64,000 nt of DNA, from positions 1 to 64,000 of the forward strand of contig JAVHLL010000012.1 in NCBI GenBank assembly GCA_031082155.1, written 5' to 3'. Origin of the DNA: Thermodesulfovibrionales bacterium. GTDB lineage: Bacteria > Nitrospirota > Thermodesulfovibrionia > Thermodesulfovibrionales > SM23-35. Positions 1 through 64,000 of the stretch are shown one piece after another. Made by a program: the position numbers and the translations under genes. The notes beneath the pieces are model-generated. The model saw only the letters and a program-made list of their open reading frames with translations, did not search any database and was not told the DNA's origin. How positions within the stretch are numbered: the first letter of the stretch is position 1; every line of letters begins with the position of its first letter.

Positions 1-49
1 TAATTGTTAATTGCTAAATGTTAATTGTTAATTGCTAATTGTTTGACCT

Positions 50-1930
50 TTGCCTATGGCACAGAAAATCACTAAAGTCATATTACTGATTATTTTTTTT
101 ATTTTCGTGACAGGTCTCTTTTCCGTAGAGATCAGAGACCCTGATTTCTGGTGGCATCTGAAGACGGGGGAATATATCTCTCAGAACCGGATGCTTCCTG
201 AAACAGATCCGTTTGCCTACACTTCAACGCAAAAAGACCCCCTTGATCCTGAATCGAAGAGGATACACTTCGTGCTCACGCAGTACTGGCTGGCACAGGT
301 CCTGTTTTACTGGATTTACTCATTATTCGGTCTTCAGGGCATTATTTATCTGAGGGCAGCCCTGCTTACCATCCTCATGCTTGTCCTGTACAGGAGCATC
401 CGGAGGGAAGGCATGGGGTTTTATTCCTCGCTGATGCTCCTCATCCCTGGGCTGCTGATATTCTATACTTTCACCGGCGAACGTCCACAGCTCTTCTCGT
501 TCTTGTTTTCATTTCTCATAATTTTTCTGCTGGAGGGGTTCAGGCGATCTGCGTCAGTTTCCCCAAATCTCAATGAGTCTCAACCAGTTTCAATGAGTCT
601 CAACCAGTCTCTACGAGTCCCGATTCTCTCTTATCTCCTCCCAATTCCCTTTCTCATGCTGATTTGGGCAAACCTTCATGGGGGGTTTATTCTCGGCCTT
701 GTCTTGCTTCTCGGTTATACTGTTGCCGAAACAGTGAAATACAAAATGAAGAAACTTGGACCGGTTTTGCCGTTCAGGGCATTGAAATGGCTCAGTGCAA
801 CAGTCATTGCCTCGGTTCTCTTGTCACTTGTGAATCCAAATACTTACAAGGTGATACCCTTTCTGGTGGAATTCGAAAGCGGATTATACAAAAAAATGAT
901 CACGGAGTCTGTCCCGCCGATTACCCTTCTCTCATCCGGCTTCTATGAACCGCAATTCATTCTCTATTTCATCCTCCTTGCCATCACCTTGTTATTCCTT
1001 GTCTTCACGATAAAAAAGCCGGATCTTACCGATTTGCTAATATTTACCGGGCTGACAGTCATGAGCCTCTCCTCATCCCGGTATATACCTTTTTTCACTC
1101 CCGTTGCCATTCTTCTGATTGCGCGATACGGTTTGAAGGTATTACAGAATATCCCCATGAAGGGTTGGATAAGCGAATTGGTGAAGAAATGGGATCCGGT
1201 GATTGCAATAGTTCTGTCAATAACACTCATTATTGTCATTAACAATTCTGACCTTTTCAAACAGGGTATCAGAAGCAACAAATATCCTGAAGGCGCTGCA
1301 CAGTTCCTGAAGGAAAACCATATCACGGGGAATATGTTCAATCCCTACATATGGGGCGGATACCTCTTATGGTCATTATATCCCGATTACAAGGTGTTCG
1401 TTGACGGCAGGGGACTGATTGGAGAGGTATTTTTCCAGGAGGTGCGGATTCTTGAAGCAGATGCACAATCTGTTGCCGGCATCCCGGCATGGAAAGCTCT
1501 TCTCGATGCATACCAGGTCAATTTTATTGTAACTTTCTCAGTCGGTAATTTTAGCGGAAAGCTGGTTCCCCTGATATCCGCTCTTCTCAATGAGCCATCA
1601 TGGCACCTTGTATATATGGACAACATATCCCTCATCTTTGTTCGGGAGAAGCCGGAGAATGAGGGTATCATCGGCAGATTTGCTCTCCCGAAAGACTGGC
1701 TCTGGAACGAGGTAGCGGTAGAAGCCGCATTAAAAGCAAAAGATGCCCCAAACAAGGGCGATTATTATGAAACAATGGGGGACGCGTTCTTTGTAAAGAG
1801 AAGCTATTCCGAAGCCGGGCAAGCTTACAGAAGCGCCCTTGCATTGAAACCGGGGGATTCCAGGATAGCGCAGCAGTTGAGCATTCTCGAAATGCTTGTC
1901 CCGTCACAGGACCGACGGGAGTTCCGGTGA
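50..1930 (+). CDS. Polytopic membrane protein with C-terminal TPR-like segment (paralog of 2621-4513)
   Basis: 626 aa ORF, many hydrophobic helices, motif DPDFWWHLKTGEYI shared with the second paralog; C-term YYETMGDAFFVKRSYSEAGQAYRSALALKPGD looks like a TPR. Confidence 0.8.
   Translation: MPMAQKITKVILLIIFFIFVTGLFSVEIRDPDFWWHLKTGEYISQNRMLPETDPFAYTSTQKDPLDPESKRIHFVLTQYWLAQVLFYWIYSLFGLQGIIYLRAALLTILMLVLYRSIRREGMGFYSSLMLLIPGLLIFYTFTGERPQLFSFLFSFLIIFLLEGFRRSASVSPNLNESQPVSMSLNQSLRVPILSYLLPIPFLMLIWANLHGGFILGLVLLLGYTVAETVKYKMKKLGPVLPFRALKWLSATVIASVLLSLVNPNTYKVIPFLVEFESGLYKKMITESVPPITLLSSGFYEPQFILYFILLAITLLFLVFTIKKPDLTDLLIFTGLTVMSLSSSRYIPFFTPVAILLIARYGLKVLQNIPMKGWISELVKKWDPVIAIVLSITLIIVINNSDLFKQGIRSNKYPEGAAQFLKENHITGNMFNPYIWGGYLLWSLYPDYKVFVDGRGLIGEVFFQEVRILEADAQSVAGIPAWKALLDAYQVNFIVTFSVGNFSGKLVPLISALLNEPSWHLVYMDNISLIFVREKPENEGIIGRFALPKDWLWNEVAVEAALKAKDAPNKGDYYETMGDAFFVKRSYSEAGQAYRSALALKPGDSRIAQQLSILEMLVPSQDRREFR
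568..617 (+). repeat. Degenerate decanucleotide tandem repeat (consensus TCTCAACGAG, ~5 units) inside coding sequence
   Basis: tctcaatgag tctcaaccag tttcaatgag tctcaaccag tctctacgag read directly. Confidence 0.85.
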
Positions 1931-2175
1931 TGAATAACCCTACAGCTTGCTGCAGAGTCTATCAAACAATGAACTACCCCGCAGTCCCGAAGCCTTTCGG
2001 GATGAGGTATCAAAGATGTCATTCCGGCTTGTCCGTCCCGAAAGCTTTCGGGATTTGCATTCCTGTATTGTCTTATATAACATAATGCTCCGGAAGGATT
2101 CCCGACAAGCGGGAATGACAGAATAAGGAGAACAGGAACCCCGATGCAGAGCATCGGGGAATTCTTTGATTAAAA
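1928..2175. repeat. Composite inverted-repeat (REP/MITE-like) element, copy 1
   Basis: cccgaagcctttcggg hairpin, tgtcattccggcttgtccg ... attcccgacaagcgggaatgaca, ccccgatgcagagcatcgggg hairpin; same order as 9481-9680 and, inverted, 23438-23620. Confidence 0.8.
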
Positions 2176-2319
2176 GTTAAGTCATTACCCGACTTGATCG
2201 GGTAATCCAGAAACAAGGAACTGGATTCCTTGGTTAAGCCAGAGAATGACACAATGGAACCTTGTAGCAAGCTGCAGGAATTGTCTTATTAAATGCTTAA
2301 AAATATGATATATATTTCA

Positions 2320-2575
2320 CCCTCTCCCAGCAAGGGGGAGGAACCACTATACTAAGAAATGCATAAGCAAGGCATCGTTAATAGAAAATCTCCCCTCTCC
2401 CCTATTTACCAAAGAGGGGCACTATATATTCCTCCCTTTGGTAAAGGGAGGTGAGGAGGGATTTTATAATCAATCTCTTTATATACTACTTATTGTTAAT
2501 TCCTTATCCCCCCTGAGGGGCGGGAGTAGGGGGTATCATACTCCTCCCTCGATGGGAGGGGTTGGGGAGGGTGTT
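2320..2575. repeat. Cluster of G/C-rich hairpin repeats (ctccctttggtaaagggag type)
   Basis: ccctctcccagcaagggggagg; cctccctttggtaaagggaggtgagg; ctcctccctcgatgggaggggttggggagg. Confidence 0.7.
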
Positions 2576-2620
2576 AAAATATGAAGTTTACCCATAGATA
2601 CTTTTTATAAAAGTTCACTG

Positions 2621-4513
2621 ATGGAAAAGATACAGAAGATATCCGGATTTATTTTATCAGCAATCCTCCTGGTATGGGTATTTGTTCTTTTTTCAGGCCC
2701 TGTATCAAGCCCGGATTTCTGGTGGCATCTGAAATCAGGCGAATACATTTGTCAGACAAAATCCCTCCCGGATGCAGATCCCTTTTCGTATACCGCTGTC
2801 CCTGAAGAACATGATGGCCCTTCCCTTCTGAGAATAAAGTTCATACTCCAGCAATACTGGCTTGCCCAGGTCATTTTCTTTCAGACCTTTCACTATGCAG
2901 GATTTAAGGGCATCATCTTTCTGCGAGCAGCAGTGCTGTCACTGCTTATCTGTCTGCTTTACAGAATTCTCAGAAAGGAAAGATTCGGGGCTCTGTCTGC
3001 AACATTCCTAACCACCCCTTTTGTTGCTGTGCTTTTTTACGGATACACCGCCGAGAGACCACAGTTCTTCTCATTCCTCTTTGCGTTTCTCCTGATTTTC
3101 CTCATGGAAGGGTTCAGAAAAGCTGTTTCAGTCTCAACGAGTCTCAACGAGTCTCAACGAGTCCCGATTCTCTCTTACCTCCTCCCTGTCCCCTTTCTCA
3201 TGCTGCTCTGGGCAAACATGCACGGGGGTTTCATCATAGGCATCGCAATCATATTCGGGTATCTCTTTGCTGAAACTGTAAAATATGTGTCTAAAAAATT
3301 CGGCAACCCCCTGCCTCGCAGGGCTTTTGCCGTTTTCTCCCTCATTGGATTTCTTTCCCTCCTTCTTGTCCTGATCAATCCCAACGGGTTTTCGATTATT
3401 CCGTTTCTGGTGCATTATGAGTCGGGCACCTACAAAAGCATGATCACGGAAACGATATCCCCCTTCCGCCAACTCAGTCTCGGATTCTACAGCCCTGAAC
3501 TCATAATTTATTTCGTTCTTCTTCTTGTGAGCATTGTAGTGATGGTCCTCAATAGAAAGAAACTGGATATGACAGACGCAATTATTTTTGGTGGCATCGC
3601 ATTTCTGAGCCTGAAGGTGTCGCGGACAAACCCTTTCTTTGTTCCTGTCGCACTTCTTATGATCGGTCGTTACAGTCTTCCGGCAATTGACAGATTCCGG
3701 TGCTCTGTGAAGGAAAAAATATTGGGGAACTCTCTCTCGGCAAATCAGGGTGCCTCTGTAAAAACAGTGCTTTCCTTTGTCCTTTCTGCCCTCGTATTGT
3801 TTGGAATGGTGAAAGGCAATTCTCTCTCTCCCCCGATCGCCAGCGTTTTTTCCCCTCAATACACTGTTGTCCCGAATAAATATCCTGCAGGTGCGGCACA
3901 GTTTCTGAAGGAAAACAGACTGCCACAGAACCTTTTCAATCCCTACGACTGGGGAGGATACCTCATCTGGGCATCATATCCCGATTACAGGGTCTTTGTT
4001 GATGGAAGGGGACTACAGGAGAAAACGGTCCTGGATGAACGGAAAATAATGGGTGCATCTGCAATGCCCGCAGGTGGACTCCCTGAATGGAAAGCACTTC
4101 TTGATCAGTATCACGTTCATACCATCCTTACCTTCTCGGTTGATGCTTTTTCCGGCCAGCTTGTTCCCTTCATTCCTGTTCTGCTCCATGACCCTCAGTG
4201 GCATCTGGTTTACATGGATAACATCTCTCTTATATTTATAAAAAATATCCCGGAAAATCAAAGCCTGATTAATACATTCAGCATACCGAAAGAATGGCTC
4301 TGGAATGAAGTTATCACGGAAGCCATTCTTAAAATGCAGGGTTTCTGGAGCAGACCTGTTGAGGCAAACTTCCATAAAACTCTCGGCGATGCATATCTTG
4401 CGAAGACCAGTTTCCGTGAGGCAAAGTGGGCATATGCCAGAGCGTTTGCACTAGATCCTGGCAATAATGCAGCAAAAAATAAATTAATATTATTAGAAAG
4501 ATATGGCTATTAA
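2621..4513 (+). CDS. Polytopic membrane protein with C-terminal TPR-like segment (paralog of 50-1930)
   Basis: 630 aa ORF; shared motifs PDFWWHLKSGEYI, DGRGL, WHLVYMDNISLIF with the first paralog. Confidence 0.8.
   Translation: MEKIQKISGFILSAILLVWVFVLFSGPVSSPDFWWHLKSGEYICQTKSLPDADPFSYTAVPEEHDGPSLLRIKFILQQYWLAQVIFFQTFHYAGFKGIIFLRAAVLSLLICLLYRILRKERFGALSATFLTTPFVAVLFYGYTAERPQFFSFLFAFLLIFLMEGFRKAVSVSTSLNESQRVPILSYLLPVPFLMLLWANMHGGFIIGIAIIFGYLFAETVKYVSKKFGNPLPRRAFAVFSLIGFLSLLLVLINPNGFSIIPFLVHYESGTYKSMITETISPFRQLSLGFYSPELIIYFVLLLVSIVVMVLNRKKLDMTDAIIFGGIAFLSLKVSRTNPFFVPVALLMIGRYSLPAIDRFRCSVKEKILGNSLSANQGASVKTVLSFVLSALVLFGMVKGNSLSPPIASVFSPQYTVVPNKYPAGAAQFLKENRLPQNLFNPYDWGGYLIWASYPDYRVFVDGRGLQEKTVLDERKIMGASAMPAGGLPEWKALLDQYHVHTILTFSVDAFSGQLVPFIPVLLHDPQWHLVYMDNISLIFIKNIPENQSLINTFSIPKEWLWNEVITEAILKMQGFWSRPVEANFHKTLGDAYLAKTSFREAKWAYARAFALDPGNNAAKNKLILLERYGY
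3132..3161 (+). repeat. Perfect decanucleotide tandem repeat (TCTCAACGAG)x3 inside coding sequence
   Basis: tctcaacgagtctcaacgagtctcaacgag read directly. Confidence 0.9.
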
Positions 4514-4624
4514 CTGATACATATCTTGCTTTAATAATTGGATAGACTTTTTCGAAATATTTTTGCTAATTCATTTTATAAAAAATTGATCTGAATTCAT
4601 ATTAGCATTTAATATCTCCATTGC

Positions 4625-5395
4625 TCAGCGATCTTGATAACCAAGCAGATAAAGAATTTCATGGTAATCATTATTTGCTCTAAATTTTTGTAAAAGTTGC
4701 CTTTCGATAGGTTGACGAGGAAGCCTAACAATATTATTTTGAGTCAGACCTCTTGAACTTGTATCACCAGTGATATTAGAATAGTGCGTCCATTTTATGG
4801 TAAAATTTTTATCAAAATCAATTTTAAGTTGTTCACATATTTTTATCATTTCTTTTTCTGGTTCATAGGTAAAATCTTCATAGCGTACAAACCCGAAGGG
4901 TTGAATATGCCGGGAAAATTGTAAATATCCATGCAAAAAATTATCGAGAGAAACCTCTTTCAAACCAGGAAGTTTATGAGTGCTTAACCATTGATCAATG
5001 GGGTGGCGTACCAGAGCAATACGATAAAATTCAAATGCACTGGAGAGTTCATCAATCAGAACCATACGATTGGTAGGTTGCTCAAGGTATGGGATTCCAA
5101 TAAAGTCAAGATGAGACCAATCACGAATTACAAGGCATTTGGAGTTCTCATTGCATTTTCTTTCAATAAGCTGAATTGCTTCAACAAAATCAATAGTTTC
5201 CTTTCCTAACAAATCTTCTCTATGGATAAGATTATACCAATCATGAGCTTGTGCAATGGGATTAAATATTTGGGTACTTAAAGGATGTATTTCACTCAAA
5301 AGTACAACATCAGACATACATCCTATGCATTTACATACCAGCGTTCCTCCAGAACGTGCAAGAGAATTAAATATTCGAATCTTAGGTTTCTCCAT
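4625..5395 (-). CDS. Sulfotransferase-family protein
   Basis: 256 aa; N-term RIFNSLARSGGTLVCKCI resembles a PAPS 5'-phosphosulfate loop; YRIALVRHPIDQWLS resembles the 3'-phosphate-binding motif. Confidence 0.65.
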   Translation of the reverse strand: MEKPKIRIFNSLARSGGTLVCKCIGCMSDVVLLSEIHPLSTQIFNPIAQAHDWYNLIHREDLLGKETIDFVEAIQLIERKCNENSKCLVIRDWSHLDFIGIPYLEQPTNRMVLIDELSSAFEFYRIALVRHPIDQWLSTHKLPGLKEVSLDNFLHGYLQFSRHIQPFGFVRYEDFTYEPEKEMIKICEQLKIDFDKNFTIKWTHYSNITGDTSSRGLTQNNIVRLPRQPIERQLLQKFRANNDYHEILYLLGYQDR

Positions 5396-5840
5396 ATAAA
5401 TCTTACAAAACGATCATGCCCCAAAGTTCGTTGAAGAAGTAAAGCGACTCGATTTAACTTGAATCGACCAAAAAACAAGATTAAAAGGAGTCGCTATGAA
5501 AAAAGAATACCGGACAATGGGAAGAAAAGCAAACGGCAAGATCAAAGAGATAAGGGATGAAGAACCCTGAACGAACCGCACACCGGTGGGGCAGCGAGCT
5601 GGGGAGTGTCTGCTACGACGGTCAGATGATCCTCATGGATCATCCCGTTTCAGAACAATCCGAATTAAGCTGTAAAGCTTTTTGATAAGAGGATATAGCG
5701 TTATCAAGTTCCCTTTTGTCTTGAAAGATAGTTCCCAAGTTATGATATGCTTCTGGAATGTTCGAATTAATATGAGAAGTCCTGTTGCTTAGAGAGAATC
5801 CTTTACTCTTCGAATAATTCAGGATAAAAGAGAAATTTAT

Positions 5841-6563
5841 TTATAATTTGTTTCCGAAGATGAGATCATATTCCTTGACCAAAAATCCTAGTTTTATATA
5901 AAAATTCATGGCATCCGGATTTCGCAACTGGGTTCTGACCGTCACCGTTCTCATGCCCTTATCCCTGAACCACTGCATGGCTTGCGCCACCAATACAGTT
6001 CCAAGCCCTTTCCCCCTTGTGCGCTTTCCTATCCCGATAAGCACTATTTCACCGGACAGCTTATCTTTTTTTCTGCACGTAATAAATCCTGCTTTATCAA
6101 CACAAAAAACAATGTCAGCAGCTGTTCCTTTTACCGAGTTCTCTATCCATTGCTGATAGAGATTGTCTGCATCTTTTTTCGAAAAGAAAGGATCATGGTA
6201 GAACCGACTTTGTGGGAAGAGCCCTTTTATCAATGTCCGGAGCATCGGGATATCCCTGAACCCGGCAACTCTGAGAGACTTTCTCCATTTCATTGTTTTG
6301 GGGGATGCAGTGCTTGAAAAAATATCTGAATTCGCTCTAAAGGTTACTCCGATATCGGTAAGAGAAAAGCCCGCTGATTCCAACGCCTGAATAACAGGCA
6401 TATCGAATGATTTTGTCTTGAATGTCAGATAATGAAACCCGGCATTTCGTGCCTTTTCTATGGTACTGGAGAGATTCTTTACTTCTATGGCGTCTACAAT
6501 CAGTGTCCCGATCTTCTTTTTGAAAAAGGCGCTGTCCCATTGGAGTTCCTTGATCATAATCAT
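5841..6563 (-). CDS. GNAT-family N-acetyltransferase (WecD-like)
   Basis: ELQWDSAFFKKKIGTL N-term; IGIGKRTRGKGLGTVLVAQAMQWF acetyl-CoA motif; NPDAMNFYIKLGF. Confidence 0.75.
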   Translation of the reverse strand: MIMIKELQWDSAFFKKKIGTLIVDAIEVKNLSSTIEKARNAGFHYLTFKTKSFDMPVIQALESAGFSLTDIGVTFRANSDIFSSTASPKTMKWRKSLRVAGFRDIPMLRTLIKGLFPQSRFYHDPFFSKKDADNLYQQWIENSVKGTAADIVFCVDKAGFITCRKKDKLSGEIVLIGIGKRTRGKGLGTVLVAQAMQWFRDKGMRTVTVRTQLRNPDAMNFYIKLGFLVKEYDLIFGNKL

Positions 6564-6649
6564 TTTTTAGAGATCAACCGGTCCCTACCCTCTCCCATTA
6601 AGGGAGTGGAAAATTTCCCGGAGATCCACAGAAAGCCACAGTGAACTGT

Positions 6650-7603
6650 TCATGATAAAGACTCCCGTATAATATAAAGCGGTCTTTTCTGTACTTCCTG
6701 GTAGGTCCTCCCGATATATTCCCCGAACATGCCAAGAACGAGCAGCTGTATACCTCCAACAAAAAATATCGCAACAATTACCGAGGCAAAACCGATTACC
6801 GGTATACCAAGAAAAATCTTTTTAGACACGAAAAAGAGTCCGATAATTAAACTTACGAGTGAACTGAATAATCCCATATAGGTAGCAAGCCTCAGTGGTA
6901 CTGTCGAAAACGAACTTACTGCATGAAAAGCGAGTTTAAACATCCTGGGGATATCATATTTACTTATTCCTCTTTTCCGGGGATTATGCTGCACCGCAAC
7001 TGTCGTCGTATTAAACCCTGTCCAGGCCATCATACCGTGGATAAACCTGGCCTGCTCGCGCATTCCTTTCAGTGCATCAGCAAGTCTTCTGCTCAAAATA
7101 CGCAGCATGGTCTGTCCCCCGGGAATATCGACACCGGAAAACTTTCTCAGTATCCACCAGAAGAGATGTGAAGATACTTTCTTCATGACGGGATCATTTC
7201 TCTCCCCCCGGATGCCATATACCAGATCAAATCCTTTCCTGAATTCACTCAAGAGCTTCGGTATCTCCTCGGGTGGATCCTGGAGATCACCGTCCATGAG
7301 TATAATAGCCCTGCCCTGTGCATAATCAAGCCCTGCTGTCAATGCAACATGATGACCGAAATTTCTCGAAAAGCTGATCCCCTTCACCCTGTGATCTTTT
7401 GCATTGAGATCCCTGATCAGCTCCCACGAGCCGTCTGTGCTGCCGTCATCGACAAGGATGATCTCAAAACAATATTCTGCATTCCTGGCACCTGCACATA
7501 TTCCTTCCATTACCTGCACCAGCTGCTTATAGAGCAGAGGAATATTTTCCTCTTCATTGCAGATAGGTATCACTATCGAAAATTCAGGGGAGGGATTTGT
7601 CAT
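6650..7603 (-). CDS. Family 2 glycosyltransferase with two C-terminal TM helices (DPM1/GtrB-like)
   Basis: FSIVIPICNEEENI, LVDDGSTDGSWELI, GYDYAQG..LMDGDLQDPPEEIPKL, C-terminal TM pair. Confidence 0.9.
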   Translation of the reverse strand: MTNPSPEFSIVIPICNEEENIPLLYKQLVQVMEGICAGARNAEYCFEIILVDDGSTDGSWELIRDLNAKDHRVKGISFSRNFGHHVALTAGLDYAQGRAIILMDGDLQDPPEEIPKLLSEFRKGFDLVYGIRGERNDPVMKKVSSHLFWWILRKFSGVDIPGGQTMLRILSRRLADALKGMREQARFIHGMMAWTGFNTTTVAVQHNPRKRGISKYDIPRMFKLAFHAVSSFSTVPLRLATYMGLFSSLVSLIIGLFFVSKKIFLGIPVIGFASVIVAIFFVGGIQLLVLGMFGEYIGRTYQEVQKRPLYIIRESLS

Positions 7604-7649
7604 TTATGCCACCTTTCCTGTCAGTCTATAGCGAATGCTGCCTCAATAT

Positions 7650-7715
7650 TGTCATTCCCGCTTGTCGGGAATCCTTCTGTAAACGAAGAAAGATTCTGGC
7701 CTAGCCAGAATGACA
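7650..7715. repeat. REP/MITE-like inverted repeat
   Basis: tgtcattcccgcttgtcgggaatcctt ... agattctggcctagccagaatgaca. Confidence 0.75.
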
Positions 7716-7789
7716 GCATTAAAGATTCATAACCAATGGCTTCTGTATTTTAATACTTTTTTCATTAGAAAGATTTTATAATATTCCAG

Positions 7790-8914
7790 ATGAAAAAAAT
7801 AGAGTTTTTCCGTCATAACATTGACCAGGCAGACCGGGACCGTGTAGCTAAAGTCCTGCAATCGATATTTCTTACCACGGGGAGCTTTGTTCAGGAGTTT
7901 GAAGAGAAGTTCTCTCACTACCTTGGCCTGAGGTCTACCGTCGGCATGACAAGCTGTACTGCAGGCCTTCACCTTAGTCTCATCGCTCTTGGTATAGGCC
8001 CAGGCGATGAGGTCATCACAACACCAATGAGCTTTTGCGCAACAGCAAATGCCGTTCTCCATGCAAGTGCAAGGCCGGTATTGGTAGATGTGGAGGAAGA
8101 AACAGGCAACCTGAATGCAGAACTCCTGGAATCCAGATTGTCGAAAAGAACCAGGGCAATTATCCCTGTTCACCTTTACGGTCAGATGTGCGATATGAAG
8201 AAAATACGATCTTTGGCAAAAAAGAACAACCTGAAAATAATAGAGGACGCCGCTCATGCCATCGAAGCCGTCCGTGAGGGGATCGGCGTCGGACATCTTG
8301 CCGATACCGCCTGTTTCAGTTTTTATGCAACAAAAAACATCACTTCAGGGGAGGGAGGCGCTGTCAGCACAAATAACAGCAGAACCGCATCATTCTTGCG
8401 GATGCTCCGACTCCATGGCATCGACAAAGGAGCTGCCGAGAGATATACGAAAGGATACCGGCACTGGGATATGCCGGTACTTGGATGGAAATACAACATG
8501 GACAACATTCAGGCAGCCCTGCTTTTAGGTCAGCTTGAACGCATAGAAAGTCTGTGGAAAAAAAGGGACAGACTCTGGAGGTTCTATGAGGAAGAATTAA
8601 GGTCCCTCAAAGGGATCAGCGTGCTGAGAACGTTGCCAAAGACGAAACATGCCCGGCATTTATTTACCCTGCTTGTTCCACCAGCTAAAAGAGACTCCAT
8701 CCTACGGAATCTTCAGAAGAAAGGGATTGGCGTTGCCGTCAATTATCGTCCGATACATTTGCTGAAATTTTACCGTAAAACTTTCGGTTATAAAAATGGG
8801 GATTATCCTGTGGCTGAAGAGATCGGGAAGAGAACAATCTCGTTGCCGTTATACCCTTCGCTCAAAGAATCAGAGCTGAAGTACGTTGTGAAAGTGTTCA
8901 AGGAAAGTCTTTAA
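7790..8914 (+). CDS. DegT/DnrJ/EryC1/StrS-family aminotransferase
   Basis: GMTSCTAGLHLSLIALGIGPGDEVITTPMSFCATANAV; IIEDAAHAIEA; CFSFYATKNITSGEGGAV PLP-lysine region. Confidence 0.92.
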   Translation: MKKIEFFRHNIDQADRDRVAKVLQSIFLTTGSFVQEFEEKFSHYLGLRSTVGMTSCTAGLHLSLIALGIGPGDEVITTPMSFCATANAVLHASARPVLVDVEEETGNLNAELLESRLSKRTRAIIPVHLYGQMCDMKKIRSLAKKNNLKIIEDAAHAIEAVREGIGVGHLADTACFSFYATKNITSGEGGAVSTNNSRTASFLRMLRLHGIDKGAAERYTKGYRHWDMPVLGWKYNMDNIQAALLLGQLERIESLWKKRDRLWRFYEEELRSLKGISVLRTLPKTKHARHLFTLLVPPAKRDSILRNLQKKGIGVAVNYRPIHLLKFYRKTFGYKNGDYPVAEEIGKRTISLPLYPSLKESELKYVVKVFKESL

Positions 8915-9224
8915 TGATAGAGTATTCTTTTTAATAAATGAGGGAACATTTTTATCATAATGTTCAATAGGTTGCATTTTATCAAATGTTAAGTTATTCA
9001 TTAGTAATCTCCCCGCACCCCTCTTTAGAAAAGAGGGGTATTATTCCTCCCTTTGTAAAAGGGCCCCATGCAACCATTCCGTCCGAGTGCTTGATAATGC
9101 CTGATAGGGATTAGAGGAATGTTATAAAACAATGAAGTTATTATCTGGTGACTGTCAATAACATGTTTCTTTACCACAGAATTGGTAACTATTAGAAAAC
9201 TAATATCCCCCTTTTCTAAAGGGG

Positions 9225-9443
9225 GTGAGGGGGATTACTGAAATAATGCTGTTGTATAATCCTGACCTTAAACATATATCCAGACAGCTCAGGTCTCATA
9301 TGACAGACGCAGAAAATCTTTTATGGTCAAAACTGAGAAGAAAACATATGAAAAAACAGGGGTATAATATCTTGAGATTTTCAGATAGAGAACTCTTCAA
9401 AAACCTTCAAGGAGTATTGGAAAAAATGTATGCAAATTTGTAA
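9225..9443 (+). pseudogene. DUF559/Vsr-like endonuclease remnant with internal deletion
   Basis: 72 aa: N-term LLYNPDLKHISRQLRSHMTDAENLLWSKLRRK joined to C-term YNILRFSDRELFKNLQGVLEKMYANL; middle catalytic segment typical of the family is absent. Confidence 0.6.
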
Positions 9444-9480
9444 TCTCACTCAATCCATTTTTAGCAAATGGGTATTATTC

Positions 9481-9680
9481 AATGAATAACCCCACAGTCC
9501 CGAAAGCTTTCGGGGCGAGGTATCTAAAGATGTCATTCCGGCTTGTCCGGAATCTTTCTTTGCTTTTCAGTATTATTGTGTATACGCATTATCTCAGAAG
9601 GATTCCCGACAAGCGGGAATGACAGAATAAGGGATATAGTTACCCCGAAGCAAAGCTTCGAGGAATTCTTTTGATTAAAA
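9481..9680. repeat. Composite inverted-repeat (REP/MITE-like) element, copy 2
   Basis: cccgaaagctttcgggg, tgtcattccggcttgtccggaatctttc ... gattcccgacaagcgggaatgaca, ccccgaagcaaagcttcgagg. Confidence 0.8.
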
Positions 9681-9714
9681 AGCATAAAGAGCGAATCTTT
9701 CAAGGAGATTTATT

Positions 9715-10743
9715 ATGAAAACACTGTTAGTGACAGGCGGAGCCGGTTTTATCGGGAGCAACTTTGTCGACTATGTATTCAAAAAATATGATGATTACAG
9801 GATTATCGTTCTCGATATGCTCACCTATGCCGGTGACATAGACAACATCCCGCCGGAAGCAAGAAATTCAGACAGATTCGAGTTCTGGTACGGTGATGTC
9901 AATAACCTTGATCTTGTAAGCGATCTTGTCGGTCGTTCTGAAATTGTTGTACACTTTGCCGCTGAAACGCATGTGGCGAGATCGCTTTACTCGCAGAGGG
10001 TTTTTTTTGTTACTGATGTCCTTGGGACCCAGTCTGTAGCCAATGCCGTCTTGAAGCACTCTGCCAGGATAGAGAGGTTCATTCACATATCTACATCGGA
10101 AGTATACGGAACTGCTCTCTATGAACCTATGGACGAGGACCATCCCTTAAACCCCTCTACTCCTTATGCTGCAGCCAAAGCAGGAGCTGACCGGCTAGTA
10201 TATTCCTACATTGCTTCCCATGATATACCGGCCGTTATTATAAGACCGTTTAATAATTATGGCCCCAGACAGCATCTGGAAAAGCTCATCCCCCGTTTCA
10301 TAACCAGCTGTATCCTCGGAGAACCGTTGACTATCCACGGGGATGGCACAGCTGCAAGGGACTGGATTCATGCTATGGATACGGCAAGGGCAGTCGATCT
10401 TGCCATCCAGGCGCCGAAAGAAAGAGTAATCGGCCAAATCTTTAATATCGGGACGGGTCAAAGTTATACTGTTCTCGAAATTGCTCATATAATAACCAGG
10501 GCTTTCAATATGGAGAAGGGAAATTATTCTTTTATACCCGAGCGGTTCGGTCAGGTGCAGAAACATATAGCCGCCTCCGGAAAAGCAGAAGAAACCCTGG
10601 GTTTTTCTCCTGAAATAGCTTTTGATGTGGGATTACAAGAAACCATTGACTGGTATAAAGCACACCAGGCGCTCTGGTCTAAGCAACTGCCCCTGAGATC
10701 TGTTCCGATCAAGACAAAGGATGGGAGAGTGGTATGGTACTAA
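9715..10743 (+). CDS. NAD-dependent sugar epimerase/dehydratase (SDR)
   Basis: LLVTGGAGFIGSNFVDYV; VVHFAAETHVARS; STSEVYG..YAAAKAGADRLV; RPFNNYGPRQ. Confidence 0.92.
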   Translation: MKTLLVTGGAGFIGSNFVDYVFKKYDDYRIIVLDMLTYAGDIDNIPPEARNSDRFEFWYGDVNNLDLVSDLVGRSEIVVHFAAETHVARSLYSQRVFFVTDVLGTQSVANAVLKHSARIERFIHISTSEVYGTALYEPMDEDHPLNPSTPYAAAKAGADRLVYSYIASHDIPAVIIRPFNNYGPRQHLEKLIPRFITSCILGEPLTIHGDGTAARDWIHAMDTARAVDLAIQAPKERVIGQIFNIGTGQSYTVLEIAHIITRAFNMEKGNYSFIPERFGQVQKHIAASGKAEETLGFSPEIAFDVGLQETIDWYKAHQALWSKQLPLRSVPIKTKDGRVVWY

Positions 10744-10774
10744 CCATTATCCCGGCAAACAAACACTTTAAAAT

Positions 10775-10826
10775 CGTCATTGTCCGGCTTGACCGGACAA
10801 TCCAGTCCCGAAAGCTTTCGGGATTG
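10775..10826. repeat. Short hairpin repeats related to the composite element
   Basis: tgtccggcttgaccggaca followed by cccgaaagctttcggga. Confidence 0.6.
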
Positions 10827-10918
10827 AAAAAACTGGGTCCCCTCTTTGAGTCATAGACCGATCAAGTCGGGGAATAACAAACACCAGAGTTGCACGTGTT
10901 AATTTGCCGGGGTAAAAA

Positions 10919-11185
10919 TTAAGATTGAATATGCCATTGTTCTGCAAAATTCTCAGCCATTATGGGATATCCTTTTGCTCGAAGCACATTACAGAAAGAT
11001 TTCAATAAGGGTTTGTAATCCTCTTTTTGGGCTAATTGATTTTTATCAACCGCCTTTACGAATTTTTCTGCATTTTCATGTAAATTAAGATCGCTCTTAA
11101 TATTTTCTATAAGTTGGTTGATCTCTTCCGCTGTGGTAGCCGATTCATTCTTGGATAGTTCATTCATTTCCCTCTCCTTAATCAC
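10919..11185 (-). CDS. Small protein of unknown function (related to neighbour)
   Basis: 88 aa; C-term RAKGYPIMAENFAEQWHI similar to neighbour's MKGYPENAGEFAKRYNI; overlaps the preceding gene's stop. Confidence 0.55.
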   Translation of the reverse strand: MIKEREMNELSKNESATTAEEINQLIENIKSDLNLHENAEKFVKAVDKNQLAQKEDYKPLLKSFCNVLRAKGYPIMAENFAEQWHIQS

Positions 11186-11484
11186 ATATTCTTGGTGTTG
11201 ATATTATATCTTTTTGCAAATTCACCAGCATTTTCAGGATAACCTTTCATATAAAGCAACTCATAAAAATAATCCATTATATCTTTTATCTCTGAAATTT
11301 TATGCTCATCTATTAACTGAAAAATTTCTTTCGACATATATTCAGGGTCATTATACAAATTAAGAATCATGTATTCTATTCTTGTTATTATCATCACCTT
11401 ATCGGGCGGTAAAGATTTTTCGTCCATGTATTCTCCTTTCCCAAGTAGAATAATAAAAAAACAGCATCTTTTGCAATTCAACAA
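11182..11484 (-). CDS. Small protein of unknown function
   Basis: ORF (true start probably internal at MDEKSL); 4-nt overlap with next ORF suggests translational coupling. Confidence 0.5.
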   Translation of the reverse strand: MLNCKRCCFFIILLGKGEYMDEKSLPPDKVMIITRIEYMILNLYNDPEYMSKEIFQLIDEHKISEIKDIMDYFYELLYMKGYPENAGEFAKRYNINTKNM

Positions 11485-11688
11485 TCATAAGTATTTTCAG
11501 ACTTGAATCCTGGGACCTTTTTTCCAACGAAACAGGAAGTATCATAAATGTCAAAAATATATAATTTTATATAATAATATTTCTTAATTATTATGCTTCG
11601 CATTATGCGTAGAATACGTTATCGCTTTGCTTGCAGGAATTCTGCATTGAACCATATTTTTCCCTTGACAGAAAAATGGTATAAGTGT

Positions 11689-11716
11689 AAGCTTAAATTC
11701 GAAATTTAAGCTTTTT
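11689..11716 (+). terminator. Perfect 11-bp hairpin plus T-run in the leader of the cytochrome cluster (terminator/attenuator-like)
   Basis: AAGCTTAAATT-CGA-AATTTAAGCTT followed by TTTT. Confidence 0.55.
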
Positions 11717-11768
11717 TATGTCCGTCTAATCTTAATGAATTATTATTAATCTACAAAGGGGGTTCAGA

Positions 11769-12608
11769 TTGATGAGCGCATACCGGTTTTGGAAAAAGGG
11801 ACGATTCCACTTTCTCTGGCTGCTAAGTATACCGGCAATTTTTTTACTCCTGCTTTCTTTTTCAGGCTGGCATGAGAGTTTTGCGGGCGATGCCCCCCAA
11901 CTGTCGACTTCTGACTGCATTAAATGTCATACCGCGGTCGTCAGGACTGTCGAAAGTAAAGGAGCAAAACATAAGTCTGCAATCTCCTGCCTTGACTGCC
12001 ACAAAGGACATCCACCTATGGTAAGCAAGGACAAGATCATACCGCCATGCAGCACGTGTCATTCGGGGAAAAAGCATTACGAGATCAGTGGATGTAACAC
12101 CTGTCACTCTGATCCTCATGCCCCTCTTGACATGCAATTGGGGGCAAACATCACAGGTCCATGTCTTTCCTGCCACGAACCGCAGGGGCTTGAACTTAAG
12201 GAACACCCTTCCCGTCATTCAAAGCTTTTCTGCACAACCTGTCACAAACAACACAAGCAGGTGCCTCCGTGTCTCCAGTGCCACAAAGCACATACCTCCG
12301 CAATGGTAAATAAGGACTGCCTTGTCTGTCACCCTGCACATCAGCCGCGCACCATCACCTATGGCCCCGATATGCCATCGCAATTCTGTGCAGCATGCCA
12401 TCAGAAGATTGGAAACACCCTGACGGGCACTGAAACGAAACACTCCAAACTCGCCTGTGTATTCTGTCATAAAGAGCGACACAAGATGATTCCTCAATGT
12501 GAATCCTGTCATGGTTCGCCGCATCCCGCCTCAATGACAGCCAAGTTTAAGAACTGTAATGCGTGCCATATAAGTGCACATAGTTTAGGAGAGGAGGTTA
12601 AGAAATAA
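11769..12608 (+). CDS. Dodecaheme c-type cytochrome (12 CXXCH)
   Basis: CIKCH CLDCH CSTCH CNTCH CLSCH CTTCH CLQCH CLVCH CAACH CVFCH CESCH CNACH; N-terminal hydrophobic signal/anchor. Confidence 0.95.
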   Translation: MMSAYRFWKKGRFHFLWLLSIPAIFLLLLSFSGWHESFAGDAPQLSTSDCIKCHTAVVRTVESKGAKHKSAISCLDCHKGHPPMVSKDKIIPPCSTCHSGKKHYEISGCNTCHSDPHAPLDMQLGANITGPCLSCHEPQGLELKEHPSRHSKLFCTTCHKQHKQVPPCLQCHKAHTSAMVNKDCLVCHPAHQPRTITYGPDMPSQFCAACHQKIGNTLTGTETKHSKLACVFCHKERHKMIPQCESCHGSPHPASMTAKFKNCNACHISAHSLGEEVKK

Positions 12609-13516
12609 TGAAGACCAGGAAGAAAGTAATGGTGCTTTCCGGTATCCTCATGCTCGTTCTCGTCGCATTATTCTCGTGCGCTTCACAACAGGTAGCTCCG
12701 GAAAAGCCACAGGAAATGCAGGTGGCCCAGGCTGAACAACCGGCGGCACCACCACCGCCAAAGGAAGAAAAACCGAAGTCCCTTTATGACGCCGATGTGA
12801 AACCACTTGCACCTGCGGAATGCGGGCGCTGTCATTATTCGGTATTCAGCCAGATCAAGAATGAAGGGGGCAAGCACAAACTCGATTGTACGCAGTGCCA
12901 TACCAAGTATCACGCGTATAATCCGGTGAAACAGAACTGGGCAGAGATTATGCCTAAGTGTGAAACCTGCCACGGTGTATTCCACGGACAAAAATTTACC
13001 GCATGTACTCAGTGTCATGCTCCTCATGCCCCGAAGACACAGATTGCGGTGAATGCCGAAACAGCGAAAACATGTGGCGACTGCCATGGCAAAGTTGCCC
13101 AGACACTTCAGCAATCTCCAAGCAAGCACACCAAGGTAGCCTGTGCAACCTGCCATCATTCGAAACATGGACTGATACCCTCATGCATGACATGTCATAA
13201 ACCACATACGGCAAATCAGACCGACAAAGACTGTCTTGCGTGTCATCCGGCACACTCACCGCTGACCATCGCTTATCCAAAAGATACCGCGAACAGCGTG
13301 TGCGGAGCCTGCCACGGAGCTGTATACAAAAAGCTTGAGGCAAGCACCGGCAAACACAAGCAGGTCCCCTGCGCCCAGTGCCACACGAAACACAGACTGA
13401 TTCCCAAGTGTCAGGAATGTCACGGTCAGCCGCATGGCGAGGTAGTGCTGAAGAAATTCCCGGACTGCCTTGCATGTCATGTTGACGTTCATGATCTGCC
13501 TTCAAAATCAAAGTAA
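12608..13516 (+). CDS. Dodecaheme c-type cytochrome lipoprotein (12 CXXCH)
   Basis: LVALFSCAS lipobox-like; CGRCH CTQCH CETCH CTQCH CGDCH CATCH CMTCH CLACH CGACH CAQCH CQECH CLACH. Confidence 0.95.
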   Translation: MKTRKKVMVLSGILMLVLVALFSCASQQVAPEKPQEMQVAQAEQPAAPPPPKEEKPKSLYDADVKPLAPAECGRCHYSVFSQIKNEGGKHKLDCTQCHTKYHAYNPVKQNWAEIMPKCETCHGVFHGQKFTACTQCHAPHAPKTQIAVNAETAKTCGDCHGKVAQTLQQSPSKHTKVACATCHHSKHGLIPSCMTCHKPHTANQTDKDCLACHPAHSPLTIAYPKDTANSVCGACHGAVYKKLEASTGKHKQVPCAQCHTKHRLIPKCQECHGQPHGEVVLKKFPDCLACHVDVHDLPSKSK

Positions 13517-13521
13517 ATAAA

Positions 13522-13558
13522 AACACCCCCGGAAGTAGCCCTTCCGGGGGTGTTTTTT
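13522..13558 (+). terminator. Rho-independent terminator
   Basis: aacacccccggaagtagcccttccgggggtgttttttt. Confidence 0.92.
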
Positions 13559-13680
13559 TCTTCTTTCCCCTTCTTCATAACTTTTTCATATTTCTTTCAC
13601 AGGATCTCCATGTATACGCGTTAGAATGAAGATATTATCTTGACAATATTACAGGAAAAAACTAAAATATTTGAAAAATT

Positions 13681-14631
13681 ATGAGTAAACCCAGAATTCA
13701 ATTTCATATCCTCACTCTTGTAATCCTGACTTTCGCTCTATTCACTATCGGAGTCTTTTCCCTTGCTCCGCCCGTAAGCGCTGAAGAGAACCCGTGCCTC
13801 ACCTGCCATGCCAAAATAAAAGAACCCCAGTTTGTCCATGCAGCAGTAGCCTTAGGATGCCAGACTTGCCACAAAACGGTTGAAGGGAAAAGTCATCCGG
13901 CCGAGAAGCAAAGTATCGTGCTTATTCAGAATCTACCAGGGGTATGCTTTACCTGTCACACTCAGTCAAAGTTTCAGGAAAAAACAGTTCATTCTCCTGT
14001 CTTAAGCGGGACATGTACCGGATGCCATGATCCTCACAGTTCGAACGTGAAAAAACTCTTAACAAACAAAATGCCGGGCTTATGTTTCAACTGTCACAAG
14101 GAATCAGCTTTTAAAGGGAAATATGACCACGCCCCTGTGTATGGTGGTATGTGTCCTGCGTGTCATTCCCCTCATAGTTCTCCAAATCAGAAACTCCTTG
14201 TCAGCCCATCGCCGGAAGTCTGCTACACTTGCCATGAAAAATCCAAATTTAATAAAAAGTATGTGCACGCAGTGGTAAAACTAGGATGCGATTCCTGCCA
14301 TGATCCACACAAAGGTGATTATATCAACCTGCTTTTAAAACAACCTGTTGAGCTCTGTTTGAGTTGTCATCCGAACAAAAATGATGGCCGCCATATCGTG
14401 AATGTCCCTACTGAGAAAATTCATCCGATAAGCGGAGTAAAAGACCCGAGTGTTGCATGGACAAAAAAGATACCTGATCCCGATCGGCCGGGATATGAGA
14501 TAGAAGTGCCTGACCCTGACAAGCCCGGACAGGAATTAACCTGTTTCAGTTGCCATGATCCTCACAGTTCTGATTACCGCAAGCTTTTTCCGGTCAAAAA
14601 TATATGCAAAAAATGTCACGTATATTATTAG
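13681..14631 (+). CDS. Multiheme c-type cytochrome, doubled-CXXCH type (11 CXXCH)
   Basis: CLTCH CQTCH CFTCH CTGCH CFNCH CPACH CYTCH CDSCH CLSCH CFSCH CKKCH with CHDPHSS repeats; signal peptide. Confidence 0.95.
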   Translation: MSKPRIQFHILTLVILTFALFTIGVFSLAPPVSAEENPCLTCHAKIKEPQFVHAAVALGCQTCHKTVEGKSHPAEKQSIVLIQNLPGVCFTCHTQSKFQEKTVHSPVLSGTCTGCHDPHSSNVKKLLTNKMPGLCFNCHKESAFKGKYDHAPVYGGMCPACHSPHSSPNQKLLVSPSPEVCYTCHEKSKFNKKYVHAVVKLGCDSCHDPHKGDYINLLLKQPVELCLSCHPNKNDGRHIVNVPTEKIHPISGVKDPSVAWTKKIPDPDRPGYEIEVPDPDKPGQELTCFSCHDPHSSDYRKLFPVKNICKKCHVYY

Positions 14632-14673
14632 GCAGAAAAAACATTTTCTTATAAAGAGATTATTTATTTTTAG

Positions 14674-14772
14674 TGTCATTCCCGCTTGTTGGGAATCCTT
14701 CCGAATCTTATCGCTTTTGATTGGCGATTGGTTCGAGTTTTCAGGAAAGATTCTGGAAAAGCCAGAATGACA
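14674..14772. repeat. REP/MITE-like inverted repeat
   Basis: tgtcattcccgcttgttgggaatcctt ... aagattctggaaaagccagaatgaca. Confidence 0.75.
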
Positions 14773-14867
14773 GAAATGCAGAACATCTTTTTCTTTATTA
14801 CTGTAATATAAAACCGGGATTCAGTGATTGTCATTGTGACCCCTGAACTTGTTTCGGAGGAGGGAAT

Positions 14868-15908
14868 ATGATCTTTCAAGGTGTAACTCCCCAAAGAATT
14901 CTTTCTGTTCTCTGTCTTGCTCTTATGGCAACTTTATTTGCCTGCACAACCACCTCTCCTACAGTACCCGATAAACCTACAGGAGAATATATATGGCCCT
15001 CGCCGCCTGCTACTCCCCGTATCAAATGGATAACTCAATGGTCTAACCGATATGACTTTGGTAAACCGAGCGATGTGATGGAATTCTTAATCGGGAAGGA
15101 GCGCGTTGAGCGACTGAGACGGCCAAACGGCATTGTCACGGATACTGCAGGCAATGTGTATGTTGCAGATTCAGAGGCTCATGTTGTTTTTGTCTTTGAT
15201 CAGGAGAAAAAAGCCCTCAGATTTCTCGGCTTGGGAAGACTTGGCTTTCCAGTGGGAGTTGCAATAGACAACAAGAGAGGTATAATCTACGTATCGGACT
15301 CCAAGTTTGATAAAGTGTTCGGATTCGATAAAAATTCAGACGACGTCAAAGTAACATTTGGTGGACCGAGTGAATTTAAAAACCCGTCAGGAATGGTCTA
15401 TGATGAACAGAGAGAAAGGCTCTATATTGCTGATACGCAGAACCACCTCGTAAAGGCCTTTGACAGCGGAGGCCGCCACCTTTTCACAATCGGCAAGAGA
15501 GGGATGGAAGACGGAGAATTTAATTTCCCTAGTTATGTAGCATTAGATAAGACCGGGAAAATCTACGTTGTTGATTCGTTTAATTTTCGTATTCAAGTAT
15601 TTGACCCAGATGGCAAATACATCCGCAAATTTGGCAAACTCGGCGATGCTTCAGGGGCCTTTTCACGTCCGGCCGGCATCGGCGTGGATTCCGACGGCAA
15701 TATTCACATTGTTGACACCGCGTTTAATAACTTTCAGATTTTCAACATCGAAGGGCGATTATTGCTCTGGATCGGCACCACAGGGAAAAAACCGGGTGAG
15801 TTCTACCTTCCAACAGGCTTATACATCGATAACCAGGACAAAATATATGTATCGGATACTTATAATCAAAGGGTTCAGGTATTTCAATATTTAAAAACTC
15901 CGAAGTAA
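14868..15908 (+). CDS. NHL-repeat beta-propeller lipoprotein
   Basis: MATLFACTTT lipobox; repeated units such as FNFPSYVALDKTGKIYVVDSFNFRIQVFDPDGKYIRKFG. Confidence 0.9.
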   Translation: MIFQGVTPQRILSVLCLALMATLFACTTTSPTVPDKPTGEYIWPSPPATPRIKWITQWSNRYDFGKPSDVMEFLIGKERVERLRRPNGIVTDTAGNVYVADSEAHVVFVFDQEKKALRFLGLGRLGFPVGVAIDNKRGIIYVSDSKFDKVFGFDKNSDDVKVTFGGPSEFKNPSGMVYDEQRERLYIADTQNHLVKAFDSGGRHLFTIGKRGMEDGEFNFPSYVALDKTGKIYVVDSFNFRIQVFDPDGKYIRKFGKLGDASGAFSRPAGIGVDSDGNIHIVDTAFNNFQIFNIEGRLLLWIGTTGKKPGEFYLPTGLYIDNQDKIYVSDTYNQRVQVFQYLKTPK

Positions 15909-16109
15909 TATATTTTTTGCCTCTGAAAAAATACTCTTTCATGCGTTTGACTTATGTTTTTCCAAAGAGTCGAATTCCTTAAAAAAGCCTTTATTTTCAA
16001 AGTTTTATTATTTAAAATACTATTGATAACTTAATAAATTTTCTTATCAAGATATCTTGCGCAGTACACTGGTAATTCACAGGAATGTGATGGAGGAGGA
16101 TATTTTTGT

Positions 16110-17942
16110 GTGAATGCTAATGCGGTCACCAAATTAGTATTTCTGTTCATTATCGCTGCTTTCCTCATCCTTCTCCCCGGGATAGCCAATGCACAAATGA
16201 GAGCAGAATACGCGCAGAAATTCCGTCTTTTCGGTCTTGTAGAGCTGCGATACACCGACTTTCACGTTGAGACAACTTCTTCAGGAAGTACAATCTCAAG
16301 GGGTTCCACGACATTTCAACAGTATTACAAACTTGGTGCAGAGGGGTATATCTACCACCCCAGACTTGCGGTATTCACCGCCTCAATAGCCTATAATGAT
16401 ACAAAATTCAATCCGGAAAGAGGAATAAATGTAACCACCAAAGATTTTACCTACGATATTACCACAACATTTCTGCCTTACAGGCCTGTAGCATTCGATC
16501 TCTATGCAAGAAAAATTGACTATACATTCAATCTTGCCGGTGACCCGGTAGATACTTCATCAAATTTATATGGCGCCCGGCTGCGGATCAATAAACGGAG
16601 ATGGCCCGCCACGCGAGTCGAATACTATCACTGGGATTACGAACTCCTGCGTTTTGGAAATACTACAGATAAAGTAACGGAGGACCGGTTTACACTTGAC
16701 GTCCGTGGCAGATTAAATCCTTTTAGTACAAAATACCAGCTAATGGCTGAACATACCAGTATCAGCAAACCACATTTTAACGATAAAATATTGAACGCTC
16801 GAATAAATTTCTCCAGTATACTGAGACCTGGGATTTATTTCTACAACTGGCTTTCATATATAAAAAGTAATTACTACAAGAACTTCAGTTTTTCAACCAA
16901 TCTTTATTTTACCCCTTGGAAACGCTTTCAGCATAATTACTCATATGAATATATCAAGGCTGACAATGAATTACAGGGAAATCAGGAACTGGGGGCCGAA
17001 AGAAAAACAATAAAAACCAAGACTGAGACAATCCTCGGTTCATGGGGCTACCGATTTACCGAAAGGATGTCATCTGCTTTATCACTTCGGTATACACGAA
17101 ATGAGGAGAATGGAGTACGCTGGGATGCTGAAGGAATCTCAACAAGTATCGGATATGCCCGACCGATATCATGGATGAAGTTTGCATCTTATTATCGATT
17201 TTTGCTAAGACAAGACGAGAGAAGAGGAAACTTTCAGGAACATAATGTTGAAATCAATGTTTCAACAAGCAAATTCCGCTGGGGAATTCTTTACGGAATG
17301 TACGTGTTTAATTACATAGATGAGACCCAGAAATATATGCAAAAAACAGGTGCTGATGATTTTTTTGATGAAGATGCAGAAATGTTGGAGAAGACATCGG
17401 AAACTTTCACTCATTTATTTAGGCTGGGAGTTCGTGGAAGAATTCCGGGAAGAGAACTCGGGAGGGCATACTGGAATGTAGAGACTGAGTATTTTAAATC
17501 GGACACCAGCGGAAGAAGACCTGCGAGAGTATACGACGAGTATTTAGGGAGTTCAGGGGCAGCTTACGAAGATTATGATCTGCACTTCAGCCAATGGTCA
17601 GTCACGGGTAACCTGTCGTATCCTTTCAGAAGAGGCATTGTCCTTACTTTTAAGACCGGATATCGAATGGGAGAATCTAATGACAAGAAGAGAACATCCT
17701 ATTTCTATGAGAGTAGACTTGTTTATCCCATTTCCAGGAGATTAGGTATCGTATCATGGTGGAGGCATGTATTCACAGAACTGGAAGGGAGCCAGAACTC
17801 GGAAGAGAGACTCTTTCAGATTGAAGCTGATTACAAACTCGGGAGAACATATATAGTATTTGAGGGAAGAATTAGAAATATTCTCAATGATGGAGAAAGA
17901 TACGACAGGATACTGACATTGAGAGCCAGGAGATCATTTTGA
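16110..17942 (+). CDS. Probable outer-membrane beta-barrel protein of the cytochrome cluster
   Basis: GTG start; signal peptide LVFLFIIAAFLILLPGIANA; many alternating aromatic/polar stretches; C-terminal aromatic ...TLRARRSF. Confidence 0.75.
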   Translation: MNANAVTKLVFLFIIAAFLILLPGIANAQMRAEYAQKFRLFGLVELRYTDFHVETTSSGSTISRGSTTFQQYYKLGAEGYIYHPRLAVFTASIAYNDTKFNPERGINVTTKDFTYDITTTFLPYRPVAFDLYARKIDYTFNLAGDPVDTSSNLYGARLRINKRRWPATRVEYYHWDYELLRFGNTTDKVTEDRFTLDVRGRLNPFSTKYQLMAEHTSISKPHFNDKILNARINFSSILRPGIYFYNWLSYIKSNYYKNFSFSTNLYFTPWKRFQHNYSYEYIKADNELQGNQELGAERKTIKTKTETILGSWGYRFTERMSSALSLRYTRNEENGVRWDAEGISTSIGYARPISWMKFASYYRFLLRQDERRGNFQEHNVEINVSTSKFRWGILYGMYVFNYIDETQKYMQKTGADDFFDEDAEMLEKTSETFTHLFRLGVRGRIPGRELGRAYWNVETEYFKSDTSGRRPARVYDEYLGSSGAAYEDYDLHFSQWSVTGNLSYPFRRGIVLTFKTGYRMGESNDKKRTSYFYESRLVYPISRRLGIVSWWRHVFTELEGSQNSEERLFQIEADYKLGRTYIVFEGRIRNILNDGERYDRILTLRARRSF

Positions 17943-19006
17943 AATATTCTGTTCATAATGTATTTCTTATGCTCGCTCTCTGCTGTGTTTGTTCTTTGAG
18001 CTGTATGGCTACAGATTCGGTATCCCGAAATTTTCTTGTACATGGTGATAAGTTATTACTCCAGTGGCCACCATTCCCTCAGGCACCTCGAATTCTCTAC
18101 ATCGGGGAAATTATTAATCCGGCTGATATAGGTGATACCTTATCCTGGTTCTCAAGAACAATGAACAGCTTATTCGGAACGGACAACCGATCGCAGACCA
18201 TGGTAAGGCCTTATGGCGTTTTTTCCGATAAGAACAGAGTGTATATTACAGACCCTGGATTCGGGTGCGTTCATATTTTTGATACTCGGGAGAGATCATA
18301 TTTCTCATTTGAAGACGCAAATGAAGGATATCTTCTTGCTCCCATAGGCATTACCGTTGACAAAGATGGATATATATATGTAGCTGATTCTTTACTCAAG
18401 AAAATCCTTGTTTTTGATACGCAGGGGAAATATATACGTCAAATCGGCTCTGCCGATCTTTTACAACGACCGTCAGGCATTACTTTGAAGGATAATAATT
18501 TATACGTAGTTGATACCCTTGGACACAGAGTGCTGGTATTTTCAAAGGAAAACGGGAAACTATTATTCAGCTTTGGAAAGCATGGTTCCGACGATGGTAA
18601 CTTTAATTATCCGACCAATATTTTTGTGAGCAGACAAAATCTCATTTATGTCACAGACTCGATGAATTTCAGGGTGCAGATTTTCGACCAGAATGGGAAG
18701 TTCCTCTCGAATTTTGGGAAGCTGGGTGACGGCTCCGGGGATCTTTCAAAACCGAAGGGGATTGCTGTCGATTCCGATGGGAATATCTATCTGGTTGATG
18801 CCCACTTCGATAACGTTCAGATATTTAATGAAAAGGGAAATCTTTTGCTGGTGTTCGGCAGTTCAGGAAATAAGGAGGGTGAATTTGCTCTTCCTGCAGG
18901 TATCTTTATCGATGAAGATGATAGAATTTATGTAGCTGATTCATATAATCAAAGGATTCAGGTTTTCCAATATCTGAAAGAGAAGAAAGAAGTAATTGAA
19001 AAATGA
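17939..19006 (+). CDS. NHL-repeat beta-propeller lipoprotein (paralog of 14868-15908)
   Basis: TTG start overlapping the previous stop; CSLSC lipobox-like; repeats FNYPTNIFVSRQNLIYVTDSMNFRVQIFDQNGKFLSNFG. Confidence 0.88.
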   Translation: MKYSVHNVFLMLALCCVCSLSCMATDSVSRNFLVHGDKLLLQWPPFPQAPRILYIGEIINPADIGDTLSWFSRTMNSLFGTDNRSQTMVRPYGVFSDKNRVYITDPGFGCVHIFDTRERSYFSFEDANEGYLLAPIGITVDKDGYIYVADSLLKKILVFDTQGKYIRQIGSADLLQRPSGITLKDNNLYVVDTLGHRVLVFSKENGKLLFSFGKHGSDDGNFNYPTNIFVSRQNLIYVTDSMNFRVQIFDQNGKFLSNFGKLGDGSGDLSKPKGIAVDSDGNIYLVDAHFDNVQIFNEKGNLLLVFGSSGNKEGEFALPAGIFIDEDDRIYVADSYNQRIQVFQYLKEKKEVIEK

Positions 19007-19815
19007 AGAAACCACACCACATAATAAATAAAAGAGAATTAAAATTATTGCGAGTTTCGAGAATCATGAATTTATCAGGAATGGTCGCAAAATTAATAAA
19101 TTTCATCAAAGTATCTCCACTGATAGTATTCTTTCCTATCTTTGCATTGCTATTGTCTGATACTGTTCTCGCTGGGGTTAGCACAACAAAACATAATCTC
19201 TCGGTTACAGGTCCCGGTGTAGTAAAAGCAGTGAATCAAACCGAGGTTTGTACATTCTGTCATACCCCTCACAATGCATCACCCCAGGCACCGCTCTGGA
19301 ATCATGAGATCTCCAGTTTTGAGAACTATACTAATTATTACAGCGATACGCTCAAGGCATATCCCCCAGGTGGAGCTCCGCCGATCGACGGCTTCTCCAA
19401 ACTCTGCCTGAGTTGCCATGACGGCACCATTGGTGTCGGAGCTACAATTGGCACAAAAGGTACTATTGAGATGGATACCGTAGCAAATGTTATTGAATCC
19501 GGCAGACTCAGGCCGGGATCTCCCGGTTATCTTGGAACAGATCTGTCCGGAGGACACCCCATTTCTTTCATATTCGACGAAACCCTTGTAAGCCTGAGGA
19601 ATGCGGAGGAAGATATAATGCATCTGAACTGGCCGATACTCGACCAGGATGTGAAGCTCTATCCAACCCAGGGAGGATATGGTGTGCAGTGTACTTCCTG
19701 TCATGAACCACACGGAGGCAAGGGAGGGCCAGGCGAACCTCCTTTTTGGCGGAAGGCTGCATATGACGATGTATGCCTGGTATGTCACGATATATCTTCT
19801 CAAATTGGGCACTGA
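19003..19815 (+). CDS. Tetraheme c-type cytochrome (OmcE-like by composition)
   Basis: CTFCHTPHN, CLSCHDGTIG, CTSCHEPHGG, CLVCH; signal peptide; 4-nt overlap with upstream NHL gene. Confidence 0.88.
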   Translation: MKKPHHIINKRELKLLRVSRIMNLSGMVAKLINFIKVSPLIVFFPIFALLLSDTVLAGVSTTKHNLSVTGPGVVKAVNQTEVCTFCHTPHNASPQAPLWNHEISSFENYTNYYSDTLKAYPPGGAPPIDGFSKLCLSCHDGTIGVGATIGTKGTIEMDTVANVIESGRLRPGSPGYLGTDLSGGHPISFIFDETLVSLRNAEEDIMHLNWPILDQDVKLYPTQGGYGVQCTSCHEPHGGKGGPGEPPFWRKAAYDDVCLVCHDISSQIGH

Positions 19816-19849
19816 AAATGGCAATAGAGCTCATAACGGAATCTATACC

Positions 19850-20920
19850 ATGAAGAACAAAAATAAATTGTTCCTGGCATTTATCATATTTTTTCTCTGC
19901 CTCTATTGTTTGCCAGTTTTCCTCTATTCTCAGTCCTATAATGAAACTTCACACGGGAACAAGAAAAATCTTCCCGGCGGGTGCAGGACCTGCCATAAAG
20001 GACACGGTTTGTATAACACCCCTATGCTTGGAGAGTCACAAGAGAATTTCTGCCTCCGTTGTCACGGGGACAGCTTATATACTGCAAAACTAAGATCCCA
20101 GGGCCATATCTCGCCAGATGTAATCTTGATCAACGTTCAAAGAGAATTCACAAAAGCATATCACCATCCCATTGAGACATCAGGTTTGCATGAATACAGA
20201 GAAGATCTCCCCGAGACAATTCCCTCGGCACCGAGACATGTTGCATGTGTCGACTGTCACCATCATCACTATGTATCTCAAGGAAATAAACATGTGGGCA
20301 TTAAGGGAACAAACGTTGAAGGCTCAAAAATACCGAACATTATGAATGAATATGAACTCTGCTTTAATTGCCACTCATACAGCGCAAATCTTCCCTCTGA
20401 TCAGATGAATAAAGCGTCGCTTTTTAATCCATCAAATCCTTCTTATCATCCAATTGTGGCGCAGGGGAAAAACAATAATGTCCCAAGCCTCCAAATGCCT
20501 TTCACGGAGACGAGCATTATAAAATGTACTGACTGTCATAACAATGATGATATTTCAGGCCCAAAAGGTCCTCATGGTTCAAGTCATATGCATTTGCTCA
20601 AGAAAAACTTCAACAGTGATGACAGTGCGGAAGGGCTCTACCAATACGAGTTATGTTACAGTTGTCATATGAGAACGAGTATCCTGAATAATGAAAGCTT
20701 CCCGTACCATAAGCTTCATCTCACTGTTGTGGGTTCTTCATGCCGTACATGCCATAATCCTCACGGCAGCACACTCTATGCTCATATGATAGATCTGGAC
20801 GATATGTCGATAAGTCCATCGGACAGTGGTGCACTGGAATTTCGCGATTTAGGGCCCCGGGCAGGTGAGTGTTTTCTCTCATGCCACGGGAAAAACCATG
20901 GTCCGGCCAGATACCCTTAG
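19850..20920 (+). CDS. Multiheme c-type cytochrome: 7 CXXCH plus one CX3CH
   Basis: Start chosen at MKNKNKLFLAFIIFFLCL (signal peptide) rather than 19679; CRTCH CLRCH CVDCH CFNCH CTDCH CYSCH CRTCH and CFLSCH. Confidence 0.9.
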   Translation: MKNKNKLFLAFIIFFLCLYCLPVFLYSQSYNETSHGNKKNLPGGCRTCHKGHGLYNTPMLGESQENFCLRCHGDSLYTAKLRSQGHISPDVILINVQREFTKAYHHPIETSGLHEYREDLPETIPSAPRHVACVDCHHHHYVSQGNKHVGIKGTNVEGSKIPNIMNEYELCFNCHSYSANLPSDQMNKASLFNPSNPSYHPIVAQGKNNNVPSLQMPFTETSIIKCTDCHNNDDISGPKGPHGSSHMHLLKKNFNSDDSAEGLYQYELCYSCHMRTSILNNESFPYHKLHLTVVGSSCRTCHNPHGSTLYAHMIDLDDMSISPSDSGALEFRDLGPRAGECFLSCHGKNHGPARYP

Positions 20921-20985
20921 GCAAAATTAAATGACAATTTGCTGCAGGAGTAATTACGGTGGATTCTTGTCATTCATTATACGTA

Positions 20986-21438
20986 CTAACTTACCTCTTT
21001 TAAAATCAATGCGATAACCTCAGGGATTCTCTTTTCAATTTCAGGAGTCAATTTTTCGCTTGGCGTTCTGAGATCTTTAGGGACAACACCAATAAAAATC
21101 GCTTCCGGACATTTGCCGCTGATTCTTATTTGCTCAAGCATTTCGAATAAATGAAATTTATCAATATCAGTTCGACCATGCGGAGCAAGTGGCACTTCCT
21201 CAGGCAACAGCCGAACAACAGTACCCGGAGGACTATCCAATTGAAAAAAATCAATCACGATAAGTTTGTCTTTTCCTTCCACAAATGCCGGAACCATGCA
21301 TGCAGAACCACCAACCTCAAGAAATTCAACGTTTTCAGGAAGTTTTGTTTTTTCCAGGGCTTTTGCAACATGGAATCCAAAACCTGTATCACACGCATAC
21401 GGATATCCACAACATAAAATCAAAATATTTTTTTCCAT
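20986..21438 (-). CDS. Hydrogenase maturation protease-like protein (HybD/HycI superfamily)
   Basis: ILILCCGYPYACDTGFGFHVAKAL and KLIVIDFFQLDSPPGTV fit the fold; hyp genes nearby. Confidence 0.7.
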   Translation of the reverse strand: MEKNILILCCGYPYACDTGFGFHVAKALEKTKLPENVEFLEVGGSACMVPAFVEGKDKLIVIDFFQLDSPPGTVVRLLPEEVPLAPHGRTDIDKFHLFEMLEQIRISGKCPEAIFIGVVPKDLRTPSEKLTPEIEKRIPEVIALILKEVS

Positions 21439-21440
21439 AC

Positions 21441-22163
21441 TTATTCCCTTAAAGCCTCCTTTATAAGTTTGTTCATCTCTCTCACTGCCCTTTCCATGCC
21501 TATAAATACCGCACGTGAAATTATACTATGCCCTATATAAAGACCTCTGATTCCTTGTATGGAAGCAACCTGTGAAACATTAAAGTAATTCAGTCCGTGG
21601 CCTGCATTGACGAAAAACTCCAGATCGAGTGCCGTCTTTACTGCACTGACTACTCTTGTGAGTTCCTTTTCCTTATTTCTGGATTTTGCATCTGCATACA
21701 TCCCTGTATGGATCTCGACCATATCAGCGCCCGTCTGTTTCGCTATCTCAAGCGCATCTTTCTGAGGATTTATGAAAAGACTGACCGGAATCCCAATCCC
21801 GTGGATTCTCCTGATAGCCTCCTGAAGCGTCTTCTTGTGAGATTTCACCTCTAACCCGCCCTCTGTGGTGAGTTCCAGTCTCTTTTCAGGCACCAGGGTG
21901 ACCAAATCGGGTTTTGTCCTGATTGCAATACCGATCATTTCTTTTGTGGCCGCCATTTCGAGGTTCAGTTCATTCGGGACAACCTCTCTTAATATCTTCA
22001 GGTCCCTGTCCTGAATATGCCGCCTGTCCTCACGGAGATGAACCGTGATGCCATCAGCGCCCCCGAGGATTGCAAGCGTCGCAACCATGACCGGGTCAGG
22101 TTCGATCCCTCTCCTGGCCTGTCTCAAGGTTGCAACGTGGTCGATGTTAACACAAAGTAACAT
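21441..22163 (-). CDS. pdxJ: Pyridoxine 5'-phosphate synthase
   Basis: [55 protein letters not shown]. Confidence 0.96.
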
Positions 22164-22369
22164 CTACAACTCCTCCGACAAGTTAAAATTAGCAATTAAC
22201 ATTGAATAAGTCTGATTATCAATACAGCAAACTTAAGTAACCGGTCAGAGAGATCATTACCTCTATTGGAATTTAGACTACTCACTTTTCATTTATACTC
22301 TTGAATTGATAAATGTCTTTTCAACATTTTGCATTGTTAAATGATAAGTGCTAATTTTAACTTGTTTTT

Positions 22370-23371
22370 TTAACATATACGTGGCAACTGGTCTCCCGAC
22401 AGCATCTCGATAATTCTTGTTCCGCCGATGGCTGTTTTGAGAAGAACCATTCCGACCGGTGACTTTTGTACTTCTCCGATAAATCGGGCCTCTTTGCCGA
22501 GCGGATGCTTTTGCATCGTCTTGAGAACTAATTCGGCTACATCGCTACTTACTATGGCCGATAATATTCCTTCATTGGCGATATAGAGGGGATCAAGACC
22601 GAGGAGTTCGCACGCGCCCCTGACCCCCGGAGGGACCGGTATCAGATTCTCTTCGATCAGAATACAGTATCCTGAATCGGTTGCGATCTCTTTCAGAGTT
22701 GTCGCAAGTCCACCCCTGGTCGGGTCTCTTAACGCATGTATCTTCTTTGTCTTTTTCAGCATCTCCCGCACCAGTCCGTTCAGAGGTGCAGTATCACTAA
22801 TCACAGGGGGATTAAAACTCAGGCCATTCCTCTCTGCCATGATAGAAACACCGTGGTTGCCGATCGGGCCGCTGAGAATCACTTTATCGCCCGGTTTCAC
22901 TCTTGACGGAGAAATTTCTATCCCCTCATCAATGACCCCGACACCTGAGGTATTGATAAAAATACCGTCTGCTTTCCCCTTGTTTACCACTTTCGTATCT
23001 CCGGCCACTATCTTTACTCCTGCCGTTTCTGCCGCTTTCGACATGGCGGTGAGTATTTTCTTCAGATCATTGAGAGGGAATCCTTCTTCCAGGATAAGGC
23101 CTGAGGTTATATACAACGGTTTTGCACCAACCATTGCGAGGTCATTGACCGTTCCGTAGACAGCAAGTTCCCCGATGTTACCGCCCGGGAAAAATATCGG
23201 GGAAACAACATAGGAGTCTGTCGTGAACGCAATCTTTCCCTTAGTGATGCCCTTCAGTACAGCGGAATCGTTGAGGGACTTCATCCCAAATTTAGGCATA
23301 AAGTGTTCCCGGATAAGCTGATACATCAATTTCCCGCCACTTCCATGTCCAAGCAGAATACGATCTTCCAT
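22370..23371 (-). CDS. hypE: Hydrogenase expression/formation protein HypE
   Basis: LLGHGSGGKLMYQLI; TTDSYVVSPIFFPGGNIGELAVYGTVNDLAMVGAKP; C-terminal PRIC. Confidence 0.96.
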   Translation of the reverse strand: MEDRILLGHGSGGKLMYQLIREHFMPKFGMKSLNDSAVLKGITKGKIAFTTDSYVVSPIFFPGGNIGELAVYGTVNDLAMVGAKPLYITSGLILEEGFPLNDLKKILTAMSKAAETAGVKIVAGDTKVVNKGKADGIFINTSGVGVIDEGIEISPSRVKPGDKVILSGPIGNHGVSIMAERNGLSFNPPVISDTAPLNGLVREMLKKTKKIHALRDPTRGGLATTLKEIATDSGYCILIEENLIPVPPGVRGACELLGLDPLYIANEGILSAIVSSDVAELVLKTMQKHPLGKEARFIGEVQKSPVGMVLLKTAIGGTRIIEMLSGDQLPRIC

Positions 23372-23437
23372 CGTGTACCCTCCTTTATTGACCTTTTATT
23401 GTAGCATATCCTCAGGATTCCAGGCTTCCAGGTTTAA

Positions 23438-23620
23438 TCAAATGATTCCTCGATGCTCTGCATCGGGGTTGATGTTTTCCTTATTCTGTCATTCCCGCTT
23501 GTCGGGAATCCTTCCAAGGTAATGTGTGATACAGAGCAATATAGGAAAACAAAAAGAAAGCTTCCGGACGAGCCGGAATGACATCCTTGATACCTCGTCC
23601 CGAAATCCTTCGGGACTGCA
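23438..23620. repeat. Composite inverted-repeat element, copy 3 (opposite orientation)
   Basis: aatcaaatgattcctcgatgctctgcatcgggg; ttattctgtcattcccgcttgtcgggaatcctt; ccggaatgacatccttgatacctcgtcccgaaatccttcggga. Confidence 0.8.
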
Positions 23621-23673
23621 GACGATCTTATTATTTTTTCTCTCGACACCTTAAACCTTTTAACCTTTTTTTT

Positions 23674-24306
23674 CTACGGCGGAATCCATATCTCAGAGAA
23701 ATAAAGCGGGAGTTCAGCAGCGCACTCAGGCCCTACCCTCACAGTCCATCCTGTTTCTTTCCTGATATCTTCCTGAATCTCGGCGGCAAGTCCGGGGATG
23801 ACCATCAGTTTCGTAAGGTTTTTTTCACCTAATCCTGATATCTGTATAGCCCTGGTAATCCTCGCTGCCGTGAAAGTTTTATAAATCATGGCCATGTCTA
23901 TGGTATTGCCGTCTGTATCAGTGAAGACAACATAAAAGGGGCAGAGGGTAGTTCCCAGGACCGTGAGCAGGACATCCTGGGTGAACTTATTGTTTCCCGT
24001 GATGAGTACCATGGATTGTGCGTCCGGCTGATTCAGTTCGACCAGTCCTGTAGGGCCGGGTCTCGGATGCGTGAGGAGGGGGACCTGGGGCCATAAATCC
24101 TTTATCATGCCGACGGCTTCGAACGCATAGGCATGATTTCTTTTTAGAAAAATACATTCGTCCAGCGCACGGTTGTCTTTTTGGAGGGCGTCGAGGAACT
24201 CTTTACAGGAAGAATACCCGCATTCTCCGCTGCACCCTTCCGGGAGATACTTCATAAAATCAATTTTGTCGAGATACAGATCAGCAGTCGCCAATGGGTT
24301 TATCAA
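23674..24306 (-). CDS. Miniature AcsC/CFeSP gamma-like protein: [4Fe-4S] domain joined to AcsC C-terminal-like domain
   Basis: MKYLPEGCSGECGYSSCKEFLDALQKDNRALDEC; VLITGNNKFTQDVLL..FYVVFTDTDGNTIDMAMIYKTFTAARI..MVIPGLAAEIQEDIRKETGWTVRVGPECAAELPLYF; only 210 aa. Confidence 0.7.
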   Translation of the reverse strand: MINPLATADLYLDKIDFMKYLPEGCSGECGYSSCKEFLDALQKDNRALDECIFLKRNHAYAFEAVGMIKDLWPQVPLLTHPRPGPTGLVELNQPDAQSMVLITGNNKFTQDVLLTVLGTTLCPFYVVFTDTDGNTIDMAMIYKTFTAARITRAIQISGLGEKNLTKLMVIPGLAAEIQEDIRKETGWTVRVGPECAAELPLYFSEIWIPP

Positions 24307-24347
24307 ACAGGCTCAGGAAATTCTGTGCCATAATAATTGCCTGGTTC

Positions 24348-25412
24348 CTATCGCACGACTCCCGAATACTTATAATACGCTGCGCAGCTTCCCTCGGTGC
24401 TCACCATGCATGCACCGACCGGGTGTTCCGGGGTGCACGCCTTTCCGAAAAGCCTGCAGTCTGTCGGTATCTTGACCCCCGTCAAAACCTGTCCGCACTG
24501 ACAGCCTTTCGGTTCCGGCGTGTCCGGTATATCAAGATTGAACACGTTGCTGACATCGAACCGGCTGGCTTGCTTTCTCAGTTTTAGTCCGCTTCCGGGT
24601 ATCACTCCGATCCCTCTCCAGTTGGCGTCACAGGGCTCGAAAAATTCATTGATCAGCGACATCGCTTTCGGGTTGCCCTCTTTTCTGACGACCTTGGTAT
24701 ACTGGATTTCAACTGCTGCCCTGCCTGATGCAATCTGATCGAGAAGCATCAGGATTGCAGTGAGAATATCCTCCGCATCAAACCCGGTCACTACTGAAGG
24801 AATTGAATAATCAGATGCGATGAATTCATATGGTTCAGTTCCGATGATTGTGCTCACGTGCCCAGGGAGGATAAACCCGTCGATCTTCAGATCAGGAGAA
24901 TCGAGCAAGGCCTTGAGCGCCGGCGGCACAACCTTGTGGGCGGAATAAATATAAAAATTGTCAATCCCTGACCGTGACGCTTCAAAAAGCGTCCCGGCAA
25001 TAGAGGGTGATGTTGTCTCAAAACCGGTGGCAAAGAAGACGATATTCTTGTCTTTGTTCGCTGCAGCCATCTTCAGCGCATCCATTGGAGAATAGACGAT
25101 GCTAATCTTGGCGCCTTCTGCCTGTGCGTGAAAAAGCGACTTCTTGCTCCCAGGGACCCTCATCATATCACCGAATGTGGTAAGGATGGTTCCGTCAAGA
25201 TTCGCAATCGCTATTGCAGCATCAACATCCTTAATCGGAGTTACACAGACAGGACATCCCGGACCACTCAGGAGGCTGATATCCTTTGGAATGACCCCTC
25301 TGATGCCGTGTCTGAAGATTGCCACGGTATGCGTTCCGCAGACTTCCATAAACTTTACCGGACGGCCGATTCTCTCCGTCAGTTTCTTTATTGCGGCTGC
25401 TATTTTCTTCAT
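24348..25412 (-). CDS. hypD: Hydrogenase formation protein HypD
   Basis: FMEVCGTHTVAIFRHGIRGVIPKDISLLSGPGCPVCVTP; FATGFETTSPS; YTKVVRKEGNPKA. Confidence 0.96.
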   Translation of the reverse strand: MKKIAAAIKKLTERIGRPVKFMEVCGTHTVAIFRHGIRGVIPKDISLLSGPGCPVCVTPIKDVDAAIAIANLDGTILTTFGDMMRVPGSKKSLFHAQAEGAKISIVYSPMDALKMAAANKDKNIVFFATGFETTSPSIAGTLFEASRSGIDNFYIYSAHKVVPPALKALLDSPDLKIDGFILPGHVSTIIGTEPYEFIASDYSIPSVVTGFDAEDILTAILMLLDQIASGRAAVEIQYTKVVRKEGNPKAMSLINEFFEPCDANWRGIGVIPGSGLKLRKQASRFDVSNVFNLDIPDTPEPKGCQCGQVLTGVKIPTDCRLFGKACTPEHPVGACMVSTEGSCAAYYKYSGVVR

Positions 25413-25436
25413 TCAAGTCTCCTTCAAATGTTATTT

Positions 25437-25540
25437 AGTGTCTGTTTATAAACTATCAAGAAAATCAAAAAACTGTCATTCCGGCTTGTCCGGAATCTTT
25501 CCGGAAGGATTCCCGACGCCCTTTGCTTGCGGGAATGACA
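25437..25540. repeat. REP/MITE-like element between hypF and hypD with partial outer repeat
   Basis: agtgtctgtttataaa ... tgtcattccggcttgtccggaatcttt ... gcgggaatgaca. Confidence 0.7.
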
Positions 25541-25596
25541 ACAACGCGACATTATTTATGACGCTATGTTTAGAATTTCGGATCTAGTATTTGTCT

Positions 25597-28053
25597 TTAC
25601 AGTATTCCTGCTTTTATCCTCTCCCTTATTATATACGCCTGACCGAGTGATATCCCTGCATCGTTGGTCGGGACTTTATCGTGGATCAGAACGTTCATAC
25701 CCAATGAACGGAGCCTGTCAATCGTCCGCTCAAGCAGGTACATATTCTGGAAAACACCACCGCAGAGGGCGACATCTTTTATTCCGTTCAGCGAGGATAA
25801 TTTCTCCACCACCCGTTCAATCACCGTTATGAGGGTATTGTGGAATTTTGTAGCAATAATCCCTTTCTCTTTCTTCTCTTTTATATCTTCCATGATTCTC
25901 AGGATAGTATGGGAAAAATCGACCTCCATCGTCTCCTTGAATTTTATATCAACAGGATAATCATCTACAATATCGGGATATGTTATCGCTTCAAGGGCTA
26001 TTGCCGCCTCTCCTTCAAAGGTATTTTCGTCACAGACACCGATCAGCGCCGAGACACCATCAAACAGTCTTCCGGCGCCTGAGGAAAGCGGGGAAAACTG
26101 TCTGTTGTCGAGAATCTGAAGGAGAGAGCGTATTCTCTCAACGCCATATCTCCTGGTAAACCCGATGGAATCAAGATACGGCATGACTTCATTCCCGGTG
26201 ATATTCTTTATATAACTGACCGCTATCCTCCACGGTTCTTTTACCGCAGTTTCTCCGCCCGGAAGCGGGATGTATCTGAAGTGGCATGCTCTCCTGAATC
26301 CTTTAATATCAGCAATCAAAAATTCTCCGCCCCAGAGGCCTCCGTCGGTGCCATATCCCGTACCGTCGAAAGTCACCCCGATAACCTTCTCTTTTATCCC
26401 TTTTTCGGCCATGACTGATCCAACATGAGCATAGTGATGTTGAATTGGTATCTTTTTAATATTCTCCTGCCGCAGGGCCCACTGTGTTGAGAGATACATG
26501 GGATGGAGGTCATAGGCAAGCGCAACCGGTTCAACCCGATACACAGATTTGAGGTTCCTGAGGCTCTCCTCAAAAAACAGGAGGGTCTCATAATTTTCCA
26601 TATCACCGATATGCTGACTCGGGATCGCAAAGCTTCCCTTGGTAAGCGTGAATATGTTCTTGATATCAGCGCCGCAGCCAAGCACCTCGGGCCCGTCTTC
26701 GTGCAGGGGAACGGGGTCTGGTACATAGCCCCTGGAACGGCGGATAAACGACAGGGCCAGTTGATTTTTACCGGGAGATGATAATACCGTCCCTCGACCG
26801 TTCCCCCCTTTCGAAGCAGGAGATATAGGGGGGTCTGTGATAAAACTATTCACTCTGACTACTGAGTCGTCAGCCCGCATGAAAATATCCCTGTTATGCA
26901 CGAGAACCGCATCAGCAATATCAGAAAGCTTTGACACCGCCTCATCATTATCAATCACAATAGGTTCTTCAGCGATATTCCCGCTGGTCATGACAAGGGC
27001 ATCAAAGTGAGTGCTGAGTGCTGAGTGCTGAGTGCTAAGAGATTCCCTCATTTCGCATTTTGTGTTCTCAGGGAAAGGATGATAGAACAGGAGGTAGTGT
27101 AATGGCGTGTACGGCAGCATGAAGCCTATGCAGGGATTGTGGGGTGAAACTGCCTCAGGAAGTCTGTTTTTTGTCTTATTGAGAAGAACAATCGGCCTTT
27201 TGTTCGAGGTAAGATACTCCTCCTCTGCTTCGGATACCGTGCAGAATTTTTTTATTGTTTCGATATCCGGCGACATAAGGGCAAATGGTTTATTGCTTTT
27301 TCTCTTTTTGAGTCTCAGTCTGTTCACTGCGTCTTCGTTCATCGCATCACAGGCCAAATGAAAGCCTCCGAGTCCTTTGACGGCAAGGATAGCACCCTGT
27401 TTCAGGAGTTTGATTGTTTCCTCAATAGGCGTTTTTTTGTTTCTCCTTGCTTTGCCTCTCCCTTTACCTTTTTCCTTCTTCTCCTGTACGATCAATTCTA
27501 CCCGGGGGCCGCAGACTGGGCAGGCATTCGGCTGTGCATGGAATCTCCTGTCAAGGGGATCATGGTATTCCCTGTCGCAGTCAGGGCAAAGTTTGAACAC
27601 AGCCATGGTAGTATTCGGCCTGTCATAAGGAATAGACTCTGTTATGGTATATCGTGGACCACAATTTGTGCAGTTGATGAATGGATAGAGATATCTTCTG
27701 TCCTTCGTGTCGAGAAGTTCCCGGAAACAATCGTTGCATATGGACACATCTGCTGAGATAAGGGTAAAACTCCCCACATCCTTGCTTTTCAGAATCGTGA
27801 AATCCTTATAGCCGTGGTATGGGTGGGTGGTTATTTCAACGGACATGATGCGGGAGAGGGGCGGAGCTTCTTTTTGCAGCCGGTCAATAAAGTCAGGGGT
27901 ACTCTCTCCTTCAATCTCGATAACGACCCCTTCGGAGGAATTCAGAACAAAACCTTTCAACTGACATGACCCGGCAAGGCTATAGACAAATGGCCGGAAT
28001 CCAACCCCCTGCACAATGCCTTTCACTACTATTTTGGTGCGAACGGGCTTCAT
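25597..28053 (-). CDS. hypF: Carbamoyltransferase HypF
   Basis: VKGIVQGVGFRPFVYSLA acylphosphatase; CNDCFRELLD..CTNCGPRYTI zinc motifs; KGLGGFHLACDA; HHYAHVGSVMAE; CGGVFQN. Confidence 0.96.
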   Translation of the reverse strand: MKPVRTKIVVKGIVQGVGFRPFVYSLAGSCQLKGFVLNSSEGVVIEIEGESTPDFIDRLQKEAPPLSRIMSVEITTHPYHGYKDFTILKSKDVGSFTLISADVSICNDCFRELLDTKDRRYLYPFINCTNCGPRYTITESIPYDRPNTTMAVFKLCPDCDREYHDPLDRRFHAQPNACPVCGPRVELIVQEKKEKGKGRGKARRNKKTPIEETIKLLKQGAILAVKGLGGFHLACDAMNEDAVNRLRLKKRKSNKPFALMSPDIETIKKFCTVSEAEEEYLTSNKRPIVLLNKTKNRLPEAVSPHNPCIGFMLPYTPLHYLLFYHPFPENTKCEMRESLSTQHSALSTHFDALVMTSGNIAEEPIVIDNDEAVSKLSDIADAVLVHNRDIFMRADDSVVRVNSFITDPPISPASKGGNGRGTVLSSPGKNQLALSFIRRSRGYVPDPVPLHEDGPEVLGCGADIKNIFTLTKGSFAIPSQHIGDMENYETLLFFEESLRNLKSVYRVEPVALAYDLHPMYLSTQWALRQENIKKIPIQHHYAHVGSVMAEKGIKEKVIGVTFDGTGYGTDGGLWGGEFLIADIKGFRRACHFRYIPLPGGETAVKEPWRIAVSYIKNITGNEVMPYLDSIGFTRRYGVERIRSLLQILDNRQFSPLSSGAGRLFDGVSALIGVCDENTFEGEAAIALEAITYPDIVDDYPVDIKFKETMEVDFSHTILRIMEDIKEKKEKGIIATKFHNTLITVIERVVEKLSSLNGIKDVALCGGVFQNMYLLERTIDRLRSLGMNVLIHDKVPTNDAGISLGQAYIIRERIKAGIL
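26800..26840. repeat. Intergenic-type hairpin repeat embedded in-frame in hypF
   Basis: gttcccccctttcgaagcaggagatataggggggtc, encodes ITDPPISPASKGGNGRG on minus strand. Confidence 0.6.
27009..27036. repeat. Heptanucleotide tandem repeat (GAGTGCT)x4 within hypF coding sequence
   Basis: gagtgctgagtgctgagtgctgagtgct read directly. Confidence 0.9.
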
Positions 28054-28138
28054 AGTATGACCTTGTACATTAGGTTTTTACACTCTTACAATACTTGCCA
28101 GGAAAACTACAAGTAAAGTCACATAGTTGAAACAATCT

Positions 28139-28499
28139 TGTCATTCCGGCTTGTCCGGAATCTTTCCTGAAAGATTCTTATATAAATCCTTGAAATCCGG
28201 ATTATTCTGCATGATAAGGTCGATTTTCTGTCGTCTGCTCATATTTTTCATCTGCTTTTCTCTGATAATTGCGCTGAAGCTGTTTTCATACAATTCATAA
28301 TATACAAGCTTATGAAGAAAATATTTTGCGGTAAAACAGGCTGGATCATTATTATTTTTATGTTCACCGACTCTTCTTATAAGATTATTTGTAATACCGA
28401 CGTAAAGAGTTGGTCTGGCATTTGCCATGATATAAACTACAAACTGCCTTTCCATTATCAATACTTTTCAAGAAAGATTCCCGACAAGCGGGAATGACA
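28139..28499 (-). mobile_element. GIY-YIG nuclease ORF bounded by the REP-family inverted repeats (candidate autonomous element)
   Basis: Left end tgtcattccggcttgtccggaatctttc; right end gaaagattcccgacaagcgggaatgaca; one ORF between. Confidence 0.65.
28141..28461 (-). CDS. Small GIY-YIG nuclease domain protein
   Basis: [49 protein letters not shown]; catalytic Y, R, E positions apparently intact; C-term [10 protein letters not shown] encoded by the repeat. Confidence 0.88.
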
Positions 28500-28587
28500 C
28501 CAACAAAATGCTTTTCTATAAGTCATTGTCAGCGGTGTCCTTGAACACAAGTGCACAGTTTGAAAAATAATGAACTATTTTCTTAAG

Positions 28588-29235
28588 CTATTTTTTTACA
28601 AGGGTCTCAAGCCACTGCGCCCATTCACTGATTCCCTGACCAGTCTTACATGACACCTCGAACATTTTCAGCTTCGGGTTCAGTGACAGGGAGTCCTTCC
28701 TGATCTTTGCCATGTCTACATCTATATAAGGGAGGAGGTCGATTTTGTTGAGAAGAAGCGCAGATGATTCCTGGAACATCAGAGGATATTTCAGGGGTTT
28801 ATCATGGCCTTCGGCAACGCTGAGGAGCATAACCTTTATGTCCTCTCCGACCTTAAACTCCGCAGGACAGACAAGATTTCCGACATTCTCGATGATAAGC
28901 AGATCCAGGTCCTTCAGTGGCATATCCGGTAGTACTTCCCTTATCATATTTGCATCCAGATGACATCCCCCGCCTGTATTGATCTGAACAACCGGAACAC
29001 CAAGCTTGTCGATTCTTTCTGCATCATCGGTTCCGGCGATATCGCCCTCTATGACACCGATCTTCACTTTCTGCTGCATTTCCTGAATAGTCCGCACAAG
29101 AAGAGAGGTCTTGCCCGCTCCCGGACCGCTCATCATATTGATCACATAGACACCGGCCTCCTGGAATATCCTTCTGTTTTCATCGGCAATCCTGTCATTC
29201 GCTTCAAGAATATTTGTGACCACTTTCACTTTCAT
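28588..29235 (-). CDS. hypB: Hydrogenase nickel incorporation protein HypB
   Basis: NMMSGPGAGKTSLLVRTI P-loop; GDIAGTDDAERI; INTGGGCHLDANMI; LLLNKIDLLPY. Confidence 0.95.
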   Translation of the reverse strand: MKVKVVTNILEANDRIADENRRIFQEAGVYVINMMSGPGAGKTSLLVRTIQEMQQKVKIGVIEGDIAGTDDAERIDKLGVPVVQINTGGGCHLDANMIREVLPDMPLKDLDLLIIENVGNLVCPAEFKVGEDIKVMLLSVAEGHDKPLKYPLMFQESSALLLNKIDLLPYIDVDMAKIRKDSLSLNPKLKMFEVSCKTGQGISEWAQWLETLVKK

Positions 29236-29238
29236 GAA

Positions 29239-29583
29239 TCAGACTACCTCCATCTCGTCGACATTTAATTCCCTGCCTGTATCTACCCTGATCGAAAAAG
29301 AGTTGCAATGCGGGCAACAGATAACGTATGCATCATCTACGGTGAAATTGGACTTGCACCCGTTACAAAAACCACTTATCGGAACTTGATCAATGATAAG
29401 AGTGGCCTTTTCTGCTATGGTATCCACCTTCATCGACTCAAATGCAAAAAGAAGCGCATCAGGTACAACCCCGGCAGCTTTCCCTATTTTGACCTTTATG
29501 GATTCTATCCCTGAATAGCCTTGTTTCCTGCAATTCTCTATGACAATATCAAGCAGACCCTGAGCAATCGAAACCTCATGCAT
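29239..29583 (-). CDS. hypA: Hydrogenase maturation factor HypA
   Basis: Start set at MHEVSIAQGLL; zinc site CNGC...CPHC. Confidence 0.93.
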   Translation of the reverse strand: MHEVSIAQGLLDIVIENCRKQGYSGIESIKVKIGKAAGVVPDALLFAFESMKVDTIAEKATLIIDQVPISGFCNGCKSNFTVDDAYVICCPHCNSFSIRVDTGRELNVDEMEVV

Positions 29584-29896
29584 TCGGCTCTTTGGATAAC
29601 CTCTCCTTCTCCTTCTCGTAGGCTTCTTTTCCTGCTTCGATAGCCGAAGCAACTACAGATTTCTTCTCCTCATAATAACCTTTGCCCCTGTCTATGCCAG
29701 AGGTAACCTTCCCTTTCACCTCTTCGACATAATCCATTGTCTTCCCTTTAACCTCCTCAGTCAGTTGACGGATCTTCTTCCTTGTCTCATCACCTGATTG
29801 AGGAGCAAGCAACAGGGCAAACCCTGCCCCCACAATACCCCCGAGAAGAAATGAAAGAAATACACTTCCCGCTCCGTATCCGCCTTCCTCTCTCAT
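29576..29896 (-). CDS. YtxH-domain protein
   Basis: FLLGGIVGAGFALLLAPQSGDETRKKIRQLTEEVKGK. Confidence 0.85.
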   Translation of the reverse strand: MREEGGYGAGSVFLSFLLGGIVGAGFALLLAPQSGDETRKKIRQLTEEVKGKTMDYVEEVKGKVTSGIDRGKGYYEEKKSVVASAIEAGKEAYEKEKERLSKEPNA

Positions 29897-30297
29897 TATT
29901 CGCCTCCTTTTTTCGAAAAAAGATTACTCAAGATAACCATAAATCCAGCTTTCAGGCCAGCTTTCAGGCCGGAAACTTTCACCGCAGTCAAGGATGCAGT
30001 TTCATCAACCAGATCGCTCACATGCCTGATATTCTGGCCTACATCCCTGACCGAACCTGACAAAGTCTTGACATCGGTTGTTACCTCGTTGATATCATCG
30101 GAGATGCTTCTCACGCTTCTCAGAGTCAATTGTAATTCGTCCAAAGTGGACTTGAGCGGTCCTTCGGTAGATTTTAATACCTCATTGACAGCCCGGACGG
30201 TTTTTTTCAGTTCAATGACCAAAGAGATCAAATAACCCGCTAATACCGCTACTGCAACAGCGATAACGATCAACCATATGTGTTCAATAGATGCCAT
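29896..30297 (-). CDS. DUF948-type membrane-anchored coiled-coil protein
   Basis: N-terminal TM then ELKKTVRAVNEVLKSTEGPLKSTLDELQLTLRSVRSISDDINEV. Confidence 0.7.
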   Translation of the reverse strand: MASIEHIWLIVIAVAVAVLAGYLISLVIELKKTVRAVNEVLKSTEGPLKSTLDELQLTLRSVRSISDDINEVTTDVKTLSGSVRDVGQNIRHVSDLVDETASLTAVKVSGLKAGLKAGFMVILSNLFSKKGGE

Positions 30298-30382
30298 GTT
30301 GTTATTATACCAGAATAATTAAGGAGTTAGAAGTAAAAATTGATATCAGCTTGCGAGCCTTTTTATGGTATGCTAATATTTC

Positions 30383-31489
30383 ATGACTGATGCATCCTAT
30401 ATGAAGCATACCCTCAGCATTGCGGCAAAGGCCCGTGGAATGACGAGCCCGAACCCCATGGTCGGAGCGGTCCTGGTCAGGAAAAACAAAATAATCGCAG
30501 AAGATTATCACAGAAAACCGGGCACGCTCCATGCAGAGGCGCTTGCCTTAGAAAAAGCAGGCAGATCTGCACAAGGCGCTACACTTTATGTAAATCTCGA
30601 ACCATGCTGCCATACCGACAAGAGAACGCCCCCTTGCACCAGGGCCATAATAAATTCCGGGATTCACAAAGTGGTAATCGGTATGCTCGATCCGAATCCT
30701 AAAGTATCGGGCAAGGGCATTCGCGAACTGCAGCATGCAGGTATCGAGGTGACCCACGGGGTTCTCGAATACGAATCAAGAAAACTCAATGAATTTTATG
30801 TGAAATTCATCACTACCGCAGCACCTTTTGTAATTCTCAAAGTCGCCATGACGCTTGACGGCAAGATTGCAACTCCGGAGGGTCAATCCCAATGGATAAC
30901 GGGTGAAAAGGCAAGGAAAGAAGTCCATCGCCTGAGAAGCCATGTGGATGCGATCATGACTGCGATAGGAACAGTCAAGGCTGACGACCCGCAGCTCACC
31001 GCAAGAATCCGGGGGACACATAAACAACCGTTAAGGATTGTCATCGATCCGGAACTTGAAATACCCTTGCATGCAAAACTGCTCCAGCTACCACCAGAAA
31101 CAATTATTGTCACCAGAAAAACTGGTCACAAGGCAAAAAATCTCGAAAAAATGGGCATAAAAATTATCTATTTTAAAGAAAAACTGGAGCTTGGCTGGCT
31201 TATGAATTCCCTCGCACAACAGGACGTTGCTTCGGTTCTCATTGAAGGCGGCTCTTCATTGAATGCCCATGCACTTGAAGATGGCATCGTGGATAAGGTA
31301 CTATTTTTTATCGCTCCGAAAATTATAGGGGGCAGGGAATCTATCGCTTCAGTAGGAGGGAAAACATTCCGAAGACTTGAAGAGGCGTATCGGCTTCATG
31401 ACACAAAGATACGGAGAATCGGAGAAGACTTTCTCGTCGAGGGATATTTAACAGAGAATCATGGCCGAACAGAGCATTCTCATTATTGA
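30383..31489 (+). CDS. ribD: Bifunctional riboflavin biosynthesis deaminase/reductase RibD
   Basis: MKHTLSIAAKARGMTSPNPMVGAVLV; HAEALALEKAG; NLEPCCHTDKRTPPCTRAII; reductase domain MTLDGKIAT. Confidence 0.95.
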   Translation: MTDASYMKHTLSIAAKARGMTSPNPMVGAVLVRKNKIIAEDYHRKPGTLHAEALALEKAGRSAQGATLYVNLEPCCHTDKRTPPCTRAIINSGIHKVVIGMLDPNPKVSGKGIRELQHAGIEVTHGVLEYESRKLNEFYVKFITTAAPFVILKVAMTLDGKIATPEGQSQWITGEKARKEVHRLRSHVDAIMTAIGTVKADDPQLTARIRGTHKQPLRIVIDPELEIPLHAKLLQLPPETIIVTRKTGHKAKNLEKMGIKIIYFKEKLELGWLMNSLAQQDVASVLIEGGSSLNAHALEDGIVDKVLFFIAPKIIGGRESIASVGGKTFRRLEEAYRLHDTKIRRIGEDFLVEGYLTENHGRTEHSHY

Positions 31490-32750
31490 TATAAAGACTG
31501 AATTGATTCAGAAAATCAGTGCTGTTCTCGAACCGGAGGGATATTCCCTTTTTTCTGCCAATTCCGGAGAAGCAGGAGTTGATCTTGCGAAGAAAGTGCG
31601 CCCCGCACTTATTTTTGTGAATGCAGGCATCTCTGAAGGCATGCGCGGCCTGGAGATCTGTAAAACCATTCATGAGGCAGAAGAACTCATGCATATTCCC
31701 CTCGTTATCCTTACACCACGGAATGTAATAATTACCGAACGTGACAGAGAACTGTATGGAATCGTCGATTATGTAACTTACTTTTTTAATTCAGAGGATT
31801 TGCGCAGAAAAACAGAGGACCTTATATCCTTCAGGAAGACAGGGGAAGAGCCTCAGTCGACGAATATCCCTGCAGATGAACAGAAGGAGGAGCAAATCGC
31901 TGAAACCGGAAATGATGATCACATAGAGAATAAGGAACTGAACGCGGAACCGGATATGCCGGAACCGGAGTCAATTGATATACACAGACCTGAGCAAACA
32001 TCTGACGGCTTTACGGAGGCCGTTCCCCCTGCCGTTGAAGAAAAGAAAGAATGGGAAGAAGGGGAAACTGAAAACGAGCCCGGAGGAGAAGCCGATCTCC
32101 TGATCCCTTCCCTTGCAGAGGAAGAGGATACAAGCGCTTCTAAGAAAAAGAAACTGCAGAAATGGGTCTTCTTTCTTTCACTCGTGATTATCCTGATAGT
32201 AATCGTTGCAGGCGGAATTATATTTTACGAAGATATCTCACCGCGCTCTTTTTTTCAAAAGTCTCAGCCGGAAATTATTCCCCCTTCTTTTCCTGACGAG
32301 CAGCAGACGGTCAACATCGTTCCTCCCGACGAATCATTGAAGCGACAGGGAGAGGAGGAGAAGACTGCACCGCCTCCTGAGAATACAATACCACCTCAGG
32401 CGATTGAAGAAAACAAGCCCCCCCCATCCCGGGAAAAGCAATCCGCGCAGGCTACCGGAAGAGAGAAACCCAAACCCTCACCACTGCAGGATTATGAAGT
32501 AAAACCTGGGCAAAAGGTTGTCTATGCGGTCCAGATCGGGGTGTTTACACAGGAAACGAACGCCGCGTCACTTGTCCGCCAATACAAGGACAAGGGTTAT
32601 AGCACTTGGCTTTATAAGGGTACAGCAAGCAAGGGAGCATCCCTCTACCGGGTCTTGATCGGGAAATTCGAGCATGAGAAGGATGCGAAAAAACATGCAG
32701 AAACAATTCATGCCCGGGAAAACATACCTGTAGTACTGTTTAAAGAATAG
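31461..32750 (+). CDS. Degenerate receiver-like domain + acidic linker + TM helix + SPOR domain protein
   Basis: MAEQSILIIDIKTELIQKISAVLEPEGYSLFSANSGEAGVDLAKKVRPALIFVNAGI; TM WVFFLSLVIILIVIVAGGIIF; SPOR VYAVQIGVFTQETNAASLVRQYKDKGYSTWLYKG. Confidence 0.75.
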   Translation: MAEQSILIIDIKTELIQKISAVLEPEGYSLFSANSGEAGVDLAKKVRPALIFVNAGISEGMRGLEICKTIHEAEELMHIPLVILTPRNVIITERDRELYGIVDYVTYFFNSEDLRRKTEDLISFRKTGEEPQSTNIPADEQKEEQIAETGNDDHIENKELNAEPDMPEPESIDIHRPEQTSDGFTEAVPPAVEEKKEWEEGETENEPGGEADLLIPSLAEEEDTSASKKKKLQKWVFFLSLVIILIVIVAGGIIFYEDISPRSFFQKSQPEIIPPSFPDEQQTVNIVPPDESLKRQGEEEKTAPPPENTIPPQAIEENKPPPSREKQSAQATGREKPKPSPLQDYEVKPGQKVVYAVQIGVFTQETNAASLVRQYKDKGYSTWLYKGTASKGASLYRVLIGKFEHEKDAKKHAETIHARENIPVVLFKE

Positions 32751-32815
32751 ACCAGAACCTGTCGCATGCCCCGGCAGATACAATACGGATATTCACATGC
32801 AAAGAGGGGGAGCGT

Positions 32816-34033
32816 TTGCTGACACTCTACAACAGTCTGGGGAAGAAACTCGAACCTTTTCAACCTGTAAACAAAAAATATGTCACGATGTTCACCTGTG
32901 GCCCTTCAGTGTACCAGAAATCCCATATCGGCAATTTCAGGACGTTCCTGTTTGAGGATCTCCTTGCACGCTATCTTGAATTTTCAGGATACAAAGTTGT
33001 CAGGGGAATGAACTTCACCGATATCGAGGACAAGGCGATACAGGAAGCGGAAAGGCAGCAGACAACAGTACGGCGCATTACCGAAAAAAATATCCGGGTT
33101 TTTCTTAATGAGATGGACCTTTTCAGGATGAAGCCCCCTGAATTTCTTCCCAGGGCTTCCGAATGTATTCATGAAACAGCCGGTATTATTCAGACTCTTC
33201 TGAAGAAGCAGTATGCATACCGATACCGGGGCAATGTGTATTTCGATCCGCTCAGGTTCTGCGGCTTCGGAAAATTATACGGGCTTGATATGTCAGAATG
33301 GCCGGCAAAAAAACAGAGGTTCCATAAAGACACCTATCCGGGGATCAGGTGGAACCTTGGAGACTTTATCCTCTGGCACGGATATAAAGAAGGAGACCGG
33401 TATTCCTGGGACACACAGATAGGCAAGGGCAGACCTTCGTGGAACGTGCAGGACGCGGGTATTGTCTCAAAATATTTTGACGAAACTCTCTCTCTTTACT
33501 GCGGGGGGATCGATAATCTTTTCCGTCATCATGATTACTCACTCGCTATCCTCGAGTCGGTGAGACCATATCAGATGGCGAGATTCTGGCTCCACTGCCA
33601 TCATCTTTATGTAAACGGACAGAAGATGTCAAAGAGCAGGAGAAACATTCTATACAGCGACAGTCTCAGGAAACACGGTTACTCCATGTCCGAGATACGG
33701 TTTTTCCTCATTTACAAACATTATCGCGAAAGACTTGACTATTCAGACCGAGGAATGAAGTCGGCGGTGGAAAGATTAAGAGCATTCAAGGCTGCTGTCA
33801 GAAAATTCGGGAAAATTCCCCCAAGGAAATCTTCTGCGGGAAATCAAATTTCCCGCAGGTTAACAAAGGTATTCACCGAGCATATGGACAATGACCTGCA
33901 AGTTCGTCATGCGTTTGACGGATTACACGAAATAATTGTCAATACATCCCTCAGTGACCTGAATGCCGGTGAGGCTTCAGGAGCGGTAAAAACTCTGAGG
34001 AAAATAGATGAGGTGTTACAGGTTATTTTTTAA
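32816..34033 (+). CDS. Cysteinyl-tRNA synthetase-like class I ligase, non-canonical zinc site
   Basis: TTG start; TCGPSVYQKSHIGNFRTFLFEDLL, GRPSWNVQDAGI, GGIDNLFRHHDY, GQKMSKSRRNIL; 405 aa. Confidence 0.8.
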   Translation: MLTLYNSLGKKLEPFQPVNKKYVTMFTCGPSVYQKSHIGNFRTFLFEDLLARYLEFSGYKVVRGMNFTDIEDKAIQEAERQQTTVRRITEKNIRVFLNEMDLFRMKPPEFLPRASECIHETAGIIQTLLKKQYAYRYRGNVYFDPLRFCGFGKLYGLDMSEWPAKKQRFHKDTYPGIRWNLGDFILWHGYKEGDRYSWDTQIGKGRPSWNVQDAGIVSKYFDETLSLYCGGIDNLFRHHDYSLAILESVRPYQMARFWLHCHHLYVNGQKMSKSRRNILYSDSLRKHGYSMSEIRFFLIYKHYRERLDYSDRGMKSAVERLRAFKAAVRKFGKIPPRKSSAGNQISRRLTKVFTEHMDNDLQVRHAFDGLHEIIVNTSLSDLNAGEASGAVKTLRKIDEVLQVIF

Positions 34034-34049
34034 GGAGGAGCAACATTTG

Positions 34050-35696
34050 ATGCAACAATTCACTGACGCTTCTTCATGCTGGAAGGTAATACTTTCCGAT
34101 GTCTCAAAAAACAGGGACTTGCTTTCTGTGATCGAGAAATTCGCACGGGAGAACACAACCCCTGCAAAGATCGCGTTCGGCACATCCGGATGGCGGGGCG
34201 AGTTGGGTGCAGACTTTACTTTTCATACTGTGCGTATCGTAACCTTGGCAATCATCGAGATGTGCAAGGGCAATGACCCTTCTGTCATGGGGGCTTTGGG
34301 TGTTTCCGATTTCAGAGAGTTCCAGCAGAGGGGGGTTATCGTGGGACATGACAACCGCTTTCTCGGCCGGGAGTTTGCATATGAAGTCATTGGGCTGCTG
34401 CAGGAAAACGGGATCAGGGCATGGTATGCCGGTGAGGCTCCTACGCCGGAGTTCTCCTCGGGAATCGAGATGCTCAATGCTGCATGTTCCATGAATCTGA
34501 CCCCATCCCATAACCCTGCAAACTATGCGGGATTTAAATTCAATCCTTCTGACGGCGGCCCTGCAGGACCTGAAATTACGAGAAGAATCGAGGAGATTGC
34601 GAACAGGATGATGGGAACATCTCCTGTCCCCGGACCTGCAAAACCTGCTCATATTGAGACCATAGATCTCGATCACCTCTACATACGGTTTCTCGATGCA
34701 AGAAAAACTCTTGATCTGAGAAGAATACGGGATTTCGTCAACAGAGAACACTGCCTCATCTGTATTGACCATGTACACGGTTCAACCAGGGGTTGCATAA
34801 CGAAGATTCTCGGGGAAAGTCAGAATATAGTCTCCCTGCGCACCGTGGACGATTCTCTTTTCGGAGGTGTTGCTCCCGAACCTTCTGAAAAGAACATGAA
34901 GGGTGTCGAAAAGGTCCTGGAAGCAAGTTCTGCGAGATTCCGCCTTGGTGTATTCATAGACCCTGATGGCGACCGGATCAGGTTTGCCGATGGAACCATG
35001 CAGATACCTATGAATTATTTTGGCGCTATGGCATTTCATTTTCTCCATGTATACAAAGGAATTTCCGGTATTGTGGCAACGTCGGTCGGGACAAGCAGTC
35101 TTGTCAATACGATTGCGGAGAGACTGAACATAGCTGCAAAAGAAACAAAGGTCGGGTTTAAGCACTTCAGGCCCTTCCTGCTGCCAGCGTCACAGGAGAG
35201 GGCAATCGTTGCATTCGAAGAATCGGACGGCATATCGGGATACAATCATACACTCGAAAAAGATGCTCTGTTTGGTCTGCTGCTCGGCATAGAGATGATG
35301 GCGGTGACCGGAAAAAATCTCAGTGGATACCTTCATGAGATCATGAATGAATTCGGATACTATTATCCGGACCGCTCCGGTATTGCGGTAAGCCCGCGCC
35401 TTGCCGGGGAACCACTTATTCAAAAGCTGTCCCGTATTCAGGAGAAATACAACAAGGGTACTGTGCTCATGTCCGGGGAAATACAGAGAAGAATTATAGA
35501 CGTCATAACCATCGATGGGACAAAACTTGTGTTCAATGACGGGTCATGGCTCATGATCAGGCCGTCGGGTACCGAACCCAAGGTCCGGTTCTATATTGAA
35601 GCACGGACAGAGGAAGACAAGAAAGCAGTATTTGAACTGGCGGAGAGGATAACCAGAGAAGCACTCTGCGCGAGAGGACGAAAGGGCAATGTCTGA
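34050..35696 (+). CDS. Phosphoglucomutase/phosphomannomutase family protein
   Basis: IAFGTSGWRGELG; NLTPSHNPANYAGFKFN; DPDGDRIRFAD; RPSGTEPKVRFYIEA; start moved to the ATG after an SD-like ggaggag. Confidence 0.93.
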   Translation: MQQFTDASSCWKVILSDVSKNRDLLSVIEKFARENTTPAKIAFGTSGWRGELGADFTFHTVRIVTLAIIEMCKGNDPSVMGALGVSDFREFQQRGVIVGHDNRFLGREFAYEVIGLLQENGIRAWYAGEAPTPEFSSGIEMLNAACSMNLTPSHNPANYAGFKFNPSDGGPAGPEITRRIEEIANRMMGTSPVPGPAKPAHIETIDLDHLYIRFLDARKTLDLRRIRDFVNREHCLICIDHVHGSTRGCITKILGESQNIVSLRTVDDSLFGGVAPEPSEKNMKGVEKVLEASSARFRLGVFIDPDGDRIRFADGTMQIPMNYFGAMAFHFLHVYKGISGIVATSVGTSSLVNTIAERLNIAAKETKVGFKHFRPFLLPASQERAIVAFEESDGISGYNHTLEKDALFGLLLGIEMMAVTGKNLSGYLHEIMNEFGYYYPDRSGIAVSPRLAGEPLIQKLSRIQEKYNKGTVLMSGEIQRRIIDVITIDGTKLVFNDGSWLMIRPSGTEPKVRFYIEARTEEDKKAVFELAERITREALCARGRKGNV

Positions 35697-35753
35697 CTTG
35701 TTCAAGCTGGGAGTGCGGGTTACAGAATTATACAGAAAGTTGAGAATGCAAAC

Positions 35754-36116
35754 TCACTCCATTCCCTTCTCCGCTTTTTCTATGAGAAAAAGGGGAGCCG
35801 CTATCAACTCACTCCTGCAGAGGGGGCATTTCCCCGGCTTTGTGACCCTGTCCCTCTTTTTAAATTGAAACCCGCACTTCCTGCAGTGAGCGGGGATGAC
35901 TATAAGATGCCTGTCTCGTTTGTTTGATGTCTTCTGGATATGCGCAAGGTGGTCGTAGATATCTTTCTCTGAAGTTGCGATTTCACCAGATAAATCTTTC
36001 GCAGAAAGCGGTGTCCTTTCAAGAAGCGCCATGATTTTCTGCCGGATTGTTTCGGTTCTCTCCACAGGAGGTGAAGGTTTTTTGTGTTCAGTTTTTCCGC
36101 TTTTCCCCGGCTTCAC
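35754..36116 (-). CDS. Predicted HTH/zinc-ribbon transcriptional regulator
   Basis: IRQKIMALLERTPLSAKDLSGEIATSEKDIYDHLAHI; CRKCGF..CPLCRSEL. Confidence 0.75.
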   Translation of the reverse strand: MKPGKSGKTEHKKPSPPVERTETIRQKIMALLERTPLSAKDLSGEIATSEKDIYDHLAHIQKTSNKRDRHLIVIPAHCRKCGFQFKKRDRVTKPGKCPLCRSELIAAPLFLIEKAEKGME

Positions 36117-36265
36117 AAATAATTCCCTGCCCGATCCAATGATTTTTCAACAGAGGGGTGGTCTTTCGGATAGATCGCTATGTTCCGTCGGGAGATATTC
36201 AGTGTAATGATCGCATCGCTCAGGAGCCTTGCATCAATATGGACTCGCTCGCTCTCATTCGCCAT
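36113..36265 (-). CDS. Short 50-aa ORF resembling the N-terminus of a larger protein
   Basis: MANESERVHIDARLLSDAIITLNISRRNIAIYPKDHPSVEKSLDRAGNYL; internal start avoids overlap with obgE; 4-nt overlap with downstream regulator. Confidence 0.4.
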   Translation of the reverse strand: MANESERVHIDARLLSDAIITLNISRRNIAIYPKDHPSVEKSLDRAGNYL

Positions 36266-36290
36266 GGTATCAATTATACAGAAAAATAGG

Positions 36291-37316
36291 CTATGAGTTA
36301 CCTGTTTCTTTCTCCTGAAGACTTCCCAGTATCGCTGAAATACGATGGAGGATATCTTGCACACCACTGCCGGTGACTGCCGCCACAGAGAAAAACTCCC
36401 TGCCATTCATTGCACAGTACTTTTCAAGTTTCCTGAGTCTTACCCCATCCCCCGCAATATCGAGCTTTGTTCCCACTACGATTTGGGGCTTTTTGAGCAG
36501 TTCTTCATTATAGAGCCCGATCTCCCTGTTTATTTTTTCGAAATTCCCTATAGGATCGTCAGAGGAGAGTTCCGAAATATCAACGAGGTGGATGAGTATA
36601 GCGGTCCGCTCGGTGTGCCTGAGAAACTGGAAGCCAAGTCCCGCGCCCTTATGGGCATTTTCAATAAGCCCGGGGATATCAGCAACTACAAAGCTCCTGA
36701 AGTCCGGGCGCTTTACCACTCCCAGAACCGGGGCAAGGGTTGTGAAAGGATAGTCCGCAATCTTGGGCCTCGCTGAAGATATTACCGAGAGAAAAGTCGA
36801 CTTCCCTGCGTTCGGCAGTCCTATCAGGCCCACGTCGGCAAGGAGTTTCAACTCCAGGATCAACCACTGTTCTTCGCCCTCCTCTCCCGGCTGTGCAAAC
36901 CGGGGTGCCTGCCTTGTCGGTGTTGCAAAATGCGAATTGCCAAGCCCTCCTCTTCCGCCTTTTGCAACAATAAATTGCATGCCCTCTTCGTCCATATCAG
37001 CCAGTAGGCTTTTCGTCTCAGCATCTTTGACCACGGTACCGACGGGCACTTTTATTATGAGATCATCGCCGTTTTTCCCGTGCATCTTCTTTCCCATCCC
37101 GTGTTGTCCCCTTTTCGCCCTGTATTCCTTATGGTAGGTATGGTCAAGAAGGGTATTTAAAACCTTGGTCGACTGCAAGACAACAGTCCCCCCTTTTCCG
37201 CCATCGCCGCCATCAGGCCCACCCCTTGGAACATATTTTTCTCTCCTGAAGCTTACGCAGCCTCTCCCTCCGTCACCTGACCGTACAAATATCTTTACAT
37301 AATCTGCAAATTGCAT
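36291..37316 (-). CDS. obgE: GTPase ObgE/CgtA
   Basis: FVRSGDGGRGCVSFRREKYVPRGGPDGGDGGKGG; GLPNAGKSTFLSVIS; VADIPGLIENAHKGAGLGFQFLRH. Confidence 0.97.
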   Translation of the reverse strand: MQFADYVKIFVRSGDGGRGCVSFRREKYVPRGGPDGGDGGKGGTVVLQSTKVLNTLLDHTYHKEYRAKRGQHGMGKKMHGKNGDDLIIKVPVGTVVKDAETKSLLADMDEEGMQFIVAKGGRGGLGNSHFATPTRQAPRFAQPGEEGEEQWLILELKLLADVGLIGLPNAGKSTFLSVISSARPKIADYPFTTLAPVLGVVKRPDFRSFVVADIPGLIENAHKGAGLGFQFLRHTERTAILIHLVDISELSSDDPIGNFEKINREIGLYNEELLKKPQIVVGTKLDIAGDGVRLRKLEKYCAMNGREFFSVAAVTGSGVQDILHRISAILGSLQEKETGNS

Positions 37317-37421
37317 GATTTATTCTTTCCTGTCTATTGTATCATTTGCGGTATTCATCCGGAACTTTGTAAATAGAATGGGTTAACCTGAGAAATGCAA
37401 CTAAATACAGAAAGGCTGTCT

Positions 37422-37462
37422 CCAACAAAAAAGGCGGACTCTTCGTCCGCCTTTTTTGTTGG
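37422..37462 (-). terminator. Rho-independent terminator
   Basis: ccaacaaaaaaggcggactcttcgtccgccttttttgttgg. Confidence 0.9.
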
Positions 37463-37476
37463 AATATCGTATCCTT

Positions 37477-37737
37477 CTACGGGGTAACAGGATAAACGCT
37501 GATCTGCAGCCTTGCTCTGTCCTTCCGTTCAAAGTTAACAACTCCGTCTATTTTTGCAAAAAGGGTATCGTCAGAACCTTTGCCGACGTTCATTCCAGGA
37601 TGAAATTTCGTTCCCCTTTGCCTTACCAGGATATTTCCGGACCGGACAAACTGTCCGCCGAACCGCTTAACACCAAGCCGTTTTGATTGACTGTCACGGC
37701 CGTTTCTTGAACTTCCTACGCCTTTCTTGTGCGCCAT
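37477..37737 (-). CDS. rpmA: 50S ribosomal protein bL27
   Basis: [48 protein letters not shown]. Confidence 0.98.
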
Positions 37738-37739
37738 TC

Positions 37740-38069
37740 TTATCCTCCAGAAACGATTTCCTTGATTTTCAAAGCAGTATAAGGCTGCCGGTGCCCTCTG
37801 AGCTTCCGATACACCTTCCGCGGTCTCTGCTTGTGGATAATAACTTTTTTTGCCTTCCCGGATGCCTCGACCGATGCAATTACTTTTGCGCCGCTGACAT
37901 AGGGAGCACCGAAAGTAGTTCCACTGTCTTTCACCACCATAAGAACTTTATCGATGGTCACCTCTGATCCGTTCTCTGCTGAAAGTTTCTCAACCTGTAT
38001 GGTATCACCAGGAGCAACGGTAAACTGCTTTCCTCCATTTTCAATTATTGCGTACATTATACCCTCCAA
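37740..38069 (-). CDS. rplU: 50S ribosomal protein bL21
   Basis: [25 protein letters not shown]...[25 protein letters not shown]. Confidence 0.98.
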
Positions 38070-38110
38070 GATTATAAGTTTAACATAAATTATATTGACG
38101 AAACAAGATA

Positions 38111-38836
38111 TTATTCTTCAAATGCCAGGAGAAGCTGCCGTAGGGTATCCTGATCGTTTTCAGACATTGTGATGAATTCCATGCCGATATCATAGGAAGA
38201 AGTCTTTAAAGAACCTCTTTGTGTACAGGTTATCACCTTTACCAGAATACTGACCATAGTGTCCTTCAGGAAAAGCTCTATATCAAAATGGGTATTTATA
38301 TCAAGGGGATAGTCGGTTTCGATCAGCATTCCTGACATACTAATCTTCCTGACCTGATATTTCCTGGGCAGATTGATCGTCATGGCTTCGGTATTGCTAA
38401 TTTTGCAACGAAGCCCCCCTATTCCGCTTTCTCTGGCCCGGAGTCTGTTCTCCTCGATAAATCTGCGCAGAATCTGCTGGTTTTCGCTGAGCGTATCGGC
38501 AAACTGAATACCGGCCCTGTACCGCGGCAGATAACTTTCCGTCCTCCCTTTCTTTGAAACAAGGACCGCCCATACAACCTGTCCCCGTAAAATCAATTGG
38601 GTATTGTTATACTGAATCTTGAAGGTATACTCTCTGTTCAGTTCGAGCCTTCTGGTAGTCTCTATCGCAGCCCCGTCTATGCTGATATTGAGGATTTCAA
38701 GGTCTGAGGTATACAGCAGGTTCCCCTGAAGTCCTTCAACAACGTATCGTTTATTCTTTCTGTTGTCTGAAATCATCAGGCTGCAGACCCCTAAAGATCT
38801 AGATAGTGTCTGTCCATAAATGCGATTAACATTCAT
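38111..38836 (-). CDS. PilZ-domain protein
   Basis: DNRKNKRYVVEG...ILNISIDGAAIETTRRLELNREYTFKIQ; second RKYQVRKISMSGMLIETDYPL segment. Confidence 0.75.
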   Translation of the reverse strand: MNVNRIYGQTLSRSLGVCSLMISDNRKNKRYVVEGLQGNLLYTSDLEILNISIDGAAIETTRRLELNREYTFKIQYNNTQLILRGQVVWAVLVSKKGRTESYLPRYRAGIQFADTLSENQQILRRFIEENRLRARESGIGGLRCKISNTEAMTINLPRKYQVRKISMSGMLIETDYPLDINTHFDIELFLKDTMVSILVKVITCTQRGSLKTSSYDIGMEFITMSENDQDTLRQLLLAFEE

Positions 38837-38970
38837 TTGTCATTCCGGCTTGTCCGGAATCTTTCCGATGGCTTCCAGGAAGGATTCCCGACTCCCGAAT
38901 CCCGAAAGCGTTCGGGACGGGATTGCGGGAATGACAGTCTTTTGATTTTCTCGATTGTTTATGGACAGAC
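38805..38970. repeat. Nested repeat: GTCTGTCCATAAA/TTTATGGACAGAC outer inverted repeats around a REP/MITE element
   Basis: agtgtctgtccataaa (38805-38820) ... tgtcattccggcttgtccggaat (38838) ... gcgggaatgaca ... tttatggacagac (38958-38970). Confidence 0.8.
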
Positions 38971-38983
38971 TTTAAATAGTTGT

Positions 38984-39787
38984 TCACCGCAATACAACCC
39001 CTGCATACCCCACAACCCGGTCATAATCACCGCTCACTTCCGCCGAGGTGGTATATTTCACAAGCCGTGCCGATTCTGCACCGAGCACCTTTGCTGCGAA
39101 AAGCATCGTTGTTGCCGGCAGATATCCGCACATGGATATCCGTTCTTTCACGACGGTTTCATATAACCCTTCAGCATCAAGGGCGAGTATCCGGTCGATA
39201 GCCATTCCATCCTTCTGACGGGCAACATTTTCAGAAACATAATGGCTCATGTCAGAACTCGCTACGATGACAATATGATAGCCGGCGGCCTGTATTGCCC
39301 TGGCTATTCCCTCGCCGATGGTCCTGCATTCCTCGACCGATGCCGCAAGCATGAGAAGCGGCACAATTTTGGCCCTCTTCGAAAAATAGGTGATAAAAGG
39401 GAGTTGTACCTCAAGTGAATGCTCAAACATATGTGCACTCGTATCCCGTTTCACAAGAGGCACGTTTACCGCAATCTTGTGGGCCACCTGCTCATCTATG
39501 GCAAGAATCCCTGTCGGTATTTCCCATTCCCCTGCATCCATCAGGGATACCCGCGCGCCAAGTCCGGTATGATTGGGGCCTAAAAGGATAAAGGTATCAG
39601 GGAACTCAATTGCTGAATACACAGCGCCTGCGACGGACCCGGAATACATCAGGCCCGCGTGGGGTGATACCACCCCTATCACTCTTTCTTTTTTGGCATG
39701 CTGGACAATGCAGGGCTCGACCTGCTGCATGAGTTTCGCTGCAGTACCGTAATAGAATTGTCCTGCAACCGCAGGGGTTCTTCTCAA
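38984..39787 (-). CDS. MEMO1-family protein (AmmeMemoRadiSam system protein B-like)
   Basis: RRTPAVAGQFYYGTAAKL; GVVSPHAGLMYSGSVAGAVY; LLGPNHTGLG; SSDMSHYV. Confidence 0.9.
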   Translation of the reverse strand: MRRTPAVAGQFYYGTAAKLMQQVEPCIVQHAKKERVIGVVSPHAGLMYSGSVAGAVYSAIEFPDTFILLGPNHTGLGARVSLMDAGEWEIPTGILAIDEQVAHKIAVNVPLVKRDTSAHMFEHSLEVQLPFITYFSKRAKIVPLLMLAASVEECRTIGEGIARAIQAAGYHIVIVASSDMSHYVSENVARQKDGMAIDRILALDAEGLYETVVKERISMCGYLPATTMLFAAKVLGAESARLVKYTTSAEVSGDYDRVVGYAGVVLR

Positions 39788-41172
39788 AATGCCTCCTCGT
39801 CAAAATCAATATATTCCCTGTCCGTCTGATTCATAAACCGTGTGCATTTTGATATAAAGGAAAGCTTGACTGTTACGCCGGCGGGGCCGTTTCTCTGTTT
39901 CGCAATATCCACTTCGGCAAGTCCTTTATTCGCCGGATTGTCTTTGTTATATATTTCATCCCGGTAGAGGAATAAGATCACATCGGCGTCCTGTTCAATT
40001 GCACCCGATTCTCTCAGGTCCGCCAGCATTGGTCTTGGGGGTTTCCTCATTTCCACGCTCCGGTTCAGCTGGCTCACTGCAATGACCGGGACACTCAATT
40101 CCTTTGCAAGTCCTTTCAGGGAGCGTGATATGTCAGAGATCTCCTGTTCCCGTCTCTCAAAACTCCCTTTCCCTTTCATGAGCTGCAGGTAATCAACGAT
40201 GATGAGACTGAGACCATGTTCCATTTTTAAACGGCGTGCTTTCGCCCTGAGTTCGAGGGCTGTGACCGCCGAGGAGTCGTCGATAAACATCGGCGCGTCG
40301 GTAAGTTTGCTTGCCGCACTGGTAAGTCTGTGCCAGTCCTCTTTCTTAATAAAGCCCTTTCGTATGCTGTTCGAGTTCACCATAGCCTCGGCGCAGAGCA
40401 GTCTGAAGGCAAGCTGTTCCTTTGCCATTTCCAGGCTGAAGATGGCTACCGGCTCGCGCATTTCGAGACCTACATGTTGTGCAACATTGAGGGCAAACGC
40501 GGTCTTACCCATAGACGGCCGCCCGCCGATGACGATGAGATCGCCTTTCTGAAAACCGGTCGTGTACTCGTCGAGGTCCTTGAAACCGGACGGCACTCCG
40601 GTGATTGTCTCTTTTTTATCGTAGAGATGCTCGATCATCTCGAAACTGTCCTTGATGACCTCTTTCAATGACACAAAAGATACCTTGATCCTTTTGTCCG
40701 AGATATCGAAAATCGACTTTTCCGCATAATCCACAAGATCTTCTGCATCGAGATTCTCTTCATAGATCTTGCCCGCGATATCGTTTGCAGACCGAAGAAG
40801 TCCTCGCAGGAGGGCTTTTTCCCTGACGATGTGTGAGTGATATTTGACATTCGCAGCAGTCGGGGTCATTGCCACAAGCGAGGAGAGATACGAGAGCCCG
40901 CCGACAGCTTCCATCTCATTCTTCATTTTCAGATAATCCGGTAGGGTTATCAGGTCAATGGGTTCGTTCTTGTCGAAGAGATCGGTCATGGCAGCGAAGA
41001 GTTTCCTGTGGGAAAGCTTGTAAAAATCACCGGGATCAATAATTTCGAGCACCCTGGGCAGGGCGTCGTTATCAATAAGGATTGCGCCCAAAACAGACTG
41101 TTCTGCCTCCAGGTTCTGGGGCGGCAGCTTGTCAAGGTGGATGTCAGTCTCTTTCATTGAGGGAACCCGCAT
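39784..41172 (-). CDS. dnaB: Replicative DNA helicase DnaB
   Basis: LPPQNLEAEQSVLGAILID; IGGRPSMGKTAFALNVA; VDYLQLMKG; QLNRSVE. Confidence 0.97.
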   Translation of the reverse strand: MRVPSMKETDIHLDKLPPQNLEAEQSVLGAILIDNDALPRVLEIIDPGDFYKLSHRKLFAAMTDLFDKNEPIDLITLPDYLKMKNEMEAVGGLSYLSSLVAMTPTAANVKYHSHIVREKALLRGLLRSANDIAGKIYEENLDAEDLVDYAEKSIFDISDKRIKVSFVSLKEVIKDSFEMIEHLYDKKETITGVPSGFKDLDEYTTGFQKGDLIVIGGRPSMGKTAFALNVAQHVGLEMREPVAIFSLEMAKEQLAFRLLCAEAMVNSNSIRKGFIKKEDWHRLTSAASKLTDAPMFIDDSSAVTALELRAKARRLKMEHGLSLIIVDYLQLMKGKGSFERREQEISDISRSLKGLAKELSVPVIAVSQLNRSVEMRKPPRPMLADLRESGAIEQDADVILFLYRDEIYNKDNPANKGLAEVDIAKQRNGPAGVTVKLSFISKCTRFMNQTDREYIDFDEEAF

Positions 41173-41241
41173 TCATAAGGGTCTGGTTTCTCTTTTCTGC
41201 TGCCTGGTGCTTAGTGCCTGCTATTCACTGTTCTTCAGTGT

Positions 41242-41685
41242 CTATTCTTCAATAACCTGAAGGTTGACCTGGGTCGTTACCTCAGGATGCACCTTGATGT
41301 TCACAGTATATGAGCCGAGTCTCTTAATCGGCTCGTCGAGGGAAATCTTCTTCTTGTCTATCTCCATCCCTTCATTCTTCAGGGACTCGGCAATATCCAT
41401 CGTTGTCACGGAACCGAATAATTTCCCTTCTTCGCCGGCCTTGGCTTTAATCACAAGGCTTATCGTGGTGATTTTATTCGACAATTCCTGAGCCTGATTC
41501 CTGACCTTTTTCACCTTTTCCTGTATCACTCTCTTCTGATGCTCCAGAGACTTGATATTTTTTGTATTCGCCTCTACCGCAAGTCCTCTGGGGACCAGAT
41601 AATTCCTCGCATACCCGTCTGCGACCTCTACGATCTGGCCCATATTCCCCATGTTTTTTACCTCATCTTTCAGTATGACCTTCAT
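41242..41685 (-). CDS. rplI: 50S ribosomal protein bL9
   Basis: MKVILKDEVKNMGNMGQIVEVADGYARNYLVPRGLAVEA. Confidence 0.97.
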   Translation of the reverse strand: MKVILKDEVKNMGNMGQIVEVADGYARNYLVPRGLAVEANTKNIKSLEHQKRVIQEKVKKVRNQAQELSNKITTISLVIKAKAGEEGKLFGSVTTMDIAESLKNEGMEIDKKKISLDEPIKRLGSYTVNIKVHPEVTTQVNLQVIEE

Positions 41686-41854
41686 TCAGTTTCTCCTTTT
41701 CTTTCGAAATATTTTCATTCCCGATGAACGATAAGAAATGCAGATCCCCCATAGAATCACCGTGGAAGAAGATGTGTGTAAAACCACTGATTTTTTCATG
41801 TATAGTATACCATAGAATTAAGAGAAACGGATTCGAAAAGAGAGCACCTCCCTC

Positions 41855-42688
41855 CTACAAAACCTCAAACGGCATGGGTATGAAGGTGAGAATCAGTATA
41901 ACGCCCGATATCCAGCCTGTAAATCTCCTCCTCGGGTCCAGAGGGACTTCCCAGGAAAGGACAGGAGGATGCCTGATTCCGAGTATCGTCAGCAAAACAG
42001 ACCAAATCAGCCATCCTTCCCATACCACAAGACCGAGAATACCCATTACTATGATAAGGATTATGGAGAGGGGGACGTGCTTTTTCCCGAGCAGCGCGTA
42101 TGCGATATGACCGCCATCAAGCTGCCCTACGGGGATGAGGTTGATCGATGTCACGAAAAGTCCGATCCATCCGGCAAATGCGACGGGATGAAGAAAAATA
42201 TCATATTCAGCCGGGGTCGCCCCAAGAATGACCTTGCAGAGGGATGAAAACAGGATTGAATCCCCGAGGTGCAGCGCACCTTTGGCCTGCGCTGAAGGAA
42301 CAACTTCAGAAAAAAACAGTCCTATTACGGTTGCGATTACCGCAATGAGAAAACCCGCTATTGGACCTGATGCACCGATATCTATGAGAGATCCCCGTGT
42401 GAGTATGGGCGATTTCATCTTGATGAAGGCCCCGAAGGTACCAATGAGTGTCGGTGCAGGGATAAAATATGGCAGGGTTGCCTGCACCCCATGCTTCTTT
42501 GAAGTGAAATAGTGCGACAGTTCATGGCAGAGCAGGATCAGGAGCAAGCTCAACGCAAAGGGAAGTCCGGTGTAAATCTTTGCAGGCTCTTTCAGGAGGT
42601 CGACCCCTGTCCACAAGGCACCTACGGTCACTGTCGACAGGAGCGTAAGAAGGAAAAGGATTACCTGCAGATAGGGGAATTTCTTCAT
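41855..42688 (-). CDS. Site-2 protease (M50) family membrane metalloprotease
   Basis: LLCHELSHYFTSKKHGV (HExxH) ; NLIPVGQLDGGHIAYALLG. Confidence 0.92.
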   Translation of the reverse strand: MKKFPYLQVILFLLTLLSTVTVGALWTGVDLLKEPAKIYTGLPFALSLLLILLCHELSHYFTSKKHGVQATLPYFIPAPTLIGTFGAFIKMKSPILTRGSLIDIGASGPIAGFLIAVIATVIGLFFSEVVPSAQAKGALHLGDSILFSSLCKVILGATPAEYDIFLHPVAFAGWIGLFVTSINLIPVGQLDGGHIAYALLGKKHVPLSIILIIVMGILGLVVWEGWLIWSVLLTILGIRHPPVLSWEVPLDPRRRFTGWISGVILILTFIPMPFEVL

Positions 42689-42709
42689 TCAATAGTATAG
42701 CATTCAAAG

Positions 42710-42739
42710 AACAAGGGCCTCCCGAAAGAGGCCCTTGTT
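42710..42739 (-). terminator. Hairpin terminator after uspA copy 1
   Basis: aacaagggcctcccgaaagaggcccttgtt. Confidence 0.75.
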
Positions 42740-42764
42740 TCACCAATACTATCTGAAATACTTT

Positions 42765-43199
42765 CTACCCAGTCCTCACCACGAGAACAGAACAGGGTGC
42801 ATGGTTTACGACTTTGGATGCAACGCTCCCCATAAAAAACCTCGTAGCCTTGCCTCCCAACCCCCGGCTCCCTATGATGATCAGGTCTGTCTTCTCCTTC
42901 TCTGCCACACGGATAATTTCGTCTGCCGCAGATATTGATGAGGCAAGAGTAGTCTTCGCGGCAACCCCTGCTTTCCCCAGGATTTTCTGTGCCTGATCGA
43001 GTGCATCCTCTGCACGTTTCTTCATGCTCTTATTCAGACTGTCCATTGCCCTTGCAGAGATCTCAAGGTCCATACCGGGAACAAACGGGGTAACGGTTAT
43101 CAGGTGTATTGCTGCGTTCTTGGTTTTCGCATATTCCGAGGCGACCTTAATCCCTTCCATCGAATATTTCGATCCGTCTACCGGTACCAGTATCTTCAT
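42765..43199 (-). CDS. Universal stress protein, copy 1
   Basis: MKILVPVDGSKYSMEGIKVA; LIIIGSRGLGGKATRFFMGSVASKVVNHAPCSVLVV. Confidence 0.95.
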   Translation of the reverse strand: MKILVPVDGSKYSMEGIKVASEYAKTKNAAIHLITVTPFVPGMDLEISARAMDSLNKSMKKRAEDALDQAQKILGKAGVAAKTTLASSISAADEIIRVAEKEKTDLIIIGSRGLGGKATRFFMGSVASKVVNHAPCSVLVVRTG

Positions 43200-43233
43200 C
43201 GTATCCCTCCTTCCGTTTTTCGTATGACGGACA

Positions 43234-43947
43234 TTAGACTTCTTTCTTATGTTTGGCTTTTGTCATAGTCAGACCTATCCCTTCAAAAATGAAGAATATA
43301 GCGAACCCCCACCACATGGTATAGGCGACGTAGAAGACCAGAAGACCCGTCATCAGGCCGGCTTTTTCTCGTACTTGCACTGCATCGACCTGATAAAAAT
43401 TATATGCTGTTTCTACCGTTTTTTTCATCACATCAGAGACTATCTTTGCTTCCTCAACCATCTTTTGCTTTTTAAATGCTTTTTCCATCTTGGTGAGTGC
43501 AGCATGCCAGTCCTTCAGAACTTCTTTTTCATTGTATCCATACAGGGAGGACACCTTGGCGCCGTCATTATGGTACATGGCATCCGCATCGTTCAACACT
43601 GCAGCCATAGTCTTTCCAAGGTCTCCTGCTATTTTCAATTCCGTTCCCTGGACTTCAACCTGTGCGCCAACCGTGGTAAAAAGCTTTGCCGTATTTTCGA
43701 CAGTTTCGGGCTTGTCAAGGGTTATGCTGACTGAAACCATTTTACCCATAAATTTTTCGTTGCTTTTTGCAACCTTGGGGATAAAATAGGATGAGCCTTT
43801 GGCAAGCGTGTTGAACATTTCATCTGCATATTGCAGTCCGTTTCTGCCCTGACCGAATATCGGAGAAAAAATAAGGAACAGGACAATCCAGAATGATATG
43901 GCAAGGACAATCCCGATACCCAAGTGCCCTTTATGTGTTCCGGCCAT
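43234..43947 (-). CDS. Unknown two-TM membrane protein of the TauE module, copy 1
   Basis: N- and C-terminal TM helices around a soluble domain; NGLQYADEMFNTLAKGSSYFIPKVAKSNEKFMGKM shared with copy 2. Confidence 0.75.
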   Translation of the reverse strand: MAGTHKGHLGIGIVLAISFWIVLFLIFSPIFGQGRNGLQYADEMFNTLAKGSSYFIPKVAKSNEKFMGKMVSVSITLDKPETVENTAKLFTTVGAQVEVQGTELKIAGDLGKTMAAVLNDADAMYHNDGAKVSSLYGYNEKEVLKDWHAALTKMEKAFKKQKMVEEAKIVSDVMKKTVETAYNFYQVDAVQVREKAGLMTGLLVFYVAYTMWWGFAIFFIFEGIGLTMTKAKHKKEV

Positions 43948-43948
43948 T

Positions 43949-45205
43949 TTATCCCTCCTCTCTTAATTTGCCGATGTTCATGAAAAATTTACTCAGCACC
44001 CAGAAGCCGAAGAATCCGACGACAATCCAGAAGATGATATTTCCGACAAATTCTATGTTGTTCACAAGCGACTTGTTCAGATTGATGTATTCAAGTTCTG
44101 TCATCTTCTTTGGCAGGGTCGAGGCCCTGTTCACAAAACCGGCAATAATCGACATGGCATAGAATCCCCTGATATGGATACCCTTGACGACCTTTGTCGT
44201 AAGGGCTCCGACCTGAATGCCGATCAGTGAACCAAGAAGCATCCCCATCGCAAGTGTATAGAAGACATACCCGTAAATCGCATATTGGACGATTGATGCC
44301 AGGCCTGCGGTGAATATAATCTGAAGGATATCGGTTCCGACTGTTGTCATAGAGGAAACACCAAAAATGTAAACAAACATCGGGAAGGTGACAAAGCCTC
44401 CACCTACGCCCATAATAGCTGCGAGCATACCGACGATAACGCCGCCGATTGCAACAAAAAGCCAGGATATTCTTCTTCCGCCGAAGTCTTCATCAAAGGT
44501 TATCATGGGCGGTATGTTGATCTTCTGGATATTGACGGCCAGGGAAGTCATACCCGATGGCCCCCCGTGGGCGTCGTGTCCCCCGCCGCCGCCACCCGCC
44601 TGTTTCCTTGTTGATCTGATAAAGTCAATAAGGGCATAAAAACCAAGGAAACCGAGCAATACGGCATAGACCGTACTGATAAAGGCTTCACTTAATAAGG
44701 GGTCTTTGTTATATAACCCTTTATTAATCGCACCGCCAATAAAGGTACCACCGCTGGATCCTACAAGAAATGCAATAGCAAGCTTAACGGAAACGTTACC
44801 AAGTTTTCTGTGAACAGTAGTTCCCATGATAGCCTTTGCAAAAATATGGAAAACGTCTGTTCCGACTGCAAGGATCCCTTTTACCCCCGCAGCCATGAGT
44901 GCAGGGGTAATAATAAATCCTCCCCCTGCACCGATACAACCGGTGATAAGACCGGCAGCGAGACCGACTGCAATAGATACTATAAAAATAGTTGTCGTAT
45001 AATGCGCAGGGGCATATGCGGTTTTTCCGCCCAGCATATCTGCCGCAGTTGTCAGAGAAACAGCGAGTATCGGCAGAAGAAGAATGAAGAGGATTAAGAG
45101 TTTCTTGCGATTCTTTATGATACTCATCGAAACTTCGTAGTCCCATTTAGCATGAGCTATACTGGCTGCCTTGAGAAATTCGTAAAGCTGTCTTGGGAAA
45201 CCCAT
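43949..45205 (-). CDS. TauE/SafE-family (sulfite exporter-like) permease, copy 1
   Basis: GLAAGLITGCIGAGGGFIITPALMAAGVKGILAVGTDVFHIFAKA; GMLAAIMGVGGGFVTFPMFVYIFGV. Confidence 0.9.
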   Translation of the reverse strand: MGFPRQLYEFLKAASIAHAKWDYEVSMSIIKNRKKLLILFILLLPILAVSLTTAADMLGGKTAYAPAHYTTTIFIVSIAVGLAAGLITGCIGAGGGFIITPALMAAGVKGILAVGTDVFHIFAKAIMGTTVHRKLGNVSVKLAIAFLVGSSGGTFIGGAINKGLYNKDPLLSEAFISTVYAVLLGFLGFYALIDFIRSTRKQAGGGGGGHDAHGGPSGMTSLAVNIQKINIPPMITFDEDFGGRRISWLFVAIGGVIVGMLAAIMGVGGGFVTFPMFVYIFGVSSMTTVGTDILQIIFTAGLASIVQYAIYGYVFYTLAMGMLLGSLIGIQVGALTTKVVKGIHIRGFYAMSIIAGFVNRASTLPKKMTELEYINLNKSLVNNIEFVGNIIFWIVVGFFGFWVLSKFFMNIGKLREEG

Positions 45206-45560
45206 ATCATGACCTCCTTTTATCTTATTCTCTTATAAGACTAAACATAATTCCTTATAAGCTTTCCTTACCTTCACCTCCTCTCCCGATAAAGTTCAGA
45301 TAAGTATTCATAAGATTATAGGCAGTATCGTTAAGTTTTCTTCCCTATGAATATGGCAATCATCATTATCTCATGTCTTTATGACTTTTATGCCCAAGGC
45401 AATATATATAGATAAAGCAATGAATGTCAAGAGATTTATTTTCTCCCCGATTACCCTGATTATTCGTGTACCCTAATTTATCAGGAATACCTTAATTGAA
45501 TAATTATTGTTTATTTTATTTGCTGTTTTTAATTTACAGGTATGCTTGAATCAAAAAAAG

Positions 45561-45589
45561 AGAAAGGGCTTCCTTCAGAAGCCCTTTCT
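45561..45589 (-). terminator. Terminator after uspA copy 2 (between module copies)
   Basis: agaaagggcttccttcagaagccctttct preceded on + by an A-run. Confidence 0.85.
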
Positions 45590-45622
45590 TCAGTGAGGAG
45601 GGGGAAAAACAATCTGGAAATT

Positions 45623-46057
45623 TTATACTTTTTTCACAACAAGAACCGAACATAAGGCATGGCCGACTACCTTCGAAGCCACGCTTCCCATGAAAAACCG
45701 CGTAGCCTTTCCTCCCAGTCCTTTGCTGCCGATGACAATAAGGTCCATTTTCTTCTTCTCGGCAACTTCAAGTATCTCATTCGCTGGAGAGCCGGAAGAC
45801 ATGAGAATGGTTTTGACTGATACCCCCTCTGCCTGGAACATCGCCGCTGCCTTCTCAAGCACTTCCTCTCCCCTGCGCTTCATACTCACATTTACGCTAT
45901 CTGCTTCCTTTGCAGAAAGTTCAAGGTCAAGGCCGGCAAGGAAAGGGGTTACCGTCATAAGATGAATTTCTGCTTTTTTAGTTTTAGCAAAATCAAGTGC
46001 TGCTTTGACAGCGTCCATCGAATATTTTGATCCGTCTACCGGTACGAGTATATTCAT
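45623..46057 (-). CDS. Universal stress protein, copy 2
   Basis: MNILVPVDGSKYSMDAVKAA; LIVIGSKGLGGKATRFFMGSVASKVVGHALCSVLVV. Confidence 0.95.
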   Translation of the reverse strand: MNILVPVDGSKYSMDAVKAALDFAKTKKAEIHLMTVTPFLAGLDLELSAKEADSVNVSMKRRGEEVLEKAAAMFQAEGVSVKTILMSSGSPANEILEVAEKKKMDLIVIGSKGLGGKATRFFMGSVASKVVGHALCSVLVVKKV

Positions 46058-46072
46058 TCTCTCTCTCCTTCC

Positions 46073-46840
46073 TTAGACTTCCTTCTTAACTTTGGCTTTC
46101 TTCATGCTGAGTCCCAATCCCTCAAAGATGAAGAAGATCGCGAAACCCCACCACAAGGTATAGGCCACATAGAAGACCAGGAGAAATGTCATCAGAAAGG
46201 CCTTGTCCTTCACCTTTACCGCATCAACCCCATAGAAATTGTATGAGGCCTCAATCGCCTTCTTGGTAACATCGGATACCATCTTGGCCTCTTCAATCTT
46301 TCCTTCCTTCTTGAAAATCTTGTCTATCTTGGGCAAGACATTATTCCACTGCCTGAACATCTGTTTCACATCGTCAGTTCCCATTGCCTCTGCGTATTTG
46401 GCCTTTATCTTGTCCCCTTCGTTATTAAACATCGCATCTGCATCCTCCAACGCCGCCTTCAGTACCAGCCCCAGGTCTCCTTCTATCTTTAATTCAATCC
46501 CATTGACTTCAACCTTCACTCCGGGGTTAAGCGTAAACAGCTTAGATGCCCGTTGGGCCCTCTGTTCAGATTCTCCCGGCTTATCTTCAGGCTTATCCAT
46601 CTTGATAGTCGCTGAAAACATTCTCCCCATAAACTTCTCGTTGCTTTTCACAACCTTCGGGATAAAATACGATGAGCCCTTCGCGAGCTGGTTGAACATC
46701 TCATCAGCCCACTGTAATCCATTCTGCGGCTGCCCGTCTGCAGTTTTCGGGAAAATAGGTGAAAACATCAGAAACAATACCACAAAAAAGGAGAGGGCCA
46801 TAACTATCCCGAGACCCATATGTTTCTTTGCCTGTGCCAT
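46073..46840 (-). CDS. Unknown two-TM membrane protein of the TauE module, copy 2
   Basis: Start set at MAQAKKHMG; NGLQWADEMFNQLAKGSSYFIPKVVKSNEKFMGRM. Confidence 0.75.
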   Translation of the reverse strand: MAQAKKHMGLGIVMALSFFVVLFLMFSPIFPKTADGQPQNGLQWADEMFNQLAKGSSYFIPKVVKSNEKFMGRMFSATIKMDKPEDKPGESEQRAQRASKLFTLNPGVKVEVNGIELKIEGDLGLVLKAALEDADAMFNNEGDKIKAKYAEAMGTDDVKQMFRQWNNVLPKIDKIFKKEGKIEEAKMVSDVTKKAIEASYNFYGVDAVKVKDKAFLMTFLLVFYVAYTLWWGFAIFFIFEGLGLSMKKAKVKKEV

Positions 46841-46842
46841 TT

Positions 46843-48099
46843 TTATCCCTCCTCTCTTAACTTTCCGATGTTTGCAAAAAACTTGCTGATGACCCAAAAG
46901 CCGAAGAATCCGACGACGATCCAGAAGATGATATTCCCGATAAATTCTATGTTTGTGGTCAGCGTCTTATCCATGTTGATATATTCAAGTTCTGTCAGCT
47001 TCTTCGGAAGGGTCGAGGCCCTGTTAATAAAACCGGCAATGATCGACATCGCATAGAATCCCCTGATATGGATACCCTTGACGACTTTTGTCGTGAGCGC
47101 TCCGACCTGGATCCCGATCAGTGAACCAATCAGCATGCCCATTGCAAGGGTATAGAACACATAGCCGTAAATAGCATACTGGGCTATGGACGCAAGACCT
47201 GCGGTGAAGATAATCTGGAGGATATCCGTACCGACTGTGGTTGCTGTTGAAACGCCGAAGATGTAGACAAACATCGGGAAGGTGACAAAACCACCGCCGA
47301 CACCCATAATCGCTGCGAGCATGCCGACAATCACACCGCCTATTGCTACAAAAAGCCAGGAGATCCTTCTTCCACCAAAGTCTTCATCAAAGGTTATCAT
47401 GGGTGGGATGTTGATCTTCTGGATATTGACAGCCAGGGAAGTCATACCCGAAGGCCCTCCGTGTGCATCGTGTCCCCCGCCGCCACCCGCAGCCGGTTTC
47501 CTCGTTGACTTGATAAAATCAGCCATTGCATAAAAACCGAGGAACCCAAGCAATACGGCATACACCGTACTGATAAAAGCTTCACTCAATAAGGGGTCTT
47601 TATTATAGAGTGTTTTGTTGATCCAACCGCCAATAAAGGTACCACCGCTTGACCCGACAAGAAAAGCGATTGCAAGCTTTACGGAAACATTCCCGAGTTT
47701 CTTGTGAACAGTAGTTCCCATAATTGCCTTTGCAAAGATATGGAAAACATCTGTTCCGACTGCAAGGATCCCTTTTACCCCCGCAGCCATGAGTGCAGGG
47801 GTGATAATAAACCCTCCCCCTGCACCAATACAACCGGTGATAAGACCGGCAGCAAGACCAACCGCGATCGAGACGACGAAAATGGTAGTCGTATAGTGCG
47901 CGGGCGCATATGCTGTCTTCCCTCCTATCATGTCTGCTGCCGTCGTGAGCGACACAGCGAGTATCGGCAGCGTGAGGATCAGCAGGACAAGAAGTTTCTT
48001 CCGGTTTTTGATAATACTCATTGAAACTTCATAATCCCATTTCGCATGAGCCATACTGGCTGCTTTGAGAAATTCGTACGTCTGTCTTCCAAAACCCAT
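46843..48099 (-). CDS. TauE/SafE-family permease, copy 2
   Basis: Start set at MGFGRQTYEF; very similar to 43949-45205 over full length. Confidence 0.9.
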   Translation of the reverse strand: MGFGRQTYEFLKAASMAHAKWDYEVSMSIIKNRKKLLVLLILTLPILAVSLTTAADMIGGKTAYAPAHYTTTIFVVSIAVGLAAGLITGCIGAGGGFIITPALMAAGVKGILAVGTDVFHIFAKAIMGTTVHKKLGNVSVKLAIAFLVGSSGGTFIGGWINKTLYNKDPLLSEAFISTVYAVLLGFLGFYAMADFIKSTRKPAAGGGGGHDAHGGPSGMTSLAVNIQKINIPPMITFDEDFGGRRISWLFVAIGGVIVGMLAAIMGVGGGFVTFPMFVYIFGVSTATTVGTDILQIIFTAGLASIAQYAIYGYVFYTLAMGMLIGSLIGIQVGALTTKVVKGIHIRGFYAMSIIAGFINRASTLPKKLTELEYINMDKTLTTNIEFIGNIIFWIVVGFFGFWVISKFFANIGKLREEG

Positions 48100-48132
48100 T
48101 TCATTTCCCTCCTTTTGTAAAATCTGCACCTG

Positions 48133-48870
48133 TCACTTTATCCTTTCAAATTCCATCTGAAATTTATGTTTCCTGCCATAACCGGCCACCCTGGTATACG
48201 CAACCGGGGTCCCGTCGGAACTAACCAGTGTTCTGCTCATGAGCAGTGCGGGAGAACCTTCTTTCATGTTCAGCACACCGGCAATTTCTCTCTGAATTTC
48301 GGTTGCTTCCATTGTCTGAAGAACTCTGAATATCTTTTTCGTCCCTTTCTCTTCTATCAGGTCATACAGCGACCTGGCAGCGATATCTACTTCTTCTATA
48401 TCAGGGAAGACAAAGGCAGGTATAAAAATCTCTTCATAAAACGGCTCGTCTTCAACAAATTTCCTGCAGGCGAAATAATATACCGGTTCATCCGTTTCGA
48501 GCAATGGCCTGACACTTTCGGGGGCTTCCCTGAGCTCCCTCCGCATGATTTCTTTCTGCACTTTCACCTCCTCTCCAAATATATCGTCTGTTACACTCGT
48601 TCTCATGACTATGCCGAGTTGGGGAAGCGTATAGGTTACAAAGGTTCCCTTTCCCTGTTGTCTTTTCAGATATCTTTCCCTTACGAGTTCCTGTATCGCC
48701 TCCCGGACAGTTACCTTACTCACGTCATAAATCTTGCAGAGTTCATCCTCTGTCGGGATCTGTGTGCCGGGCGGCCATTCCCCGCTCTCGATCTTTTCGG
48801 TCAGGATCGAATAGATCTGCACATAGAGTTTTTCCTTGCTGCCCCTGTCTACTGTTTTCTCAATCCTCAT
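48133..48870 (-). CDS. GntR/HutC-family transcriptional regulator
   Basis: LYVQIYSILTEKIESGEWPPGTQIPTEDELCKIYDVSKVTVREAIQELVRERYLKRQQGKGTFV; UTRA-like C-terminal domain. Confidence 0.93.
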   Translation of the reverse strand: MRIEKTVDRGSKEKLYVQIYSILTEKIESGEWPPGTQIPTEDELCKIYDVSKVTVREAIQELVRERYLKRQQGKGTFVTYTLPQLGIVMRTSVTDDIFGEEVKVQKEIMRRELREAPESVRPLLETDEPVYYFACRKFVEDEPFYEEIFIPAFVFPDIEEVDIAARSLYDLIEEKGTKKIFRVLQTMEATEIQREIAGVLNMKEGSPALLMSRTLVSSDGTPVAYTRVAGYGRKHKFQMEFERIK

Positions 48871-49070
48871 ATGCTTAGAAATTCATGTCTTTATAATCTT
48901 TCCTCTAAAAAGCAATAGACATGCCAATTATGTAACTAATTGTTTTTTATGTTTAATTATTTCTATTGAGAGAGGAACTGCAATATTTTGATGCGAAGGA
49001 AACAGGGAGTTAAATTATTTTCAGGGTATCCCAGATGTGCAACATTATGCTGCACTGCAACATTTTTATG

Positions 49071-50363
49071 CTATTTAAGCTCTTTTAATTTCCTCTGGAG
49101 CTGCTGGCGATGGACACCGAGCAGGAGTGCGGCTTTGGTAATATTTCCTCCCGATTTCTGGAGGGCGTCCCAGATTAATTCCTTTTCGACGCTCAGGAGC
49201 GTTTCCCGCAGTTTTGGAGTCGGGGTTACCTTCTGAGAGGGTGTCTGCTGCATATGTGCAGGCAGGTCTGCAGGGAGGACCTGCTGGCTGCCTGCAAAAG
49301 ATATGGCATGCTCAATAATATTTTCGAGTTCGCGCACATTCCCGGGATAGGCATAGTGCATCAGGATATTCATAGCTTCGTCACTGACGCCCTTTACCAA
49401 GAGGTCTTTCCTCTTGCTTGAATGCTTCTCCAAAAAGTGCTGGACGAGCACCTGAATATCTTCCAGCCTTTCGCGCAGGGGCGGAAGGTGGATATTGATG
49501 ACATTCAGACGGTAGAAAAGGTCCTCCCGGAACAGCCCTTTCCTGATCGAATCGACAAGGTCCCTGTGTGAAGCGGATATGATGCGCAGATCTACCCTCA
49601 TCGGTTTGCTCCCTCCGATCCGCATCACCTCTCCTTCCTGAAGCACTCTCAGTATCTTCACCTGAAAGAGTGGTGACACATCGCCGATCTCGTCAAAAAA
49701 AACCGTCCCGCCGTCTGAGAATTCAAGAAGGCCTTTTTTTGTATAGTTAGCCCCGGTAAAAGCGCCCCGTTCAAACCCGAAGAGTTCGGATTCCAGAAGG
49801 GTATCAGGAATTGCGCTGCAGTTGATCACTCCAAAGGAATTGTCGTGTCTCGGACTCCATTTATGGATTGACCGTGCAACAAGCTCCTTTCCTGTACCGC
49901 TCTCGCCGGTTATCAGAACGTGGCTCTCGCTTGCCGCCGCTTTCTTGATCAACCCATACACAGCCTGCATGGATGGACTGGTGCCCATAGTTTCGTCAAA
50001 GCCGTAGTCATGGGTAAGTATCTTCTTCTTGTGTTTATTGATGATCTCGTTCAACACTTCGATGCTGAGTGGTTTTTCGAGGAAGTCGCTTGCGCCGAGC
50101 TTTATCGCTTCAACCGCTTTCTTTACATCCGGTTTTGCAAAGGCTATGACCGGAATATACCGCCTCAGTTCGAGTAATTTCTTTTGCCAGGCCCTGCTGT
50201 CAAGGTCCAGAAGGGCAATATCATATTTGAGGGGGTTCACAGAATCAGTGCTGATCGAAATATTCCGCTGTTTCAGCTTCAGCCTGTTTATCGCGCTCTT
50301 GAGAGATTGAAAGAGGTCTGCCACCTCTCTTGATTCATCGGTAACAACAAGGATATTACGCAT
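49071..50363 (-). CDS. Sigma54-dependent NtrC-family response regulator
   Basis: receiver IALLDLD; ITGESGTGKELVARSIH; FGFERGAFTGA; DEIGDVSP; Fis-type C-terminal HTH. Confidence 0.94.
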   Translation of the reverse strand: MRNILVVTDESREVADLFQSLKSAINRLKLKQRNISISTDSVNPLKYDIALLDLDSRAWQKKLLELRRYIPVIAFAKPDVKKAVEAIKLGASDFLEKPLSIEVLNEIINKHKKKILTHDYGFDETMGTSPSMQAVYGLIKKAAASESHVLITGESGTGKELVARSIHKWSPRHDNSFGVINCSAIPDTLLESELFGFERGAFTGANYTKKGLLEFSDGGTVFFDEIGDVSPLFQVKILRVLQEGEVMRIGGSKPMRVDLRIISASHRDLVDSIRKGLFREDLFYRLNVINIHLPPLRERLEDIQVLVQHFLEKHSSKRKDLLVKGVSDEAMNILMHYAYPGNVRELENIIEHAISFAGSQQVLPADLPAHMQQTPSQKVTPTPKLRETLLSVEKELIWDALQKSGGNITKAALLLGVHRQQLQRKLKELK

Positions 50364-50411
50364 TCGGTATTGTATACAAATCAGCGGGGAAAAACATAGC
50401 CGTGCATACAG

Positions 50412-51551
50412 TCAATTTGCAGGGACAAGCTCAATCAGGGTGACTTCGGGAGGCGAGAGGAAACGGATCGGCGGTCCCCAGGTCCCTGAACCCCTGCTTA
50501 CATACAGGCCGGACCGCTCAGAAAGCTCTGCAAAGCCTGCCTGGGTCGGGTAATAAAGCCAGGTGAGAATGCTGAAAGGGAATATCTGCCCTTTATGGAC
50601 ATGCCCGGACAACTGAAGATCGAAAAGGTCGATTACCTCCTTATTCACCAGGGGCCTGTGCTTAAGAAAGAGAGTGAAAAGGTTATTCGAAAATCCGGAG
50701 AGCAGCTGCTGTTCGGATACTCCATGAAAACCGCCATAGGCGCTTGCCTGAGTATCATCGACACCGGCTATATTGATCAGTCCCCCGACTGTCTGTCCTT
50801 GTCCCTGCAAGAGAGTAAACCCGGCCTTTTCGGTAAATTCCAGTGCCTGATCAATGCCTGCATAGAATTCATGGTTGCCTGTTATCGCAAATTTGCCGTA
50901 TCGTGGTTTCACCTCCTGCAGCAGTTCTGCGAGGTGCGAGAGGTTGTCAATCTGACCGTCAACGAGATCGCCTGTGGATACCAGGATATCAGGGGCCGCT
51001 TTCCTCACCGCATCGAGAATTCTTTTTAGCCGCTCTTCTCTGACAATAAGCCCGATGTGGACATCGGTTATCTGCACTATTTTGATGCTTCCTGCCTCTG
51101 CAGGAATCCTGGGAGATTGGATTACTACGGTTTCGGTCCTGATGTTCCGGGCCTCAAAATATCCATAAATAGCGATGACAATGGAAAATGCAAGGGGGAC
51201 GAAAAATGCATAGGGAGCGGATACTGCCAGGGACGAAAAATTTCTCCTGAGAATGAATCCTGCGGCAGAGACAAGAAGGCGGTAAAAATCGATTACCACT
51301 GCGGCAGAGAGAAAGAGAAAGAGGATGCCGAGCCATATGTATCCTGTATATGACATCAGGCGGGCAAACGATTCGAACCCCGCCTTTTCCGAGAAACGGA
51401 CAAGCACCGGAGCGAAGAGCATTATCAGCATGAAGAACCCTACGCCGAGACTTGCCCGAACACTGAACGCGAACGCTGCCTTTGCTTTCATGAATGCATA
51501 CAGATGCATGCTGCCGTAAATGAGGAAAAATGTCACGAAAAAGAGTGTCAT
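50412..51551 (-). CDS. Membrane-anchored metallophosphoesterase
   Basis: IVQITDVHIGLIV; STGDLVDGQ; ITGNHEFYAG; LSGHVHKGQIFPF. Confidence 0.92.
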   Translation of the reverse strand: MTLFFVTFFLIYGSMHLYAFMKAKAAFAFSVRASLGVGFFMLIMLFAPVLVRFSEKAGFESFARLMSYTGYIWLGILFLFLSAAVVIDFYRLLVSAAGFILRRNFSSLAVSAPYAFFVPLAFSIVIAIYGYFEARNIRTETVVIQSPRIPAEAGSIKIVQITDVHIGLIVREERLKRILDAVRKAAPDILVSTGDLVDGQIDNLSHLAELLQEVKPRYGKFAITGNHEFYAGIDQALEFTEKAGFTLLQGQGQTVGGLINIAGVDDTQASAYGGFHGVSEQQLLSGFSNNLFTLFLKHRPLVNKEVIDLFDLQLSGHVHKGQIFPFSILTWLYYPTQAGFAELSERSGLYVSRGSGTWGPPIRFLSPPEVTLIELVPAN

Positions 51552-51612
51552 GGCAATTTACCGTTATTCTTTAAATAATACACTGAATCCCTGAAAACAT
51601 TTCTCATCCACT

Positions 51613-53142
51613 TCAATGCATTCCCGGGGATACATCCGACTTTGCTTTCCTCATGAGCAGCACAAGCGGAAGCACACAAACCATCACGATGCTGATAATG
51701 CGAAAGGTATCGTTGAATGAGAGCATCGATGCCTGCCTGAGAAGTTCTCTGTATATCATTCCGAGTCCGCCCTGCTCTGAGAGAGTATTCTCGATTCCCC
51801 TGTACTGGAGAACCCGGGCAATCTGTTCGGAAGTCATCTGGTAGGCAGGATCGAATGGGGTAAGATGCTCCGCTAAATGGGCCTGATGAAATTGCGCACG
51901 CCGCGAGAGCATCGTGGTTACGAATGCAACACCAAAACTCCCCCCAAGATTCCTGAGGAGATTATAGATTGCAGATGCATTGCCCATATCTTCTTTCCTG
52001 ATACCGGACATAGTCATAGTAGTGAGCGGGATAAAGAAAAAACCCATGCCAATCCCTAATACAATTCTTGGCCATATCACGGTATAAAAATCGGCGGAGA
52101 GACTGAAATTCGACATCAGATACGTAGCATACGCATTCACTGCAATGCCAAAAGCCAGGAGGGCCTTCGGATTCACTTTATTTACCAGGCTTCCGGCTAA
52201 AGGAAGGGCTATTAATGTCGCCATCCCTCCCGGCCCCAAAACAAATCCCGCGAGAAATGAGGTATATCCCATAAGTGTCTGCAGATAGATCGGCAGGAGC
52301 ACGATGCTCGCAAAGAGATTGAAAAATCCCAGGAACATTACTATGTTTCCGGTACTGAAAGAAATATTTTTGAATGCCCTGAGGTTTACTACAGGGTTTT
52401 TCGCAAACAGTTCGACCACCACAAAAGAGAGAAGGGAGACCGCTGAAGTTACGCTCATCCAGAAAATAAAACCTGAAGAGAACCAGTTCTCCTGCTGACC
52501 CTTGTCGAGGACGATCTGGAGGCAACCGAGCCCAAGAGCAAGAAGCGCGAGACCCCAGTAATCGACCTTCATCTTCATCCGTTTCATATACGGCGGGTCT
52601 GCGATGAAAATCATGGTGAGGAGGATTGAAATGATACCGATCGGCACATTAATGAAGAATATCCAATTCCATGACCAGTTGTCCGTGATCCAGCCGCCGA
52701 GGAGCGGGCCTACTATGGGACCGAACATAATGCCTACCCCGAACACCGCCATGGCTATACCGTGCTGACGCGGAGGGAATGTCTCAAGGAGGATGGATTG
52801 TGACAACGGCTGCAGCGCTCCTCCGCCTATTCCCTGTAATATCCTGAAGAAAACCAGGCTCTGGAGACTCCACGCTGCGCCGCAGAGAAAAGAACTTATG
52901 GTAAACGCGGTGATCGAAATAATCAGATACCTTTTCCTGCCGAAAAACCTGCTCAGCCATCCTGTCATGGGTATAATGATCGCATTCGAAACAAGATACG
53001 AGGTTATCGTCCATGTCGATTCATCAATCCCGGCGGAGAGACTTCCCCGGATATGGTCGAGCGCGACATTGACCACAGAGGTATCTATTATCTCTATGAG
53101 TGTAGGAAGCATTACGGTGAGCGCGATAAGCCATTTATTCAT
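51613..53142 (-). CDS. DHA2-family MFS drug efflux transporter (EmrB-like)
   Basis: IIDTSVVNVALDHIRGSL; WITDNWSWNWIFFINVPIGI; 14-TM-type length. Confidence 0.92.
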   Translation of the reverse strand: MNKWLIALTVMLPTLIEIIDTSVVNVALDHIRGSLSAGIDESTWTITSYLVSNAIIIPMTGWLSRFFGRKRYLIISITAFTISSFLCGAAWSLQSLVFFRILQGIGGGALQPLSQSILLETFPPRQHGIAMAVFGVGIMFGPIVGPLLGGWITDNWSWNWIFFINVPIGIISILLTMIFIADPPYMKRMKMKVDYWGLALLALGLGCLQIVLDKGQQENWFSSGFIFWMSVTSAVSLLSFVVVELFAKNPVVNLRAFKNISFSTGNIVMFLGFFNLFASIVLLPIYLQTLMGYTSFLAGFVLGPGGMATLIALPLAGSLVNKVNPKALLAFGIAVNAYATYLMSNFSLSADFYTVIWPRIVLGIGMGFFFIPLTTMTMSGIRKEDMGNASAIYNLLRNLGGSFGVAFVTTMLSRRAQFHQAHLAEHLTPFDPAYQMTSEQIARVLQYRGIENTLSEQGGLGMIYRELLRQASMLSFNDTFRIISIVMVCVLPLVLLMRKAKSDVSPGMH

Positions 53143-53179
53143 GAATCAATACGGTATGGGCGCTTGGAATAAACCAACC

Positions 53180-54277
53180 TCATTCAATCAAAATCGTCGG
53201 CACGACAGACATCCCGACGCGAAGGATATGGTCTTTGTCTGTTTCTTTGTCGAAAACAATCTTTATGGGTATCCTCTGGACGACTTTCACATAATTGCCG
53301 GTTGCATTTTCCGGTGGGAAAAGTGAGAAGACCGCTCCGGTACCAGACATGATGCTCTCGACCTTTCCATGGAATTCCTTGCCCGGATAGGTATCAACGC
53401 TGATTGCCACCTTCTGTCCGGGCCTCACCTTTTCGAGCTGGGTTTCCTTATAGTTGGCAGTAATCCAGATATCTTCCAGGGTCACAACAGCCATGAGCGG
53501 TCTCCCTGCTTCTACCTGGTTTCCGATCTCTACCGATTTCCTTGTAATATACCCATCAGATGGAGCATAAATTTTTGTATAACCAAAATTAAGCTGTGCT
53601 GCATTTAATTTCGCCTCATTTTCTTTGATCGCCGACATTTGTGCCCCCCTTAATGCTTCGACCTGCCTTACGACAGCCCCTTGCGTCCCCAGCGCTTTCT
53701 CTGCTTGTTTCAGTTGTTCCCTTGCCGCTTTGACCTGTGCTGATGCAATAGTGTGAGAGGTCATTGTCTTTTCATATCTCTCCCTTGAGATGGCTTCCGA
53801 TTTATAGAGATTTTCTGCCCTTCTGCTGTCATTCACAGCCTGCTGAAAATTTGCCTCCTGCAGTTCCAGATTCGCCTTTGCTGCTTCCAATGCGGCATGA
53901 AGTTCCGCAATCTGTGTTTTTGACACACTGATCTGCGCATCAACCTCTGTAAGTTTTGCCTTCTCAGCGCTGGTTCCTGACTCAGCTTCTTCAACCTTGA
54001 CTGCGAAATCGGCAGGGTCGATCTCTATCAACAGGTCACCTTTTTTAACAAGCTGGTTGTCTGTGACATGAATGATGCTGACAGTCCCCCTGATCTTTGA
54101 CGCTATAGTATGCATCCGTCCTTCAATGAATGCATCATCGGTAGTAATATGGGTAGCTTTATATCCGAGATAGAAGAAGAGGCTTACTGCCCCTACGAGC
54201 AGCACGAATGCAAGGACAATAAATCCGAATTTCTTTCGCTTGTTATTATTGTTACTATTCTTCTTTTCTTCATCCAT
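53180..54277 (-). CDS. HlyD-family membrane fusion protein (EmrA-like)
   Basis: N-term TM; HITTDDAFIEGRMHTIASKIRGTVSIIHVTDNQLVKKGDLLIEIDP; lipoyl/coiled-coil architecture. Confidence 0.93.
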   Translation of the reverse strand: MDEEKKNSNNNNKRKKFGFIVLAFVLLVGAVSLFFYLGYKATHITTDDAFIEGRMHTIASKIRGTVSIIHVTDNQLVKKGDLLIEIDPADFAVKVEEAESGTSAEKAKLTEVDAQISVSKTQIAELHAALEAAKANLELQEANFQQAVNDSRRAENLYKSEAISRERYEKTMTSHTIASAQVKAAREQLKQAEKALGTQGAVVRQVEALRGAQMSAIKENEAKLNAAQLNFGYTKIYAPSDGYITRKSVEIGNQVEAGRPLMAVVTLEDIWITANYKETQLEKVRPGQKVAISVDTYPGKEFHGKVESIMSGTGAVFSLFPPENATGNYVKVVQRIPIKIVFDKETDKDHILRVGMSVVPTILIE

Positions 54278-54333
54278 CAGAGTTGATCCCCTTGTTTCTT
54301 CGATTTTCTCTCTCCCTCTTCAGATTATTGAGT

Positions 54334-54438
54334 AGTCTGTCCATAAATTCAGGATTTGTCATCCCGGCCTGACCGGCCTACGACTCGTAGAGCGAGAATG
54401 ACAATTTTTCTTAGAATCGTACTTTATGGACAGACACT
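54334..54438. repeat. Nested repeat element (second copy) upstream of emrA-like gene
   Basis: agtctgtccataaa ... tgtcatcccggcctgaccgg ... gcgagaatgaca ... tttatggacagacact. Confidence 0.8.
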
Positions 54439-54520
54439 CTGTATAAACTGCCGGAACAATACGAGTAAAAAAAGCAACGTAATAGTATATTCTATCTGAT
54501 ATTTTTCGTGATTCTCCAAG

Positions 54521-54550
54521 TGAACAATTGTTCATGTGAACTTACGTTCA
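54521..54550. promoter_or_regulatory. Paired palindromic operator TGAAC-N4-GTTCA (two sites)
   Basis: TGAACAATTGTTCA (54521-54534) and TGAACTTACGTTCA (54537-54550). Confidence 0.7.
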
Positions 54551-54598
54551 GTTTATAGGCAAGCGACGGGGTGTGTCAAGAAAATTTTGGGGAGAAAA

Positions 54599-54952
54599 TT
54601 ACTTTTTTGTGGTAAGAATCCGGTTCCTGTCGTCGAGGAAAACGATGTCCGGTTCGAAATTCTTTATCGTATTGTCCTGGAAATAACTGTAACAGAAGAT
54701 AATAATCTTGTCCCCGACCACCCCTTTCCGTGCTGTCGGGCCGTTCAGGCATATTTCACCGCGTTTTCCGGGGATGACATATGTTTCAAACCGTTCTCCG
54801 TTGTTCAGGTTGCTGATCATCACCTGCTCATAGGAAAGTATGCCTGCCTTCTTAAGGACTGTTTTATCAATAGTAATACTCCCCTCGTACGAAAGGTTAG
54901 ACTCTGTAACCGTTGCGCCATGTATCTTTGCTCTCAGAATGCACCGTAACAT
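54599..54952 (-). CDS. panD: Aspartate 1-decarboxylase
   Basis: MLRCILRAKIHGATVTESNLSYEGSITID; LNGPTARKGVVGDKIIIFCY. Confidence 0.95.
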   Translation of the reverse strand: MLRCILRAKIHGATVTESNLSYEGSITIDKTVLKKAGILSYEQVMISNLNNGERFETYVIPGKRGEICLNGPTARKGVVGDKIIIFCYSYFQDNTIKNFEPDIVFLDDRNRILTTKK

Positions 54953-55021
54953 AAAATCCTTCCCTGTAAAACACTTTCTTTTTTAAAGTATGCATGTTTT
55001 CCGGATACAAAAGCAACTTTG

Positions 55022-56254
55022 CTAAGTGCGTGTGTCGATATTCGGTCCTCCTGCCCGGACGCAAGCCAGTATAATCATCCCGGCAAGAAAAAAAACGGCA
55101 ATTGACAGGATTGCAGGCCTTTGGCTTCCGAACGCTGTTGATATCTGTCCGAATGCGAGCGGGCCGAGTATTGCTGAAGATTTGCCCACCAGAGAGTACA
55201 CGCCGAAATATTCAGCCTCCTTCCCCCGGGGAATAAATTGTGTATAAAGAGCACGCGAGGCTGCCTGGACAGTCCCGAGGCCAAGGCCTGCACATAACGC
55301 TATGCCCCAAAACTGACTTTTTGTGTATACGAAAAAGGCGACCGTGGCAACAAGCGTCCACAGAAAAAGCGAGGCGTAGACAACTTTTTTTGGCCCCCAA
55401 AGGTCGATGGGTTTTGCCATGATCAGGGAACCCAGTAACGCAGTCAGTTGTACAAGAAGATAAAGGACGATCAGTTCCTGGGCCTGAAACCCGAGGGTTG
55501 TTGCGGCAAAAATGCTCGAAAAAACAATAACGGTATTTACCCCGTCCTCATAGAGAAGAAACGATATCAGGAATTTTCTCGCCTCTTTCTCCCGCCAAAT
55601 CTCTCTCAGGGTTTTCATTGTATAGCGGACCCCTTTCGCACCGGCACGGGTCCAGGCACCGTCTGCTCTTCTGTCGCCGGGGAGAAACAAAAATGCAGGC
55701 AGGGAAAACAGTGCAAAGAACAGGGCCACCATCACCCATACAATTTTGAAATCTCCTGCTTTAACCAGGGGGAGCGCGATCAGGAGAGCAGCGATAGAAC
55801 CGGCATACCCGACCATGTAACCCCATGCAGACACCCTGCCGGTATATTCCGAAGGGACTATTCTCGGGAGAAAAGAATTGTAGAAAACCAGTCCGCCCTC
55901 CATGCCGAGATTGGCAATGACAATGAGAAAGAATCCTTCGATAACCATTCCCTCGTTCAGGCAGGACAGGCCTGCGATTGCTGCCACACTGATTGCGGTA
56001 TAGAGAAAGAGAAAATTTTTTCTCAGTCCCCCGAAATCTGCGATTCCTCCGAGAAAAGGCGATGTAAGGGCGACAATCGCCATGCTTATTGAAATTGCCC
56101 TTCCCCACCACAGGTCGCCGAGCCCGGCATCGTTCCCCACAATCACACTGGTATAATATACAGGGAAAACAACTGCCACGATCACTGCTGAATAGCTTGA
56201 GTTTGCAAAGTCGAACAGCGTCCAGCTGATGAGGTGTTTCTTGTTGAGATTCAT
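55022..56254 (-). CDS. MFS transporter, UMF1/Atg22-like
   Basis: WTLFDFANSSYSAVIVAVVFPVYY; start set at MNLNKKHLISW to reduce overlap with pdxA. Confidence 0.85.
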   Translation of the reverse strand: MNLNKKHLISWTLFDFANSSYSAVIVAVVFPVYYTSVIVGNDAGLGDLWWGRAISISMAIVALTSPFLGGIADFGGLRKNFLFLYTAISVAAIAGLSCLNEGMVIEGFFLIVIANLGMEGGLVFYNSFLPRIVPSEYTGRVSAWGYMVGYAGSIAALLIALPLVKAGDFKIVWVMVALFFALFSLPAFLFLPGDRRADGAWTRAGAKGVRYTMKTLREIWREKEARKFLISFLLYEDGVNTVIVFSSIFAATTLGFQAQELIVLYLLVQLTALLGSLIMAKPIDLWGPKKVVYASLFLWTLVATVAFFVYTKSQFWGIALCAGLGLGTVQAASRALYTQFIPRGKEAEYFGVYSLVGKSSAILGPLAFGQISTAFGSQRPAILSIAVFFLAGMIILACVRAGGPNIDTRT

Positions 56255-56262
56255 GACAGGCT

Positions 56263-57267
56263 CTATAGGTGCAATTGTGAAGCGACTTTTATCGCCTCGA
56301 TCATACTTGAAGGGTTCGCAATCCCTTTCCATGCGATGTCATATGCTGTCCCGTGGTCAGGAGAAGTGCGGACAAAAGGTAATCCAACCGTAACATTCAC
56401 CCCGGTGTCGAAAGCAATCATCTTCAGGGGAATCAATCCCTGGTCGTGATACATGCAGACGACCATGTCGATATCGCCTGCATATGCTTTACGGAAAACT
56501 GTATCAGGGGGCCAGGGGCCTGAGACAGGGATGCCCTCTTTTACCGCAGCCCGTATCGCAGGAATGATTGCGTTACTCTCTTCATCTCCGAACATCCCCG
56601 CCTCTCCGGCATGCGGATTGAGCCCTGCAACTGCAATTGTTGGTCTTTTGATCTTCAGCATTCTGCATGCCTTCACTGCAAGCCTGATCGTTTTCAGGAC
56701 CCTCTGTTTCGTGATTAACTCCGGCACCTGACTGATCGCCGTGTGTATGGTAACAAGTATGACACGGAGGGGACCTCCCGCGAGCATCATGGCGTAGTCT
56801 TTTGTCCCTGACAATTCTGCAAGCATTTCCGTATGGCCCGGCCATGGCAACTCTGCCATCTTCATGGCTTCCTTTGATATCGGCGCCGTAACAACCCCGT
56901 CAACCTTTTTCTCCAAAGCAAGCTCGACCGCCTTTCTGATAAAGCGTGCGCATGCAGCCCCTCCTTCCGGCGTCGGCATACGTTTTTTTATCCCGGGAAT
57001 GCTTTGCAAATCAATTAGATGGATTGTGTTCGGTATCAACTTTATTTCTTCAGGGGAACTCACGGTTTTGATTTTGGTGGGCAATCTGAGAAGTGCAGCT
57101 GCCTCCTGCATCACGCCCGCATCTCCGATAATTACTGGGATACAGCATTTCCTGACCGCAGGAGATGCAACAGCCCGGATAATGATTTCTGCCCCGATGC
57201 CTCCCGGATCGCCCATGGTAATCGCAAGAATTTTCTTGACCGGTTCATACTGTTTGGTCCCGCTCAC
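56263..57267 (-). CDS. pdxA: 4-hydroxythreonine-4-phosphate dehydrogenase
   Basis: ITMGDPGGIGAEIIIRA; GHTEMLAEL; GLNPHAGEAGMFGDEE; MYHDQGLIPLK. Confidence 0.96.
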   Translation of the reverse strand: MSGTKQYEPVKKILAITMGDPGGIGAEIIIRAVASPAVRKCCIPVIIGDAGVMQEAAALLRLPTKIKTVSSPEEIKLIPNTIHLIDLQSIPGIKKRMPTPEGGAACARFIRKAVELALEKKVDGVVTAPISKEAMKMAELPWPGHTEMLAELSGTKDYAMMLAGGPLRVILVTIHTAISQVPELITKQRVLKTIRLAVKACRMLKIKRPTIAVAGLNPHAGEAGMFGDEESNAIIPAIRAAVKEGIPVSGPWPPDTVFRKAYAGDIDMVVCMYHDQGLIPLKMIAFDTGVNVTVGLPFVRTSPDHGTAYDIAWKGIANPSSMIEAIKVASQLHL

Positions 57268-57288
57268 ACGCTCCCCCCTTTGGGAAAA

Positions 57289-57855
57289 TCATTGCTTTTC
57301 ATGAAGCCTTATGTTGATGCAGGCCTTCTTTTTGAGTTCGGCGAGATGGAATTTAAGGCGGTCGTTCAGTTCGCGTTCAGTAAGATAATTCTCGATCTCT
57401 TCCCTTACGTCATCGAGTTCCTTCTCTCCAAATGCCTCGCGGTGCGAGTTGTAATACTCTGAAGCCTCTTCATCTTTGATTCTGATGAATGCACGGATTT
57501 TCAGGTCAATATACTCATTCATGAGTTCATCTTCAGAAGGCGCTTCAATCCTTATCTTTTGCCCCTCTCTGACGAGGAGCATCCTATTGACCATACTATT
57601 GAGCACCTCTTCTCTCGTAATGTCCGGCAGAACCTTGACCGTTGCCGCATACTTCTCCTCGAGGTCGCTAAGAGTGATCGCAGTGTTGTCGATAGATGCA
57701 ACCAGCCGGTCCCGGATGGTTTCTGCCAAGAGCGATGAGCAGAGAGCAAAGAGCAGAAAACACAGAGTAGAGAACCAAACACCGGGATTAAAGCGCCGGG
57801 AAAAGACTTCGGACGTCTTTTTCGGTATAACACGCTTCTCAGGTATCGTTTTCAT
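57289..57855 (-). CDS. SurA N-terminal-domain-like periplasmic chaperone, apparently lacking a PPIase domain
   Basis: DRLVASIDNTAITLSDLEEKYA; REEVLNSMVNRMLLVREGQKIRIE; signal peptide; 188 aa. Confidence 0.75.
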   Translation of the reverse strand: MKTIPEKRVIPKKTSEVFSRRFNPGVWFSTLCFLLFALCSSLLAETIRDRLVASIDNTAITLSDLEEKYAATVKVLPDITREEVLNSMVNRMLLVREGQKIRIEAPSEDELMNEYIDLKIRAFIRIKDEEASEYYNSHREAFGEKELDDVREEIENYLTERELNDRLKFHLAELKKKACINIRLHEKQ

Positions 57856-57889
57856 CTCTTCGCCCTATGCACCTCGCTCTCTTCTTTTT

Positions 57890-60577
57890 TTAAAAAGCAT
57901 GGCCTATGCTGAAATGAATCTCTCCGCTGCTTTCGCCTTTTCCTCTCTGAAGCTTGTATCCGTAATCAACCCTCAGGGGACCAACCGGTGTATTGTATCT
58001 CAGACCAAGTCCTGCGGTAAATTTAATGTCAGCCAGGTCCACATCAGTGATGTCAACCCATACATTGCCTCCGTCAAGAAATGCTACCACCCCTATGCCC
58101 TTTCCTAATAACGTCCTCAACTCCAGATTCTCCATAAGGAAGACATTTCCTCCAGTCGGATTCCCGTCTTTTCCTTTCGGCCCGAGGGTATCCTGTTCAT
58201 ATCCTCTCACAGTGCTTCTGCCTCCAAGAAAGAACCGTTCGACAATGGGCAGTTCCTGTGTAGCCCCGTAACCCTGGGCCATACCTCCCCGCAACGAGGC
58301 AGCAAGAACAAGCCATTTTCTCAGCGCATGGTAGCTGTTTCCGTAAAACGATATTTTTATAAAATCAGTTTCCGAAAGAAAAAGAGGAGAGGTAAGCTTT
58401 ACGGAAAGGCCGGAAAGGATTCCCTTTGAGGGATAAAAGGGGTCGTTGCGGGTATCATAGATGAGACCAAGCCGCATACCGCTAATAAGGAGTGTCCCCG
58501 TATCCTCCTTGCTGAGCACAACATCAGGCTGCACATCATAAGTATTGACTACGGAAAATTCATAGTAGAGTTCAGATTTCAGCATTTCACTTATCTTTTT
58601 TTCGACTCCGGCCGTTACCGTATGCCTTGAGAGCTTGTACCTCGTCTCCCGCGTATCGATATTCACTTCTTCCTTTTCTTCACCGAGGATAAAAGCCCTG
58701 AAAGGCAAAGGGGTACGCAGAAACAAAAACCAGGGTTCAAAATATTGAAGGATATAGCGCTTTTCGAGCGAACTCCCTTCAAGACGCAATGATACCTGTC
58801 TGTTCATACCCCAGAGATTCCGGTAACTCAGTTCCAGAAACCCCCTGTACCGTTCATAGTCTCCGTAACCGATCCCGAATTCTACCGCACCTGCTTTGCC
58901 TTCCTGCACCTTAATGAGGGTGTCTTTCCTATTGCCATAGGTATCAATCAGTTCTGTGGTGATATCGGTAAACAACCCCAATTTATACAGTTTTTGTCTC
59001 TGTTGCGTAACTAGGCTGTAATTAAGGGGATCACCCTCCTTCTGCAATAATTCCCTGTCTATGATTTCGTACTGCGTTTTTTGATTCCCCTTTACGATAA
59101 CTTTACTGAAAAATTGCTGTGAGCCCTCGGCAACAGCAAAAGTAACAAGGACTGTCTCTCCCTCGAACTGTCTGTCAATGGCTACCCGTGCGTTCAGGAA
59201 GCCTGCGTTGTTATACAACTCGAGAATGCGATAACGGGCATCCGAAATATCGACTTCATTATACGCTGCACCCGGTTTGATATTGATTGCTTTTCTTACC
59301 GCAGGCTCGTCAACAGATTTTGTGCCTGAGATCTTCACTTCCTGTATTATCGTTTTATGCCCTTCATTGATTCCGACAGATATGTCCATTGTCCGGGTTT
59401 GTTCTTTATAGGTCGTCTCAAAATCCTTCACCTCAGCCGACAGATAACCAAGAGAATCGTAGAGATATTGCAGTGTCTCCCTGTCAGTATCAACATAGTC
59501 CGGATTATATATTTTCCCTTCTTTCAGGAGCATGAAATCTTTCAGATTCTTTTCCTTCAGATGGATGCTTTTAAAGGCAATCTCGCCGACCTTGACTTGT
59601 GGACCTTCAGCAATAAGAAAGGTGGTTGTTATAAATCCGTCACTGGATGCCGAAGCCGGGGTTACCACAACAAAAGGATACCCTTTATTGTGGTAAAGTA
59701 ATTTTATCCTGTGCGCAGCCTCTGCGACGATGTCTTCACTGAAGTCCTCAACTTCAAAAAAAGGCGTTTCTCTGATGAGATTTGTGCGGGAAATGGCGGA
59801 ATTCCCTTCAAAGTTTATTGCAAGATGCTGTCCGGAATCAACAGGGATATGAAGTTCACCGTCTTTAAAGCCATATGATCCGACAACGGGTCTGAAATAT
59901 CCCCTCTTTTTGTAATATGCCCTGATCTTTTCGATGTCTTTCAGGAGAACGGACTGATCATAGATATCGCCTTCGGACAATTGCATAATCCAGAGGATTT
60001 CTTCGGTATCCCTGCCTGCCCCGTCAAGGATAATTTTTCTGACGATATCCGGCTCACCCGTATTCACTGTGAGCCTTATCACAAGACTGTTTTTTTCTTT
60101 TGACTGCCGGACCTCCGTACTGACAGCGGCCCGGGGGAATCCGGAGACGGCAAGTTTTTCCTGCAGTTCAGCAGCAGCATGATCGAATGAATCACACATG
60201 AAAAGCTGCCCTTTCTTAAGAGGATACATCCTCTGTATCTTTCTTCCGGACAGTACGGAATCGCCCTCTACTGAGACAGTTTCGATCGTCTTTCTCTCCG
60301 CGACAGAAATAAACACCTCCGGGTTCTCGCCATCGGTGACCGTTACGGAAATATCTTCAAATATCCCTTTGAGGAAAGCGCGTTTTATTCCTGCACGAAT
60401 CTGCTCCCGATCGGGGAATTCCCCGGATTGTATCCCGAAAAGATACAACAACTCCTCCCGCTCTATTGTAGAAAGCCCGTCTATTCGGACCCCAGCAATA
60501 CCTGCACCTTCTGCATAGGAGGAGAAAAAGAGTGTTATGCAGCAGAGGAGGACTCCCAGCAGACGTCCTGTATTTAT
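57890..60577 (-). CDS. BamA/TamA (Omp85)-family outer-membrane assembly protein; probable non-canonical start upstream of the 60451 TTG
   Basis: POTRA-like repeats; VRGYEQDTLGPKG; C-terminal GEIHFSIGHAF; in-frame signal-peptide-like sequence INTGRLLGVLLCCITLFFSSYAEG upstream of first canonical start. Confidence 0.85.
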   Translation of the reverse strand: MNTGRLLGVLLCCITLFFSSYAEGAGIAGVRIDGLSTIEREELLYLFGIQSGEFPDREQIRAGIKRAFLKGIFEDISVTVTDGENPEVFISVAERKTIETVSVEGDSVLSGRKIQRMYPLKKGQLFMCDSFDHAAAELQEKLAVSGFPRAAVSTEVRQSKEKNSLVIRLTVNTGEPDIVRKIILDGAGRDTEEILWIMQLSEGDIYDQSVLLKDIEKIRAYYKKRGYFRPVVGSYGFKDGELHIPVDSGQHLAINFEGNSAISRTNLIRETPFFEVEDFSEDIVAEAAHRIKLLYHNKGYPFVVVTPASASSDGFITTTFLIAEGPQVKVGEIAFKSIHLKEKNLKDFMLLKEGKIYNPDYVDTDRETLQYLYDSLGYLSAEVKDFETTYKEQTRTMDISVGINEGHKTIIQEVKISGTKSVDEPAVRKAINIKPGAAYNEVDISDARYRILELYNNAGFLNARVAIDRQFEGETVLVTFAVAEGSQQFFSKVIVKGNQKTQYEIIDRELLQKEGDPLNYSLVTQQRQKLYKLGLFTDITTELIDTYGNRKDTLIKVQEGKAGAVEFGIGYGDYERYRGFLELSYRNLWGMNRQVSLRLEGSSLEKRYILQYFEPWFLFLRTPLPFRAFILGEEKEEVNIDTRETRYKLSRHTVTAGVEKKISEMLKSELYYEFSVVNTYDVQPDVVLSKEDTGTLLISGMRLGLIYDTRNDPFYPSKGILSGLSVKLTSPLFLSETDFIKISFYGNSYHALRKWLVLAASLRGGMAQGYGATQELPIVERFFLGGRSTVRGYEQDTLGPKGKDGNPTGGNVFLMENLELRTLLGKGIGVVAFLDGGNVWVDITDVDLADIKFTAGLGLRYNTPVGPLRVDYGYKLQRGKGESSGEIHFSIGHAF

Positions 60578-63500
60578 CTGAACTCGAACCTGAACTTTAT
60601 ATCACCTCCCACCCCTCTTCTCTCGTCATGTATTCCGACAAGAGAGATATTCCTGCTTATCAGATACTCGACCTTGATAATCTGCTCCTCAGTGGACCCG
60701 AGGAGGTTCGAATAGGTTACGTAGAGTTTGTCCGCAATGAGCCGTTTTGAAACTATCACCCGTGGACTTACCGTGCCGGTAGTCTCGGAAACCGCAGGTT
60801 CGACCTGAAACCTGTCTATTCCTGTGATCATCTTCATGCGCTCTTCAATGACATCCGCTACAGGACCTGCAACAAATGACGTTGCCTCTCCCGCCCCAAT
60901 GCCCCCTTCGATCCCTTTCATCTGTGAGCCTATCCTGCCGACGGTCAGCAATGCAAGGATATCGACTTCATCAAGATGAGGAGTGGAGGTGAGCGCAAGC
61001 GTAAAGTGATCGATCTGTCCCTCGAGAGTCAACCTGATATTATAGCTGCTCACCGTTGTTTCTGCAGTAAAATTGAAAACAGGCATTATCCTGTTAGGGT
61101 CTGCAAAATCAGCGCTTGCATGGATGATCCTGAATTCATTGTTTCTGAAATATACATATCCTTCGTTCGATTCCACTCTTCCAAACAAAACTGGGTGCAA
61201 CAGTGTCCCTTTTAAAATCATATCCCCCCGGATATTCACAGGCGCCCGTGCGATATTGTTGTCCACAGAAATTTTATCGCTTCCCGTAATACGTATGTTT
61301 AACTCCGTGTGCTCAAACAGGGTTGTTTCTGCACGGGGGATGTCTTTCGACTTTGACTGGAATATCCAGCTTCTCCACTCTATGTTCTCCTTGTAATACG
61401 CTCGGTTGATCCGTATGTCGCCGACAATATTCTGTTGTTCCGGGGTCCCCTTCAGGAGAAGGTTCCCCCCGAAATTAAGGGAAAAATTTCCGGAAGGCGA
61501 AGTCGAAACATTCTCGACGGCAGCTTCGACATAGAACCGCTTAACTTTGAACGCTTTCAGGGAGACATATCCGGAAGCAGTAATATTGCCTCCCCCGATT
61601 TTGCCTGTCAGTTTCTGGAGGACGATCCTGTCTTCATCCATGAAAAGATGCCCGTTGAGAGAACTGATATAGGCAGGGTAATCACGGAGACCAACGGATG
61701 CGTCAGTTACATTCATTCCTCCCTTGACCCCCGGATCGTCCCAGGGGCCGGAAATCGAAAAGGAGAAGTCGGCATCACCTTTGAGATACCCGATTTTTTT
61801 CGACATGCCCTTGAGCGGAGCGAGCGCGGACTTCCCTTCAAGACTGAGATTATAAGATTTCCCGATTTCAAGTCCTCCTCTGAGGCTGAATGATGTTGTA
61901 CCGCTCTTCAAGGTACATGCAGTAACAGAAAGCGCCTTATTCTGCAGGGAAAAAATTATCGGTGAGTCATTCGATAAAGTCTGTCCAAAGAGTGAAAGGG
62001 TAAACCGTTCCAATGCCGTTGAAACCGAAATGGTATGTCTGTCCCCCCGTAAGTGCATTTTTCCTTCAAGGAAAAGCTCAAGGTCTTCAGGGACATCTTT
62101 TAAAACCGAACTCACAATAAAATCGTACCGGGCGGGCTGTATGGAAAGTTCCGCGCTCCACGGAAGTCTCTCGTCAAGCCTGCCGCTCCCCCTGAGCTGC
62201 ATCTTCTCATTAAAAAGGTCTCCCTGCACCGAGATATCCTTGTTCCGGATCGAAGCGGTAATATGCCCTCTTCCCATATCCTTTCCCTTGAATGTGCCGC
62301 CGATAACCCGGGCGTGGAAGGTAAGCACAGGGTTGTCAAACGTTCCCGAACCTTCTGATTTCAGGGAGATGGTCACGTCATCAGGCATCCTTTGCAGGCC
62401 AAGGTCTTTGAGGAAGAGCTTTTCAGCAGAGGCATTGTAAGAAAATTTCCCTCCATGCGAGAATGTTGCTTCCGCATCAAGAACTGATTTATCTTTTCTT
62501 ATTTGCAGCTTTTTCAATGAGAATTCATTATAGGTAAAGGTAAAAGCAGATGAAGCCCCATCAAAGGGTATCGTATACACTGATGCGTTCTCTGCAGAAG
62601 CATTGCCTCTGACAATAAAATCTCTACCCCTGCCGGTCATGCCCATCTCTGCATTCAGTCTTCCCTGCCCCGCAAACTCTTTGTAGAAGATCTGGACTGT
62701 TTTTCCGAAATCGGCCTTTCTGAGAGAAGCCTTCAGGTCATAGAGCGGCGCAGAAACGTCAAAAAGTTGCCTTGCGCTCGGAAAGGATATTTTCCCCTTC
62801 ACGGTATGCTCCTGGCCTGGTGATCTGAAAAAAGTTTCCCGGGTGCTGAGCAATGCTCGTTCATAAGCAAAATCGGACACGATACTGTCAAGCTGATATC
62901 CTTCGAGAGTAGCGTTCGCAAGGATGGCCCTTCCCGATATTTTCAGGTTTTCCAGCGGACCGGCTATTTCGCCCGAGAATTCACTGTGGCCGCTCAGGCC
63001 CTTGTAATATGGCGCAGCGAGGTCAATGGCAGACTCTGAAATCAGTCTTCCCCTCATTTGCATAGTACTCTTTGGCAGGTTGACCGTCCCGTTTAGGGTC
63101 AGATGCGACAGAGGTGTGTGAATCTGCAGGTCTTCCAAAGAAACAATGCGCTCATGCATTGAGAATCTACCCTTTATGTCCCGTATCCTGCTCAATACGT
63201 TTTCAACCGGATACGGTTCTCCCGAATAATATGATTTCTGTACTCTCAACGCTGCTTTGTAGAGAAACTTACCTTCCGGATTGAATGTATTCCCTGAGGT
63301 GGTCAATTCCCCATCAACCTTTCCATCCGGGATTTCCGGGTCCCACTTGATAAGCCCAAAGACCGGAAGACTGTCGACAGACTGAAATCTGACACGGAGT
63401 GAATAAAAATCGACAATCGGGAGATGGATCAACGCCTCAGCCTGCCCTTTTCCGTTATAAAGTAATGCAGCGCCGTTTTCGAATTTCATTATCCTGTCTT

Positions 63501-64000
63501 TATACAAAATATTGCAGCTCAGTGTATCGATATCCACACCATACAGGTTCCCCTGCTGTAGCTTTGCCTTTGCGTTTCCCGAAATATCCGTAAGCGGTCC
63601 GGTAATTTCTCCCTGAAAATCGACAAGTCCCTCAAGCTGGTCTTTCACCTTGAGAAGTTCCATGAGTGTCTGAAGATACAAATCCCCGCTCAGTTTGAGA
63701 TCGAGAAAGATGTTTTGCAGTTCAGGCAGCTCCAGTCCTTTTCTCTCGCCGCGGATCATGGTTGCTTTCTGTTTTGCGGGTACGATTTTTATTTCTCCTT
63801 TGGCCGAAATCCTTCCTTCACCCCGCTCAATAAGCCCGAACAGCCGTTTGACAGAGTTTACGATCAGCGCAAGACCGGTTTTGAGTGATCCTTTGCCCCG
63901 GGAATATGCTCCCTCGGCAGTAAACTTTGAACCATACGCGCCCACTTTAAGTCTTTTGATCTCAAGTGCATCTTTCCTGAAAACAACCGCCGCCTGGATA
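60574..64000 (-). CDS. TamB-family inner-membrane translocation/assembly protein (5' end beyond window)
   Basis: Repetitive AsmA/TamB-like sequence; C-term DEVDILALLTVGRIGSQMKG; reading frame open to the window edge. Confidence 0.88.
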   Translation of the reverse strand, partial: IQAAVVFRKDALEIKRLKVGAYGSKFTAEGAYSRGKGSLKTGLALIVNSVKRLFGLIERGEGRISAKGEIKIVPAKQKATMIRGERKGLELPELQNIFLDLKLSGDLYLQTLMELLKVKDQLEGLVDFQGEITGPLTDISGNAKAKLQQGNLYGVDIDTLSCNILYKDRIMKFENGAALLYNGKGQAEALIHLPIVDFYSLRVRFQSVDSLPVFGLIKWDPEIPDGKVDGELTTSGNTFNPEGKFLYKAALRVQKSYYSGEPYPVENVLSRIRDIKGRFSMHERIVSLEDLQIHTPLSHLTLNGTVNLPKSTMQMRGRLISESAIDLAAPYYKGLSGHSEFSGEIAGPLENLKISGRAILANATLEGYQLDSIVSDFAYERALLSTRETFFRSPGQEHTVKGKISFPSARQLFDVSAPLYDLKASLRKADFGKTVQIFYKEFAGQGRLNAEMGMTGRGRDFIVRGNASAENASVYTIPFDGASSAFTFTYNEFSLKKLQIRKDKSVLDAEATFSHGGKFSYNASAEKLFLKDLGLQRMPDDVTISLKSEGSGTFDNPVLTFHARVIGGTFKGKDMGRGHITASIRNKDISVQGDLFNEKMQLRGSGRLDERLPWSAELSIQPARYDFIVSSVLKDVPEDLELFLEGKMHLRGDRHTISVSTALERFTLSLFGQTLSNDSPIIFSLQNKALSVTACTLKSGTTSFSLRGGLEIGKSYNLSLEGKSALAPLKGMSKKIGYLKGDADFSFSISGPWDDPGVKGGMNVTDASVGLRDYPAYISSLNGHLFMDEDRIVLQKLTGKIGGGNITASGYVSLKAFKVKRFYVEAAVENVSTSPSGNFSLNFGGNLLLKGTPEQQNIVGDIRINRAYYKENIEWRSWIFQSKSKDIPRAETTLFEHTELNIRITGSDKISVDNNIARAPVNIRGDMILKGTLLHPVLFGRVESNEGYVYFRNNEFRIIHASADFADPNRIMPVFNFTAETTVSSYNIRLTLEGQIDHFTLALTSTPHLDEVDILALLTVGRIGSQMKGIEGGIGAGEATSFVAGPVADVIEERMKMITGIDRFQVEPAVSETTGTVSPRVIVSKRLIADKLYVTYSNLLGSTEEQIIKVEYLISRNISLVGIHDERRGVGGDIKFRFEFR

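Follow-up and report, generated by a model that had tools for sequence, protein, structure and literature searches.

The described system closest to the locus analysed here is the undecaheme electron-transfer (Uet) complex, which is known from Ca. Tenderia and Gallionella (Eddie et al. 2022, as given in PMC10734462). In that description, Uet is composed of the undecaheme cytochrome UetJ, the tetraheme cytochrome UetA, the PPIase UetB, the porin UetC, the triheme cytochromes UetDEG and the NHL proteins UetHI. A further cluster, osc (OmcS companion), encodes a folding factor (OscH), secretion factors (OscE,F,G) and a morphology factor (OscD), as far as given in PMC13194489. In both OmcE and OmcS, the accounts in PMC9473688 and PMC12954529 describe an interfacial heme that is ligated by a His of the neighbouring subunit. 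How nanowires are anchored to the outer membrane and charged from it is unresolved according to a recent review (PMC12307469).

In this study, we analysed a cluster at positions 11769-20920 of the 64-kb window, that is, the whole stretch of DNA under analysis. We consider, with a probability of about 0.6, that the second of its two putative units encodes a variant, found in Nitrospirota, of the Uet-type complex for electron transfer at the outer membrane, with the electron route proposed below.

Gene layout of the cluster

Eight genes, all in the same direction, make up the cluster (Table 1). Their CXXCH counts in gene order are 12, 12, 11, 0, 0, 0, 4 and 7. Residue-shuffled versions of the five heme proteins had on average at most 0.2 CXXCH and never more than 3, and among the ORFs of at least 150 aa in the window only these five have two or more. 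Thus, the eight co-directional genes with five multiheme cytochromes that a preliminary description had reported are confirmed by the motif counts and the shuffling test. The same description had the last five genes joined by 4-nt overlaps. The junction gaps in gene order are -1, 164, 236, 201, -4, -4 and 34 nt, so this holds for the barrel/NHL2 and NHL2/tet junctions only, whereas 201 nt lie between NHL1 and the barrel gene and 34 nt between tet and c8. The start of c8 is most likely at 19850 and not at the first ATG of its ORF at 19679, because the latter lies inside the tet gene and the homologues align from about 19850.

Table 1. Positions of the genes and predicted transcription signals in the cluster
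Feature	Position	Strand	Basis
c12, 12-heme cytochrome	11769..12608	+	12 CXXCH; Pfam cytochrome c3/c7; Sec signal
lip12, 12-heme lipoprotein cytochrome	12608..13516	+	12 CXXCH; lipobox LFSC
Terminator-like hairpin, strong	13519..13557	+	17-bp stem, 9 GC pairs
Promoter-like site of second unit, predicted	13640..13668	+	11/12 consensus matches
c11, MtrA/DmsE/OmcK-like 11-heme cytochrome, candidate barrel wire	13681..14631	+	6r2q_A match
NHL1, beta-propeller lipoprotein	14868..15908	+	Pfam NHL 2.6e-39; lipobox LFAC; collinear in relatives
Outer-membrane beta-barrel, UetC-like position	16110..17942	+	AlphaFold2, 28 strands; C-terminal Phe
NHL2, beta-propeller lipoprotein	17939..19006	+	Pfam NHL 2.1e-30; lipobox SLSC
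tet, OmcE-related tetraheme cytochrome, class B	19003..19815	+	7tfs match; 8 ligand His conserved
c8, heptaheme cytochrome with extra CX3CH (8 sites)	19850..20920	+	7 CXXCH; homology to fusions

Since the hairpin lies 3' of lip12 and the near-consensus promoter-like site lies 5' of c11, the two 12-heme genes probably form a unit of their own. The second unit would then probably consist of six genes (13681-20920) set apart from c12 and lip12.

Putative periplasmic cytochromes and the barrel

The c12 protein is built of three 4-heme repeats and is probably periplasmic. It shares 36% identity over 247 aa with lip12, with matching heme spacing, and the two appear to be paralogues that arose by tandem duplication. 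Of 61 related genomes, 14 contain a homologue of lip12; in some of these it lies away from the barrel cluster, and some have no barrel match. Lipobox-like N-termini were read from the sequences of lip12, NHL1 and NHL2, which, together with the Pfam NHL matches in Table 1, bears out the two NHL propeller lipoproteins of the preliminary description.

The c11 protein matched MtrA (6r2q_A) with an E-value of 1.7e-14; MtrA is chain A of 6R2Q, and the molecule name in the structure library is wrong. It also resembles the DmsE and GSU2203 decaheme families, and its scores for TIGR03508 (1.2e-32) and the GSU2203 family (2e-25) are both below the family cut-offs. By homology, c11 is assigned as an MtrA-like protein with a predicted periplasmic location.

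The probable barrel at 16110-17942 had been set beforehand to be tested by structure prediction. The AlphaFold2 model, made from 16 sequences, has 28 strands (pLDDT 88, pTM 0.71), and a Foldseek search with it matched large outer-membrane barrels. Among the 50 matches listed, MtrB (6r2q_B) had the top TM-score, 0.41. No family was found for the barrel in Pfam or NCBIfam, including that of MtrB, so that the likeness to MtrB is at the fold level only. The first scan of the genome contigs with the barrel alone gave no match, because the barrel diverges fast. A barrel profile matched in the gammaproteobacterial locus L112 at E<=1e-5.

The MtrA-like periplasmic multiheme protein and the large barrel are shared with MtrCAB (6R2Q). 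The cluster differs from MtrCAB in having a barrel of 28 strands instead of 26 and in the added NHL lipoproteins. An ordinary porin-cytochrome conduit of the MtrCAB type with incidental neighbours would explain c11 and the barrel, but it is very improbable here: the barrel has no Pfam or NCBIfam match and hence none to the MtrB/PioB family, no MtrC/OmcA-type surface cytochrome was found above the cut-offs of these databases, and across phyla the most conserved partners are the NHL gene and the tet/c8 unit, as described below. An outer-membrane electron-transfer system, as the preliminary description had proposed, is well supported by the MtrA-like c11, the 28-strand barrel and the surface-type cytochromes.

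The tetraheme and heptaheme genes

The tet protein matched OmcE (7TFS) with an E-value of 2.1e-24 and the tetraheme cytochrome 9yuq, an entry of 16 chains with a single sequence, with 1.3e-17. It has four CXXCH motifs and four distal His, and all eight heme-ligand His are conserved. In most phyla, the corresponding protein is a single polypeptide with 10-11 CXXCH, in which an OmcE-like four-heme domain is followed by a linker and a domain homologous to c8; the median distance between the fourth and fifth heme motifs of these fused homologues is 37 residues. The protein at the UetJ position of the gammaproteobacterial loci L112 and L108 is one of them. From this homology, tet and c8, two genes here, are assigned as the N-terminal and C-terminal halves, respectively, of a UetJ-type undecaheme protein.

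The preliminary description had counted eight heme sites in c8, and this count stands, since c8 has a CX3CH motif (CFLSCH) in addition to its seven CXXCH. The two Cys, the His and a nearby partner His of this motif are nearly invariant in 23 homologues. Among the split homologues, 25 of 26 have the CX3CH after their last CXXCH, as do 45 of the 74 fused ones, whereas the tetraheme, NHL and barrel proteins never have it. With this conserved motif, a twelfth heme may be present in the so-called undecaheme type. The AlphaFold2 model of c8 was poor (pLDDT 56) and yielded no link in structure to tet.

OmcE-like tetraheme domains were divided into two classes. Class A comprises the free OmcE-like proteins, including OmcE and 9yuq, and class B the domains that are fused to or paired with a heptaheme domain; the eight ligands are conserved in both. 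In a tree of the tetraheme domains, 154 of the 156 rows followed this division. Of the two that did not, one is from a unit into which a gene is inserted and the other from a unit at a contig end. In a careful tree of 65 rows, the split held in 65/65 with support of 100/99, and joining of tet to class A was rejected (p-AU 7e-38). On these trees tet is placed in class B, a clade separate from OmcE. In this genome, the class A gene is located on a different contig, C15. No earlier statement of the class A/class B division was found in the papers searched, which covered Uet, OmcE and osc through later accounts, and the division may be new to specialists.

The relation of tet to the OmcE filament of Geobacter sulfurreducens (7TFS) is thus one of shared tetraheme family and shared ligands, whereas tet belongs to class B and is partnered with a heptaheme domain. 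That tet itself polymerises into an OmcE-like nanowire, with the cluster as a self-contained nanowire operon, would agree with its homology to the published filament 7tfs and to 9yuq, with the complete set of ligands and with the end of the split form, where tet stops 2-13 residues past its last heme (free OmcE-like proteins, median 2). We regard it as unlikely, because tet falls in class B, which is otherwise covalently fused to a 7-8-heme domain, because the trees reject its joining class A, and because a class A gene is present elsewhere in the genome. An initial reading of the cluster as a nanowire operon, with tet as its OmcE filament subunit, was rejected on the basis of the tree. The kinship of tet with the nanowire subunit OmcE had been missed in the preliminary description.

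Conservation, relation to Uet and a proposed electron route

Loci of the window's family on intact and long enough contigs all have the order c11-NHL1-barrel-NHL2-tet-c8. Neither of the outcomes that the preliminary description had named as refuting it, a non-barrel at 16110-17942 or a lack of order conservation in relatives, was observed. One genome of the family has a 620-aa CARDB/beta-helix protein between NHL2 and tet. In related clusters of the same taxonomic order, a SurA/PpiC-type PPIase is located beside the barrel and further OmcE-like genes join the cluster. The heptaheme gene is present in 56 of 177 genomes of this order.

When named genomes were scanned with the tetraheme alignment, 80 loci in more than 10 phyla were obtained. 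Neighbours were counted in the 58 loci that contain a tet/c8 unit and extend more than 7 kb upstream of it. In 57 of them, the gene directly upstream of the unit is an NHL gene, and two NHL genes are present in 44. A barrel-like ORF was found in 44-52 loci, a free OmcE-like gene in 43, a c11-like cytochrome in 32 and a PPIase in 15. Because the loci were found via the tetraheme domain, these counts represent its company and not its abundance.

From sequence alone, a barrel that serves as a conduit cannot be distinguished from one that serves for export. A serious alternative, although we favour it less than the electron-transfer complex, is that the barrel is mainly an export and assembly channel for secreted cytochromes, that the NHL proteins shape or anchor a filament and that c11 is a periplasmic carrier. 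The propeller, the barrel and, in related clusters, the SurA/PpiC-type PPIase are parallel to the osc cluster, whose barrel has been proposed as an exporter together with the OmcS nanowire, according to PMC13194489, and the PPIase frequency of 15/58 agrees with such a role. However, the cluster in the window lacks the PPIase, c11 resembles MtrA and is only two genes away from the barrel in the window's family, and the 28-strand barrel resembles the conduit barrel MtrB.

The osc/OetABI-type clusters share with this locus the propeller, the barrel, a filament-type cytochrome and, in the window's relatives, the PPIase, whereas their cytochromes are the hexaheme OmcS and the 16/26-heme Oet proteins. 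Membership of the window cluster in the osc/Oet type was rejected; an OmcS-like hexaheme, 16/26-heme Oet cytochromes and a PPIase are not present in it. This genome has a separate osc/Oet-type cluster on contig C13.

The electron-transfer complex that we prefer is of the Uet type. The preliminary description did not recognise the gene order and suggested a distinct conduit, but the arrangement corresponds to the published Uet cluster as far as it is described in PMC10734462. The locus L112 has the order tetraheme, PPIase, barrel, trihemes, two NHL and 11-heme, which matches UetA, B, C, D-G, H-I and J of that description. In the Geobacteraceae MAG L090, the arrangement is tet-NHL-5-heme-barrel-NHL-11-heme. 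The likeness to Uet was judged from gene content and gene order and from the homology of domains in MAGs of Gammaproteobacteria, and the Uet of Ca. Tenderia was compared through its description. With Uet so described, the cluster shares two NHL proteins (UetHI), a barrel (UetC; 28 predicted strands here), and, as two genes, the OmcE-related tetraheme and heptaheme domains that are assigned to UetJ by homology, in the order NHL then UetJ. The differences are as follows. UetJ is one protein in most phyla and two genes in the window. The window cluster has no UetA, tet being of class B and the class A gene being on C15. Counterparts of the PPIase UetB and the triheme UetDEG, as these are described, were not found within 11769-20920, and the trihemes are replaced by the MtrA-like c11 and the 12-heme pair. 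Since L112 shows the Uet order, we assign the second unit, on sequence grounds, as a Nitrospirota Uet-related variant in which UetJ is split, UetA is on another contig and UetB is absent from the block. We call it Uet-related and not Uet because two defining features of the described Uet were tested for and not found.

Gene content and homology lead us to propose the following route, in which the locations of the proteins, any polymerisation and the direction of electron flow are putative. The c12 and lip12 proteins, with other periplasmic cytochromes, would feed electrons to c11, and c11 would take them to the barrel or through it. On the surface of the cell, tet and the octaheme protein would take over as a pair held by the two propeller lipoproteins. 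This pair may act as a terminal reductase or oxidase that meets minerals directly. Alternatively, it may be the base for an OmcE-like filament made of the class A protein encoded on C15, with a head-to-tail heme contact as in OmcE. Because OmcE and OmcS share the inter-subunit His ligation, as reported in the accounts cited above, an OmcE-like domain that is fixed in place could plausibly form the first or the last rung of such a filament.

We suggest tentatively that the class B unit, which is split in the window's family, is a dedicated base, which nucleates the polymer, serves as its electrical socket and fixes it to the outer membrane. It is a similarly speculative generalisation that many OmcE-like nanowire clusters in more than 10 phyla encode a second, separately evolved OmcE-like domain that has a heptaheme/octaheme partner, fused or separate, and is neighboured by NHL lipoproteins and a barrel. 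At the sequence level, the class A/class B split connects OmcE filaments with the Uet porin-cytochrome cluster, and it names one candidate protein for the junction between nanowire and membrane. Since this candidate is encoded by two separate genes in the window's family, its tetraheme half and its octaheme half can be produced separately and then combined.

Additional cytochrome genes of the same genome

Outside the window, the same genome (G000) carries a second cytochrome cluster on contig C13, which is also represented as loci L133 and L144 (Table). Its cytochromes are a 26-heme, a 16-heme and two 6-heme proteins, one of which is weakly OmcS-like (E 9e-4). Other genes of the cluster encode a protein with two PPIase domains, one that is CsgG-like, a lactonase/YncE-type propeller and a 776-aa protein that is a possible barrel. 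This cluster, which looks like an Oet/osc-type nanowire cluster, also holds the only NHL protein of the genome besides those of the window cluster. A free class A, OmcE-like tetraheme gene (locus L131) is located on contig C15; its product matches the OmcE filament structure 7tfs with E 2.5e-18 and is a candidate filament subunit of this organism. No NHL or barrel gene adjoins it.

Heme proteins and flanking genes of the window cluster

The two paralogous 12-heme proteins, one soluble and the other a lipoprotein, are encoded in tandem and are apparently made up of four-heme repeats. Their homologues were found in 14 of 61 relatives, and some of these 14 gave no barrel match. In UetJ-type undecaheme proteins, including the split form in the window, a conserved CX3CH follows the last CXXCH, and this motif suggests an additional heme, so far uncounted. 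Since glycosylation has been described for OmcE and OmcS (PMC9473688), the sugar genes upstream may or may not be linked to the cytochrome cluster.

Coordinates of the features
Contig or locus	Positions	Feature
Window	6650-10743	sugar aminotransferase, glycosyltransferase, nucleotide-sugar dehydratase (upstream)
Window	11769-13516	12-heme pair
Window	20850-20910	CX3CH region
Window	20986-28053	hydrogenase maturation protease, HypE, HypD, HypF, CODH/ACS gamma-like fragment (downstream)
C13	about 7500-23200	second cytochrome cluster
L133	4072-17999	same cluster
L144	451-5625	same cluster
C15	5477-6196 (-)	class A tetraheme gene
L030	4588-6450	CARDB/beta-helix insertion

Variation of the unit in relatives

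Some genomes of the same order (G026 and G038) appear to have both the short, split-type and the long-frame, fused-type heptaheme domain, at two loci. In one relative (L030), the tetraheme gene is separated from NHL2 by the insertion of a 620-aa CARDB/beta-helix protein, and at locus L060 a 615-aa ORF stands between the tetraheme and heptaheme genes. An NHL-tetraheme pair is also present on an archaeal (Desulfurococcales) MAG contig (L096), reflecting either a true transfer or a binning error.
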